A stretch of 38,745 nucleotides of DNA from a virus, in the IMG/VR virus record IMGVR_UViG_3300020428_000032, positions 1 to 38,745 of that record; one strand, given 5' to 3'. Below are positions 1-38,745 of the stretch, in pieces. The position numbers were made by a program, and so were the translations under genes. Under the pieces are notes generated by a model that worked only from the letters and a program-made list of their open reading frames with translations, made no database searches and had not been told where the DNA came from. Positions within the stretch are counted from its first letter, which is position 1; every line of letters starts with the position of its first letter.

Positions 1-34
1 ATACTATTATAAACTACTCTGTTAACTTTGTCAA

Positions 35-41
35 CTAAATA
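35..41 (+). promoter_or_regulatory. late-promoter-like CTAAATA motif
   Basis: CTAAATA lies 19 nt upstream of the first start codon and is followed by CTAGTGGAG at 42-50, a ribosome binding site 10 nt before the ATG at 61. T4-type late promoters consist essentially of a TATAAATA-like -10 box, and marine T4-like phages use related C/ATAAATA motifs. The match is short in AT-rich DNA, so the promoter role is inferred from position and from recurrence in other gaps of this window. Bases 1-60 hold no other recognisable feature. Confidence 0.4.
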
Positions 42-60
42 CTAGTGGAGATTTATAATA

Positions 61-990
61 ATGAGTGTACTTAGAGGATTTGCCCAGCTTACTAATAGCG
101 TATCATCAGCAGCTAGAGATATATCTACGACTGTTAGTACAATTAATGCGTTCACAGGTGGCCTAGGCAATAGCAGACTTAATAAAGTTGCTAATATAGC
201 AGATAGAATTAGTTCAGGTTCTAATATACTATCTGCAGCATCATCTTTACTCAATGGCGGCGATCCTAGAGAACTTGGTAGTGCATTGCGTATGTTTGGA
301 AATGCACAACAAGGTGTTGGGTATAATGCTGCTCCTGGAGATAGACGAGTAAAGCAAGCAGTGCTTTCGAGTAATATTGCAAATTATGAAGAAACAGACT
401 GGAGAGTAGGTATTAGTGTGCCTGCTGATTTAAAAACAGGTAATGTTCTTGCTCCGTTATTTCTGGGGTCTGAAAGTGTTGGCAGAATGATTTTTCCTTT
501 CAACCCAACAATACTGTTAGGGCATAGTGCAAACTACTCACAGATAGGTCCAACACATACAAATTATCCTTTTAACGCTTATGAAAATAGCCAAGTAGAT
601 AATATTACAATTACTGGTGAGTTTTATTCAGAAAATGTAGATGATGCAAAATATTGGGTAGCAGTTTTGCATTTTTTAAGAACTGTTACAAAAATGTATT
701 ATGGTGATAGTAATCCCCAAGGTAATCCACCTCCAGTTTGTAGACTTTCTGGTTATGGTCCACATGTTCTTAATAATATTCCTGTAGTAGTTTCAAACTT
801 TACTACTGACTTACCTGCAGATGTTGATTATATCCAGTGTGTAGTAGATGGTAAAAAGAATATGGTACCAGTACAATGTCAATTTACAGTTACAGTATTA
901 CCAACATACTCAAGAAGAGCTGCCGCAAGATTTAATTTACAAGAATTTGCTAAAGGTAGCTTTGTTAACGGATTAGAGGGTTTTGTATAA
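61..990 (+). CDS. baseplate tail-tube initiator/cap protein (gp48/gp54-like)
   Basis: A 309-residue protein likely to form the ring on which the tail tube is nucleated above the baseplate hub. Residues 1 to about 110 are a low-complexity Ser/Ala/Asn/Gly region predicted to be helical or flexible. Residues about 115-309 look like a tube-type beta-barrel domain, with a recognisable run ITGEFYSENVDDAKYW followed by HFLRTVTKMYYG and PPPVCRLSGYG, a pattern seen in phage tube-initiator proteins. T4 uses two such proteins, gp48 (364 aa) and gp54 (320 aa), and which one this matches cannot be told from the sequence alone. The ATG at 61 is preceded by GTGGAG, spacing 10. The stop overlaps the next start by one base (TAATG), so it is translationally linked to gp53. 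Family placement is from remembered motif similarity; the assembly role is inferred from the family and the baseplate context. Confidence 0.7.
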   Translation: MSVLRGFAQLTNSVSSAARDISTTVSTINAFTGGLGNSRLNKVANIADRISSGSNILSAASSLLNGGDPRELGSALRMFGNAQQGVGYNAAPGDRRVKQAVLSSNIANYEETDWRVGISVPADLKTGNVLAPLFLGSESVGRMIFPFNPTILLGHSANYSQIGPTHTNYPFNAYENSQVDNITITGEFYSENVDDAKYWVAVLHFLRTVTKMYYGDSNPQGNPPPVCRLSGYGPHVLNNIPVVVSNFTTDLPADVDYIQCVVDGKKNMVPVQCQFTVTVLPTYSRRAAARFNLQEFAKGSFVNGLEGFV

Positions 991-1289
991 TGTCAAAAAA
1001 TCTTAGTCCTTATGGAAAGACAAAAGTTACAGGAGCAGGGTATTTAGACATATTAAGTCCTAGACCTGTACCCGTTGCAGGTGATGATGTTTTATATGAA
1101 ATTACATCAGCATACACATTTAGACCAGATTTGTTAGCACATGATTTATATGGACGTAAAGAATTATGGTGGGTGTTTGCTCAAAGAAATTTAGATATAC
1201 TTAAAGATCCAGTATTTGATTTTGTTGCCGGAACAAAAATATATTTGCCACAAGGCACGCATTTACGAGAAAATCTAGGCATTATGTAA
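990..1289 (+). CDS. 53: baseplate wedge subunit gp53
   Basis: A 99-residue protein recognised as a gp53 baseplate wedge subunit, which in T4 joins wedges to each other and to the hub. The diagnostic stretch is residues 40-95: YTFRPDLLAHDLYG, then ELWWVFAQRN and a C-terminal YLP motif, typical of the LysM-like gp53 core, where a Trp-rich helix follows a short beta hairpin. It is about half the length of T4 gp53 (196 aa), so it is close to the minimal domain. The start overlaps the previous stop by one base and has AGAGGG at 975-980 as its ribosome binding site. One base separates its stop from the next ATG. Its position between a tube initiator and the hub supports the call. Confidence 0.85.
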   Translation: MSKNLSPYGKTKVTGAGYLDILSPRPVPVAGDDVLYEITSAYTFRPDLLAHDLYGRKELWWVFAQRNLDILKDPVFDFVAGTKIYLPQGTHLRENLGIM

Positions 1290-1290
1290 A

Positions 1291-4200
1291 ATGGCATCAT
1301 TCTTCAAAAAAATTGTTAAAACAGCAAATACAATTTCAAATGTTAGAAGTGTTACTAATGCTGTGCGAACAGGAAATGTAGGCACTGTAGCATCTACTGT
1401 ATTAGACGTAGCACTATCACAAAGAAATATAAATGCACAACTTAATAGCATAAGTGGCTTTGGTGGAAGTTTAACATCAAGCAGATTAGGTGCTGGAACA
1501 TCTCAGTTAGGTGGTATATTAGATATAGCTTCAGGATTAACTGGTGGACGATTTGATAATATTTTATCTGGAGCATTAGAATTAGAAGGTCTAATTAATT
1601 CTCCTATTAGAGTTGTTGATAGAAGTGCTGCAGAAATTTTTAATGCTGCAGGAGGAAGATTTGATGTTATAAGGCAACAAGTGTCAAACTTATCTGAGCT
1701 TAATGTTTATGATTCGTTTATTAAGAACATAGATTCAAACTTATCTCCTCCTATTAATAATAGCGGAGCTGCCGCAAGCAGAATTCCTAATCCTTTAAGA
1801 ACTTTTAGCAGTTACAATTACAAAATTACAATGGGGATTTTAAGCAATAAAGAGTATAACAATCCTGAAACATATAGAAGTTTAGGATTTGAACAGTATA
1901 TTATAAGAAGTGCCGGCGGCGATCTTGGTAGACGTACTCAAACTGACCAAGAAGCAACTAGTCCACAACCAGGACATGCTGAATATTTTATAGATAATTT
2001 TGTTTATGATGGAGTAGTTGCACCTAATCCAAAAACAGGAGTTACATTAGGTACCTCTTTTTCTTTTACTGTTACTGAGCCGTACAGCATGGGTAATTTT
2101 ATAGAATCATTAGTAGTGGCGGCAAAGACTACTAATGGCGGCAAAGGATACGACAGTTATTTTACAGCACCTTTTTGTTTAAGATTAGACTTTGTTGGAT
2201 TTAAAGATATTGATGAATCAGCAGATGCAATTGATCCGATATTTTTACCTTTTCTAATAACAAACATGGACATGAGAGTCGACGGCAAAGGATCTGTATA
2301 TGAGTGTTCAGGTGTAGCATTTAATGAAATAGCATTATCTGACCATATGAATCAACTTTATACACAAGTGCATACTTCAGGCGCATTTGCTCATACTGTT
2401 TTACAAACAGGTGATAAATCATTAACTGCTGGTCTTAACAAAAGAGTAGAAAAACTAGAAGATGCAGAAATACTACCAGGATATGACAGATTTATTATTT
2501 GTTTTCCTAAAAGTTCTGATGCTATCCAAAGATATCTTGAAACAGGCTTGCAACGTCCAGAAGATCCTAGTGCCGCACAAACTTTTATTGAACAAATAGG
2601 GTCGAAAGAAACTGCTGAAGAATTTGCTGCCAGAGATCCTGACGCACGATTTAACAGACAAAGTGAAACTACTGATCAAACTGAAATCGCTGCCAATACA
2701 AGTATGTTTGAAACATTGCTGGCTTTTGCAGAAGATGAATCAGAAATGAATGAAATAGGTTTATCTCAATTATTACAAGACGCATCACAAGGCGGTAATC
2801 ACGAAGCTCCTTCTTTAAACGGAGCCATACAAGCAGACGCAGTAGATGAACAAGATCCGGACGCAAATAATCCAAACGCAGATTCTCAATTAGCTAAAGC
2901 TAATAGTGATGATCCTTGTGGCGGCGAAGAAATTACTCCTGGTTTGCCAGACAAAGGATCTGCGGCAATGACATCAGCTGAATTTGCTAGAACTTATGAA
3001 TTTAACAAATCTGAAGCTATAACTACTTGCATTGAAAAGGTATTGTTAAATTCAGAATTTTGTAAAGAAAATGCAGTTAAAGAGGGTGAAGAAAATGGAC
3101 TTAGAACTTGGTTTAGAATTGATTCACAGTTGTTCTTAGAAGAAAATGCAGAAACAGAAGAAAACATGGGCAGGCCTCCGTATGTAATTGTATACTGTAT
3201 TATTCCTTATAAGGTGGTTGAAGCTAAGTTCTTAAAAGGTAATTTAACTCCTAAAAATATTGCAGGACTTAAACGTGTAGCCGCAAAAGAGTACAACTAT
3301 CTATACACTGGAAATAATGAGGATGTACTTAATTTTGATATTAACTTTAATACTGCATTTATGAGGACAGCGGGTGCAAACTTTGGTAACTCGCAAGGTG
3401 GAGATAGCACTGGAGTCGCCAATCAGTTAGTAGCATCAAATCCTGGAGATCAAAGTGCTGCAGTACTTAATATACAAGAAGGTGAAAAAAACGAAAGTGA
3501 TGAAGCAAAATCAGGAACTAAAGAACTAGGACAAACTAATACAGCTGACGGAAATAGAACAGCAGACATACGCAAAGCAGTTGCTGAAGTTTTTCATGAT
3601 TCATTAATAAATTCTCCTAGTGATTTAATAACTGTTGATATTGAAATTTGGGGCGATCCATTTTTCCTACCACAAGAAATAGGTAATTATCATCCAGCAT
3701 CGTCAGGCGAATCTCCAAACTCAACATCTGACGGTACTATGAAGTATACTACAGGAGAAGTGCTAGTTGATGTTAATTTTAGAACACCGTTTGATTATCA
3801 AGACGGCGGATCACAAATGGAAATGCCACTACTAGTTCCTCAATTTAGTGGTTTATATACAGTAATTGCAGTATCAAGTAATTTTAGTAAAGGACAGTTT
3901 ACACAGACATTGTCATTAGTTCGTCAACCAGGACAAGATAAAACAAAAATTACAAAAAATACATTAGGTGGTTACGATTTAGTACCAAACTTATTTGGTT
4001 ATCAATCAACTAAGATACCAGATGCAAGTAAAAAACTACCATTCCAAGAATTATCAGAATCTGCGTCTACAATACAAGCAGGAGTAAATCAAGCATTAAA
4101 CTTATTTGAAAATGCAAAAAATTCCGGAAAAGGTCTAGGTATAGATATTGGTTCTCTTGCAACGCAAGCTCAAAGTGCAGTACAAAATTTAACTACAGGA

Positions 4201-4599
4201 TCAAACGGATTGCCAAATTTACAGTTAACAGCAGGAAATACAGCTAGTAAAGCTGCAAATCTTTTTAATCCAGAAGGAGCATTTGATGCTAATGCTTTCA
4301 AAGCAAGTATTCCCGAAGTGAAAATTCCAGGAGCAATAGGTTCAGGGTCATTTGGACAAGATTTATCATTAGGACTTACTAATGCAATTGCTTCTGCCGT
4401 ACCTTCTTTAGGAACAGTTGAAGTAGACTTTAAATCCATAGAAGGACAGTTAGCTATAATAGGATCAAATTTACAAAGTGATTTTGGAAGTGCTTTAGGA
4501 GAAAAAGAAATACCTGATATTTTGGATAAAACTGAAGAATTAAAAACACAAGTTGTATCAGTTGCAGAAAATATTATTACACCTAGTGGAGTTGCATAA
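1291..4599 (+). CDS. large baseplate hub protein (gp27-like)
   Basis: A 1102-residue protein that probably forms the central hub under the tail tube and carries the gp5-like spike encoded downstream. Residues 1-165 are low-complexity and helix-prone, similar in style to the N-terminus of the tube initiator. Residues about 165-375 look like a tube/hub beta domain (NPLRTFSSYNYKITMGIL and later ITNMDMRVDGKGSVYECSG). Residues 390-760 are acidic and Asn/Asp-rich, with a DDPCGGEE motif near 541. Residues about 770-885 contain DIEIWGDPFFLPQEIGNY and SGLYTVIAVSSNFSKGQFTQ, which resemble the closing beta domain of hub proteins. Residues 900-1102 are Ala/Gly/Ser-rich helices. T4 gp27 is only 391 aa, so this form has large insertions and a long tail. 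The 1-nt overlap with the next gene and adjacency to gp5 fit a hub. Confidence is good for 'hub' and lower for strict gp27 orthology. Confidence 0.65.
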   Translation: MASFFKKIVKTANTISNVRSVTNAVRTGNVGTVASTVLDVALSQRNINAQLNSISGFGGSLTSSRLGAGTSQLGGILDIASGLTGGRFDNILSGALELEGLINSPIRVVDRSAAEIFNAAGGRFDVIRQQVSNLSELNVYDSFIKNIDSNLSPPINNSGAAASRIPNPLRTFSSYNYKITMGILSNKEYNNPETYRSLGFEQYIIRSAGGDLGRRTQTDQEATSPQPGHAEYFIDNFVYDGVVAPNPKTGVTLGTSFSFTVTEPYSMGNFIESLVVAAKTTNGGKGYDSYFTAPFCLRLDFVGFKDIDESADAIDPIFLPFLITNMDMRVDGKGSVYECSGVAFNEIALSDHMNQLYTQVHTSGAFAHTVLQTGDKSLTAGLNKRVEKLEDAEILPGYDRFIICFPKSSDAIQRYLETGLQRPEDPSAAQTFIEQIGSKETAEEFAARDPDARFNRQSETTDQTEIAANTSMFETLLAFAEDESEMNEIGLSQLLQDASQGGNHEAPSLNGAIQADAVDEQDPDANNPNADSQLAKANSDDPCGGEEITPGLPDKGSAAMTSAEFARTYEFNKSEAITTCIEKVLLNSEFCKENAVKEGEENGLRTWFRIDSQLFLEENAETEENMGRPPYVIVYCIIPYKVVEAKFLKGNLTPKNIAGLKRVAAKEYNYLYTGNNEDVLNFDINFNTAFMRTAGANFGNSQGGDSTGVANQLVASNPGDQSAAVLNIQEGEKNESDEAKSGTKELGQTNTADGNRTADIRKAVAEVFHDSLINSPSDLITVDIEIWGDPFFLPQEIGNYHPASSGESPNSTSDGTMKYTTGEVLVDVNFRTPFDYQDGGSQMEMPLLVPQFSGLYTVIAVSSNFSKGQFTQTLSLVRQPGQDKTKITKNTLGGYDLVPNLFGYQSTKIPDASKKLPFQELSESASTIQAGVNQALNLFENAKNSGKGLGIDIGSLATQAQSAVQNLTTGSNGLPNLQLTAGNTASKAANLFNPEGAFDANAFKASIPEVKIPGAIGSGSFGQDLSLGLTNAIASAVPSLGTVEVDFKSIEGQLAIIGSNLQSDFGSALGEKEIPDILDKTEELKTQVVSVAENIITPSGVA

Positions 4600-4731
4600 T
4601 GTCAGATAGCCCAGACGTTGATCAGTATAGCGTATCAGATGCTCCGTCAGTTGGAGCAAATCCAAATGCTAATCCTGGTTCTTTTAAGGTACCTACAAAT
4701 TGGATATATCAAACTATTGCACCTAGTGGAG
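4580..4731 (+). repeat. 12-nt direct repeat CACCTAGTGGAG, two copies
   Basis: CACCTAGTGGAG occurs at 4580-4591, where its GTGGAG is the ribosome binding site of the gene at 4599, and again at 4720-4731 inside that gene, encoding APSGA. CTAGTGGAG also serves as the ribosome binding site of the first gene (42-50). The copies suggest a small local duplication or convergent use of common codons. The functional meaning beyond ribosome binding is unclear. Confidence 0.4.
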
Positions 4732-5297
4732 CTATTACAAAAGATCAAGTATTTACAACAGCAACAACTGATGAAGTCATTCCACCAGAAGCAATAAAGA
4801 ACTATTCTTCTTATCTTGTATTATCAAATAAAGTAAGACCAATAACTTCGTTATCAGAAACAGATTTTTCAATTAATCAACAATATGTTGACGAAGCTAA
4901 AAAAAGAAGAGATAAAGCATTATCACTAATTTCAGGTACTAGCTTTACTGAAGAAGATTTAATAGTAACAGCAAAATCTTCAACTACTTCATTTCCTGTA
5001 GATTTTACCCCTACCGAACCAACAACTACTAGCCCAACTGTTGTAAGTAAAGACTTTATTGGACTACCTGTAACTGCAGGAGTTTACAAATATATTACAG
5101 CAGAACTTTATGATGATCGTTATGATTTTGAAACAGGCAAAAAAATTAGAGTTGGTATTGCTTCGGGGGTAGGAGGCGGCCAAGGCGACACAACTACTAA
5201 AGGTAATACTACTTCTACTGTAGAGCAAACAGAATCCCCGTCTAATACCAACAGTGAAACTCCAGTAGTAGGTAAAGAAGAAGACCCTTGCGGATAA
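4599..5297 (+). CDS. hypothetical baseplate-cluster protein, 232 aa
   Basis: I do not recognise a family. The N-terminus (residues 1-30) is Asp/Ser/Pro/Asn-rich. Residues 65-120 include a short charged helix (YVDEAKKRRDKALSLI). Residues 120-150 are a Thr/Pro/Ser linker. Residues 150-190 have a compact beta-like stretch ending YDDRYDFETGKKIRVGI. The last 45 residues are disordered Gly/Thr/Ser and end in EEDPCG. The same DPCG motif occurs inside the upstream hub protein, which may be chance or a shared contact element. The start overlaps the hub stop by one base, and a ribosome binding site GTGGAG at 4586-4591 lies within the hub's last codons. Lying between hub and spike genes, it could be a hub-spike adaptor or an assembly factor; that is only positional inference. 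Confidence 0.6.
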   Translation: MSDSPDVDQYSVSDAPSVGANPNANPGSFKVPTNWIYQTIAPSGAITKDQVFTTATTDEVIPPEAIKNYSSYLVLSNKVRPITSLSETDFSINQQYVDEAKKRRDKALSLISGTSFTEEDLIVTAKSSTTSFPVDFTPTEPTTTSPTVVSKDFIGLPVTAGVYKYITAELYDDRYDFETGKKIRVGIASGVGGGQGDTTTKGNTTSTVEQTESPSNTNSETPVVGKEEDPCG

Positions 5298-5318
5298 TTA
5301 TTTTAAACAGGATAAAAA

Positions 5319-7784
5319 ATGCCATCGGGTAATTATAGAAGATCAGCAACTACATCGAATAAGGTTTATGATTCAGGACCTTACGAAGCAATTGTGGTTA
5401 ATCACTTAGATAGAAGATATATGGGTGGATTAGAAGTTGAACTTATTAAGTATACTGGATCGGGTAATACGCCAGAATCTGCAGGACAATTAGTGCATGT
5501 ACGATATCTAAGTCCATTTTATGGGATAACTCCTGGCTCTGGATTAACACCAAACGATGGTTATCAAAATACTCAAAAAAGTTACGGTATGTGGATGGTT
5601 CCTCCTGACATCGGTAGTCGTGTACTTGTAATCTTTGCAGAAGGTAATTTGAATTTAGGATATTGGATAGGCTGTATTCCTGATGATTATATGAATTTTA
5701 TGGTGCCAGACGGAAGACCAAGTACAGAGCTTACTACTGCATTAACTCCTGATAATATAAAAGGAGCAAAATTACCTGTAGGAGAATACAACAAATCTTT
5801 CGAAGATGGCTCTGCAATTGATCCTACGTTATTCAAAAAACCATATAATAAAGATTTTACAGAAATCCTAGAAACACAAGGATTGTTGTTTGATGAAAAT
5901 AGGGGCACAACTACTACAAGTGCTAGACGAGAAACCCCTAGTAATGTATTTGGTATAAGCACTCCAGGACCACTTGACAGAAGAGACGGATCACCAAAAG
6001 TTACTGTTGGCCCAGCTGAAGATAAGGTCGATATTCCATACAATAGACTAGGTGGAACAAGTTTTGTTATGGACGACGGAGATGCTAATTTTATTAGAAA
6101 AACTCACCCCGAAGACGGTCCTCCTGTTTATGTTAATAAAATGGATAGAGAATCTGGAGGCAAAAAAACTTTACCTCAAAATGAGTTGACTAGATTAAGG
6201 ACTAGGACAGGTCATCAAATTTTAATGCATAATTCAGAAGATTTAATTTATATAGGTAATGCACGAGGTACTACTTGGATAGAAATGACAAGTGATGGTA
6301 AGATTGACATTCATGCTCAAGACAGTGTAAGCATTATGACTGATAATGATTTGAATATTACAGCAGAACGTGATATAAACATGGAAGCAGGAAGAAACGT
6401 TAATATTAAAGCTTCTGCACGTTACAGCAAAGGATCTGAATTAGACGGAAAAGGACTAGATAGCGGTAGGGTACAAATAGAAGCACAAAATAATCATAAT
6501 TTATTAGTAGGTAAAGATTCAAAAGTTACAGTAATCGGTAATATTCATACTGGTGCTGGAAATAATCAATTTATATCGACAGGTAACTATTTACATGTAA
6601 ATTCAGGACAAGATAATAGGCTTACAGCTGGAGGATATACACATTTACATTCAGGCAAAGAACATAGAGAAACAGCACAACTAATACATATGAATGGTCC
6701 TAAAGCGGCTAGTGCTACACAGTCTGACACTGTAATTCCTTTAGAAACAGTGCAACTACCTTATATTTTTCCTGGCACAATAAAACCAGTAGTTTATGAC
6801 AGTATTGTACCTAGAGCACCTCAACACGAGCCTTGGCCACATCATGAAAATTTAGATCCCCAATCATATAAAAAATCAGAAACTGACAGAGAACAGCCTG
6901 GCGCACTTGCAACAGCAGATCGTGTTTTAACTCCAGATACGTTTGCTAAAAACAAAGGCGGAAGAAAACGTAGTGCAGTTGTATCAGGATCTGGAGGAAA
7001 TATTTCGACAGGGTTTGAAACAACTAGTGGAGGAACAGCCTCTGGAGTAGGCACAACACCAGTTGAAAATTACTCTAGTAATTTTAAATTTAGTGATGAG
7101 CTAGGATCTTTAAGTGCAAAATATGAGTCTAGAGGAGAAGCTACAGCAATTGGATTTGATAAAACTGGAGGTTGGAGTTATGGAACTTATCAGCTTGCAA
7201 GTAAAGTCGGAGCAATGGGCGAATATTTAGGATTTTTACAGCGTAAACACAGTACTGTTTTTGAAACACTACAAAACGCTGGAGGAAGTTCTAGTGCAAA
7301 AATAGGAACAGATGGTTTCAAACAAACATGGGAATCTTTAATGTCAAGCAAAGGAGCAGCTGAAACACAGCATGAATATGCAGTTGTAAAATATTTTGTA
7401 CCCGCTGCTGATAAAGTTACTAGAAGTACTGGTATAGATGTGAGAATAAAAACCAAAACACTTCAAGATGTTCTATGGTCAACAGCTATACAACATGGTG
7501 CGGGAGGATGTAACAGGATATTCCAACGTGCAATCAAATCGTGTGGAAATAAAAGTCCATCAGATGATGCTTTAATTATAGCTGTTTATAATGAAAGAGC
7601 AAGAGATAACGGGATGGCATATTTTGGAAAAAGTACTAATGCTGTAAGAAAGAGTGTTGTTAATAGATTTAATAATGAGAAGCTAGATGCTTTGAAAAGT
7701 TTAGAATTAGAATTAAAAGAGCAACAGTTACAAACACAAACAGGATCAGCAGGAGAAGCAGTCCTACCAGTAGGCCCGCAATAA
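5319..7784 (+). CDS. 5: gp5-like baseplate spike with C-terminal lysozyme-like hydrolase domain
   Basis: An 821-residue cell-puncturing spike. Residues about 20-130 are an OB-fold-like domain (YEAIVVNHLDRRYMGGLEVE, then PPDIGSRVLVIFAEGN) that would dock on the hub. Residues about 310-460 show short alternating beta repeats (IDIHAQDSVSIMTDNDLNIT, MEAGRNVNIKA), typical of the triple-stranded beta-helix needle of gp5/VgrG proteins. After a Gly/Ser/Thr linker, residues about 585-790 form a hydrolase-like domain: KYESRGEATAIG, GGWSYGTYQLASK and LWSTAIQHGAGG. Glu603 in KYES is the likely catalytic acid. T4 gp5 (575 aa) instead has its lysozyme between the OB domain and the needle, so the order differs here and the enzyme domain is not the T4 lysozyme type. 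The ribosome binding site ACAGGA is at 5307-5312. The role in local peptidoglycan digestion during injection is inferred from the family. Confidence 0.85.
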   Translation: MPSGNYRRSATTSNKVYDSGPYEAIVVNHLDRRYMGGLEVELIKYTGSGNTPESAGQLVHVRYLSPFYGITPGSGLTPNDGYQNTQKSYGMWMVPPDIGSRVLVIFAEGNLNLGYWIGCIPDDYMNFMVPDGRPSTELTTALTPDNIKGAKLPVGEYNKSFEDGSAIDPTLFKKPYNKDFTEILETQGLLFDENRGTTTTSARRETPSNVFGISTPGPLDRRDGSPKVTVGPAEDKVDIPYNRLGGTSFVMDDGDANFIRKTHPEDGPPVYVNKMDRESGGKKTLPQNELTRLRTRTGHQILMHNSEDLIYIGNARGTTWIEMTSDGKIDIHAQDSVSIMTDNDLNITAERDINMEAGRNVNIKASARYSKGSELDGKGLDSGRVQIEAQNNHNLLVGKDSKVTVIGNIHTGAGNNQFISTGNYLHVNSGQDNRLTAGGYTHLHSGKEHRETAQLIHMNGPKAASATQSDTVIPLETVQLPYIFPGTIKPVVYDSIVPRAPQHEPWPHHENLDPQSYKKSETDREQPGALATADRVLTPDTFAKNKGGRKRSAVVSGSGGNISTGFETTSGGTASGVGTTPVENYSSNFKFSDELGSLSAKYESRGEATAIGFDKTGGWSYGTYQLASKVGAMGEYLGFLQRKHSTVFETLQNAGGSSSAKIGTDGFKQTWESLMSSKGAAETQHEYAVVKYFVPAADKVTRSTGIDVRIKTKTLQDVLWSTAIQHGAGGCNRIFQRAIKSCGNKSPSDDALIIAVYNERARDNGMAYFGKSTNAVRKSVVNRFNNEKLDALKSLELELKEQQLQTQTGSAGEAVLPVGPQ

Positions 7785-7799
7785 TAGGGTAAATATAGT

Positions 7800-8237
7800 A
7801 TGAGCGAATTAGAAAAAAATCTTTATAAACGAGTAGCAGTAAGCGAAACTCAAAAAGCAGCTTCTGCCGGCAGAGTATATAGAGGATTCTCGACGGTTGA
7901 TGTTAATAAAGAAGGTTTTGCAAAATACGATTTTGATATTATTAAGCAGGACTTAATAAATCATTTTCATATACGTCAAGGAGAAAAAATAAGTGATCCA
8001 AAATTTGGAACAATTATATGGGATTTATTATTTGAACCGTTTACAGTAGAAATACAAGAAGCTATTATTGATAATGTTACAGAAATTGTAAATTATGATC
8101 CTAGAATAAACGTAGAAGATATTGTTGTTGACACATATGAACAAGGAATTACTGTAGAATGCACACTTACTTTTCTTCCTTATAGTATAACTGAACAATT
8201 ACGATTCAAGTTTGATCAGGCTAATGGCCTCTTATAA
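7800..8237 (+). CDS. 25: baseplate wedge protein gp25
   Basis: A 145-residue protein of the GPW/gp25 family (T4 gp25 is 132 aa), part of the inner-wedge core that links the sheath's first ring to the baseplate and is shared with type VI secretion TssE. The diagnostic features are YDFDIIKQDLINHFHIRQGE, then GTIIWDLLFEPF and a helix EIQEAIIDNVTEIVNYDPRI, followed by a final beta sheet (GITVECTLTFLPY). The start lies 15 nt after the spike stop, with AGGG at 7786-7789 as a modest ribosome binding site. Its immediate neighbour gp6 is its usual structural partner, which reinforces the assignment. Confidence 0.93.
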   Translation: MSELEKNLYKRVAVSETQKAASAGRVYRGFSTVDVNKEGFAKYDFDIIKQDLINHFHIRQGEKISDPKFGTIIWDLLFEPFTVEIQEAIIDNVTEIVNYDPRINVEDIVVDTYEQGITVECTLTFLPYSITEQLRFKFDQANGLL

Positions 8238-8263
8238 ATTAAATACGCAGTTATCTATAACAG

Positions 8264-8270
8264 ATAAATA
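8264..8270 (+). promoter_or_regulatory. late promoter-like GATAAATA upstream of gp6
   Basis: ATAAATA, preceded by G, sits 23 nt before the gp6 ATG in a 56-bp gap, with the ribosome binding site AGAGGAAA at 8281-8288 placed properly for a short leader. A 6-bp inverted repeat TTATCT/AGATAA (8251-8256 and 8262-8267) overlaps the motif. A T4-type late promoter needs only this -10-like box, so the site is a good candidate; the role is inferred. Confidence 0.55.
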
Positions 8271-8293
8271 TCATAGTAATAGAGGAAACCGAC

Positions 8294-11200
8294 ATGTCGT
8301 CAACAGATAGGCAGTCAAGATTATTAGTATCTGAGGACTGGAAAAGAATTTATCAATCGTTTAGAAACGCAGACTTCCAGAGTTACGATTTTGATAATCT
8401 CCGCCGCACGATGGTTAATTACCTTCGACAAAACTATCCTGAAGATTTTAACGACTATATTGAATCTTCAGAATACTTAGCCCTTATCGACATGATTGCG
8501 TTCTTAGGACAAAATCTAAGTTTTCGTATTGATTTAAATGCTAGAGAAAATTTTCTAGAAACAGCTGAACGCAGAGAAAGCATTTTGCGTTTAGCACGTA
8601 TGCTATCATATAATCCAAGAAGAAATCAACCAGCTAACGGAGTATTAAAACTAGCCACTATCAAAACCACAGAGGCAATTATTGATAGTACAGGACAAAA
8701 TTTAGCTAATGTTGTAATCAAATGGAACGATCAAGCTAACACAAGTTATTTTGAACAAATACTTAAAATACTTAATTCGGCATTACCTGTTACTAACCAA
8801 ATTGGAAATCCGTTAAAAAGTGCGAGCATAGCAAATGTAATAACCCAACAATATAGATTTAATGCAACTAATACAAGTTCAGCAATATTTCCGTTTACAA
8901 AACGTATTGAAGGTGTAAGCACTAGATTTGAGGTTGTGAGTGCAGGAATAAGTGGCGAAAATATTATAGAAGAACCACCAATTCCTGGAAATAGTCCGGG
9001 ATTTTTATTCCGTGACGACGGACAAGGAGCAGGCAGCTCAAACACAGGATTTTTTATGTACTTTAAACAAGGAAAATTAGATAGTTCTCCTTTTAGTGTA
9101 TCTAATCCTACACCTAATCAATCAGTTGCGATTGATGTAACAAATATAAATGATACTGATTTATGGTTGTATAATGTTGATGCTAACGGTTTTGAAACTG
9201 ATTTTTGGACAAAAATAGATACTGTTGAAGGAAACAATATAATTTACAATAATTTATTTGAAGGTATTAAAAATGTTTATGCTGTAACTACTAGAGTTGG
9301 GGATAGAGTAAACTTAGTATTTTCAGACGGAGTTTTCGGCAACTTACCTTCGGGTAACTTTAAAGTATATTATCGTGCTAGTGCTAATGCAGGAAGTGTT
9401 ATTACACCCGGAGCAATGGGGAATGTTAATATTGAAATACCCTACCAAAGTAAAACAGGAAGTTTAGAAACATTGTCTTTAGGTTTTAAATTAAATTATA
9501 CTGTAACTAATTCAAGTGCAAGTGAGACAAATGAAGAAATAAAATCAAATGCTCCTGCTACATATTACACACAGAATAGACTTATTACAGGAGAAGATTA
9601 CAATATAGGTCCATTAGCAATTAGTCAAGAAATTATAAAAACAAAAAGCACTAATAGAATTAGCAGTGGTATAAGTAGATATTTTGATCTTAAAGATGTT
9701 TCAGGAAAATACAGTAATACAAGTTTATTTGCAGATGATGGCGTTTTATATAAAGAAATATTTTTAGAAAAAAGCCAATTTACATTTACAACCCAAAGTG
9801 ATATCGAAGGTATTATCAACAATACTGTAGAACCTATTTTATCATCTAGCTATACCAAAAACTTTTACCTAGATCAATTTGCTAAAACTATTGTGTCTGA
9901 TCTAAATGCTAAGTGGACACAACAAACAACATCAACTAATCAGTCAACTGGCAGATTTTTAGATAGCACAGATACACCTTATATGACTGGTACATTTACT
10001 GCAAATAGTTTAAGATTTATTGAACCAGGAGCAATGTGTAGATTCACAGCCCCAACAGGATTTCATTTTATGACAGATGGAACATTAATGTCGGGTTCAG
10101 CAGACCACTTAGGTTCCGCTACATATAAATGGGCTAAAGTAGTGTCAGTAGACGGCAACGGAACTGTAGTAAATGCTGTAAATGCAAAAGGTCCGATTAT
10201 TTTTAATGATAATATTCCTACTAATGCAATCTTAGATAGAATAGTACCTAACTTTAGTAGAATTTTAGTTGATTCTGTTAAAGTCCAAATGATTGACCAA
10301 GCATTTGCTTATAAAGATTTTGGATTAAGATATGATTTATCAGACAGGCAATGGAAAATAGTTACTTCCGAAAACATTAATACTACGTTAGGATTTTCGA
10401 CAGGAAAAACAGGTGATACCACAGGACAAAATCTAGACTCAAGTTGGTTGCTATATTTTAAAACTGACGGAGAAACTTATACTATTACGTACCGTAATTT
10501 AAGATATGTAATAGAAAGTTCTGATGAAATTAGATTTTATTTTGACGGAGTTGATAAAGTTTATAATCCAGCAACAGGAAAAATTGTAAGAGACAAAATT
10601 GATATATTAAACATTAATACAAAACCAGGAAGTACGTCACCGTTTACAAATGATTATTCTTGGACAATATCAGGAGCATACAGAGATCCTGATGGATATG
10701 TTGATTCGAGGAAAATAGAAGTACAATTTATTGATTTAGATGATGACGGCGCAGTTGATGATCCGGAAATATTTGAACAAATAGTTGATCCAGAGAACAC
10801 TACTATTCCAATAGCACAAAGATTAGCATTCCAAAAAAAGTACACAACTTCAGATGGTGTAGAAGATTTTAAGTATTTTGCAAATAGTAATAACACTATT
10901 ACTATTGTTACTAATGAAGCTGAAATAGCACCTTTTAGTGCCAGAACCGAAGGACAAATATTTTATCTACAAGATGAAAAAGTATTTAAAACACTAAACA
11001 AGGCTCTTAATAATACTACACCTAATACTGATTATAGAGCATATACTGGGCGTGGAGGGCTAAAATTCCATTATACACACGTTGCTGATAGTAGCTACAG
11101 AATTGATCCAAGTGCAAGTAACATTATTGACACTTATTTGCTCACTAAAACATACGATAATAACATACGAAGATTTGTTGCAGGAGAAATTGAAGTAAAA

Positions 11201-11887
11201 CCACTACCCCAAAGTAATGATGAGTTATTTAGAAGTTATGGATCTGAGATAAACAAAATTAAAAGCATTAGTGACGAAGTTATATATTATCCTGCAAAGT
11301 ATAAAATATTATTTGGATCAAAAGCCCCGGCGGATTTACAAGTGAAATTTAAAATTGTTAAAAATAAAGACATTGTAACAAATGACAATGAATTAAAGTC
11401 AGATATTGTTGAAGCAATTAATAGATTTTTTGCTATAGATAATTGGGATTTTGGCGAAACCTTTTACTTTCAAGAGTTAAGTGCATATATAATGACAGAG
11501 TTGTCACCAAAATTATCATCAGTATTAATTGTTCCTAATCAAGGATCCTTGTCATTCGGTAGTTTGTTTGAAATAAAATCAGAACCAGATGAAATTTTTA
11601 TTAGTGCAGCAACCGTAGGAGATATTGAAACTATAACTGAAATAACAGCTAAAGAAATTCAAGCAAGTGGCAAAGTAATATCTAGTATTGCGTCAGCTAG
11701 TACAACAAGTATAACAAGCTCAGCTTCGTCTGCATCGATTGCAACAACAGGCGGCGGATTAGTTACTTCAACTAGCAGTTCAAGTAGTTCAAGTTCAAGC
11801 AGTTCAAGTTCAAGCAGTTCAAGCAGTTCAAGTTCAAGTGGATCTAGCGGATCAAGTGGTTCTAGCGGTGGAGGCTATGGCTATTAA
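8294..11887 (+). CDS. 6: baseplate wedge protein gp6, extended, with serine-rich tail
   Basis: A 1197-residue baseplate wedge protein that would form the ring of wedge dimers around the hub together with gp25 and gp53. Residues 25-125 are a clear gp6 N-terminus: FQSYDFDNLRRTMVNYLRQN, YIESSEYLALIDMIAFLGQN, then FLETAERRESILRLARMLSY. Residues about 350-400 contain a baseplate-J-like beta segment (GVFGNLPSGNFKVYYRASAN). Residues about 1000-1110 (FKIVKNKDIVTNDNELKSDI, WDFGETFYFQELSAYI) match the usual C-terminal dimerisation-type region. T4 gp6 is 660 aa, so about 500 residues are inserted in the middle and at the end. The last 40 residues are a run of 22 Ser, three GSS units and GGGYGY. The stop overlaps the next start by one base, coupling it to the giant protein. 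Confidence 0.92.
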   Translation: MSSTDRQSRLLVSEDWKRIYQSFRNADFQSYDFDNLRRTMVNYLRQNYPEDFNDYIESSEYLALIDMIAFLGQNLSFRIDLNARENFLETAERRESILRLARMLSYNPRRNQPANGVLKLATIKTTEAIIDSTGQNLANVVIKWNDQANTSYFEQILKILNSALPVTNQIGNPLKSASIANVITQQYRFNATNTSSAIFPFTKRIEGVSTRFEVVSAGISGENIIEEPPIPGNSPGFLFRDDGQGAGSSNTGFFMYFKQGKLDSSPFSVSNPTPNQSVAIDVTNINDTDLWLYNVDANGFETDFWTKIDTVEGNNIIYNNLFEGIKNVYAVTTRVGDRVNLVFSDGVFGNLPSGNFKVYYRASANAGSVITPGAMGNVNIEIPYQSKTGSLETLSLGFKLNYTVTNSSASETNEEIKSNAPATYYTQNRLITGEDYNIGPLAISQEIIKTKSTNRISSGISRYFDLKDVSGKYSNTSLFADDGVLYKEIFLEKSQFTFTTQSDIEGIINNTVEPILSSSYTKNFYLDQFAKTIVSDLNAKWTQQTTSTNQSTGRFLDSTDTPYMTGTFTANSLRFIEPGAMCRFTAPTGFHFMTDGTLMSGSADHLGSATYKWAKVVSVDGNGTVVNAVNAKGPIIFNDNIPTNAILDRIVPNFSRILVDSVKVQMIDQAFAYKDFGLRYDLSDRQWKIVTSENINTTLGFSTGKTGDTTGQNLDSSWLLYFKTDGETYTITYRNLRYVIESSDEIRFYFDGVDKVYNPATGKIVRDKIDILNINTKPGSTSPFTNDYSWTISGAYRDPDGYVDSRKIEVQFIDLDDDGAVDDPEIFEQIVDPENTTIPIAQRLAFQKKYTTSDGVEDFKYFANSNNTITIVTNEAEIAPFSARTEGQIFYLQDEKVFKTLNKALNNTTPNTDYRAYTGRGGLKFHYTHVADSSYRIDPSASNIIDTYLLTKTYDNNIRRFVAGEIEVKPLPQSNDELFRSYGSEINKIKSISDEVIYYPAKYKILFGSKAPADLQVKFKIVKNKDIVTNDNELKSDIVEAINRFFAIDNWDFGETFYFQELSAYIMTELSPKLSSVLIVPNQGSLSFGSLFEIKSEPDEIFISAATVGDIETITEITAKEIQASGKVISSIASASTTSITSSASSASIATTGGGLVTSTSSSSSSSSSSSSSSSSSSSSSSGSSGSSGSSGGGYGY
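11774..11839 (+). repeat. AGTTCA-type tandem repeat encoding a 22-serine run
   Basis: Residues 1161-1182 of gp6 are all serine, encoded by alternating AGT, TCA and AGC codons that form imperfect tandem hexamers (AGTTCA) and 9-mers (AGTTCAAGC). The region continues as GGATCTAGC-like Gly-Ser-Ser repeats to about 11874. Such repeats can change length in frame by polymerase slippage. The tract encodes a flexible tail at the end of a wedge protein; the tract itself is plain in the sequence, while its variability is inference. Confidence 0.85.
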
Positions 11888-14800
11888 TGGCATACGATAA
11901 ATTTCAAAACGAAAGCCCATTGCCAGCAGGCAAACAAGTTAAAAAACTAAGCGTAGACTTTTTACCGAAGTTTTTTAGGACCGAAGCCAACAGGAAGTTT
12001 TTGCAAGGGACAATGGATCAACTTATTGCACCAGGCGTTGCAGAAAAGTTGAGCGGATATATTGGTAGAAAAACAGCCAAAGCATATTCACCTAAAGATA
12101 ATTATATAGGCGACTTTACTGAGGAGAGAGAAAACTATCAATTAGAACCAGCTGCTGTAATAAAAGATAATTTAGATAATGTTACTTTTTATAAAGATTA
12201 TAATGATTACATCAACCAGTTAGGCGTTTTTGGATCAAATAATAAAAACCATAGTAGATTAAATAATCAAGATACATATGCATGGAACCCTAATATTGAT
12301 TGGGATAAGTTTGTTAATTTTAGAGAATATTATTGGCTACCTAACGGACCAACTTCTGTTGCTGTAAGAGGACAAAGTAAAGAAGTTGTTAGTACCTATA
12401 CTGTAACACTAAAAGACAATACAGATAATATTTCCTATATCTTTAATGACGGGTTAACATCTAACCCAACTATAAAACTATATAAAGGACAAACTTACAG
12501 ATTTGAAATTGACACTCCGGGGCACCCAATTGCGTTTAGCATATCAAGGACATTTACTCCTGGTTCAGCAGTATTAACAGCTGGTTCAGAAGGTTTACGA
12601 GGAGATGGTCAGTTTGATGGAACTCTATATGGTAATAATTATGACCAAGGTGAATATGTTGTATTGCCTAGTAGTGGTTCGGTAACATTTGAAGCAGACG
12701 AAAACATAAGCACTTTATATCCAACAGGTATTACAAAGTATGGGGAAGCAGGAGAAGTAATTTCTGTAGTGTATGTAGATAAAGGTACTATTGAATTTAC
12801 TGTACCTGAAAATGCTCCTGATAGACTTTACTATATTAGTAAAAATAATATTGATACTAGCGGACTTATTAAAATTTATGATATTGCAGAAAATAGTGCA
12901 ATTAATGTTACTGACGAAATTATAGGCAAAAAAAATTATACAAGTGCTAACGGAGTTACACTTTCAAACGGAATGAAATTAACATTCCAAGGAGAAGTAA
13001 CACCTACGAAATATGACGACAGTCAATGGTATGTTGAAGGCGTAGGTAGTCAAATTAAATTAATTAATAGTAAAGATTTAATTATTCCTGCTGCTTATAC
13101 AGAATCTAAATTAATTCCTTTTGATACTGATAAATTTGACGAACTACCTTTTGCAGATGCAAAAGCGTATGCTACAAATAAAGATTATATCACTGTAAAC
13201 AGAGGAAGTAATGACCGTAATGCATGGAGTCGATATAATTGTTGGTATCATAAAGATGTGATACTTGCAAGCGAAACATATAATAGCTTACCTACTAGTT
13301 TAGACGAGACAGCTAGAGCCAAACGTCCTATTGTTGAATTTGAAGCAGGATTGAAACTGAATAATTTTGGTGTTTTTGCAAAAGATGATGTTGACTTAGT
13401 TGATGTATTTACAAAAGATGTGTTTAGTACAATCGAAGGCTCGTCAGGATATAACATTGATGGTATAGATCTTGCTGAGGGCATGCGTATATTGTTTATA
13501 GCTGACACAGATATTTTAGTAAGTGGAAAAATTTATAAAGTTAAATTTATTACTGTTAATAGTAAAAGACAAATTAGTCTTATGGAAGTAGCAGATTCAA
13601 TACCACAAAATTTAGAAACAGTTTTAGTTACACAAGGCGAAAAGTATGCTGGAACAAGCTTTCATTACAATAGTACCAAATGGGTACAGTCACAACAAAA
13701 AACAGCAAACAATCAGCACCCTATGTTTGAAGTCTTTGATGCAAACGCAAATAGTTTTAGTGATACAACCTACTATGGGTCTACAACTTTTATAGGCTCT
13801 AAGATATTTTCTTATAAGCAAGGTACAGGAACAAATGACAGTGAATTAGGGTTTCCTCTATCATATAGGGCAATTACAAATTCAGGTGATATTGTTTTTA
13901 ACTTTGACTTGCTAAATGACGAATTTACTTATCAAACAGAAACAGAAATATTTACTCAAAAAATTGATGCAGGTTATTTGAAAAAATATAAGTCTTTGAC
14001 AGATTTTAGTTATGTAAATGGCTTCAGTAGTATTCCAACATCTACTAGGCAAATGGTTATTAAGCAGTACGATGTTACAGATATTTTTAATAATAATTTT
14101 GAAATTAGTGCATATAAAAACGCTGGCAATTTAAACGACTTAACTGCATATGTATATGTTGATGACAACCTAAAATTTATTAATACTGATTATGTTATTG
14201 ACAGAACTAACGGATTTGCAAAAGTAATATTTAATAAAAATCTTACTGCGGGTCAATATGTTACAATTAAAACAAATAGTTTAGCTGAAAAAATTGATGG
14301 ATATTATGAATTTCCACACAATTTAGAAAGAAATCCTCTTAATGAAGATATTACCGAGTTTACATTAGGAGAAACAATCGATCATGTTAATAGCATGATA
14401 GAAGATGTACAAGATTTTGCTGGTGTATTCCCTGGTAGAAGTAATTTAAGAGATACAGGAGAACTAGACCATTTTGGAAAAAGATTTGTAAAACATAGCG
14501 GACCTATAAATCTTCCATTATACCATATTACAAATAAAAACTTTAATATAGTTAAAGCATTAAAATATTCGAAAAACGAGTATTCTAGATTTAAGCGTAA
14601 TTTTTTAGACAAAGCAGAAAAATTAGGATTCGACGGTCCTGTTAAGAAGCATGTTGATAAAATACTTACAGAATTAAATAAAGAAAAAGTTAAAACCGAA
14701 CCGTTTTATTTCTCTGATATGTTAGCTTATGGTGATGCTAATAAATTAGAATACACAGTTCTTGACACTAGAACAACAACATATCCTATTACAGATCCTT

Positions 14801-17800
14801 TTAACTTAACATCATTAAGTGCAAAAAGTATTGCTGTATATTTAAATGGTATACAATTAACACATAATAAAGATTATACTTTTAATACAGATGGTTATAT
14901 AGAAATAACTTGCACAAAGTTTGTAGATGATATTATAGAAATATATGAATATGAATCTACAGACGGAAGCTTTGTTCCTGCAACACCTACTAAAACAGGA
15001 TTATATCCAAAGTATTATCCAGAGCTGACTATTGATGATAGTTTTATAGCAAAAAAACCTACAGGAACAGGACCATTTAAAGTTTATGGTAGAACCGAAC
15101 AAACAACTAAATCATTCAAAGGAAAAATAGGTTGGTTTTATCCTCTTTATACTTCTAAAGAAGCCGCAATTGCAGCTGATTCTGATTCTAGTAATGACAC
15201 AGGATCTGCTCACATGCATGTGTTTGAAGGACTATCACAAGTATTTTATATGCCAGATACACAAATGAATCATGCAACAAATGATGATGCAACTATAGAT
15301 GAATATCCTGTTGGTGTTGCTATGATTAGAGGACATGACGGAAGTTATGTAAAGGCATATAAAGATTATAGAGATGAATTATTATTAGATTTTGAAAGAA
15401 GAATTTTTAATAATATTAAAGTTGAATATAGTACAGATTTATTAGATATACACGATTTCATAGGCGGAGAGTATAGGGCTTCAGAGTTTACTAAAAACGA
15501 AGTTGATAGCTCACTATTAAGTGATTTTATCCAATGGCTAAGATCTGTTAACGATGATTATACAGCTCATGATTTTCATGATGTAAATAATAGTTTTACT
15601 TTTAATTATTCTAGTGCAAAAACTACGCAAGGAAATGATCTTCCAGGTTTTTGGAGAGGAGCATATTTACATGCGTATGGCACAGATAGGCCAAACGCTA
15701 CTCCTTGGGAAATGTTAGGTTTTACTATGAAACCTATTTGGTGGGAAGACACGTATGGTAAAGCACCATACTCCGGAGACAACTTAGTATTATGGCGCGA
15801 CATTGAAGAAGGCAGAATTAAAAAACCGGGTGTAGCTGAAGTATTAAGTGCAAAATACGCTAGACCTGGGTTGACAAGACATATACCAGTTGATAGCCAG
15901 GGACGATTAAAGTCGCCGTTAGATAGTGGATTTGCAGAAAGCTTTTTGTCAAGACAATCGACTAATGGATTTAAATTTGGCGATGTTGCACCAGTAGAAA
16001 ATGCCTGGCGCCGGAGTTCAGAATTTCCATTTGCAGCATTAACAGCATATCTTTTAAACAAGCCTGCAAAGGTTATGGGATTAGGATTTGATGTTTCCCG
16101 TACTAAAAAGAATCTTGTAAAACAGTGGGTTTATTCTGATACAAATAAACCAATAAGAATTGCAGAAGCTAAACTTCCAAATACCTATAAAGATGATACA
16201 AGAGTATTAACATGCGGACTTGTAAACTATATCTACAATTTAGTATCTAGTGATGTACTAACTTTATATACAGACTACAAAAATAATTTACTAAATTTAA
16301 AAAATCAAATAGGTTTTAAAATTGGAGGATTTAGTGATACCCAAAAATTTAATTTAATACTTGACAGTAGATCTCCGACGCAACAAGTTGATCGAGACGG
16401 TGTTTTTGTGCCGCAGGAAAGTTTTAAAATTTTTACAAACACAAGTAGTCCACTAGAATTAGCTGTATACAGCGGAGTTGCAATAGAAAAAGCAGCCAAC
16501 GGATTTATTGTTAGAGGATATAATAATACATCTAGTAGTTTTGAATACTACAAACCTATTACAGGTTCTTCTAGTATAAATGTAACTGTTGGTGGAATAT
16601 CAGAAGAAACAGTTAATTTTAGATCTAACACACCATATGCAAAAGGTGTAGTAGTACAAGATAACTTTGACTTCTATAGAGTAACTAAAGACTTTACATC
16701 AGGAGAAGTATTTGATACTGAAAATTTAGTTAAATTAGTAGATTTACCTATTGTTGGAGGCAAAACAGCTGCATTTAAGCAAGACTTTGATCTTACTACT
16801 GTACATAAATTAGAATATGGTAAGCGTTTAGCAAATAGCCAAGAAGTTATTGATTTTATATTAGGTTATAATGCTAGATTGCAAGAAATTGGATTCTCAT
16901 TTAATGAAGTAAATCAAAATACCGAGACAGTAGAAAACTGGGACAATTCTTGTAGAGAATTTTTATTCTGGACAACACAAGGTTGGTCATCAGGCACAAT
17001 AATTACTCTTAGTCCTGCTGCAGAACAAGTGCAGTTTACTAAAGGATTTTCAGTTGTTGATAATTTAAATGACAACTTCTATGATTATAGCATATTCAAA
17101 GCAGACGGTCAACCTTTAGCTAATGAGTTTTATAGTTTTAACAGAGACGGTAATTCGTTTGCACTAGAAGCAAAAAATACAGATAGTGGAATTTATCACG
17201 TATCGTTACCGTTAGTGCAAAAAGAACATGTTGTCCTTTTAGAAAATAAAACATCATTTAGTGATATTATTTACGAACCAAAATCTGGATATAGACAAGA
17301 TCGTATAAAGGTAAGTGGCTATAGATCAGACGACTGGAACGGAGGACTAAATCTTCCAGGATTTATTTATGATGAAGCTAACATTACAGATTGGACACAA
17401 TGGAAAGATTATAAAATTGGTGAGCTAGTAAAGTATAAACAATTTTATTATGTAGCAAACACAAATATTCCAGGATCAAAAGATTTTAATTCTACGTTTT
17501 GGTATCAGCTTAGTAAAAAACCTGAACCTGAATTGCGGGCGAATTTAGATTATAAAGCAGCACAATTTACAGATTTTTATGATTTAGACTCAGACGGATT
17601 TGATAATGAGCAACAAAAATTAGCACAGCATTTGATAGGGTACCAAAAGCGTCAATATCTCGCTAATATTATTAATGATGATATAAGCCAGTTTAAGTTT
17701 TATCGAGGATATATTGCTGATAAAGGCACAATGAATGCACTTACTAAGTTGTTTGAATCTTTAGGAGATGGAACAACATCTGCATTAGATTTTTATGAAG

Positions 17801-20800
17801 AATGGGCAATACAAACAGGCAGGTACGGTGCTACTGAGTCAGTTCAACAAGTTGAATTTAATTTACAGGAAGATCAATTTACAGAAGCTCCACAGCCTTT
17901 TGAATTGGTTAATACTTTACCCGAAACTAATTTTGAGAATGTTTATAGAATACTACCTAAAGATGTATATGATAAACCTTTAGAATATGATCATGCTCCG
18001 TTTCCAACAAAGGTTATTTCGGAAAAAGATGAGTACATAAAAACAGGCGGTAATGTTAGTGAAGATGATGTGCAATTTGTTGTTGGGTCTATTTCAGAAC
18101 TATCTCTAGGAGATGTTAACACAGTATCTTTGGGTGATTATTTATGGGTTACTGAAAATGACAGAGATACTTGGCAAGTTTACCAGCTTATCCAAACATC
18201 TGCAAGAGTTACAGATGCAACACGTAGAACAGATATAGTTTCAACAGACGGATTAACCCTTATTGATTTAACTTTAGATCGTTGGGCAGATACAATTGGA
18301 GACAGCGTTGCTCCATTAGTAAAAACGACTGATTTAGTAGGTGTAAGAGGAGCTGATGAATTTAATTTAACAGGAATTTATGCTGTTAATGATGAAGGTA
18401 TTAACTTAAACAAAGTTACAGTAAAAACCCAAGCAAGCACACCTATTACTGATTTTACTGGACAGTCTTTTTCCTTAGTTAAATTACGTCCAGTTAGAGT
18501 AGAGTCTTTAGACTTATTAAACAAGAGCAGATATGAAGTATTAGAAAAACAGAAAGTTTGGGTTGATAGTTTAGATGGCGATTGGGGAGTAATTGAAAAC
18601 AATCCTGTGTTTAAAGAAAATCAAACCATGTTTAATCCTTCACAGTTTGATAGTACATCTCAGCAGTTTGGCAAAGTATTTACAGCAACACAAGATAATA
18701 CTAGTGTGTTTATAGGAGCACCTGGAGATGCTAACGGAAGAATACATTATTTTAGACGTACTAACGAAAAAAATAATTTAGTCCTCGATAATACCCTGGA
18801 ACTTGAATCATCAGAAGATCTTTTAGATCCTTCTACTGCTGAATTTGCGAAAAGTATTTCAGTTAGTCCTGATGGTGAATTTTTAGTAGTTGGAATGCCA
18901 GGAGCTTCAAATGTTAAAACTAAATTCAAAGGTGAGTTTGATAAAGCAGTTACTTACGCAAAGGGCGATATAATTAAGTATAGAGAAAGTTTGTGGAAAG
19001 CAAATAGAGAAATATTACCAGAAATATCTTCACAGCCGTTTACTACATTTGACACTTACGTAAATCTTGCAGCGTCAGCCGATGCTGACTCAACAACATT
19101 GCAACTTCTTGTTGCAGGCGATCCTGGATTATCAGGCAATACAACTGACCATTTGCTTATAAGAGCTCCTAAAGATATGTATTTAGGTACATCAGTCGGA
19201 GACACAATTAACTTATATTGGAATACTAGAAGTTATGCATATCCTACATTAGATAATTACGTTCCATTCGGCGGAGCAATAACTGAAATTACAGGAAATG
19301 TTATTACAGGAAGTCATATTATACAACACAAAGTAGATCATATTTTATTTGTATCTACATTTGTAACACTTCCAACTGTTGGACAAGTAGTTACAACTAC
19401 CACAGGTAGTGCAACAGTGTGCTATGTAGGTACTAAAGCAGATAGTGCAGTAGTATACCTTAAGGATACAAATGGTATCTTTAGTGTTAGTGATGAATTG
19501 TATATTGAAGAAGAAATATTTGTTGGATTTTATACAGAAACTTCAACATATAATACTAGCACAGCAGTAGATGGATTTTGGTTTATTAATACAGGATTTC
19601 AATATTCAAATGCTGGCACTTACTACGATACAGGCAGAGGCTTAGTTTATGCTGATGTAAGACTACAATCATCTGCAAGAGCGTTAAATACCTACTCAAA
19701 TATACAAAAAGCTGTAGGTTATATTGGTGCTTATGTTAAAAACAAAAATAGAGCAAGTTATATTACACACTTGTCTTATAGAGGTGATCCAGGCGGCGTA
19801 GAAGCAGATCAGCTCAGTAACAAGTGGATAGTAAGAGGTGATAAAGAGTTTACAGACACTCTTACTATAGGAGACACTACTGAGTTTAGATTATATAATC
19901 TTGATAATAGAGTTATTGATGTTGTAACTCCGGGATTTACGTATGACATATTTAACAAGCAACAAACTATAGTTGACTTGTGGGACGGTTATATTGACTT
20001 TACTTTTGATGAGTTTGACTTTAATGGTAATGTTTTTGAACCTGTAGTAGGTGATATAATCAGTGATGTACAATATCCAAACGATGGACAAGGCGGTCTA
20101 GCAATTACTACTCAAACTACTAGTACTGCTGAAGTTATGTTTTACCGTAGAAACTTTAACAGTGTAAGAGTTTATGTAAAAGCACTTACTGGCGACTGGT
20201 CAAAACAAAACAATATTGGAAAATACTCAATACAACGTGAAGCTAATACAACGGCACGTGGTGCAACCGACGTTGCACGTATAATGGGAACTGTAGCGGA
20301 TGTGGAAAATGATATCGCAGTTGGCACTACTACAGTAGGAAAATTAATAGTATTTGAACACAGTTCACAATTTAATGTTTCATCAAATCCTGAAATTATT
20401 GACGAAGAATATTGGTTCTTTAATGAAAATACAGAACAAGGAATTTCAAGATTACCTAATCCTCCATATAGTCTTAACAAAGATTATAAGCAAGTATATC
20501 ATATTTCTGCAGAAGCAACAGGCACACCAGGTCCAGGACAGGAAGGTGCAGTAGCAGTCTTTAGACGTAAGCCAGGAGGCATATACGAAAAACAATATGT
20601 TTTTGTATCAGAACATCGTAAAGCAAATAGAAGGTTTGGCAAAAAAGTAAAAATAGCACAAAAAGGAAATTATTATACTTTAGCAATATCCAGTGAAGGA
20701 CTTGGCACTCGTGACGATCCAGGAAGTATAGAATTTTTTAGACATGGGACCAAGCCAACTGAACAATTTCAAGGTTCATATCAAATAAGAAGTTATGACC

Positions 20801-23800
20801 CAGGTGACATTGTAATTTTCTTAGATCAATATTTTATATGTCTAAAGAAAACTAGTGCAGATGTACAAGATATTACAGATACTGAATATTGGGAAAATAT
20901 TAGCTGGAAGTACGGAAAAGATCCTGATTATAAAGGCGTTTGGGATAATACTTATAGGTATAACAAAGGATCTATTGTAAATTACAATAATACACTATAT
21001 AAAGCAAAAACTAATATTGCAGACAATGCAGCTTGGAATGCAACTAGTTGGGAAACGTTAACAGATAATATAGATTATACTGGTATGCTACCTAATAGAA
21101 CTAGTAACGCATTCTATGGAGAAAGTATATTTGATCCAATTCAAAACATAGATCAATTTAGTCAAGATTTTGATTTAAGTGCAGATGGTGATGTTTTAAT
21201 TACCACAAGTAAACAAGTTTTTACTGATAGTACACGTGATATTGCAGTAGTAGTGTATAGAGAAAATGGTGATAAATTCCAGTTCTCACAAAAAATTACA
21301 AACGCTAATACAGAAACCGGATGGGGCGACAAAGTAGCTTTGCATCCAGATGGAACAAGAATTGCAGTAAGTATTCCATTACTTGACCAAGTAAAAGCAA
21401 ATCAAGGTGCAGTGATTATCTATCAACAAGATACTAATGGTGTGTTTGGTACTGTAGTTGATCAAACCTTAGGGATTACAAGTCCGACACAGACACTATT
21501 GCCACCGCAAAACGAAGAGTCGGAAAAATATGGATATGAATTAAATTTTGGAAAAGATCATTTAGTTGTTGCTAGTTTAAATGGTGATCAGCAAATACCT
21601 ACAAGATTTGATACTTTCGAAGATTTACTACCAACAACTGGTGTTGAAGGCGGATCAAGATATGTACTTGATATTAATAGTACAATGAAAGAAGTTGCAA
21701 CAACATTTGATAAAAGCTTTACATCATTTAAGAATGTTAAAATGGATAAAGGCGTAGTGTATGTTTATGAAACATTAGGAGCTAACTTAATTCAGTCAGA
21801 GACGTTTACTTATCCTTTAACAATGACATCATTTGGTGAGCATTTATTTACACAAGATAATCATATATATGTTGGTATGCCACAGCAGTGGGGAGATGAT
21901 AGCACTACTATAGGTGATACTAGAGGTGCAGTAGTAGATTTTAGAAAGCCTTCTGGGGACAAAGCATGGAAGCAAATACGCAGAAGTGTTGCTCCAGTAG
22001 ATGTAGATAAAATAGCAGGAGCATTTTTATATAATAAACGCAACAATCAACTTATAACATATGTAGATTTTATTGATCCTGTACAAGGAAAAGTTGCAGG
22101 TATTGCAGAACAAGAAATAGATTATAAAGTTAAGTACGATCCTGCTTTTTATAACACAGGACAACTAGCAGATAATAATGTTGATCCTAACAGACATTGG
22201 GCCGAAAAATATGTAGGACGAGTATGGTGGAATATTAATAGTGCTAGGTTTGCTCATGCATATCAAGGCACAACAAACTTCCAAAAAAATACTTGGAATA
22301 CACAAATTGGTGACTCAGCTATAAATATTTACGAATGGGTTGAAAGTCCCTTCTTACCAGAAACTTGGGATAGTTTAGCTGATACTGCCCCTGGACTGAA
22401 ACGTGGTATAAGTGGTGTAAGTTTACACGGAAATACAAAATATACTACCAGGTTAGTATATGACCAGATTAGCAAAACTTTTAATAATCTATATTACTTC
22501 TGGGTAGAAAACAAAAAAACTATTCCGTCTGTTTCTCATAGATCTATAAGTTTAAAAAATATTGCAGCTTTAGTAGGCGATCCTGCAGGACAAAAATATA
22601 GATATTTAAGTTTTCTTTCAAAAGATAAATTTATGCTAACAAATTGTAATGATTTAATAAAAAATGATGACATCGTTTTAAATATTAAATTTACTAAAGA
22701 CTCGATAGAAAAACAACGTCAAAATAGTCATAATCAGTATCAAATACTTACTAAAGGATTAGAAACAAGTGTTGTTAATTCAGATATAGAGAAGAAATGG
22801 TTTGATAGTTTAGTTGGATTTGATTTACAGCAACGTGCAGTACCAGATACAAATGTTCCTGTTAGAAGTAGATACGGTGTACAAAACAGACCAAGACAAA
22901 GCATGTTTGTAAACAGAGCAGAAGCTTTAAAACAAACAATAGAAAGAATTAATGTAGTTTGTAAACAAAATCTACTTGCTGACGAATACGATCTTAACGA
23001 ACTTAATAAAGTAGAACCATTACCTACTTTACTAAGCGGAGAATATGATCATAAAGTTAGTACTTTCGAAGAAATAAGTCTTATTAGTACAAGCAAAATA
23101 ACACCTGCAAAATTAACACCTGTAGTACAAAACGGAAAAATTACAAATGTTATTATTGACGATACTGGTAGAGGATATAAATTTGTTCCAAAACTTACAC
23201 TTACTGGTGTAGGAAAAGATGCTGAGTTTGAAATTGAAATAGACACATTAGGAAAAATAACATCAGTTAAAATTTTAAATCAAGGTACTGGATACGATAA
23301 CAATACTAGAATTAGTGTAAGAAGATTTACAGTCTTAGTTGAGGCAGACAGTACAGTATTTAACAAATGGTCAATGTACGGTTGGAATGAGACTGAAGGT
23401 GTTTGGTTTAGAAGAAGTATACAAGACTATGACGTAACACAGTTTTGGAGTTACATTGATTGGTACGAAGATGGATATAATCAATTTACAGAAGTAGATG
23501 ATATTATTGATGGATCGTATTTGCTTACTAGTCTTGATAATAGGATCGGTGAAGTAGTTAAAATTACATCTGTAGGAACAGGTGGATGGTTGCTTTTAGA
23601 AAAAATAGCTGATGAAGACACGGAAGATTATACAGTAAACTATAAAACTATAGGTAGACAAAACGGTACAGTTCAATTTAATGATAAGCTATATGATTAT
23701 AGTAAAAATACAGTAGGATTTGATAACAGAAGTTTTGATAGCTACTTTTATGATAATACGCCGACTACAGAACTACGTATTATTATAAATGCAATTAAAA

Positions 23801-26800
23801 ATAATATTTTTGTAGGTACACTTGCAATAGAATACAATGAACTATTTTTTGCAACAATACGCTATGTGCTTGCTGAGCAAGCAGGTGCTGATTGGGTATT
23901 TAAAACTAGTTTTGTAAAAGCTAAACATAATTTAGGTCCGTTATATCAAGATAAAACTTTTAATAACAATAACCTTGCAAATTATGAATCTTATATAAAC
24001 GAAGTAAAACCTTATACAACAAATGTAAGAGAATTTATTAGTAACTATTCAAATATAGAACCAACAAATTCAACAGTAAGTGATTTTGATTTACCACCAG
24101 AATATAGTAAAGAATCAAAGTCTATAGTACCAAGTAAAGCTCAAGTAATTGATGGAGTTATAGTAAGTGCTCCTAATAGTGCGTCTGTGTATCCAAGAAA
24201 GCATTGGACGGAAAATAACGGATATCAAATTAAGGACATTGTAATTTCTGATCCAGGATCAGAATATACATATCCACCTACAATTAAATTTACAAGTACT
24301 GTAGGTTCCGGTGCTACTGCAAAAGCCTATATTGCATACGGTAAAATTACTAAAATAGAATTAACAAATGCAGGCTCTGGATATACAGTAGCCCCAACAG
24401 TAGTAATTGAAGGACCACAAGGTGAAACTGGCACGAAAGCAAAAGCTACAGCTATACTAGGAAATGGTGTTGTTAGAAGTCCTTATATTATTACTAAGTT
24501 TGATAGAGTATCGGGCAAAGTTTTTTATACAGCATTAATTGAAAACTATTATGATACTGGTACAGGTATTAAAACAGTTTACGATTTAAAATGGCCAATG
24601 GACTTGTCGTCGACAAAAGTAAAAGTTTATGTTGGTAAAGATAATGATTCATTAGTAGAACAACTAAGAAGTCAATATAGTTACGAAAATATTATTGACA
24701 CAACAAAATCGTATACTAGACAGCAAGGTCGTGTAACATTTACAACTCCTCCTGCTAATAACTCTGTAATTAAAATAGAATATTACAAGCCGTTAAGCTT
24801 ATTAACAGCAGAAGATAGAATAAATTTTGCTTACAATCCAACATCAGAAATGTACGGCAAAGATTTATCACAATTAATGACAGGTATTGATTATGGCGGA
24901 GTGCAAGTACGTAGTTTTGAATTTGATCAAGCATCGGGCTGGGATAGTAATGGTTGGTATACTGATAGTTGGGACACTTACGATAATACCTTTGAAGATC
25001 AAATATTTACATCAGACGGATCTACAAATGCTGTAATTTTAACTTCACCATTAGAAAATGGAATAATGTATAACTTTTATAGAAATGGTATTAGAATAGA
25101 TGATCCTAATTATGATGCAAGCACAGCTATTACTAATCCTACAGCGATAACAAATTCTATAATTGGAGATGGGACAACACAAGTTCTTGATTTAGAAGTA
25201 ATGGGTGTACGCTTATTAGACGGCGATATCTTTATTGTAAGAAAAACTACCAGTGATGGAAGTGTTCTTCCAGACGCTGATAGTTATGATACTGCATTGT
25301 CGGGTGGTGATCTTGCTTATAAAACAGCAACAGGAATTAAATCAGAAGATATTATTGTTGACGGCGACGGATTTGTTACACCGACAACAAGTGGCGGCCC
25401 GGAAGAATTAGTTCCAGGACAAGTACTTGACACTGTTGATATTAAAGTGTTTACAAGGGATAGTAACGGCCAAGGACAAATATACAGTCAAAGTTATATT
25501 ATGGATAGTAATACAACATACGGGTTAGGAGTTATACCTAAAACTGCACCAGCAATAATTGTAAAAGTTAATAATATTATTTTAGGTGATACAGAATATA
25601 CTATCGACTGGAATAATAACAATGTTACTATTCATACAGCAACTCCTGGTGCTGAACTTAATATAATCGCAATGGCACAAGGAGTACAAAAACTACTTGA
25701 TTTTGGACAAGGAGTGTCAGTGGCTGGACAGTCTGACTATTTAACTACAGTTGATTGGCAAAAAGACACTAGTGTTTTTGTAAGTGTTAACGGTGTTGCT
25801 ACAGATGTAGAAATATTTAATAGCGAAGACAGCGGTGCTCCTATTGCTAAGGTTGGAATTAGATTTAAAACACCAAGAGCTATCAGCGGAGAAAAAATAC
25901 ACTACTCTGTGTTTAGCGATGCAACAAAAGTAAATTATAGCCAGGTTAGTAAAGATAGCTTTACAGCAGATGGAACTACCCGTGCTTTTGATTTAGCAAC
26001 TGCTCCTTTTTATGCTAAACCTAATCAACACAATATAATTGTTAAAGTTGGAAACAAGATACTTAACCCAGGTTATAATATTCAACATACAGTAGAAGAT
26101 GGAAACAGAGAGTATAAAATTGAAACATATCAGCAATCAGTAGGTGCTAACTCTGCGTCTGATGTTAGAGTTTTTGTAGCAGGCGTGGAAAAGTTTACAC
26201 CAAATGAATGGAGATTTGACATTGCAAACAGTCAAATTGTACTTTCAGATGAAACTGGTTTAAACGGAGATACTGTAGAAATATTTGCAATCACAGATGG
26301 TGAATATACTATCACAGGAAATACTGTAACTTTAGATACTGCACCTACGGAAAATACAAAAATAGAAATACTGCAATTTAGTAATCATGATTTACTAGGA
26401 ATAGAACGTATGAACTATGATGTTGTATCTAGAACATTACTACTATCAGAAGAAGTTGAACAAATTAATGACTATGCTAGATTAACAACTGGAGAAATTA
26501 AACTTAGGAAAAAAGCAGTCGATGCACAGTATGTTTGGGTAAGTGTAAATGGAGAACTACTTACTCCAAGCGTAGATTACTTTGTTACAGATGATCAAAT
26601 GAAAATACAGCTTGTACGCACTCCTAATCAAAACGATGTAATTGATATTATACATTTTGCTGAAAAAGTAAGTACGGCTAAGTTTGCTTATAGACAATTT
26701 AAAGATATGCTTAATAGAACACACTTCAAACGTTTAGACAAAGAAGCCACTACGTTGCGTGAGCCTCTTAACAGTTATGATTTAAGAATTGAAGTTGTTG

Positions 26801-27378
26801 ACGGTAGTTCATTATCAGAACCAAGTAAAGGACAAAATTTACCAGGTATTTTGTTTATAGGTAATGAACGTATTGAATATTTTGTTAAAGAAGGAAACAC
26901 GTTAAAACAATTACGTAGAGGAACTTTAGGCACTGGAGTAAAAGACACGTATCCAGTTACACAAAAAGTTTATGATCAAAATATAAGTAAGACAGTACCC
27001 TATAGAGATATGACACAAAGTCAAAGCTTTAATGGAAATGGAACAACGTCTACATTTACATTAGGGTTCGACGTAGGTACAATAAATGAAATAGAAGTGT
27101 TTGTTGCAGGAAAACGTTTAAGAAAAACAACTTTAGAGTCATTTAGTTTAACAAAGGACCTTGATAGTCCAGAAGGTGATGTAACTTTACCAAAAGAATT
27201 TGAATTCGATCAAGACTCAAATTCAATTACATTAGCTGATATACCTTTAGATAAAACCAAGGTTACAGTAGTTAAAAAGACTGGTCAAACATGGACAAAT
27301 GCAGGAGAAAAACTAGGAGACGCTGAAAATTCGATAGCACGATTCTTGCGAGCAGGAACTTCGGCGCTACCAGAATAA
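11887..27378 (+). CDS. giant 5163-aa baseplate/tail structural protein (gp7 position)
   Basis: A single uninterrupted frame of 15.5 kb. The N-terminus (residues 1-150: VDFLPKFFRTEANRKFLQGT, then YIGDFTEERENYQLEP and IDWDKFVNFREYYWLPNG) looks like the conserved head of very large structural proteins in marine T4-like phages, and it would anchor the protein in the baseplate. Visible modules follow. Residues about 175-335 are cupredoxin-like. Residues about 745-1000 hold beta units such as SIAVYLNGIQLTHNKDYTF. Five short 'Y..G..V' modules lie near 1584, 1842, 2355, 2970 and 3023. Seven FG-GAP-like blades lie between 2259 and 3360. 'GSGYT' repeats lie at about 3749-3812 and 4115-4180. From about 4550 to the end are repeated 'VFV.VNG' beta modules. 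No signal peptide or coiled coil stands out. Following gp6 with a 1-nt overlap it takes the place of T4 gp7 (1032 aa). No separate gp8-gp11 genes are visible, so it may also replace outer wedge parts; that is inference. Confidence 0.75.
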   Translation: MAYDKFQNESPLPAGKQVKKLSVDFLPKFFRTEANRKFLQGTMDQLIAPGVAEKLSGYIGRKTAKAYSPKDNYIGDFTEERENYQLEPAAVIKDNLDNVTFYKDYNDYINQLGVFGSNNKNHSRLNNQDTYAWNPNIDWDKFVNFREYYWLPNGPTSVAVRGQSKEVVSTYTVTLKDNTDNISYIFNDGLTSNPTIKLYKGQTYRFEIDTPGHPIAFSISRTFTPGSAVLTAGSEGLRGDGQFDGTLYGNNYDQGEYVVLPSSGSVTFEADENISTLYPTGITKYGEAGEVISVVYVDKGTIEFTVPENAPDRLYYISKNNIDTSGLIKIYDIAENSAINVTDEIIGKKNYTSANGVTLSNGMKLTFQGEVTPTKYDDSQWYVEGVGSQIKLINSKDLIIPAAYTESKLIPFDTDKFDELPFADAKAYATNKDYITVNRGSNDRNAWSRYNCWYHKDVILASETYNSLPTSLDETARAKRPIVEFEAGLKLNNFGVFAKDDVDLVDVFTKDVFSTIEGSSGYNIDGIDLAEGMRILFIADTDILVSGKIYKVKFITVNSKRQISLMEVADSIPQNLETVLVTQGEKYAGTSFHYNSTKWVQSQQKTANNQHPMFEVFDANANSFSDTTYYGSTTFIGSKIFSYKQGTGTNDSELGFPLSYRAITNSGDIVFNFDLLNDEFTYQTETEIFTQKIDAGYLKKYKSLTDFSYVNGFSSIPTSTRQMVIKQYDVTDIFNNNFEISAYKNAGNLNDLTAYVYVDDNLKFINTDYVIDRTNGFAKVIFNKNLTAGQYVTIKTNSLAEKIDGYYEFPHNLERNPLNEDITEFTLGETIDHVNSMIEDVQDFAGVFPGRSNLRDTGELDHFGKRFVKHSGPINLPLYHITNKNFNIVKALKYSKNEYSRFKRNFLDKAEKLGFDGPVKKHVDKILTELNKEKVKTEPFYFSDMLAYGDANKLEYTVLDTRTTTYPITDPFNLTSLSAKSIAVYLNGIQLTHNKDYTFNTDGYIEITCTKFVDDIIEIYEYESTDGSFVPATPTKTGLYPKYYPELTIDDSFIAKKPTGTGPFKVYGRTEQTTKSFKGKIGWFYPLYTSKEAAIAADSDSSNDTGSAHMHVFEGLSQVFYMPDTQMNHATNDDATIDEYPVGVAMIRGHDGSYVKAYKDYRDELLLDFERRIFNNIKVEYSTDLLDIHDFIGGEYRASEFTKNEVDSSLLSDFIQWLRSVNDDYTAHDFHDVNNSFTFNYSSAKTTQGNDLPGFWRGAYLHAYGTDRPNATPWEMLGFTMKPIWWEDTYGKAPYSGDNLVLWRDIEEGRIKKPGVAEVLSAKYARPGLTRHIPVDSQGRLKSPLDSGFAESFLSRQSTNGFKFGDVAPVENAWRRSSEFPFAALTAYLLNKPAKVMGLGFDVSRTKKNLVKQWVYSDTNKPIRIAEAKLPNTYKDDTRVLTCGLVNYIYNLVSSDVLTLYTDYKNNLLNLKNQIGFKIGGFSDTQKFNLILDSRSPTQQVDRDGVFVPQESFKIFTNTSSPLELAVYSGVAIEKAANGFIVRGYNNTSSSFEYYKPITGSSSINVTVGGISEETVNFRSNTPYAKGVVVQDNFDFYRVTKDFTSGEVFDTENLVKLVDLPIVGGKTAAFKQDFDLTTVHKLEYGKRLANSQEVIDFILGYNARLQEIGFSFNEVNQNTETVENWDNSCREFLFWTTQGWSSGTIITLSPAAEQVQFTKGFSVVDNLNDNFYDYSIFKADGQPLANEFYSFNRDGNSFALEAKNTDSGIYHVSLPLVQKEHVVLLENKTSFSDIIYEPKSGYRQDRIKVSGYRSDDWNGGLNLPGFIYDEANITDWTQWKDYKIGELVKYKQFYYVANTNIPGSKDFNSTFWYQLSKKPEPELRANLDYKAAQFTDFYDLDSDGFDNEQQKLAQHLIGYQKRQYLANIINDDISQFKFYRGYIADKGTMNALTKLFESLGDGTTSALDFYEEWAIQTGRYGATESVQQVEFNLQEDQFTEAPQPFELVNTLPETNFENVYRILPKDVYDKPLEYDHAPFPTKVISEKDEYIKTGGNVSEDDVQFVVGSISELSLGDVNTVSLGDYLWVTENDRDTWQVYQLIQTSARVTDATRRTDIVSTDGLTLIDLTLDRWADTIGDSVAPLVKTTDLVGVRGADEFNLTGIYAVNDEGINLNKVTVKTQASTPITDFTGQSFSLVKLRPVRVESLDLLNKSRYEVLEKQKVWVDSLDGDWGVIENNPVFKENQTMFNPSQFDSTSQQFGKVFTATQDNTSVFIGAPGDANGRIHYFRRTNEKNNLVLDNTLELESSEDLLDPSTAEFAKSISVSPDGEFLVVGMPGASNVKTKFKGEFDKAVTYAKGDIIKYRESLWKANREILPEISSQPFTTFDTYVNLAASADADSTTLQLLVAGDPGLSGNTTDHLLIRAPKDMYLGTSVGDTINLYWNTRSYAYPTLDNYVPFGGAITEITGNVITGSHIIQHKVDHILFVSTFVTLPTVGQVVTTTTGSATVCYVGTKADSAVVYLKDTNGIFSVSDELYIEEEIFVGFYTETSTYNTSTAVDGFWFINTGFQYSNAGTYYDTGRGLVYADVRLQSSARALNTYSNIQKAVGYIGAYVKNKNRASYITHLSYRGDPGGVEADQLSNKWIVRGDKEFTDTLTIGDTTEFRLYNLDNRVIDVVTPGFTYDIFNKQQTIVDLWDGYIDFTFDEFDFNGNVFEPVVGDIISDVQYPNDGQGGLAITTQTTSTAEVMFYRRNFNSVRVYVKALTGDWSKQNNIGKYSIQREANTTARGATDVARIMGTVADVENDIAVGTTTVGKLIVFEHSSQFNVSSNPEIIDEEYWFFNENTEQGISRLPNPPYSLNKDYKQVYHISAEATGTPGPGQEGAVAVFRRKPGGIYEKQYVFVSEHRKANRRFGKKVKIAQKGNYYTLAISSEGLGTRDDPGSIEFFRHGTKPTEQFQGSYQIRSYDPGDIVIFLDQYFICLKKTSADVQDITDTEYWENISWKYGKDPDYKGVWDNTYRYNKGSIVNYNNTLYKAKTNIADNAAWNATSWETLTDNIDYTGMLPNRTSNAFYGESIFDPIQNIDQFSQDFDLSADGDVLITTSKQVFTDSTRDIAVVVYRENGDKFQFSQKITNANTETGWGDKVALHPDGTRIAVSIPLLDQVKANQGAVIIYQQDTNGVFGTVVDQTLGITSPTQTLLPPQNEESEKYGYELNFGKDHLVVASLNGDQQIPTRFDTFEDLLPTTGVEGGSRYVLDINSTMKEVATTFDKSFTSFKNVKMDKGVVYVYETLGANLIQSETFTYPLTMTSFGEHLFTQDNHIYVGMPQQWGDDSTTIGDTRGAVVDFRKPSGDKAWKQIRRSVAPVDVDKIAGAFLYNKRNNQLITYVDFIDPVQGKVAGIAEQEIDYKVKYDPAFYNTGQLADNNVDPNRHWAEKYVGRVWWNINSARFAHAYQGTTNFQKNTWNTQIGDSAINIYEWVESPFLPETWDSLADTAPGLKRGISGVSLHGNTKYTTRLVYDQISKTFNNLYYFWVENKKTIPSVSHRSISLKNIAALVGDPAGQKYRYLSFLSKDKFMLTNCNDLIKNDDIVLNIKFTKDSIEKQRQNSHNQYQILTKGLETSVVNSDIEKKWFDSLVGFDLQQRAVPDTNVPVRSRYGVQNRPRQSMFVNRAEALKQTIERINVVCKQNLLADEYDLNELNKVEPLPTLLSGEYDHKVSTFEEISLISTSKITPAKLTPVVQNGKITNVIIDDTGRGYKFVPKLTLTGVGKDAEFEIEIDTLGKITSVKILNQGTGYDNNTRISVRRFTVLVEADSTVFNKWSMYGWNETEGVWFRRSIQDYDVTQFWSYIDWYEDGYNQFTEVDDIIDGSYLLTSLDNRIGEVVKITSVGTGGWLLLEKIADEDTEDYTVNYKTIGRQNGTVQFNDKLYDYSKNTVGFDNRSFDSYFYDNTPTTELRIIINAIKNNIFVGTLAIEYNELFFATIRYVLAEQAGADWVFKTSFVKAKHNLGPLYQDKTFNNNNLANYESYINEVKPYTTNVREFISNYSNIEPTNSTVSDFDLPPEYSKESKSIVPSKAQVIDGVIVSAPNSASVYPRKHWTENNGYQIKDIVISDPGSEYTYPPTIKFTSTVGSGATAKAYIAYGKITKIELTNAGSGYTVAPTVVIEGPQGETGTKAKATAILGNGVVRSPYIITKFDRVSGKVFYTALIENYYDTGTGIKTVYDLKWPMDLSSTKVKVYVGKDNDSLVEQLRSQYSYENIIDTTKSYTRQQGRVTFTTPPANNSVIKIEYYKPLSLLTAEDRINFAYNPTSEMYGKDLSQLMTGIDYGGVQVRSFEFDQASGWDSNGWYTDSWDTYDNTFEDQIFTSDGSTNAVILTSPLENGIMYNFYRNGIRIDDPNYDASTAITNPTAITNSIIGDGTTQVLDLEVMGVRLLDGDIFIVRKTTSDGSVLPDADSYDTALSGGDLAYKTATGIKSEDIIVDGDGFVTPTTSGGPEELVPGQVLDTVDIKVFTRDSNGQGQIYSQSYIMDSNTTYGLGVIPKTAPAIIVKVNNIILGDTEYTIDWNNNNVTIHTATPGAELNIIAMAQGVQKLLDFGQGVSVAGQSDYLTTVDWQKDTSVFVSVNGVATDVEIFNSEDSGAPIAKVGIRFKTPRAISGEKIHYSVFSDATKVNYSQVSKDSFTADGTTRAFDLATAPFYAKPNQHNIIVKVGNKILNPGYNIQHTVEDGNREYKIETYQQSVGANSASDVRVFVAGVEKFTPNEWRFDIANSQIVLSDETGLNGDTVEIFAITDGEYTITGNTVTLDTAPTENTKIEILQFSNHDLLGIERMNYDVVSRTLLLSEEVEQINDYARLTTGEIKLRKKAVDAQYVWVSVNGELLTPSVDYFVTDDQMKIQLVRTPNQNDVIDIIHFAEKVSTAKFAYRQFKDMLNRTHFKRLDKEATTLREPLNSYDLRIEVVDGSSLSEPSKGQNLPGILFIGNERIEYFVKEGNTLKQLRRGTLGTGVKDTYPVTQKVYDQNISKTVPYRDMTQSQSFNGNGTTSTFTLGFDVGTINEIEVFVAGKRLRKTTLESFSLTKDLDSPEGDVTLPKEFEFDQDSNSITLADIPLDKTKVTVVKKTGQTWTNAGEKLGDAENSIARFLRAGTSALPE

Positions 27379-27381
27379 ATA
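27375..27381 (+). promoter_or_regulatory. late promoter-like ATAAATA overlapping the giant gene's stop codon
   Basis: ATAAATA includes the TAA stop (27376-27378) of the giant gene and lies 16 nt before the ATG at 27398, with AGGAAA at 27388-27393 as ribosome binding site. A promoter here would let the fibre genes be expressed without reading through 15.5 kb. The motif is seen; its activity is inferred. Confidence 0.5.
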
Positions 27382-27397
27382 CAGTATAGGAAATACA

Positions 27398-28000
27398 ATG
27401 AGTGATAATATGCAAGATAAAAACGGAGTACTAGTTCAAGGTCATATAAAAATATTTGACCCAAAAACTGAGGAAATATTTGTAGATAAACGTAATGCGA
27501 TTCATTATGAAAATATGAGTATTGCGTTAGCTGAAAGTTTAAGTAACGCTGGAGCAGGATTTATATACGAAATGAGCTTCGGTAATGGCGGCACAAGTGT
27601 TGACCCAACTGGTATTATTACATATCTTACTCCTAACAGTACAGGTACAAACGCTGGTCTTTATAATCAGACGTATACAAAGGTTGTTGATGAAAAAAGT
27701 GTAAACAATACAGACTCAGCACGTAATAAAACCGAAATTAGACATGTAAGTGGTACAAACTATACAGATATTCTTGTAAGTTGTTTGTTAGATTACGGAG
27801 AGCCTAGCGGCCAAGATGCGTTTGATACTGCATCAAACACAGATAATTCTTATGTTTTTGACGAGTTAGGCCTTAGAAGTTATAGTGCTAGTGGAACAGG
27901 TAGACTTATTACGCATGTAATATTTCATCCAGTACAAAAATCATTGAACAGATTAATACAAATTGACTATACTGTTCGAGTACAGAGTTTAGCGGGATAA
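27398..28000 (+). CDS. conserved-type virion protein of unknown role, 200 aa
   Basis: A 200-residue protein without a family I can name. It opens with NGVLVQGHIKIFDPKTEEIF and KRNAIHYENMSIALAESLSN, a pattern I associate with small structural proteins of marine T4-like phages. A Gly-rich turn region (FGNGGTSVDPTG) follows, and residues 105-200 are beta-rich, closing with HVIFHPVQKSLNRLIQIDYT. The sequence does not resemble T4 gp8, although the gene lies where wedge proteins gp8-gp11 might be expected. It may be a connector between the giant baseplate protein and the fibres encoded next. Start codon choice is supported by AGGAAA, seven nt upstream. Confidence 0.65.
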   Translation: MSDNMQDKNGVLVQGHIKIFDPKTEEIFVDKRNAIHYENMSIALAESLSNAGAGFIYEMSFGNGGTSVDPTGIITYLTPNSTGTNAGLYNQTYTKVVDEKSVNNTDSARNKTEIRHVSGTNYTDILVSCLLDYGEPSGQDAFDTASNTDNSYVFDELGLRSYSASGTGRLITHVIFHPVQKSLNRLIQIDYTVRVQSLAG

Positions 28001-28011
28001 GGGGATAATAA

Positions 28012-30072
28012 ATGGCATATGCAATTAGTTACACTGACTCCGTAAACAAAGGAACTATTACAGTATCAGATAGCACACTTAATACAGAAACTAGTTTAAG
28101 TTTGCCTGGTAGATATACAACGGCATATGGACAAGCAATAAGTGAAAACTTTTTACATCTACTTGAAAATTTTGCAAGTAGTACAGCACCGCAACGCCCT
28201 GTCGAAGGGCAATTATGGTATGACACATCCACTGGCGTAGATCAGTTAAAATTATATGACGGAACTATCTGGCAAGCAGCTGCTGGACTTAAAAAAGCTA
28301 ATTCTGAACCAGCAGTAGCAAATAGTAGTGCAGGTGATTTATGGGTCAATACAGGTGCTCAACAGCTATATTTGTTTACAGGATCTACATGGATACTAGT
28401 TGGACCAGAATTTACTGACGGGTTACTTACAGGAACAAAATCAGAAGTACTTGTTGGCACAGATAATTTATCATATAGTGTACTGTCAATCAAAATACAA
28501 GATAAGACAGCATTTATAATTAGTGACAGAGCATTTACACCAAAAACTGCTATCGCAGGATTTACAACTGGTATCAACGCAGGAATGAATGTTAGTTCAG
28601 CTGCACTATTTGGAACTGAAACATTAAAGTATTATGGCACAGCAGAAAAAGCAGATGCACTAGTTGTCGGAACAACGACAGTACCTGCCGCAAATTTTGT
28701 TAGAACCGATCAAACTTCAATCTCAAATTTCGATTTAAAAATAAAAAACAATGACGGTATTATAATTGGCGCAGGCGGACAGCTTACTTTACAGGTTGAC
28801 GGCGAGCAAGGTGTTATACAACATAATACTAGCGGGTCTAACATAGATTTTAGATTACGTAGTGGTACATCTACCCCTACAGTAATGCGTATTGACGCTA
28901 GTGGAAAAGTAGGAATTAACAATTCGGCTCCAGAACAAGATCTTGATGTATCCGGCAACGCAAAAATTGGACCAAAATCAGGTGTTGCTGGTTCGGGATT
29001 TTTAAATATTACAAGTACAATAAACAGTACAAGTATTGGTACAGGATCACTTATTACAGCAGGCGGTGTTGGAATTGCACAAAATGCATGGATTGGCGGC
29101 GATGTTGACATTGGAGGCTTACTTCAAACAGGCAATGTAGTCCCAGATGCAAGTTCTAGTAGGAATATTGGTACAATATCAAACAAATATGACGGCATTT
29201 ATGCAAATACTTTTTATGGAAACATACAAGGTAATGTTAGTGGAACAGTAAGCGGCAGAGCAGGATCTGCAGATAAATTAGCAAGTGCTACAACATTTGC
29301 TGTGACAGGTGATGTATCTGCTGCAAGTTTTGAATTTGACGGATCAACTGGTGGCAGTACTAAGACGTTTAATATGTCTGTGTCAAATACATTTATTTCA
29401 AACAAAACTGTAACATACGATGCACTTAATTCGGATGAATTGTTACTTAATAGACCTACTGGCGATACTGGTGTATTTAGAATTACAAAAAATAATTTTT
29501 TAAAGACAGTACCTATAACTCCAGTTGGTACAATGGTAATGTACGGTGGCACAACTGCTCCTCTAGGATGGTTATTTTGTGATGGATCGGAAATTAGAAA
29601 ATCAGACTACAATGATTTATGGCTAGCAATTGGATTTAACTTTAAAGACTCGTCTTTAATACAAGATTCTGGTGTTAACTTTTTTGCAGTACCTGATATG
29701 CGAGGTAGATTTCCATTAGGATTAGACGCAATGGGCGGATCAAGTGCTAACAGAGTTACAGATGTTGCCGCAGATAGTATCGGAGGAACAGGCGGTACTC
29801 AAAATACTACGCTTAATGTTGAAAATTTACCAGAACATGAGCATGACATGGAAGGCGATAGTGGTACACAGTATTATGCAACTAGAGTTGGAACTGGAAC
29901 ACCAACAGATTCAGGAGCAATTCAGTTATCTATTACTTCAGGTACACAAGGTACACAAGGTTTAGCTTCAAGTGGTGGTATTAAAACAACAACTTCATTA
30001 GGAACACCAATGAATACTATTGATCCTTACTTAGCTGTTAACTATATTATCTATAGTGGAGTAACAACATGA
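28012..30072 (+). CDS. tail fibre 1 with C-terminal collar (gp12-like) domain
   Basis: A 686-residue fibre. Residues 1-140 are the N-terminal domain shared with the next two proteins (YGQAISENFLHLLENF, EGQLWYDTS, GDLWVNTGAQQLYLF), presumably the trimeric attachment end. Residues 230-500 are shaft-like, with turns such as IGTISNKYDGIYANTFYGN. Residues about 500-686 form a phage tail collar domain: PVGTMVMYGGTTAPLGWLFC, then VPDMRGRFPLGLD and LPEHEHD, ending DPYLAVNYIIY. His609 and His611 form an HxH motif; in T4 gp12 an HxH motif from each chain binds a metal at the trimer axis. The role as a receptor-binding short tail fibre is inferred from the collar domain. The ribosome binding site AAGGGG is at 27999-28004. 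The stop overlaps the next start (ATGA). Confidence 0.85.
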   Translation: MAYAISYTDSVNKGTITVSDSTLNTETSLSLPGRYTTAYGQAISENFLHLLENFASSTAPQRPVEGQLWYDTSTGVDQLKLYDGTIWQAAAGLKKANSEPAVANSSAGDLWVNTGAQQLYLFTGSTWILVGPEFTDGLLTGTKSEVLVGTDNLSYSVLSIKIQDKTAFIISDRAFTPKTAIAGFTTGINAGMNVSSAALFGTETLKYYGTAEKADALVVGTTTVPAANFVRTDQTSISNFDLKIKNNDGIIIGAGGQLTLQVDGEQGVIQHNTSGSNIDFRLRSGTSTPTVMRIDASGKVGINNSAPEQDLDVSGNAKIGPKSGVAGSGFLNITSTINSTSIGTGSLITAGGVGIAQNAWIGGDVDIGGLLQTGNVVPDASSSRNIGTISNKYDGIYANTFYGNIQGNVSGTVSGRAGSADKLASATTFAVTGDVSAASFEFDGSTGGSTKTFNMSVSNTFISNKTVTYDALNSDELLLNRPTGDTGVFRITKNNFLKTVPITPVGTMVMYGGTTAPLGWLFCDGSEIRKSDYNDLWLAIGFNFKDSSLIQDSGVNFFAVPDMRGRFPLGLDAMGGSSANRVTDVAADSIGGTGGTQNTTLNVENLPEHEHDMEGDSGTQYYATRVGTGTPTDSGAIQLSITSGTQGTQGLASSGGIKTTTSLGTPMNTIDPYLAVNYIIYSGVTT

Positions 30073-31934
30073 GTTATCAATTAAATAAAACCGACGGAAC
30101 ACTTCTAACAGCACTAATTGATGGTCAGATTGATACAGCTAGTACAAACTTAACACTAGTAGGTAAAAATTATACCGGATATGGTGAAAGTTTTAATGAA
30201 AATTTTATTAAACTTTTAGAAAATTTTAGTAATACAGCTGCACCTAGTACTCCTCTTACAGGACAACTATGGTGGGATACATCAGCAAGTAGATTAAAAG
30301 TTTATGATGGAACAGTATGGAAAGCCAGTGGCGGACCTTTCGTACAAAGCTCTACACCTACTATGGTTGCAGGCGATTTATGGATTAATAACTTAACTAA
30401 TCAAGTTTATGCTTTCGACGGCACTGATATAATATTAATTGGTCCACAATATTCTGTAGCACAACAGAAAAGTGGATTTGAAATTGGACAAATTTTAGAT
30501 AACACAAGTAAATCACAAACAGTAGCATACTTATATGTTGCTGGTGTTCTTAAAGCAGTTATCAGTGATGTACAATTTACTCCTGCATATGCAGAAAGGA
30601 TTATAGGTCTAGTAACAGCAAGTAATACAGATGGTGTTATATACGAAGGTTACAATTTAATTGACAAAGACAATTTTAAATGGCACGGTATTGCAAACAG
30701 TTCTTTAGGACTTACAGATGCCCTAGGTGTAACTAGAACAGCAGAGCAGTTTTTAGCATCTAATGCAAATGATGTTACAACTGGAGCATTAACTATTCAA
30801 AATTCGGGCGGTTTAACAATTGGCCTTTCACAAAATAATGTGCAAAAGGTTATAGGCGACAGGTTTTACATAGAAAACCAGTTGTTAGATCATGATTTAA
30901 GTTTGAGAGTACGTTCGAACCAATTTAACTCACTTATTGTTGATGCTGTATACATTGATGCAAGTGCATCAAGAGTTGGTATATTTACTACCAACAGATT
31001 ACCAGCATATACACTAGACGTCCAAGGCGACATTAGAGCTACAGGCAACTTAATTGTCGAAGGTACATCAACTACTATTGATACAGTAACATTGAGAGTT
31101 GAAGATAAAAATATTGAACTAGGATACCAATCAGATAGTACAGGCGGTAATGATGTTGGTGCAGAAGGTGGAGGCGTTACGCTACTTTCAACTGATTCTG
31201 ACAAAACTATAAAATGGTTAGGAGCAACAGATGCTTGGACATTTAATAAGAATGTCGACTTATCTGATACAACAAAAACAATTAAAATAGGTGGCGTTGA
31301 CAAGCTAACAAATACTAGTTTGTCTAACATATTATATGCTGACGAATTAACAAGGGTAGGAACACTAGTTAGTCTACAAGTTGATTCGATCAATATAGAT
31401 GGTAATACAATTAGTAATAGTGCAAGTGCTATTAATATAACGGCAAACAGTGGAATGAATATTACACCAGGCGGTAATATACAAATTACTGGAAACCATC
31501 AAATTAAAGGTGTCAAAGATCCTACAGATTCTCAAGATGCATCTACTAAGATTTATACAGACACTGAAATTGCAAACGAAGTTATTGTTATGGGCTTTGA
31601 TATCACAGGATTAGGAACTGGATCTGCACTACAAGTTGCAGTCGCAGGATACTTGAATGATCTATATCCTGCAGCAGCTATTAATAATGGCAAGCAAGCA
31701 AAGTTACATTGCACTTCATATGCTAATGCTACAGCAAGTGGTATTGATGTTAACTCAGCTAAAACTATAAGTTATGTAGCTGTTGATGCAAATGGAACAT
31801 TAAATCAATCAGTAGTGCAAGACGTTGTATTTGCTGGTGCGAGTGGTAATGTGTCATTGTCTGCAACACGTAGTTTAATGAGATATCAATCCAACGGATC
31901 TGGATGGGAGTGGCAGTCTACTACAGCGTATTAA
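30069..31934 (+). CDS. tail fibre 2, paralogous N-terminus
   Basis: A 621-residue fibre. Residues 1-140 match the N-terminal domain of fibres 1 and 3 (YGESFNENFIKLLENF, TGQLWWDTSASRLKVYDGT, GDLWINNLTNQVYAFDG). The middle carries shaft repeats, including NLIVEGTSTTIDTVTLRVED followed by KNIELG, a motif common in phage fibre shafts. The C-terminal 110 residues (from about GSALQVAVAGYLNDLYPAAA) end in YQSNGSGWEWQSTTAY and have no collar domain, so the receptor-facing end differs from fibre 1. The ATGA overlap and the ribosome binding site GGAG (30058-30061) imply coupled translation with fibre 1. Receptor binding is inferred from domain organisation. Confidence 0.8.
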   Translation: MSYQLNKTDGTLLTALIDGQIDTASTNLTLVGKNYTGYGESFNENFIKLLENFSNTAAPSTPLTGQLWWDTSASRLKVYDGTVWKASGGPFVQSSTPTMVAGDLWINNLTNQVYAFDGTDIILIGPQYSVAQQKSGFEIGQILDNTSKSQTVAYLYVAGVLKAVISDVQFTPAYAERIIGLVTASNTDGVIYEGYNLIDKDNFKWHGIANSSLGLTDALGVTRTAEQFLASNANDVTTGALTIQNSGGLTIGLSQNNVQKVIGDRFYIENQLLDHDLSLRVRSNQFNSLIVDAVYIDASASRVGIFTTNRLPAYTLDVQGDIRATGNLIVEGTSTTIDTVTLRVEDKNIELGYQSDSTGGNDVGAEGGGVTLLSTDSDKTIKWLGATDAWTFNKNVDLSDTTKTIKIGGVDKLTNTSLSNILYADELTRVGTLVSLQVDSINIDGNTISNSASAINITANSGMNITPGGNIQITGNHQIKGVKDPTDSQDASTKIYTDTEIANEVIVMGFDITGLGTGSALQVAVAGYLNDLYPAAAINNGKQAKLHCTSYANATASGIDVNSAKTISYVAVDANGTLNQSVVQDVVFAGASGNVSLSATRSLMRYQSNGSGWEWQSTTAY

Positions 31935-31950
31935 ACAGTCATGAGAAACG

Positions 31951-31957
31951 ATAAATA
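31951..31957 (+). promoter_or_regulatory. late promoter-like GATAAATA upstream of fibre 3
   Basis: ATAAATA preceded by G lies in the 55-bp gap between fibres 2 and 3, with the ribosome binding site TTAGGGG at 31975-31981 and the ATG at 31990. Spacing suits a leader of about 25 nt. The sequence is seen; promoter activity is inferred from its match to the T4-type late box and from recurrence in other gaps. Confidence 0.55.
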
Positions 31958-31989
31958 ACATAAGTACAGTACTATTAGGGGTTACATAA

Positions 31990-33462
31990 ATGGCATATCA
32001 AATTGATAGATTTAATAATACAACTTTAACAAATGTTGAAGATGGCACTGTTGACCAAACTACCGATTTAAAGTTTATTGGTAAGAATTATGCAGGTTAC
32101 GGTGAAATACAAAATGAAAACTTTCTGTTTTTGTTAGAAAATTTTAGTGGAGCAACAGCACCAGCTAGACCGTTAAGCGGTCAAATTTGGTACGATACAT
32201 CAGTTGCAAAATTAAAATTTTATGATGGAACAAAATGGAGAACAAATGGAGGCTCAGAAGCGTCAGCTACACAGCCAACAGGATTATCAGTAGGAGATTT
32301 TTGGTGGGATACTACTAACGATCAACTATACGTTTATAACGGAACAATTTTTATATTAATTGGACCACAGAACGCAGGCGATGGCGTAACCCAAATGCAG
32401 AGCCTAGAAGTTTTAGATAGTAACGGTACTACAAGAAATATAATTGCAGGAACACTTAATAGTGAAACTGTAATGATTATTAGTGCAGTAGAATTTGATA
32501 TAGCCACAAGTAATGCAATTACAGGATTTGACAGACTTAAAAAAGGTATTACACTAGTTAATACTAAACTTGCAAGTAATGGTATAACTACTCCAACAGG
32601 ACATTATTTTTGGGGTACAGCTTCAGATAGTTTAAGACTTGGAGGAGATTTAGCGTCTGCATATATTAAAGAAGCCGCAACCGGCAATACAATTTTTACA
32701 ACCACTGTAGAATTTCCTGATAGCGGAATACAAATTGGTAATTCTCAAGATTTACAACTCCTTATTGAAAGCGGTTCAGAAGGCGTAATTCAAAATATTA
32801 CAGGTAATAATAGTAAAATAAAAATTAAAACAACAAACGGAGCTGGTACAAATACACATTCAGTTACGTTTGATTCATCGGGAATTTTACCATCTGTAGA
32901 TAATACATTTACACTTGGTACTGCATCAAATAAATTTTCAAATGTACATGCTACAGCATTTACAGGAGAAGCATCACAAGCTACTGCACTAAGAGTCGGT
33001 ACAGACTTTAGAACAGCAAGTTCTAGTGCTTCAAATAATACAGTAGCAGTAAGAGATGCAACAGGAAATATAGCAGCTAACTTATTTCAAGGAACTGCTA
33101 CCCAAGCTAGATATGCTGACTTAGCAGAAATTTATCGCACAGACGAAATTCACCCAGTTGGTACAGCAATTGCAGTTGGTGGAGAAGATGAAGTGAGAGC
33201 AGCAAGCATTGGCGATCATTGTATTGGTGTTATATCTGATAATCCTGCTTACTTGATGAATTCAGACGCCGAAGGACAAGCAGTTGGCTTAAAAGGTAGG
33301 GTTCCTGTTAGGGTTAATGGTCCTGTATCAAAAGGACAAGCAGTGTTTGCTTGGAAAGATGGAGTATGCAGCACAATAACAACTAATGCACTCGTCGGCG
33401 TAGCACTTGAAACAAGTACTGAAGAAGGTGAAAAATTAGTAGAATGTGTGCTAAAGGTTTAA
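31990..33462 (+). CDS. tail fibre 3, paralogous N-terminus with distinct C-terminal domain
   Basis: A 490-residue fibre. Residues 1-130 repeat the shared N-terminal domain (YGEIQNENFLFLLENF, GQIWYDTSVAKLKFYDGT, GDFWWDTTNDQLYVYNG). Residues 295-345 contain the shaft turn FTLGTASNKFSNVHATAF, which resembles that of fibre 1. Residues about 372-490 form a separate C-terminal domain: ARYADLAEIYRTDEIHPVGT, GVISDNPAYLMNS, KGRVPVRVNGPVSKGQAV and a final LVECVLKV. This type of ending is common on marine phage fibres and recalls, loosely, G2-type intramolecular-chaperone domains, but I cannot show a protease site. The different end suggests a different ligand or a trimerisation aid. Confidence is high for 'fibre' and low for the function of the C-terminus. 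Confidence 0.78.
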   Translation: MAYQIDRFNNTTLTNVEDGTVDQTTDLKFIGKNYAGYGEIQNENFLFLLENFSGATAPARPLSGQIWYDTSVAKLKFYDGTKWRTNGGSEASATQPTGLSVGDFWWDTTNDQLYVYNGTIFILIGPQNAGDGVTQMQSLEVLDSNGTTRNIIAGTLNSETVMIISAVEFDIATSNAITGFDRLKKGITLVNTKLASNGITTPTGHYFWGTASDSLRLGGDLASAYIKEAATGNTIFTTTVEFPDSGIQIGNSQDLQLLIESGSEGVIQNITGNNSKIKIKTTNGAGTNTHSVTFDSSGILPSVDNTFTLGTASNKFSNVHATAFTGEASQATALRVGTDFRTASSSASNNTVAVRDATGNIAANLFQGTATQARYADLAEIYRTDEIHPVGTAIAVGGEDEVRAASIGDHCIGVISDNPAYLMNSDAEGQAVGLKGRVPVRVNGPVSKGQAVFAWKDGVCSTITTNALVGVALETSTEEGEKLVECVLKV

Positions 33463-33474
33463 GGATTTTAACTC

Positions 33475-35589
33475 ATGGCAGATATTACCGCGGCGCGATT
33501 AAACAACTTACAGTCTAGAATCGCACTCATTTTAGGAACAGGATCTGGAACAAGCGGATATGGCCAAACCGTTGTAAGCTCTCAAGTCAACAACACAAGT
33601 GATATAATTGATGCCGATGATATAAACAATATCTACACAGACATGGTTAAAACTAGGATACACCAAGTAGGACCGGGCGAAACTGGCATTAGACAAGTTC
33701 TTGAAAATTTAAATGTTATTGCTGAAGATACTAGTAATCAAATTAATGATGCAGGCACCCTTGCTGCAGATGCTGAAGGCACGTTAAAAGGTATTGCAGA
33801 TTTTGAAACACTAATGACTCAAATTGAAGCAGACAAATTGTTACTTCATGCAAGTCAAAGTGCATTAGAGCCAAAAATTACAAGCACACGTTCGTCAACT
33901 TGGAACGGATTAATTTATCATCAATTTACAGCTACATTTACAAGCGAAGATGAAAGACGTCATTTTTTTAATGCTGGCGGTGAAGTTAGAATATCGGCTA
34001 ACAACACAGGTGCAAGCACACCTAAAGGTTTAGATTGGGCTGCATTATGTAATGAAGTAGGAACTATAAAATTTGCTTCAACTATTACTAGTGCGACCGG
34101 AACAGGACAAGGATATGCAGTAGGTAATAATACACTTACATCCACATATCAAACATGTTTTCTAAAAACAGGCTCAGGATCATATAGCGGAGTGTATGCA
34201 GGTAATTTATTTACAGTAAAAGTAAGAATTGCTAATCCACAAGTAATTGATTTTAGAATAGAATTTAATGATGTTGTTACTGATAACCAAGTTGACAATA
34301 ATGTAGACGGTGCGTTAACTAGCACAGTGCAACAGCTAAGAGCAGTAGGAGCAAATAGTATTACTTCTGTAAGTCCTACATACTTTACTTCAACACAGCT
34401 ATCAGGATTTAGTGTACCACAAGATACAACTACACCAACATATGCACTATCAGCAAATGCAACATCTATGAACGAAGGTGGAAATGCTACTATTTTCTTA
34501 ACAACTACAAATGTAGGAGATACAACAGCAGTGCCATACACTATTACTGGAATATCTATAAACGATCTAGTAAATGGCAGTTTAACTGGAAGCTTTATTG
34601 TACAGAACAATGGTGCTAGTTTGACACTTAACTTAAATGCAGATAATTTAACAGAAGGTGCAGAAGCACTTACACTTTCTCTCAACAACGGTGCTGCAAC
34701 AATATCTGTTACTATAAATGATAATAGCACAGGAGCAGTTAGTTATGTTTATGATCCACAATGGTACAATGAATTTAGTAGTTCGTTCCTAGCAAATATT
34801 CCAAAATCAACAGCCGTTAATGAAGCTACACAAATTGCTGATTTACTATACAAAGGTACAGGAGCATATACAAATACTTTAGGACAAGTTAGATATGCCC
34901 TAAACAGAAGACCAGATGCAGCAGGACTAGCATACTGGACAGGACAATGGTACAATACCTACAGATCAGGATCTTTTGCTAATATTACACAAGATCAGTT
35001 GTGGGACAACTTCTATAGGGTATTCTTTACTAGTGTTGATGCATCAACAAATCCAATACAGTTTACAGTAGACGGAGTTGCATTATCTGGATCAGCTAAT
35101 ACTGATTCTGCAAGATCTTTGTTGCCATCAAAGAACAATATACAAGGTGACGGAGTAGGTGATTTTGGTGATAGAGGTTCACTCACAGGAAATCAGCAAC
35201 AACCAAGTCCACCAAGTGATACATTTGCATTTACAGTAACTCCAGCAACAGGAATGAACTTTAATGTAGCAGAGGAGCAGGGAGTAGTTAATTTTAGTTA
35301 TACAATTACTTGTACAGCAGGAACAGGAAGTGTTACTGTACAAGAACTTACACGACCAAGTAATATTCCAGTTAGAGTAGACGATAGTTATAGCCCAGGA
35401 TATCCAGGTCAAACAACCAGTGCAATAGCATCTAAAAATACAGGTACAATGACTGCAGGAAGTACAAGACAACTTCAACTAGGAATTTATCCAGGCGCTA
35501 AAGGCACTTGGACAGGAACATTTGTATTCTTAGAGTCTACAGGCGTAGGACAAAATATTCAAAGGGGTTGGGGCGGCACATTCACTTAG
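33475..35589 (+). CDS. multidomain adhesin-like virion protein with Calx-beta-, DUF4214- and Ig-like modules
   Basis: A 704-residue protein. Residues 1-305 form a domain shared with the next gene (ARLNNLQSRIALILG, FTSEDERRHFFNAGGEVRIS, KGLDWAALCNEVG). Residues about 318-412 look like a Calx-beta-type module: an early MNEGGNATIFLTTTNVGDT and a late LTEGAEALTLSLNNG followed by TINDN, a pattern that binds calcium in many adhesins. Residues about 450-520 (VRYALNRRPDAAGLAYWTGQW, ITQDQLWDNFYRVFF) resemble DUF4214, found in surface proteins. Residues about 575-704 are an Ig-like beta domain. The ribosome binding site AAGGA (33461-33465) overlaps the previous stop. The product is probably a virion surface or fibre-associated adhesin; this is inferred from modules and neighbourhood. 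Attribution of the three modules is by eye and moderate. Confidence 0.7.
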   Translation: MADITAARLNNLQSRIALILGTGSGTSGYGQTVVSSQVNNTSDIIDADDINNIYTDMVKTRIHQVGPGETGIRQVLENLNVIAEDTSNQINDAGTLAADAEGTLKGIADFETLMTQIEADKLLLHASQSALEPKITSTRSSTWNGLIYHQFTATFTSEDERRHFFNAGGEVRISANNTGASTPKGLDWAALCNEVGTIKFASTITSATGTGQGYAVGNNTLTSTYQTCFLKTGSGSYSGVYAGNLFTVKVRIANPQVIDFRIEFNDVVTDNQVDNNVDGALTSTVQQLRAVGANSITSVSPTYFTSTQLSGFSVPQDTTTPTYALSANATSMNEGGNATIFLTTTNVGDTTAVPYTITGISINDLVNGSLTGSFIVQNNGASLTLNLNADNLTEGAEALTLSLNNGAATISVTINDNSTGAVSYVYDPQWYNEFSSSFLANIPKSTAVNEATQIADLLYKGTGAYTNTLGQVRYALNRRPDAAGLAYWTGQWYNTYRSGSFANITQDQLWDNFYRVFFTSVDASTNPIQFTVDGVALSGSANTDSARSLLPSKNNIQGDGVGDFGDRGSLTGNQQQPSPPSDTFAFTVTPATGMNFNVAEEQGVVNFSYTITCTAGTGSVTVQELTRPSNIPVRVDDSYSPGYPGQTTSAIASKNTGTMTAGSTRQLQLGIYPGAKGTWTGTFVFLESTGVGQNIQRGWGGTFT

Positions 35590-35611
35590 AAAATGCTCTG
35601 GTTATCATTCG

Positions 35612-35618
35612 ATAAATA
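35612..35618 (+). promoter_or_regulatory. late promoter-like GATAAATA upstream of the second adhesin-like gene
   Basis: ATAAATA preceded by G lies in a 47-bp gap, with AGAGAGG at 35623-35629 as ribosome binding site and ATG at 35637. The upstream 5-bp TTATC (35602-35606) pairs with GATAA (35611-35615), as in the gap before gp6. A leader would be only about 12 nt, which is short. The role is inferred. Confidence 0.5.
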
Positions 35619-35636
35619 TACTAGAGAGGTCGTTTA

Positions 35637-36578
35637 ATGCCAACAACAATACTAGCATCACGTTTTAACAACTTAAAAGTTCGAGTTGATAAAATACTCG
35701 GACCATGTCTTGAAACAAATCCGAATAATGCGTCAACTTATCTTTTCGGTTATGGCCAGTCTCTTGGCGCCGGAGTGAATCAATCAAGTAGTAATGATAC
35801 TATTGATGCCCTTGCATACAAACTTCTTTATATTAATATACAAAAAATAAGATATCATCAGGTCGGAACTGCGGCATTTTCAGCAGAAGCATACAAAGTT
35901 GGAGACTTTGTTACTAACGCTAGTGCAGATAAAGTTGAAGAGGCATATATTAACGGACTTGAAACACTTGCCACCAACATGGAAAATGATAAGTTTTTAC
36001 TACATTCTACACAAGCAGATTTAACATTTCAAGGAGACTCAACCAGTGCTCCTACTTGGAACGGTTCATTGAGTCATATTTTTACTGTAACATTTACTTC
36101 TGCACAAGAAAGACGAGAGTTTTTTAATGCAGGAGGATTGATTAGAATTATTCCTGGAATGACATATACAGGAACACAAGCAAAAACACTTGATTGGAAA
36201 GCTATGTTAAACGCTATTGGTCCAGTAAATTATGGTTGCCAGAGCACCATAGCACCTAGTGGCGTAGGACAGTCGTATGGTGGTATTGGACATGATTTCA
36301 TGACTAGTAGTTATCAAAGAGGATATTACAATATGGGTGGCGGAGTATACAATCCTAACGAATACACAATATTTATTATGGAATTAAGCGATACTGTGCT
36401 ACAGTTTAAATGCGAATTTAACGATCCAGCCTACGGAAATCCAGACGAAAGTGTTGTAGCAAGAGCAGTAAATACAGTACAATTTTATACTCCAAATGGT
36501 ACAGCCCAGATAGATGGTACATCTACTATAACTGTACAAAAAACTGCACCTACTTACAGCCTAATCTCAAACTTATAA
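35637..36578 (+). CDS. short paralogue of the preceding adhesin-like protein
   Basis: A 313-residue protein that aligns by eye along its whole length with residues 1-320 of the preceding protein: SRFNNLKVRVDKILG, KIRYHQVG, FTSAQERREFFNAGGLIRI, KTLDWKAMLNAIG, and a closing FKCEFNDPAYG. Its last residues, APTYSLISNL, correspond to TPTYALSANA at the start of the partner's Calx-beta-like module, so it stops just where the extra modules begin. It may be a compact virion protein sharing the same attachment fold, or a shortened copy. The domain's function is not known to me. A consensus sigma-70 promoter starts two bases after its stop codon. Confidence 0.75.
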   Translation: MPTTILASRFNNLKVRVDKILGPCLETNPNNASTYLFGYGQSLGAGVNQSSSNDTIDALAYKLLYINIQKIRYHQVGTAAFSAEAYKVGDFVTNASADKVEEAYINGLETLATNMENDKFLLHSTQADLTFQGDSTSAPTWNGSLSHIFTVTFTSAQERREFFNAGGLIRIIPGMTYTGTQAKTLDWKAMLNAIGPVNYGCQSTIAPSGVGQSYGGIGHDFMTSSYQRGYYNMGGGVYNPNEYTIFIMELSDTVLQFKCEFNDPAYGNPDESVVARAVNTVQFYTPNGTAQIDGTSTITVQKTAPTYSLISNL

Positions 36579-36580
36579 GG

Positions 36581-36609
36581 TTGACATACCATTAAGATAA
36601 TGCTATAAT
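36581..36609 (+). promoter_or_regulatory. perfect consensus sigma-70 promoter
   Basis: TTGACA at 36581-36586 and TATAAT at 36604-36609 are both exact consensus hexamers separated by an exact 17-bp spacer, and the -10 is preceded by TGC, an extended -10 element. Transcription should begin near 36616 and produce a leader of about 64 nt to the ATG at 36680. It is unlike the ATAAATA boxes elsewhere in the window. Host-polymerase recognition is established knowledge for such sites; timing is inferred. Confidence 0.9.
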
Positions 36610-36617
36610 AGCATTAT
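36597..36617 (+). repeat. 21-bp palindrome over the -10 box (candidate operator)
   Basis: ATAATGCTA (36597-36605) and TAGCATTAT (36609-36617) are perfect inverted repeats around a TAA centre, enclosing the TATAAT hexamer and reaching the predicted transcription start. No T-tract follows, so it is not a convincing terminator. Its placement is what a repressor operator would show, although some symmetry is expected around TATAAT. Binding of any protein is inference. Confidence 0.55.
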
Positions 36618-36622
36618 ATCCA

Positions 36623-36649
36623 GTCTTCTCCGATTAGTGTGAGCAAGAC
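36623..36649 (+). other. possible leader hairpin upstream of the glycosyltransferase cassette
   Basis: In the predicted transcript leader, GTCTT-CTC (36623-36630) can pair with GAG-AAGAC (36641-36649), with one bulged C at 36644 and a 10-nt loop. It lies upstream of the AGGAGA ribosome binding site at 36669-36674. It could be a leader structure, or chance pairing. I do not recognise a riboswitch or small RNA family. Confidence 0.3.
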
Positions 36650-36679
36650 GAATATATACTACTATTATAGGAGAATTGC

Positions 36680-37036
36680 ATGGACGAAAGACTGTCAAAA
36701 GCATTAGATTTTTCAAATTATATGGTTACCCTTAATAATCAAAAAAGGTTATTAGCTGAAAAATACCAAGAAAATCTACTCCATTTTTACAATGGATGTC
36801 AGTTTACTGCTTCAAAAGAACTAATTAATTTTGTAAAATTGCTTCTTGATAATCATCAAGACGACATTGCAGTATTAACTGACGATAACGGCATACCTAC
36901 TATTGTTGAGGATGTTGAAAAATTTTATAATGAAATTACAAACGTTTACTTTTCGGCATCAAACTCTTATCATACAGAATATATGAAATTAAAAAATCAA
37001 AGAAGTATCGAGAAGCTAGTAGATTATGAAAAGTAA
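36680..37036 (+). CDS. small conserved-type hypothetical protein, 118 aa
   Basis: A 118-residue, mostly helical and charged protein. The start MDERLSKALDFSNYMVTLNN followed by QKRLLAEKY recalls a small protein I associate with T4-like marine phages, where its function is unknown; this recall is not verified. Residues 45-75 (ELINFVKLLLDNHQDDIAVL) and 80-118 are helix-forming with no membrane segment or cysteine pair. It is the first gene after the sigma-70 promoter, with a strong ribosome binding site AGGAGA at 36669-36674, and it overlaps the next gene by 11 nt. It could be a partner or regulator of the two glycosyltransferase-like proteins, or a structural accessory; neither can be shown. 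Confidence 0.75.
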   Translation: MDERLSKALDFSNYMVTLNNQKRLLAEKYQENLLHFYNGCQFTASKELINFVKLLLDNHQDDIAVLTDDNGIPTIVEDVEKFYNEITNVYFSASNSYHTEYMKLKNQRSIEKLVDYEK

Positions 37037-37880
37037 AGGTGCATTTTTAATTGCAAGGAATAATGCACAAATTGATTATGTAAAACAAGCAGTATTTCTA
37101 GCAAAACGTATAAAAAAGTATTTAGACATACCAACTACTGTACTAACTGATTCTGTTGACTATTTAAAATCTTCTTTTGATGAAACTGTATTTGATAGGA
37201 TTGTTCCTCTAGACTACAACCCGCAAAAAAACGAAAGAGTTTATTTTGACGGTGCAATGTATCAAAAACAGTCAACATTTAATAATAGATCAAGATGTCA
37301 AGTATATGACTTAACACCATATGATGAAACTTTGCTTTTAGATACAGACTATATTATATCTAATGATTTATTAAAAAACTGTTTTGAATCACAAGATGAT
37401 TTTTTAATTTACAAAGATTCTACTGATATTGCACAAGTTAGAAACGAGCAAGAATTTAAATATATAAGTGATACAGGCGTTCCGTTTTATTGGGCTACTT
37501 GTGTGTTTTTTAGAAAATGTAGGACTAACGAAATTTATTTTAATCTATTACAGCATATTGAAGACGAATGGGACCATTATAGAAGAGTTTACCAAATTAC
37601 TTCAAGCTTGTTCAGAAATGATTTTGCATTTAGTATTGCTATTCATATAATGAATGGATTTGCTAGTGGACCTTTTGCAAAAGAAATGCCCGGTAAAATG
37701 ATGTATACTACAGACAAAGATGTTTTAGAAAATCTTAAAGAAGATGAAATGATGTTTTTAGTAGAAAAGAAAGATTATCTAGGAGAATATACGGCATTAC
37801 ATACAAAAGGACAAACAATACATGTAATGAATAAATTTAGTCTAAATAGAATTATAGATAAAGAGATAGCTAATGGATAG
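37026..37880 (+). CDS. glycosyltransferase-like protein A (DxD motif)
   Basis: A 284-residue protein with a GT-A-type pattern. Residues 6-45 resemble a Rossmann-like nucleotide-sugar-binding start (GAFLIARNNAQIDYVKQAVF, then DIPTTVLTD). LLLDTDYII places a DxD motif at Asp106-Thr107-Asp108, the usual metal/UDP-sugar ligand. A later acidic/aromatic region (HIEDEWDHYRRVY) and VMNKFSLNRIID complete a length typical of small GT-A enzymes. It shares architecture with the following gene, suggesting tandem duplication and divergence. The start overlaps the previous gene by 11 nt and the stop overlaps the next by 8 nt, so the three genes are translationally coupled. Sugar and acceptor are unknown; virion protein or host-surface glycan modification are possibilities. 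No signal peptide or membrane segment is seen. Confidence 0.65.
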   Translation: MKSKGAFLIARNNAQIDYVKQAVFLAKRIKKYLDIPTTVLTDSVDYLKSSFDETVFDRIVPLDYNPQKNERVYFDGAMYQKQSTFNNRSRCQVYDLTPYDETLLLDTDYIISNDLLKNCFESQDDFLIYKDSTDIAQVRNEQEFKYISDTGVPFYWATCVFFRKCRTNEIYFNLLQHIEDEWDHYRRVYQITSSLFRNDFAFSIAIHIMNGFASGPFAKEMPGKMMYTTDKDVLENLKEDEMMFLVEKKDYLGEYTALHTKGQTIHVMNKFSLNRIIDKEIANG

Positions 37881-38712
37881 AGGTATTTTAGTTATAGCCC
37901 AAAATTTACCTAATGTAAATTATGTTCAGCAAGCAGAATTACTGGCAATGAGTTTGAAAGCTACTAATCCAGATACAAAGATTAGTCTTGTAACAAACGA
38001 TGAAGTAGAGTTTGAAAACTTATTTGATAAAATTATTTCTATTCCTTGGAATGATGATGCCGAAAGTTCCGACTGGAAAATACAAAATAGATGGAAATTA
38101 TATCATGCTAGTCCTTACAATAAAACAATTGTTATGGATACAGATATGATAGTACTACAAGACATATCAGAGTGGTGGAATTTTTTAGAAAAGTATAAAT
38201 TATTTTTTACAAACAAAGTTTATACATATAGAGGTGATACAGCAAATACTAGTTATTATAGAAAAGTTTTTGAAGTCAATAAATTACCAAATTTATATGC
38301 AGGATTCCATTACTTTGAAAAATCACAAGAAGCACAAGAGTTTTATCATTGGTTAGAACTAGTAATGCAAAACTGGCAAGCATTTTACGAAGTCTTTTTA
38401 GAAGGAGTTACAAGACCTAAGCATATTAGTGTTGATGTGTGTGCATCTATTGTGTCTTTAATATTAGGCAACTCATCAGAAATTACTAATGATCTAGTTA
38501 ATTTTCCTAGCTTTACTCATATGAAAAAGAATTGTCAAGGGTGGACAGATGGTTCTAGTAATTGGCAGGATAGAGTAGGTTTTTATATTGCAAGAGACTG
38601 TAGCATTAAAATAGGCAATTATGTTCAGTCAGGTATTTTACATTATACAGAAAAAGATTTCTTAGAAAAAACTCCTGTAATTGAACGCTATAGGAATTTA
38701 TTACATGTCTGA
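37873..38712 (+). CDS. glycosyltransferase-like protein B (DxD motif)
   Basis: A 279-residue paralogue of the preceding protein, with the same layout: RGILVIAQNLPNVNYVQQAE, then DTKISLVTNDEVEFENLF, and IVMDTDMIVLQDI giving DxD at Asp89-Thr90-Asp91. ASPYNKT before the motif parallels TPYDET in protein A. A C-terminal HYTEKDFLEKTPVIERYRNL closes the domain. This resembles GT8-like small glycosyltransferases; the acceptor is not deducible. Differences from protein A around residues 110-190 (WWNFLEKYKLFF, PNLYAGFHYFEKS) may alter acceptor choice. Its stop overlaps the next start by 7 nt. The GT family is inferred from the DxD and fold pattern only. Confidence 0.65.
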   Translation: MDRGILVIAQNLPNVNYVQQAELLAMSLKATNPDTKISLVTNDEVEFENLFDKIISIPWNDDAESSDWKIQNRWKLYHASPYNKTIVMDTDMIVLQDISEWWNFLEKYKLFFTNKVYTYRGDTANTSYYRKVFEVNKLPNLYAGFHYFEKSQEAQEFYHWLELVMQNWQAFYEVFLEGVTRPKHISVDVCASIVSLILGNSSEITNDLVNFPSFTHMKKNCQGWTDGSSNWQDRVGFYIARDCSIKIGNYVQSGILHYTEKDFLEKTPVIERYRNLLHV

Positions 38713-38745
38713 TTTACACGATCTTATAAGTTTACTTAAAACAGA
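38706..38745 (+). CDS. start of a further gene, truncated by the window edge
   Basis: ATG at 38706 opens a frame that reads MSDLHDLISLLKT to the last base without a stop. It overlaps the preceding stop by 7 nt, as other genes in this cassette do, which supports a real start. Only 13 codons are visible, so no family can be given. Confidence 0.5.

Follow-up and report, generated by a model that had tools for sequence, protein, structure and literature searches.

The 5163-residue product of a single gene in the analysed stretch of viral DNA (38.7 kb, hereafter the window) is probably the third chain in the baseplate wedge of a contractile tail, standing in the place of T4 gp7 and carrying added modules; a probability of about 0.6 was assigned to this reading. 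By profile, the protein (hereafter the giant) is a large member of a known, widespread and uncharacterised jumbo-phage family, PHROG 10938, which is annotated merely as "virion structural" or "hypothetical" protein. The assignment as a gp7 analogue was drawn from four observations: a coupling to gp6 and gp25 that is preserved in distant jumbo phages, the presence of homologues in virions, the annotation of cyanophage proteins at the same place, also giant, as gp7 or wedge initiator, and a core that was the best window against the gp7 core and is kept in jumbo giants.

In the proposed arrangement, one copy would be present per wedge and would join two gp6-like chains through a core at residues ~1885-2030. 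The rest of the chain, mostly beta-rich modules together with small CBM-like ones, would extend outward and serve as a scaffold for the docking of fibre proteins, which are encoded by separate genes.

An intact gene of a jumbo-phage family

The gene occupies positions 11887-27378 on the plus strand, starts with ATG and encodes 5163 aa (579.9 kDa) in 15.5 kb; its ATG overlaps the stop codon of the gp6 gene by one base (TAATG). The original prediction had described one uninterrupted frame of this length, and this was borne out, as the coordinates proved exact and full-length relatives were open as well. At this base composition, an open frame this long would occur by chance with a probability of ~10^-187. 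Homologues of 5265, 5261, 5261 and 5140 aa were observed in four independent contigs from other metagenomes, each as a single open frame throughout, and identity to full-length relatives was ~72-75%. Among the nearest relatives, codon position 3 varied about three times as often as position 2 in nearly every 500-codon block; all parts of the giant are constrained by purifying selection.

An assembly artefact, either a chimaera or an error, was also considered as the source of the giant frame. The frame is split in two relatives (L120 and L124), which indicates that errors or frameshifts do occur in such contigs, and the window itself offers no support for an artefact. Independent assemblies nevertheless yield full-length relatives and purifying selection extends from end to end, by which this explanation was refuted and its likelihood reduced practically to nil. 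In the two exceptional loci, the giant is divided into two overlapping frames (L120 18903-18928 and L124 5952-6064), as a result of either a frameshift or an assembly error.

Four consecutive segments of the giant matched the PHROG 10938 profile with E-values of 1e-108, 2e-129, 5e-51 and 1e-24, covering model positions 17-2478 of 3324 in order. The N-terminal part gave tblastn matches in 57 phage records, which were jumbo phages or fragments thereof, and at least 594 IMG/VR stretches encode the core. Among named phages, homologue lengths were 4449 aa in Atu_ph07, 3857 in PA5oct, 3326 in RaK2, 3771 in Vibrio 2.275, 4555 in Phosso, 3340 in CBB, 3323 in 121Q and 3807 in SCTP-2. The member of this family is the largest baseplate-region chain in several of the cultured jumbo phages.

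The upstream neighbours of the giant are all on the plus strand. A small baseplate wedge subunit in the gp53 position (990-1289, phrog_7145) is followed by a gp5-like hub spike with a VgrG3-like C-terminal domain (5319-7784; PF21277, E = 2e-31), a gp25-like wedge/sheath initiator (7800-8237; phrog_261 and phrog_43) and a gp6-like baseplate wedge protein of 1197 aa (8294-11887), which matched PHROG baseplate wedge families and the T4 gp6 profile (E = 5e-5). These matches agree with the earlier placement of the giant directly after gp6, with gp25 and gp6 upstream. Among the 72 environmental loci having enough upstream sequence, gp6 was directly upstream of the giant in 71 and gp25 was present in all 72. 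The order of gp6 followed by the giant was also found in Atu_ph07, PA5oct, RaK2, Vibrio 2.275, Phosso, CBB and 121Q; the exception was SCTP-2, in which gp6 is located elsewhere.

Virion association of homologues and a possible likeness to gp7

Both the place after gp6 and the presence in virions are established for relatives of the giant. For PA5oct, detection of the homologue by ESI-MS/MS is noted in its record. CBB_236, the gene adjoining gp6 of CBB, was detected in CBB virions with 21 peptides (PMC5259590), and phAPEC6 gp245 (381.88 kDa) was detected in virions with 17 peptides, being listed after a baseplate wedge protein of 131.18 kDa (PMC7247149). Gene 582 of 121Q, a phage assigned to the same species as phAPEC6 (PMC7247149), encodes a protein of 381.87 kDa, which matches the mass of gp245, and 121Q gp6 is 131.2 kDa. 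The baseplate association that had been predicted is thus upheld by the nearly constant position of gp6 upstream and by mass spectrometry of homologues; absence from virions, named beforehand as a finding that would speak against it, was not encountered in PA5oct, CBB or phAPEC6.

The same data bear on whether the giant is a precursor that is cut into several mature baseplate proteins. Its large size is compatible with such processing, and the virion peptide coverage of the CBB and phAPEC6 homologues (7.6-7.7%) leaves room for cleavage. However, low coverage was also recorded there for further large virion proteins (e.g., 6.06% for CBB_226) and nothing positive speaks for cleavage, which was consequently regarded as very improbable.

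The resemblance to gp7 itself is confined to a candidate core at residues 1885-2030 (17539-17976, plus strand). Its best conserved spot is the motif 'FYxGxIxxKGT', with KGT at residues 1946-1948, followed downstream by 'EEWA'. Across 101 sequences, no variation was observed at K and G in KGT or at E and W in EEWA. The KGT motif was kept in the jumbo giants examined, taking the form KGS in RaK2. Similar motifs occur in gp7 cores, namely DFYSTKGI in T4 (residue 734) and DFYSSKGT in cyanophages (~residue 216). When a profile of the T4 and cyanophage gp7 cores was compared with 101 overlapping windows of the giant, the windows containing the motif ranked first and second and were aligned motif on motif. 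The E-value of 0.0011 is to be read with the profile having been cut around a motif already noticed; it becomes ~0.1 after 101 windows, which is not significant, and spurious profile matches reached E-values of 0.002-0.008. The likeness of the KGT core to T4 and cyanophage gp7 is accordingly graded as suggestive.

Broader searches with gp7 and wedge families were negative. The T4 gp7 profile gave nothing above noise against the giant in 600-residue windows, and a candidate pairing of giant residues 2485-2550 with gp7 769-839 (probability 7%) was rejected, the region being variable and the score within noise. The Pfam family Gp7_helical was detected in T4, RB49 and K491 only and was not found in the window, the jumbo relatives or the cyanophages; no Pfam gp7 domain was found in the giant. 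Tail_P2_I matched neither the window nor the relatives, and the gp7 proteins of T4 and cyanophages were unmatched by it as well. The Baseplate_wedge families had no match in the window, and when five segment profiles and the core were searched against PDB sequences, no baseplate wedge relative was returned.

Structure prediction covered residues 1-1180 and 1850-2110 (1180 + 261 = 1441 residues), so that the segment-wise fold search proposed with the original prediction was carried out for these two parts. For residues 1850-2110, the predicted fold was of low confidence (pLDDT 64.5) and matched neither gp7 nor any other structure. For residues 1-1180, PDB matches arose mostly through a cupredoxin-like domain and no gp7 was listed; in a library of viral predicted structures, the best matches were unnamed proteins of uncultured phages and the Atu_ph07 homologue.

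Modular structure and the baseplate periphery

According to alignment occupancy, the blocks that extend to distant jumbo phages comprise residues 1-200, 300-1000, 1150-2050 and 3330-4420, while residues 200-300 and ~2100-3330 are mostly limited to nearer relatives. Fold prediction was of low confidence for the N-terminal 120 residues and reached pLDDT values mostly of 80-90 in the conserved N-terminal core (residues 300-1000, 12784-14886, plus strand), which distant jumbo phages also possess. A predicted cupredoxin-like beta domain (residues 166-336, 12382-12894, plus strand) is present mainly in near relatives (Z 9.8, rmsd 2.5, 96 aligned residues). By eye, its copper-binding Cys/His/Met positions seem to be replaced (YYISKNNIDTSG), on which basis the domain is probably copper-free.

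Small modules and repeats, all on the plus strand, are distributed along the remainder of the chain. Three CBM5/12-like modules were noted. The first lies at residues ~1583-1622 (16633-16752, limits approximate) and resembles the chitin-binding domain of chitinase A1 (E = 0.0071). The second, at residues 2351-2372 (18937-19002), matched PF02839 with E = 0.0027, and the third, at residues 3019-3052 (20941-21042), with E = 1.9e-4, both under the curated cut-off; the third also matched All3316 (PDB 7b5h, E = 0.0019). Residues 2255-3390 (18649-22056) contain repeats that follow an FG-GAP-like pattern and carry long inserts, as seen from motif listing and occupancy, and this region is mostly missing in distant relatives. 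It gives the impression, by eye, of a beta-propeller, and is left as an impression because Pfam FG-GAP_2 had no match in the window. Two copies of a 'GxITxVxIxNxGxGY' beta-repeat follow, at residues ~3746-3815 (23122-23331; cyanophage gp7 module, E = 3e-8, and Dpo31 tailspike, E = 5e-4) and ~4108-4181 (24208-24429; phrog_460, E = 2e-10, and phrog_19630, E = 2e-11); repeats of this kind also occur in a tailspike and in connectors. Pfam and PHROG segment scans of the giant yielded only PHROG 10938, one repeat module and weak CBM_5_12 matches, and an internal-repeat profile search, the setup of which was doubtful, yielded nothing.

Such modules raise the question of whether the giant could be a fibre or adhesin whose gene simply happens to adjoin gp6 in an operon. 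The CBM-like modules, the occurrence of the beta-repeats in a tailspike and the weak structural similarity that parts of residues 1-1180 showed to cyanophage fibre proteins and connectors would all suit a protein of this type. In contrast, the coupling to gp6 is nearly invariant over very distant phages, and in cyanophages the corresponding place is filled by a gene annotated gp7. A fibre or adhesin was therefore considered rather unlikely, and a wedge chain with added modules was preferred.

Downstream of the giant, on the plus strand, lie a 200-aa conserved protein (27398-28000, phrog_11259) and three separate fibre-type genes. The phrog_11259 protein adjoins the giant in most relatives, whereas in RaK2 its homologue is encoded on the opposite strand, ~7 kb past the end of the giant; a comparison with gp8-gp12 gave no match for this protein. 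The first fibre gene (28012-30072) contains a T4 gp12-like C-terminal collar region (gp12 341-449, E = 3.8e-7) and is followed by the genes at 30069-31934 and 31990-33462. The products of these three consecutive genes (window 28012-33462) have an N-terminal domain of ~180 residues in common and unlike C-terminal parts, an arrangement reminiscent of alternative tips mounted on a single docking domain. Further downstream, the genes at 33475 and 35637 (window 33475-36578) are paralogous over ~300 N-terminal residues and had no PHROG match. Hence, the earlier statement that no genes resembling gp8-gp11 follow the giant holds in the window by profile, but adhesion genes are present there, as separate fibre-type genes.

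Since the window is a fragment, covering 38.7 kb of an uncultured virus known as DNA alone, gene absence from the virus cannot be read from it and was tested in relatives instead. In six jumbo-phage relatives (five complete genomes and one partial), no member of the gp8 or gp11 families was found, and gp9/10 was not found above threshold, with sub-threshold matches in two of the six. Controls behaved as expected for T4-like phages, and two cyanophages were positive for gp8. In two environmental relatives, the initial 38-69 positions of the T4 gp9/10 N-terminal family were matched above threshold, in other, fibre-like large frames and not in the giant. In the records of these relatives, L122 (G004) and L121 (G005), several open reading frames, some of 1950-4015 aa, open with these gp9/10 N-terminal positions, and a gp9/10-like attachment domain may be spread over their fibre genes. 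At profile sensitivity, the predicted lack of gp8-gp11 genes is thus largely right for the family, apart from the short gp9/10 matches in the two environmental relatives; canonical gp8 and gp11, the discovery of which would have weakened the original prediction, did not appear in the relatives.

The interpretation originally attached to this lack took the giant to be a possible amalgam of the wedge scaffold and peripheral adhesion modules, with domains derived from gp7 and from gp8, gp10, gp9 or gp11 fused in one chain. It is large enough for such a fusion, and gp8 and gp11 are missing and gp9/10 sub-threshold at best in the six jumbo-phage records. However, profiles of gp8, gp9, gp10 and gp11 gave nothing above noise in 600-residue windows of the giant, its PDB sequence search had not returned any baseplate wedge protein, and the fibre genes remain separate downstream. 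A gp10 match near residues 977-1073 (12%) was within noise and was rejected. In addition, T4 gp9, gp10, gp11 and gp12 are trimers, gp8 is a dimer and gp7 is a monomer (PMC3004832), and therefore a single chain in each wedge could not provide the oligomers by simple fusion. On these sequence comparisons, with folds predicted for 1441 residues of the chain, the amalgam was given very little weight and, in its literal form, is unlikely; the missing gp8 and gp11 together with the virion association of homologues speak for loss or replacement rather than fusion.

Replacement could have taken place without homology, such that the jobs done by gp8-gp11 in T4 would fall to new modules in the giant together with its 200-aa neighbour and the fibre proteins, in a baseplate with fewer kinds of parts. 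This proposal is compatible with the assignment of the giant as a gp7 analogue and goes beyond it. It would fit the T4 families missing by profile in jumbo relatives, the conservation of the large blocks 300-1000, 1150-2050 and 3330-4420 over jumbo phages, and the common N-terminal domain of the three downstream fibre proteins, which would be in keeping with docking at a single site. On the other hand, simple phages such as XM1 manage without the complex periphery of T4 and without a giant (PMC10457771), and divergent counterparts of gp8-gp11 could have escaped detection, since gp6 itself scored merely E = 5e-5. Non-homologous replacement was therefore regarded as a tentative possibility with the balance against it. 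It is likewise doubtful, though conceivable, that a half-megadalton chain in six copies per particle assumed, through unrelated modules, the functions that gp7, gp8 and the gp9-gp11 periphery have in T4; if true, the jumbo-phage baseplate has far fewer kinds of parts than that of T4.

Comparison with known systems

Giants of the RaK2, 121Q, CBB, PA5oct and Atu_ph07 type (PHROG 10938) represent the same gene at the same place after gp6, with ~25-37% identity to the window giant in several blocks, including the KGT core. They differ in length, jumbo-phage giants having 3,323-4,555 aa compared with ~5,140-5,265 aa in the clade of the window, which carries extra modules at residues ~200-300 and 2100-3330.

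Giant size and a place after gp6 are not new, being already known from cyanophages with up to 6,198 aa. The proteins following gp6 there include gp7 of P-HM2 (4454 aa), the wedge initiator of Bellamy (4067 aa) and a 4225-aa protein of ACG-2014f. In S-ShM2 (L242 3819-22415; record 61318-79914), a 6198-aa structural protein, larger than the window giant, lies directly after gp6, and a 573-aa gene annotated gp7 comes after it. The N-terminal part of cyanophage gp7 matched T4 gp7 727-878 by profile (E = 3e-6), which indicates that gp7 grew about fourfold in cyanophages. The giants of P-HM2, Bellamy and S-ShM2 resemble the window giant in lying directly after gp6, in similar or larger size and in a common beta-repeat module, but without overall sequence similarity. 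Moreover, the KGT core is near the N-terminus in cyanophage gp7 (~194-216) and at 1946 in the window giant, and P-HM2 and Bellamy retain a gp8-like gene.

T4 gp7 shares with the giant the place after gp6 and, as a suggestive likeness only, a possible common 'FYxxKG' core. In contrast, it has 1032 aa, is followed by separate gp8-gp11 genes and contains Pfam gp7 domains that are missing in the giant.

If the giant is the gp7 of jumbo phages, it offers one clear target for cryo-EM of the jumbo-phage baseplate, and the third wedge chain can exceed 5,000 residues through added modules. The chain that completes the (gp6)2-gp7 heterotrimer is 1032 aa long in T4, compared with 242 aa for gp17 of XM1 (PMC10457771; PMC6300606), and in XM1 this short gp7 counterpart carries the spikes (PMC10457771). 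XM1 gp17, P2 gpI and TssG resemble the giant in the proposed role as third chain of a gp6-like heterotrimer, whereas they differ from it in scale, with 242 aa in XM1 gp17 against 5163 aa, and in Tail_P2_I, to which the giant has no match.

Follow-up and report, generated by a model that had tools for sequence, protein, structure and literature searches.

A fibre-linked gene trio with two predicted GT-A-fold, GT8-like proteins behind a conserved sigma-70 type promoter in a lineage of large aquatic T4-superfamily phages

The window, the whole stretch of 38,745 nucleotides that was analysed, is the IMG/VR virus record IMGVR_UViG_3300020428_000032 (positions 1 to 38,745), and all coordinates given here are those of the window. 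Three genes at its right end, here called sm, gt1 and gt2, follow directly on fibre-type genes. The features needed below are:

6..34, - strand: second sigma-70 promoter with a 12/12 match, divergent, facing off the left end of the window
31951-31957: late-type box of the 490-aa tail-fibre gene, 5' of its start at 31990
31990..33462, + strand: 490-aa tail-fibre gene (PHROG tail fibre match)
35612-35618: late-type box of the 313-aa fibre-type gene, 5' of its start at 35637
35637..36578, + strand: 313-aa fibre-type structural protein directly 5' of the trio, homologue of the 704-aa neighbour at 33475
36581..36609, + strand: sigma-70 type promoter with a 12/12 match (TTGACA 36581-36586, 17-nt spacer, TATAAT 36604-36609)
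36620..36627, + strand: CCAGTCTT, partly conserved leader element (upstream alignment, single-sequence folds)
36655..36660, + strand: TATACT, probable relict -10 of the ancestral promoter position, the -35 of which is lost in the subclade of the window
36669..36673, + strand: AGGAG, ribosome-binding site of sm; AGGAG or a similar sequence stands here in most relatives
36680..37036, + strand: sm, 118 aa, conserved, first gene of the trio in all cases
37026..37880, + strand: gt1, 284 aa, predicted GT-A-fold glycosyltransferase (GT8-like), from predicted fold and motif counts
37873..38712, + strand: gt2, 279 aa, predicted GT-A-fold glycosyltransferase (GT8-like), paralogue of gt1, from predicted fold and glycogenin profile match
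38705..38745, + strand: start of a fourth gene (translation MSDLHDLISLLKT...), the reading frame of which leaves the window

As described in the initial annotation, the three genes overlap, sm and gt1 by 11 nt and gt1 and gt2 by 8 nt. That annotation listed the trio correctly and left out the fourth gene at 38705, which is homologous by place and by its start to a 444-aa gene of relatives; 74 of the 78 members of this family lie at that place. Further upstream, 3' of a gp6-like baseplate gene, the window holds a 5163-aa open frame (11887-27378) homologous to a 4449-aa virion structural protein of Agrobacterium phage Atu_ph07.

The genome-scale reference used here is PBPT01000016.1, a 335-kb contig labelled Neomarinimicrobiota, in which no terminal repeat was found and which carries the entire window in the same order. 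It holds homologues of T4-like gp41, gp43, gp44, gp46, gp47, uvsX and gp55. For the lineage, the baseplate wedge protein is closest to that of rhizobial jumbo phages (36%). The lineage is one of large uncultivated aquatic phages of the T4 superfamily, probably jumbo phages. The trio occurs on two contigs of one Neomarinimicrobiota MAG, PBPT01000016.1 (L248/L251-L267) and PBPT01000082.1 (L247); a T4-superfamily phage contig in this MAG probably represents either binning contamination or a hint at the host. A cyanophage identity was set aside as less likely, no psbA being found in 13 contigs, and the Moraphages (PMC12619734) were rejected by their description as a non-T4 clade with mostly Bacteroidota hosts.

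Scans of viral contigs returned hundreds of relatives for each of sm, gt1 and gt2. Comparison of gene order showed sm-gt1-gt2 intact and without duplication in 235 of 245 related loci, and the remaining 10 were cut by contig ends. These 245 loci were grouped into 89 clusters, in 88 of which the promoter was counted. An independent linkage test was anchored on the 490-aa fibre gene, which avoids the trio as query, and the full trio was present in 39 of the 40 fibre-anchored loci in which the contig continues for at least 6.5 kb past the fibre gene. The sole exception, L297, has a 1114-aa gene 3' of the fibre gene and no trio (L297 9585-14238). By gene order, sm-gt1-gt2 appears to be a core, fibre-linked module. 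Among cultured phages, tblastn found no homologue of gt1, gt2, sm or a distant gt1.

The perfect sigma-70 promoter that had been noted before the three genes is the sole 12/12 site in a half-window scan (19000-38745) and has a TG immediately 5' of the -10. The window as a whole has two perfect sites, where shuffled versions of it have 0.16 on average. The counterpart of the site at 6-34 in the 335-kb relative also matches at 12/12 and would drive the gene for a gp55-like late sigma factor, which is transcribed divergently from the structural run. Relatives have kept the -35/-10 consensus with 16-18 nt spacing before sm: a match of at least 10/12 was found in 73 of 88 independent clusters, and of at least 11/12 in 63 of 88, while at five gene positions on either side of the trio only 0-8 of 40-85 clusters reached 10/12. 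In an upstream alignment of 84 clusters, the subclade of the window has its promoter about 45 nt 5' of the position taken in other clusters, most of which show TTGACA-17-TATACT/TATAAT at the position of the relict -10. The 335-kb relative contains 65 strong sigma-70 sites against 11-22 in shuffles, and in its 59-kb minus-strand structural run the site before sm is the sole strong one just before a gene, two others being intragenic. The promoter at 36581-36609 is, on this conservation, almost certainly functional as a sigma-70 promoter. Between it and sm, CCAGTCTT can pair with AAGAC at 36645-36649 as a weak hairpin in single-sequence folds. An RNA element in the 5' leader was rejected, since the hairpin folds in some relatives only and an Rfam search gave no credible match. 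A CCAGTCT-like sequence was also seen 5' of the promoter in other clades.

The neighbouring transcription units carry a different signal. As had been claimed, these units have ATAAATA boxes, which stand before the starts at 8294, 27398, 31990 and 35637. The bare 7-mer is rarer than chance across the whole window (8 seen versus 27 expected), so the signal is carried by position, and in the 335-kb relative TAAATA occurs at most 60 nt 5' of a start in 92 cases versus 15 expected. Within 70 nt, TAAATA precedes the gene before the trio in 55 of 85 clusters and the gene three places before it in 47 of 73. The sequences thus support the view that the promoter of the trio and those of its structural neighbours are of different classes. 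The two classes are of the same consensus types as the early (sigma-70) and late (gp55, TATAAATA) promoters of T4, and the lineage likewise has a gp55-like gene. No match to T4 AsiA or MotA was returned, in searches in which the controls could not have matched either, so that their absence is not established. Neither the 335-kb contig nor any of five virus contigs has a member of the RNA polymerase beta-subunit family, and a phage-encoded RNA polymerase was therefore rejected. Together with the gp55-like gene, this absence fits the use of host polymerase; the initial annotation had suggested unmodified host polymerase as one possibility.

One clade departs from this pattern. In a tree of 80 trios, 66 rows have a sigma-70 promoter, and eight rows in which a TAAATA box replaces it form a single fully supported clade (L004, L005, L074, L080, L146, L152, L079 and L094); a ninth late-box row, L007, falls outside it. 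Relocation of the sigma-70 promoter to a nearby site was not seen on inspection of that clade. A promoter that is kept, moved and in one clade swapped points to selection on the expression of the trio.

The second and third genes had been described as tandem paralogues with DxD motifs, and this was borne out: gt1 and gt2 match each other in a local blastp with E 2e-10. In gt1 both aspartates of D106-T-D108, as well as H266, are present in 64 of 64 relatives, and in gt2 D89-T-D91 is nearly as constant (D89 and H257 in 66 of 66, D91 in 65 of 66). By analogy with GT8 enzymes, H266 of gt1 and H257 of gt2 could be the third metal ligand. AlphaFold models built from alignments of 64 (gt1) and 66 (gt2) relatives reached pLDDT values of 94.6 and 95.7, and Foldseek against the PDB gave glycogenin as the best match of both (E 1.3e-6 for gt1, 1.1e-8 for gt2; probability 1.00), with modest TM-scores of 0.34-0.55 to solved GT-A structures. 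On these models it is highly probable that both proteins have the GT-A fold, of which glycogenin is the nearest example, and they may act as sugar transferases.

Family searches supported the glycosyltransferase-like label in part. The gt2 profile matches glycogenin chains (E 5.4e-6), but no curated GT family was matched: Pfam contained no GT match for gt1 or gt2 at E<=1 and none for their relatives at E<=0.1, a Pfam search with one gt2 homologue added nothing, and gt1 has no sequence match to any known GT in Pfam and profile searches. The GT-A fold, the DxD and the invariant C-terminal His are thus shared with GT8 enzymes such as glycogenin, in contrast to the lack of such family matches. For this reason the proteins are named ‘GT8-like’ and are not filed under Pfam GT8. 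None of the three trio proteins could be usefully assigned from Pfam, PHROG or NCBIfam, and sm had no significant match in Pfam, PHROG or PDB. gt2 matches phrog_1903 (E 1e-5), a family without known function, and gt1 finds its best match in a viral structure library, with 43% identity, in an uncharacterised protein from an uncultured phage. By a simple composition test all three proteins lack TM-like windows and are negatively charged, and the basic amphipathic tail or TM segment of LPS/O-antigen glycosyltransferases was not seen in gt1 or gt2.

The trio heads a longer same-strand run that extends about 21 kb past it in the collinear 335-kb relative. The next conserved gene encodes a protein of 200-450 aa with a weak carbohydrate-binding match, followed among the conserved genes by a GT2-like protein (weak match) and twitch radical-SAM enzymes (NF033640, E 2e-90). 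In relatives the run also encodes a sugar-nucleotide epimerase, a UDP-sugar dehydrogenase, a 2OG oxygenase, a DegT-type aminotransferase and a fatty-acid desaturase. The content of the run varies between relatives, whereas sm-gt1-gt2 does not, and the genes past the trio could have a purpose of their own. Counting from sm, 25 genes of the 335-kb relative have hardly any site of either promoter class; in that relative a clear membrane region was found in the desaturase only, with one borderline window in one other protein. Apart from this desaturase, no membrane-bound enzyme was found in the run, nor a flippase or polymerase. The proposal of a cassette with its own promoter therefore holds as far as the promoter is conserved and of a distinct class, but the trio is only the head of a longer sugar/radical-SAM run, and one clade has a late-type box.

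That sugar-transferase and radical-SAM genes lie beside fibres is already known from pelagimyophages. These are likewise T4-like and aquatic, with fibres beside GT8 glycosyltransferases, radical-SAM cassettes and UDP-glucose dehydrogenase (PMC7029224), and the flanking of fibre genes by GT and sugar/radical-SAM genes at our locus is as in the pelagimyophage/cyanophage host-recognition island. The pelagimyophage island was described as hypervariable, and middle and late promoters could not be resolved there (PMC7029224); our locus differs from it in the fixed three-gene core and the conserved sigma-70 promoter. Among cultured phages, Sinorhizobium phage Phosso and Agrobacterium phage Atu_ph07 (470-490 kb) have structural genes collinear with the lineage, namely the baseplate wedge, the giant structural protein, a 200-aa protein and the fibre. 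They also have TAAATA late-type boxes before fibre genes and a radical-SAM run 3' of the fibre, directly so in these rhizobial jumbo phages (L345 25272-33015, L346 11909-18647). They differ in that no homologue of gt1, gt2 or sm was detected in the stretches read, and in that the best sigma-70 score before the radical-SAM run is only 7-8 of 12. The fixed trio, its conserved, moved and once replaced promoter and its protein families appear to be undescribed within what was searchable.

We tentatively propose that the locus is a separately transcribable glycosyltransferase run with a virion protein, above all the fibres, as acceptor. Host sigma-70 RNA polymerase would transcribe the trio-headed run independently of the gp55-dependent late programme, which would make the neighbouring baseplate and fibre proteins. 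We consider it likely that the trio is expressed before the fibres, and the enzymes could then be ready by the time the fibres appear late. gt1 and gt2 would be soluble, metal-dependent GT-A enzymes of the GT8 kind that use nucleotide-sugars, while the UDP-sugar dehydrogenase, epimerase, aminotransferase, twitch radical-SAM enzymes and GT2-like protein probably produce or modify unusual sugars. The most likely acceptor would be a protein of the virion, with the tail fibres, whose genes lie directly upstream, as the first candidate; sm might, as a guess, be a partner or acceptor. A more far-reaching version seems rather unlikely: that sm-gt1-gt2 is a new lineage-defining glycosylation system building a glycan on the tail fibres, with sm as dedicated partner or acceptor and with host-type transcription that lets the enzymes appear ahead of their late substrate and that one clade re-timed to late.

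The main competitor is remodelling of the host surface, in which early enzymes alter a surface polysaccharide (O-chain or similar) and so block superinfection by competing phages. This is a real possibility. A sigma-70 promoter suits early action, sugar-nucleotide and sugar-modifying enzymes lie 3' of the trio, and alteration of the host O-chain is the published reading of the pelagimyophage GT8 enzymes (PMC7029224), as a host-surface role is of the LPS genes of cyanophage-like marine jumbo phages (PMC9123017). However, the run lacks the flippase, polymerase and membrane-bound enzymes noted above. Since gt1 and gt2 are acidic and the run is nearly without TM segments, the enzymes are unlike membrane-docked LPS glycosyltransferases. 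Furthermore, the late-type box that would drive the trio in one clade is too late for exclusion and agrees better with a virion substrate that appears late than with an early one on the host surface, and the tight linkage to fibre genes would be left unexplained. Because of the late-box clade, the lack of membrane enzymes and the fixed fibre linkage, we slightly favour glycosylation of the virion or fibre, itself a tentative assignment, over that of the host surface.

The run could also form a radical-SAM/GT pathway for a small molecule, lipid or peptide in host takeover, with the sugar step as one part of it. Several radical-SAM enzymes, the desaturase, the 2OG oxygenase and the aminotransferase lie downstream, and the radical-SAM run of Phosso and Atu_ph07 occupies the same place, none of the three trio genes having been detected in what was read of these phages. 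Still, the downstream content varies while the trio is constant, so the role of the trio is probably separable, and we regard this explanation as improbable.

In T4 the enzymes that glycosylate DNA are expressed from early promoters. The T4 alpha-gt and beta-gt attach sugar to a modified base of the phage DNA as a protection from restriction (T4 annotation), and the same might be supposed for gt1 and gt2. It is very improbable: phmmer recovered other T4 replication genes in the 335-kb relative but, at E<=1e-3, no match to alpha-gt, beta-gt or the hydroxymethylase gp42, the structures of gt1 and gt2 match glycogenin and other GT-A enzymes and not the GT-B DNA glucosyltransferases, and the trio adjoins fibres, not replication genes. 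Lastly, the sigma-70 match might be an AT-rich motif that arose by chance, with transcription of the trio confined to the late unit. This would agree with late-type boxes in the same direction 5' of the trio and with the lack of a terminator-like site, none being found between 35637 and the trio, but is scarcely credible given a promoter retained in most clusters despite shifting sequence and spacing, its displacement with loss of the old -35 in the clade of the window, and the excess of strong sites in the 335-kb relative.

Sugar-transferase genes of phages are usually described as variable extras, whereas here they form a fixed core in nearly all tested members of a widespread aquatic lineage. 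This makes the target of such genes a testable question, through the timing of expression, the sugars of the virion and the sugars of the host surface.
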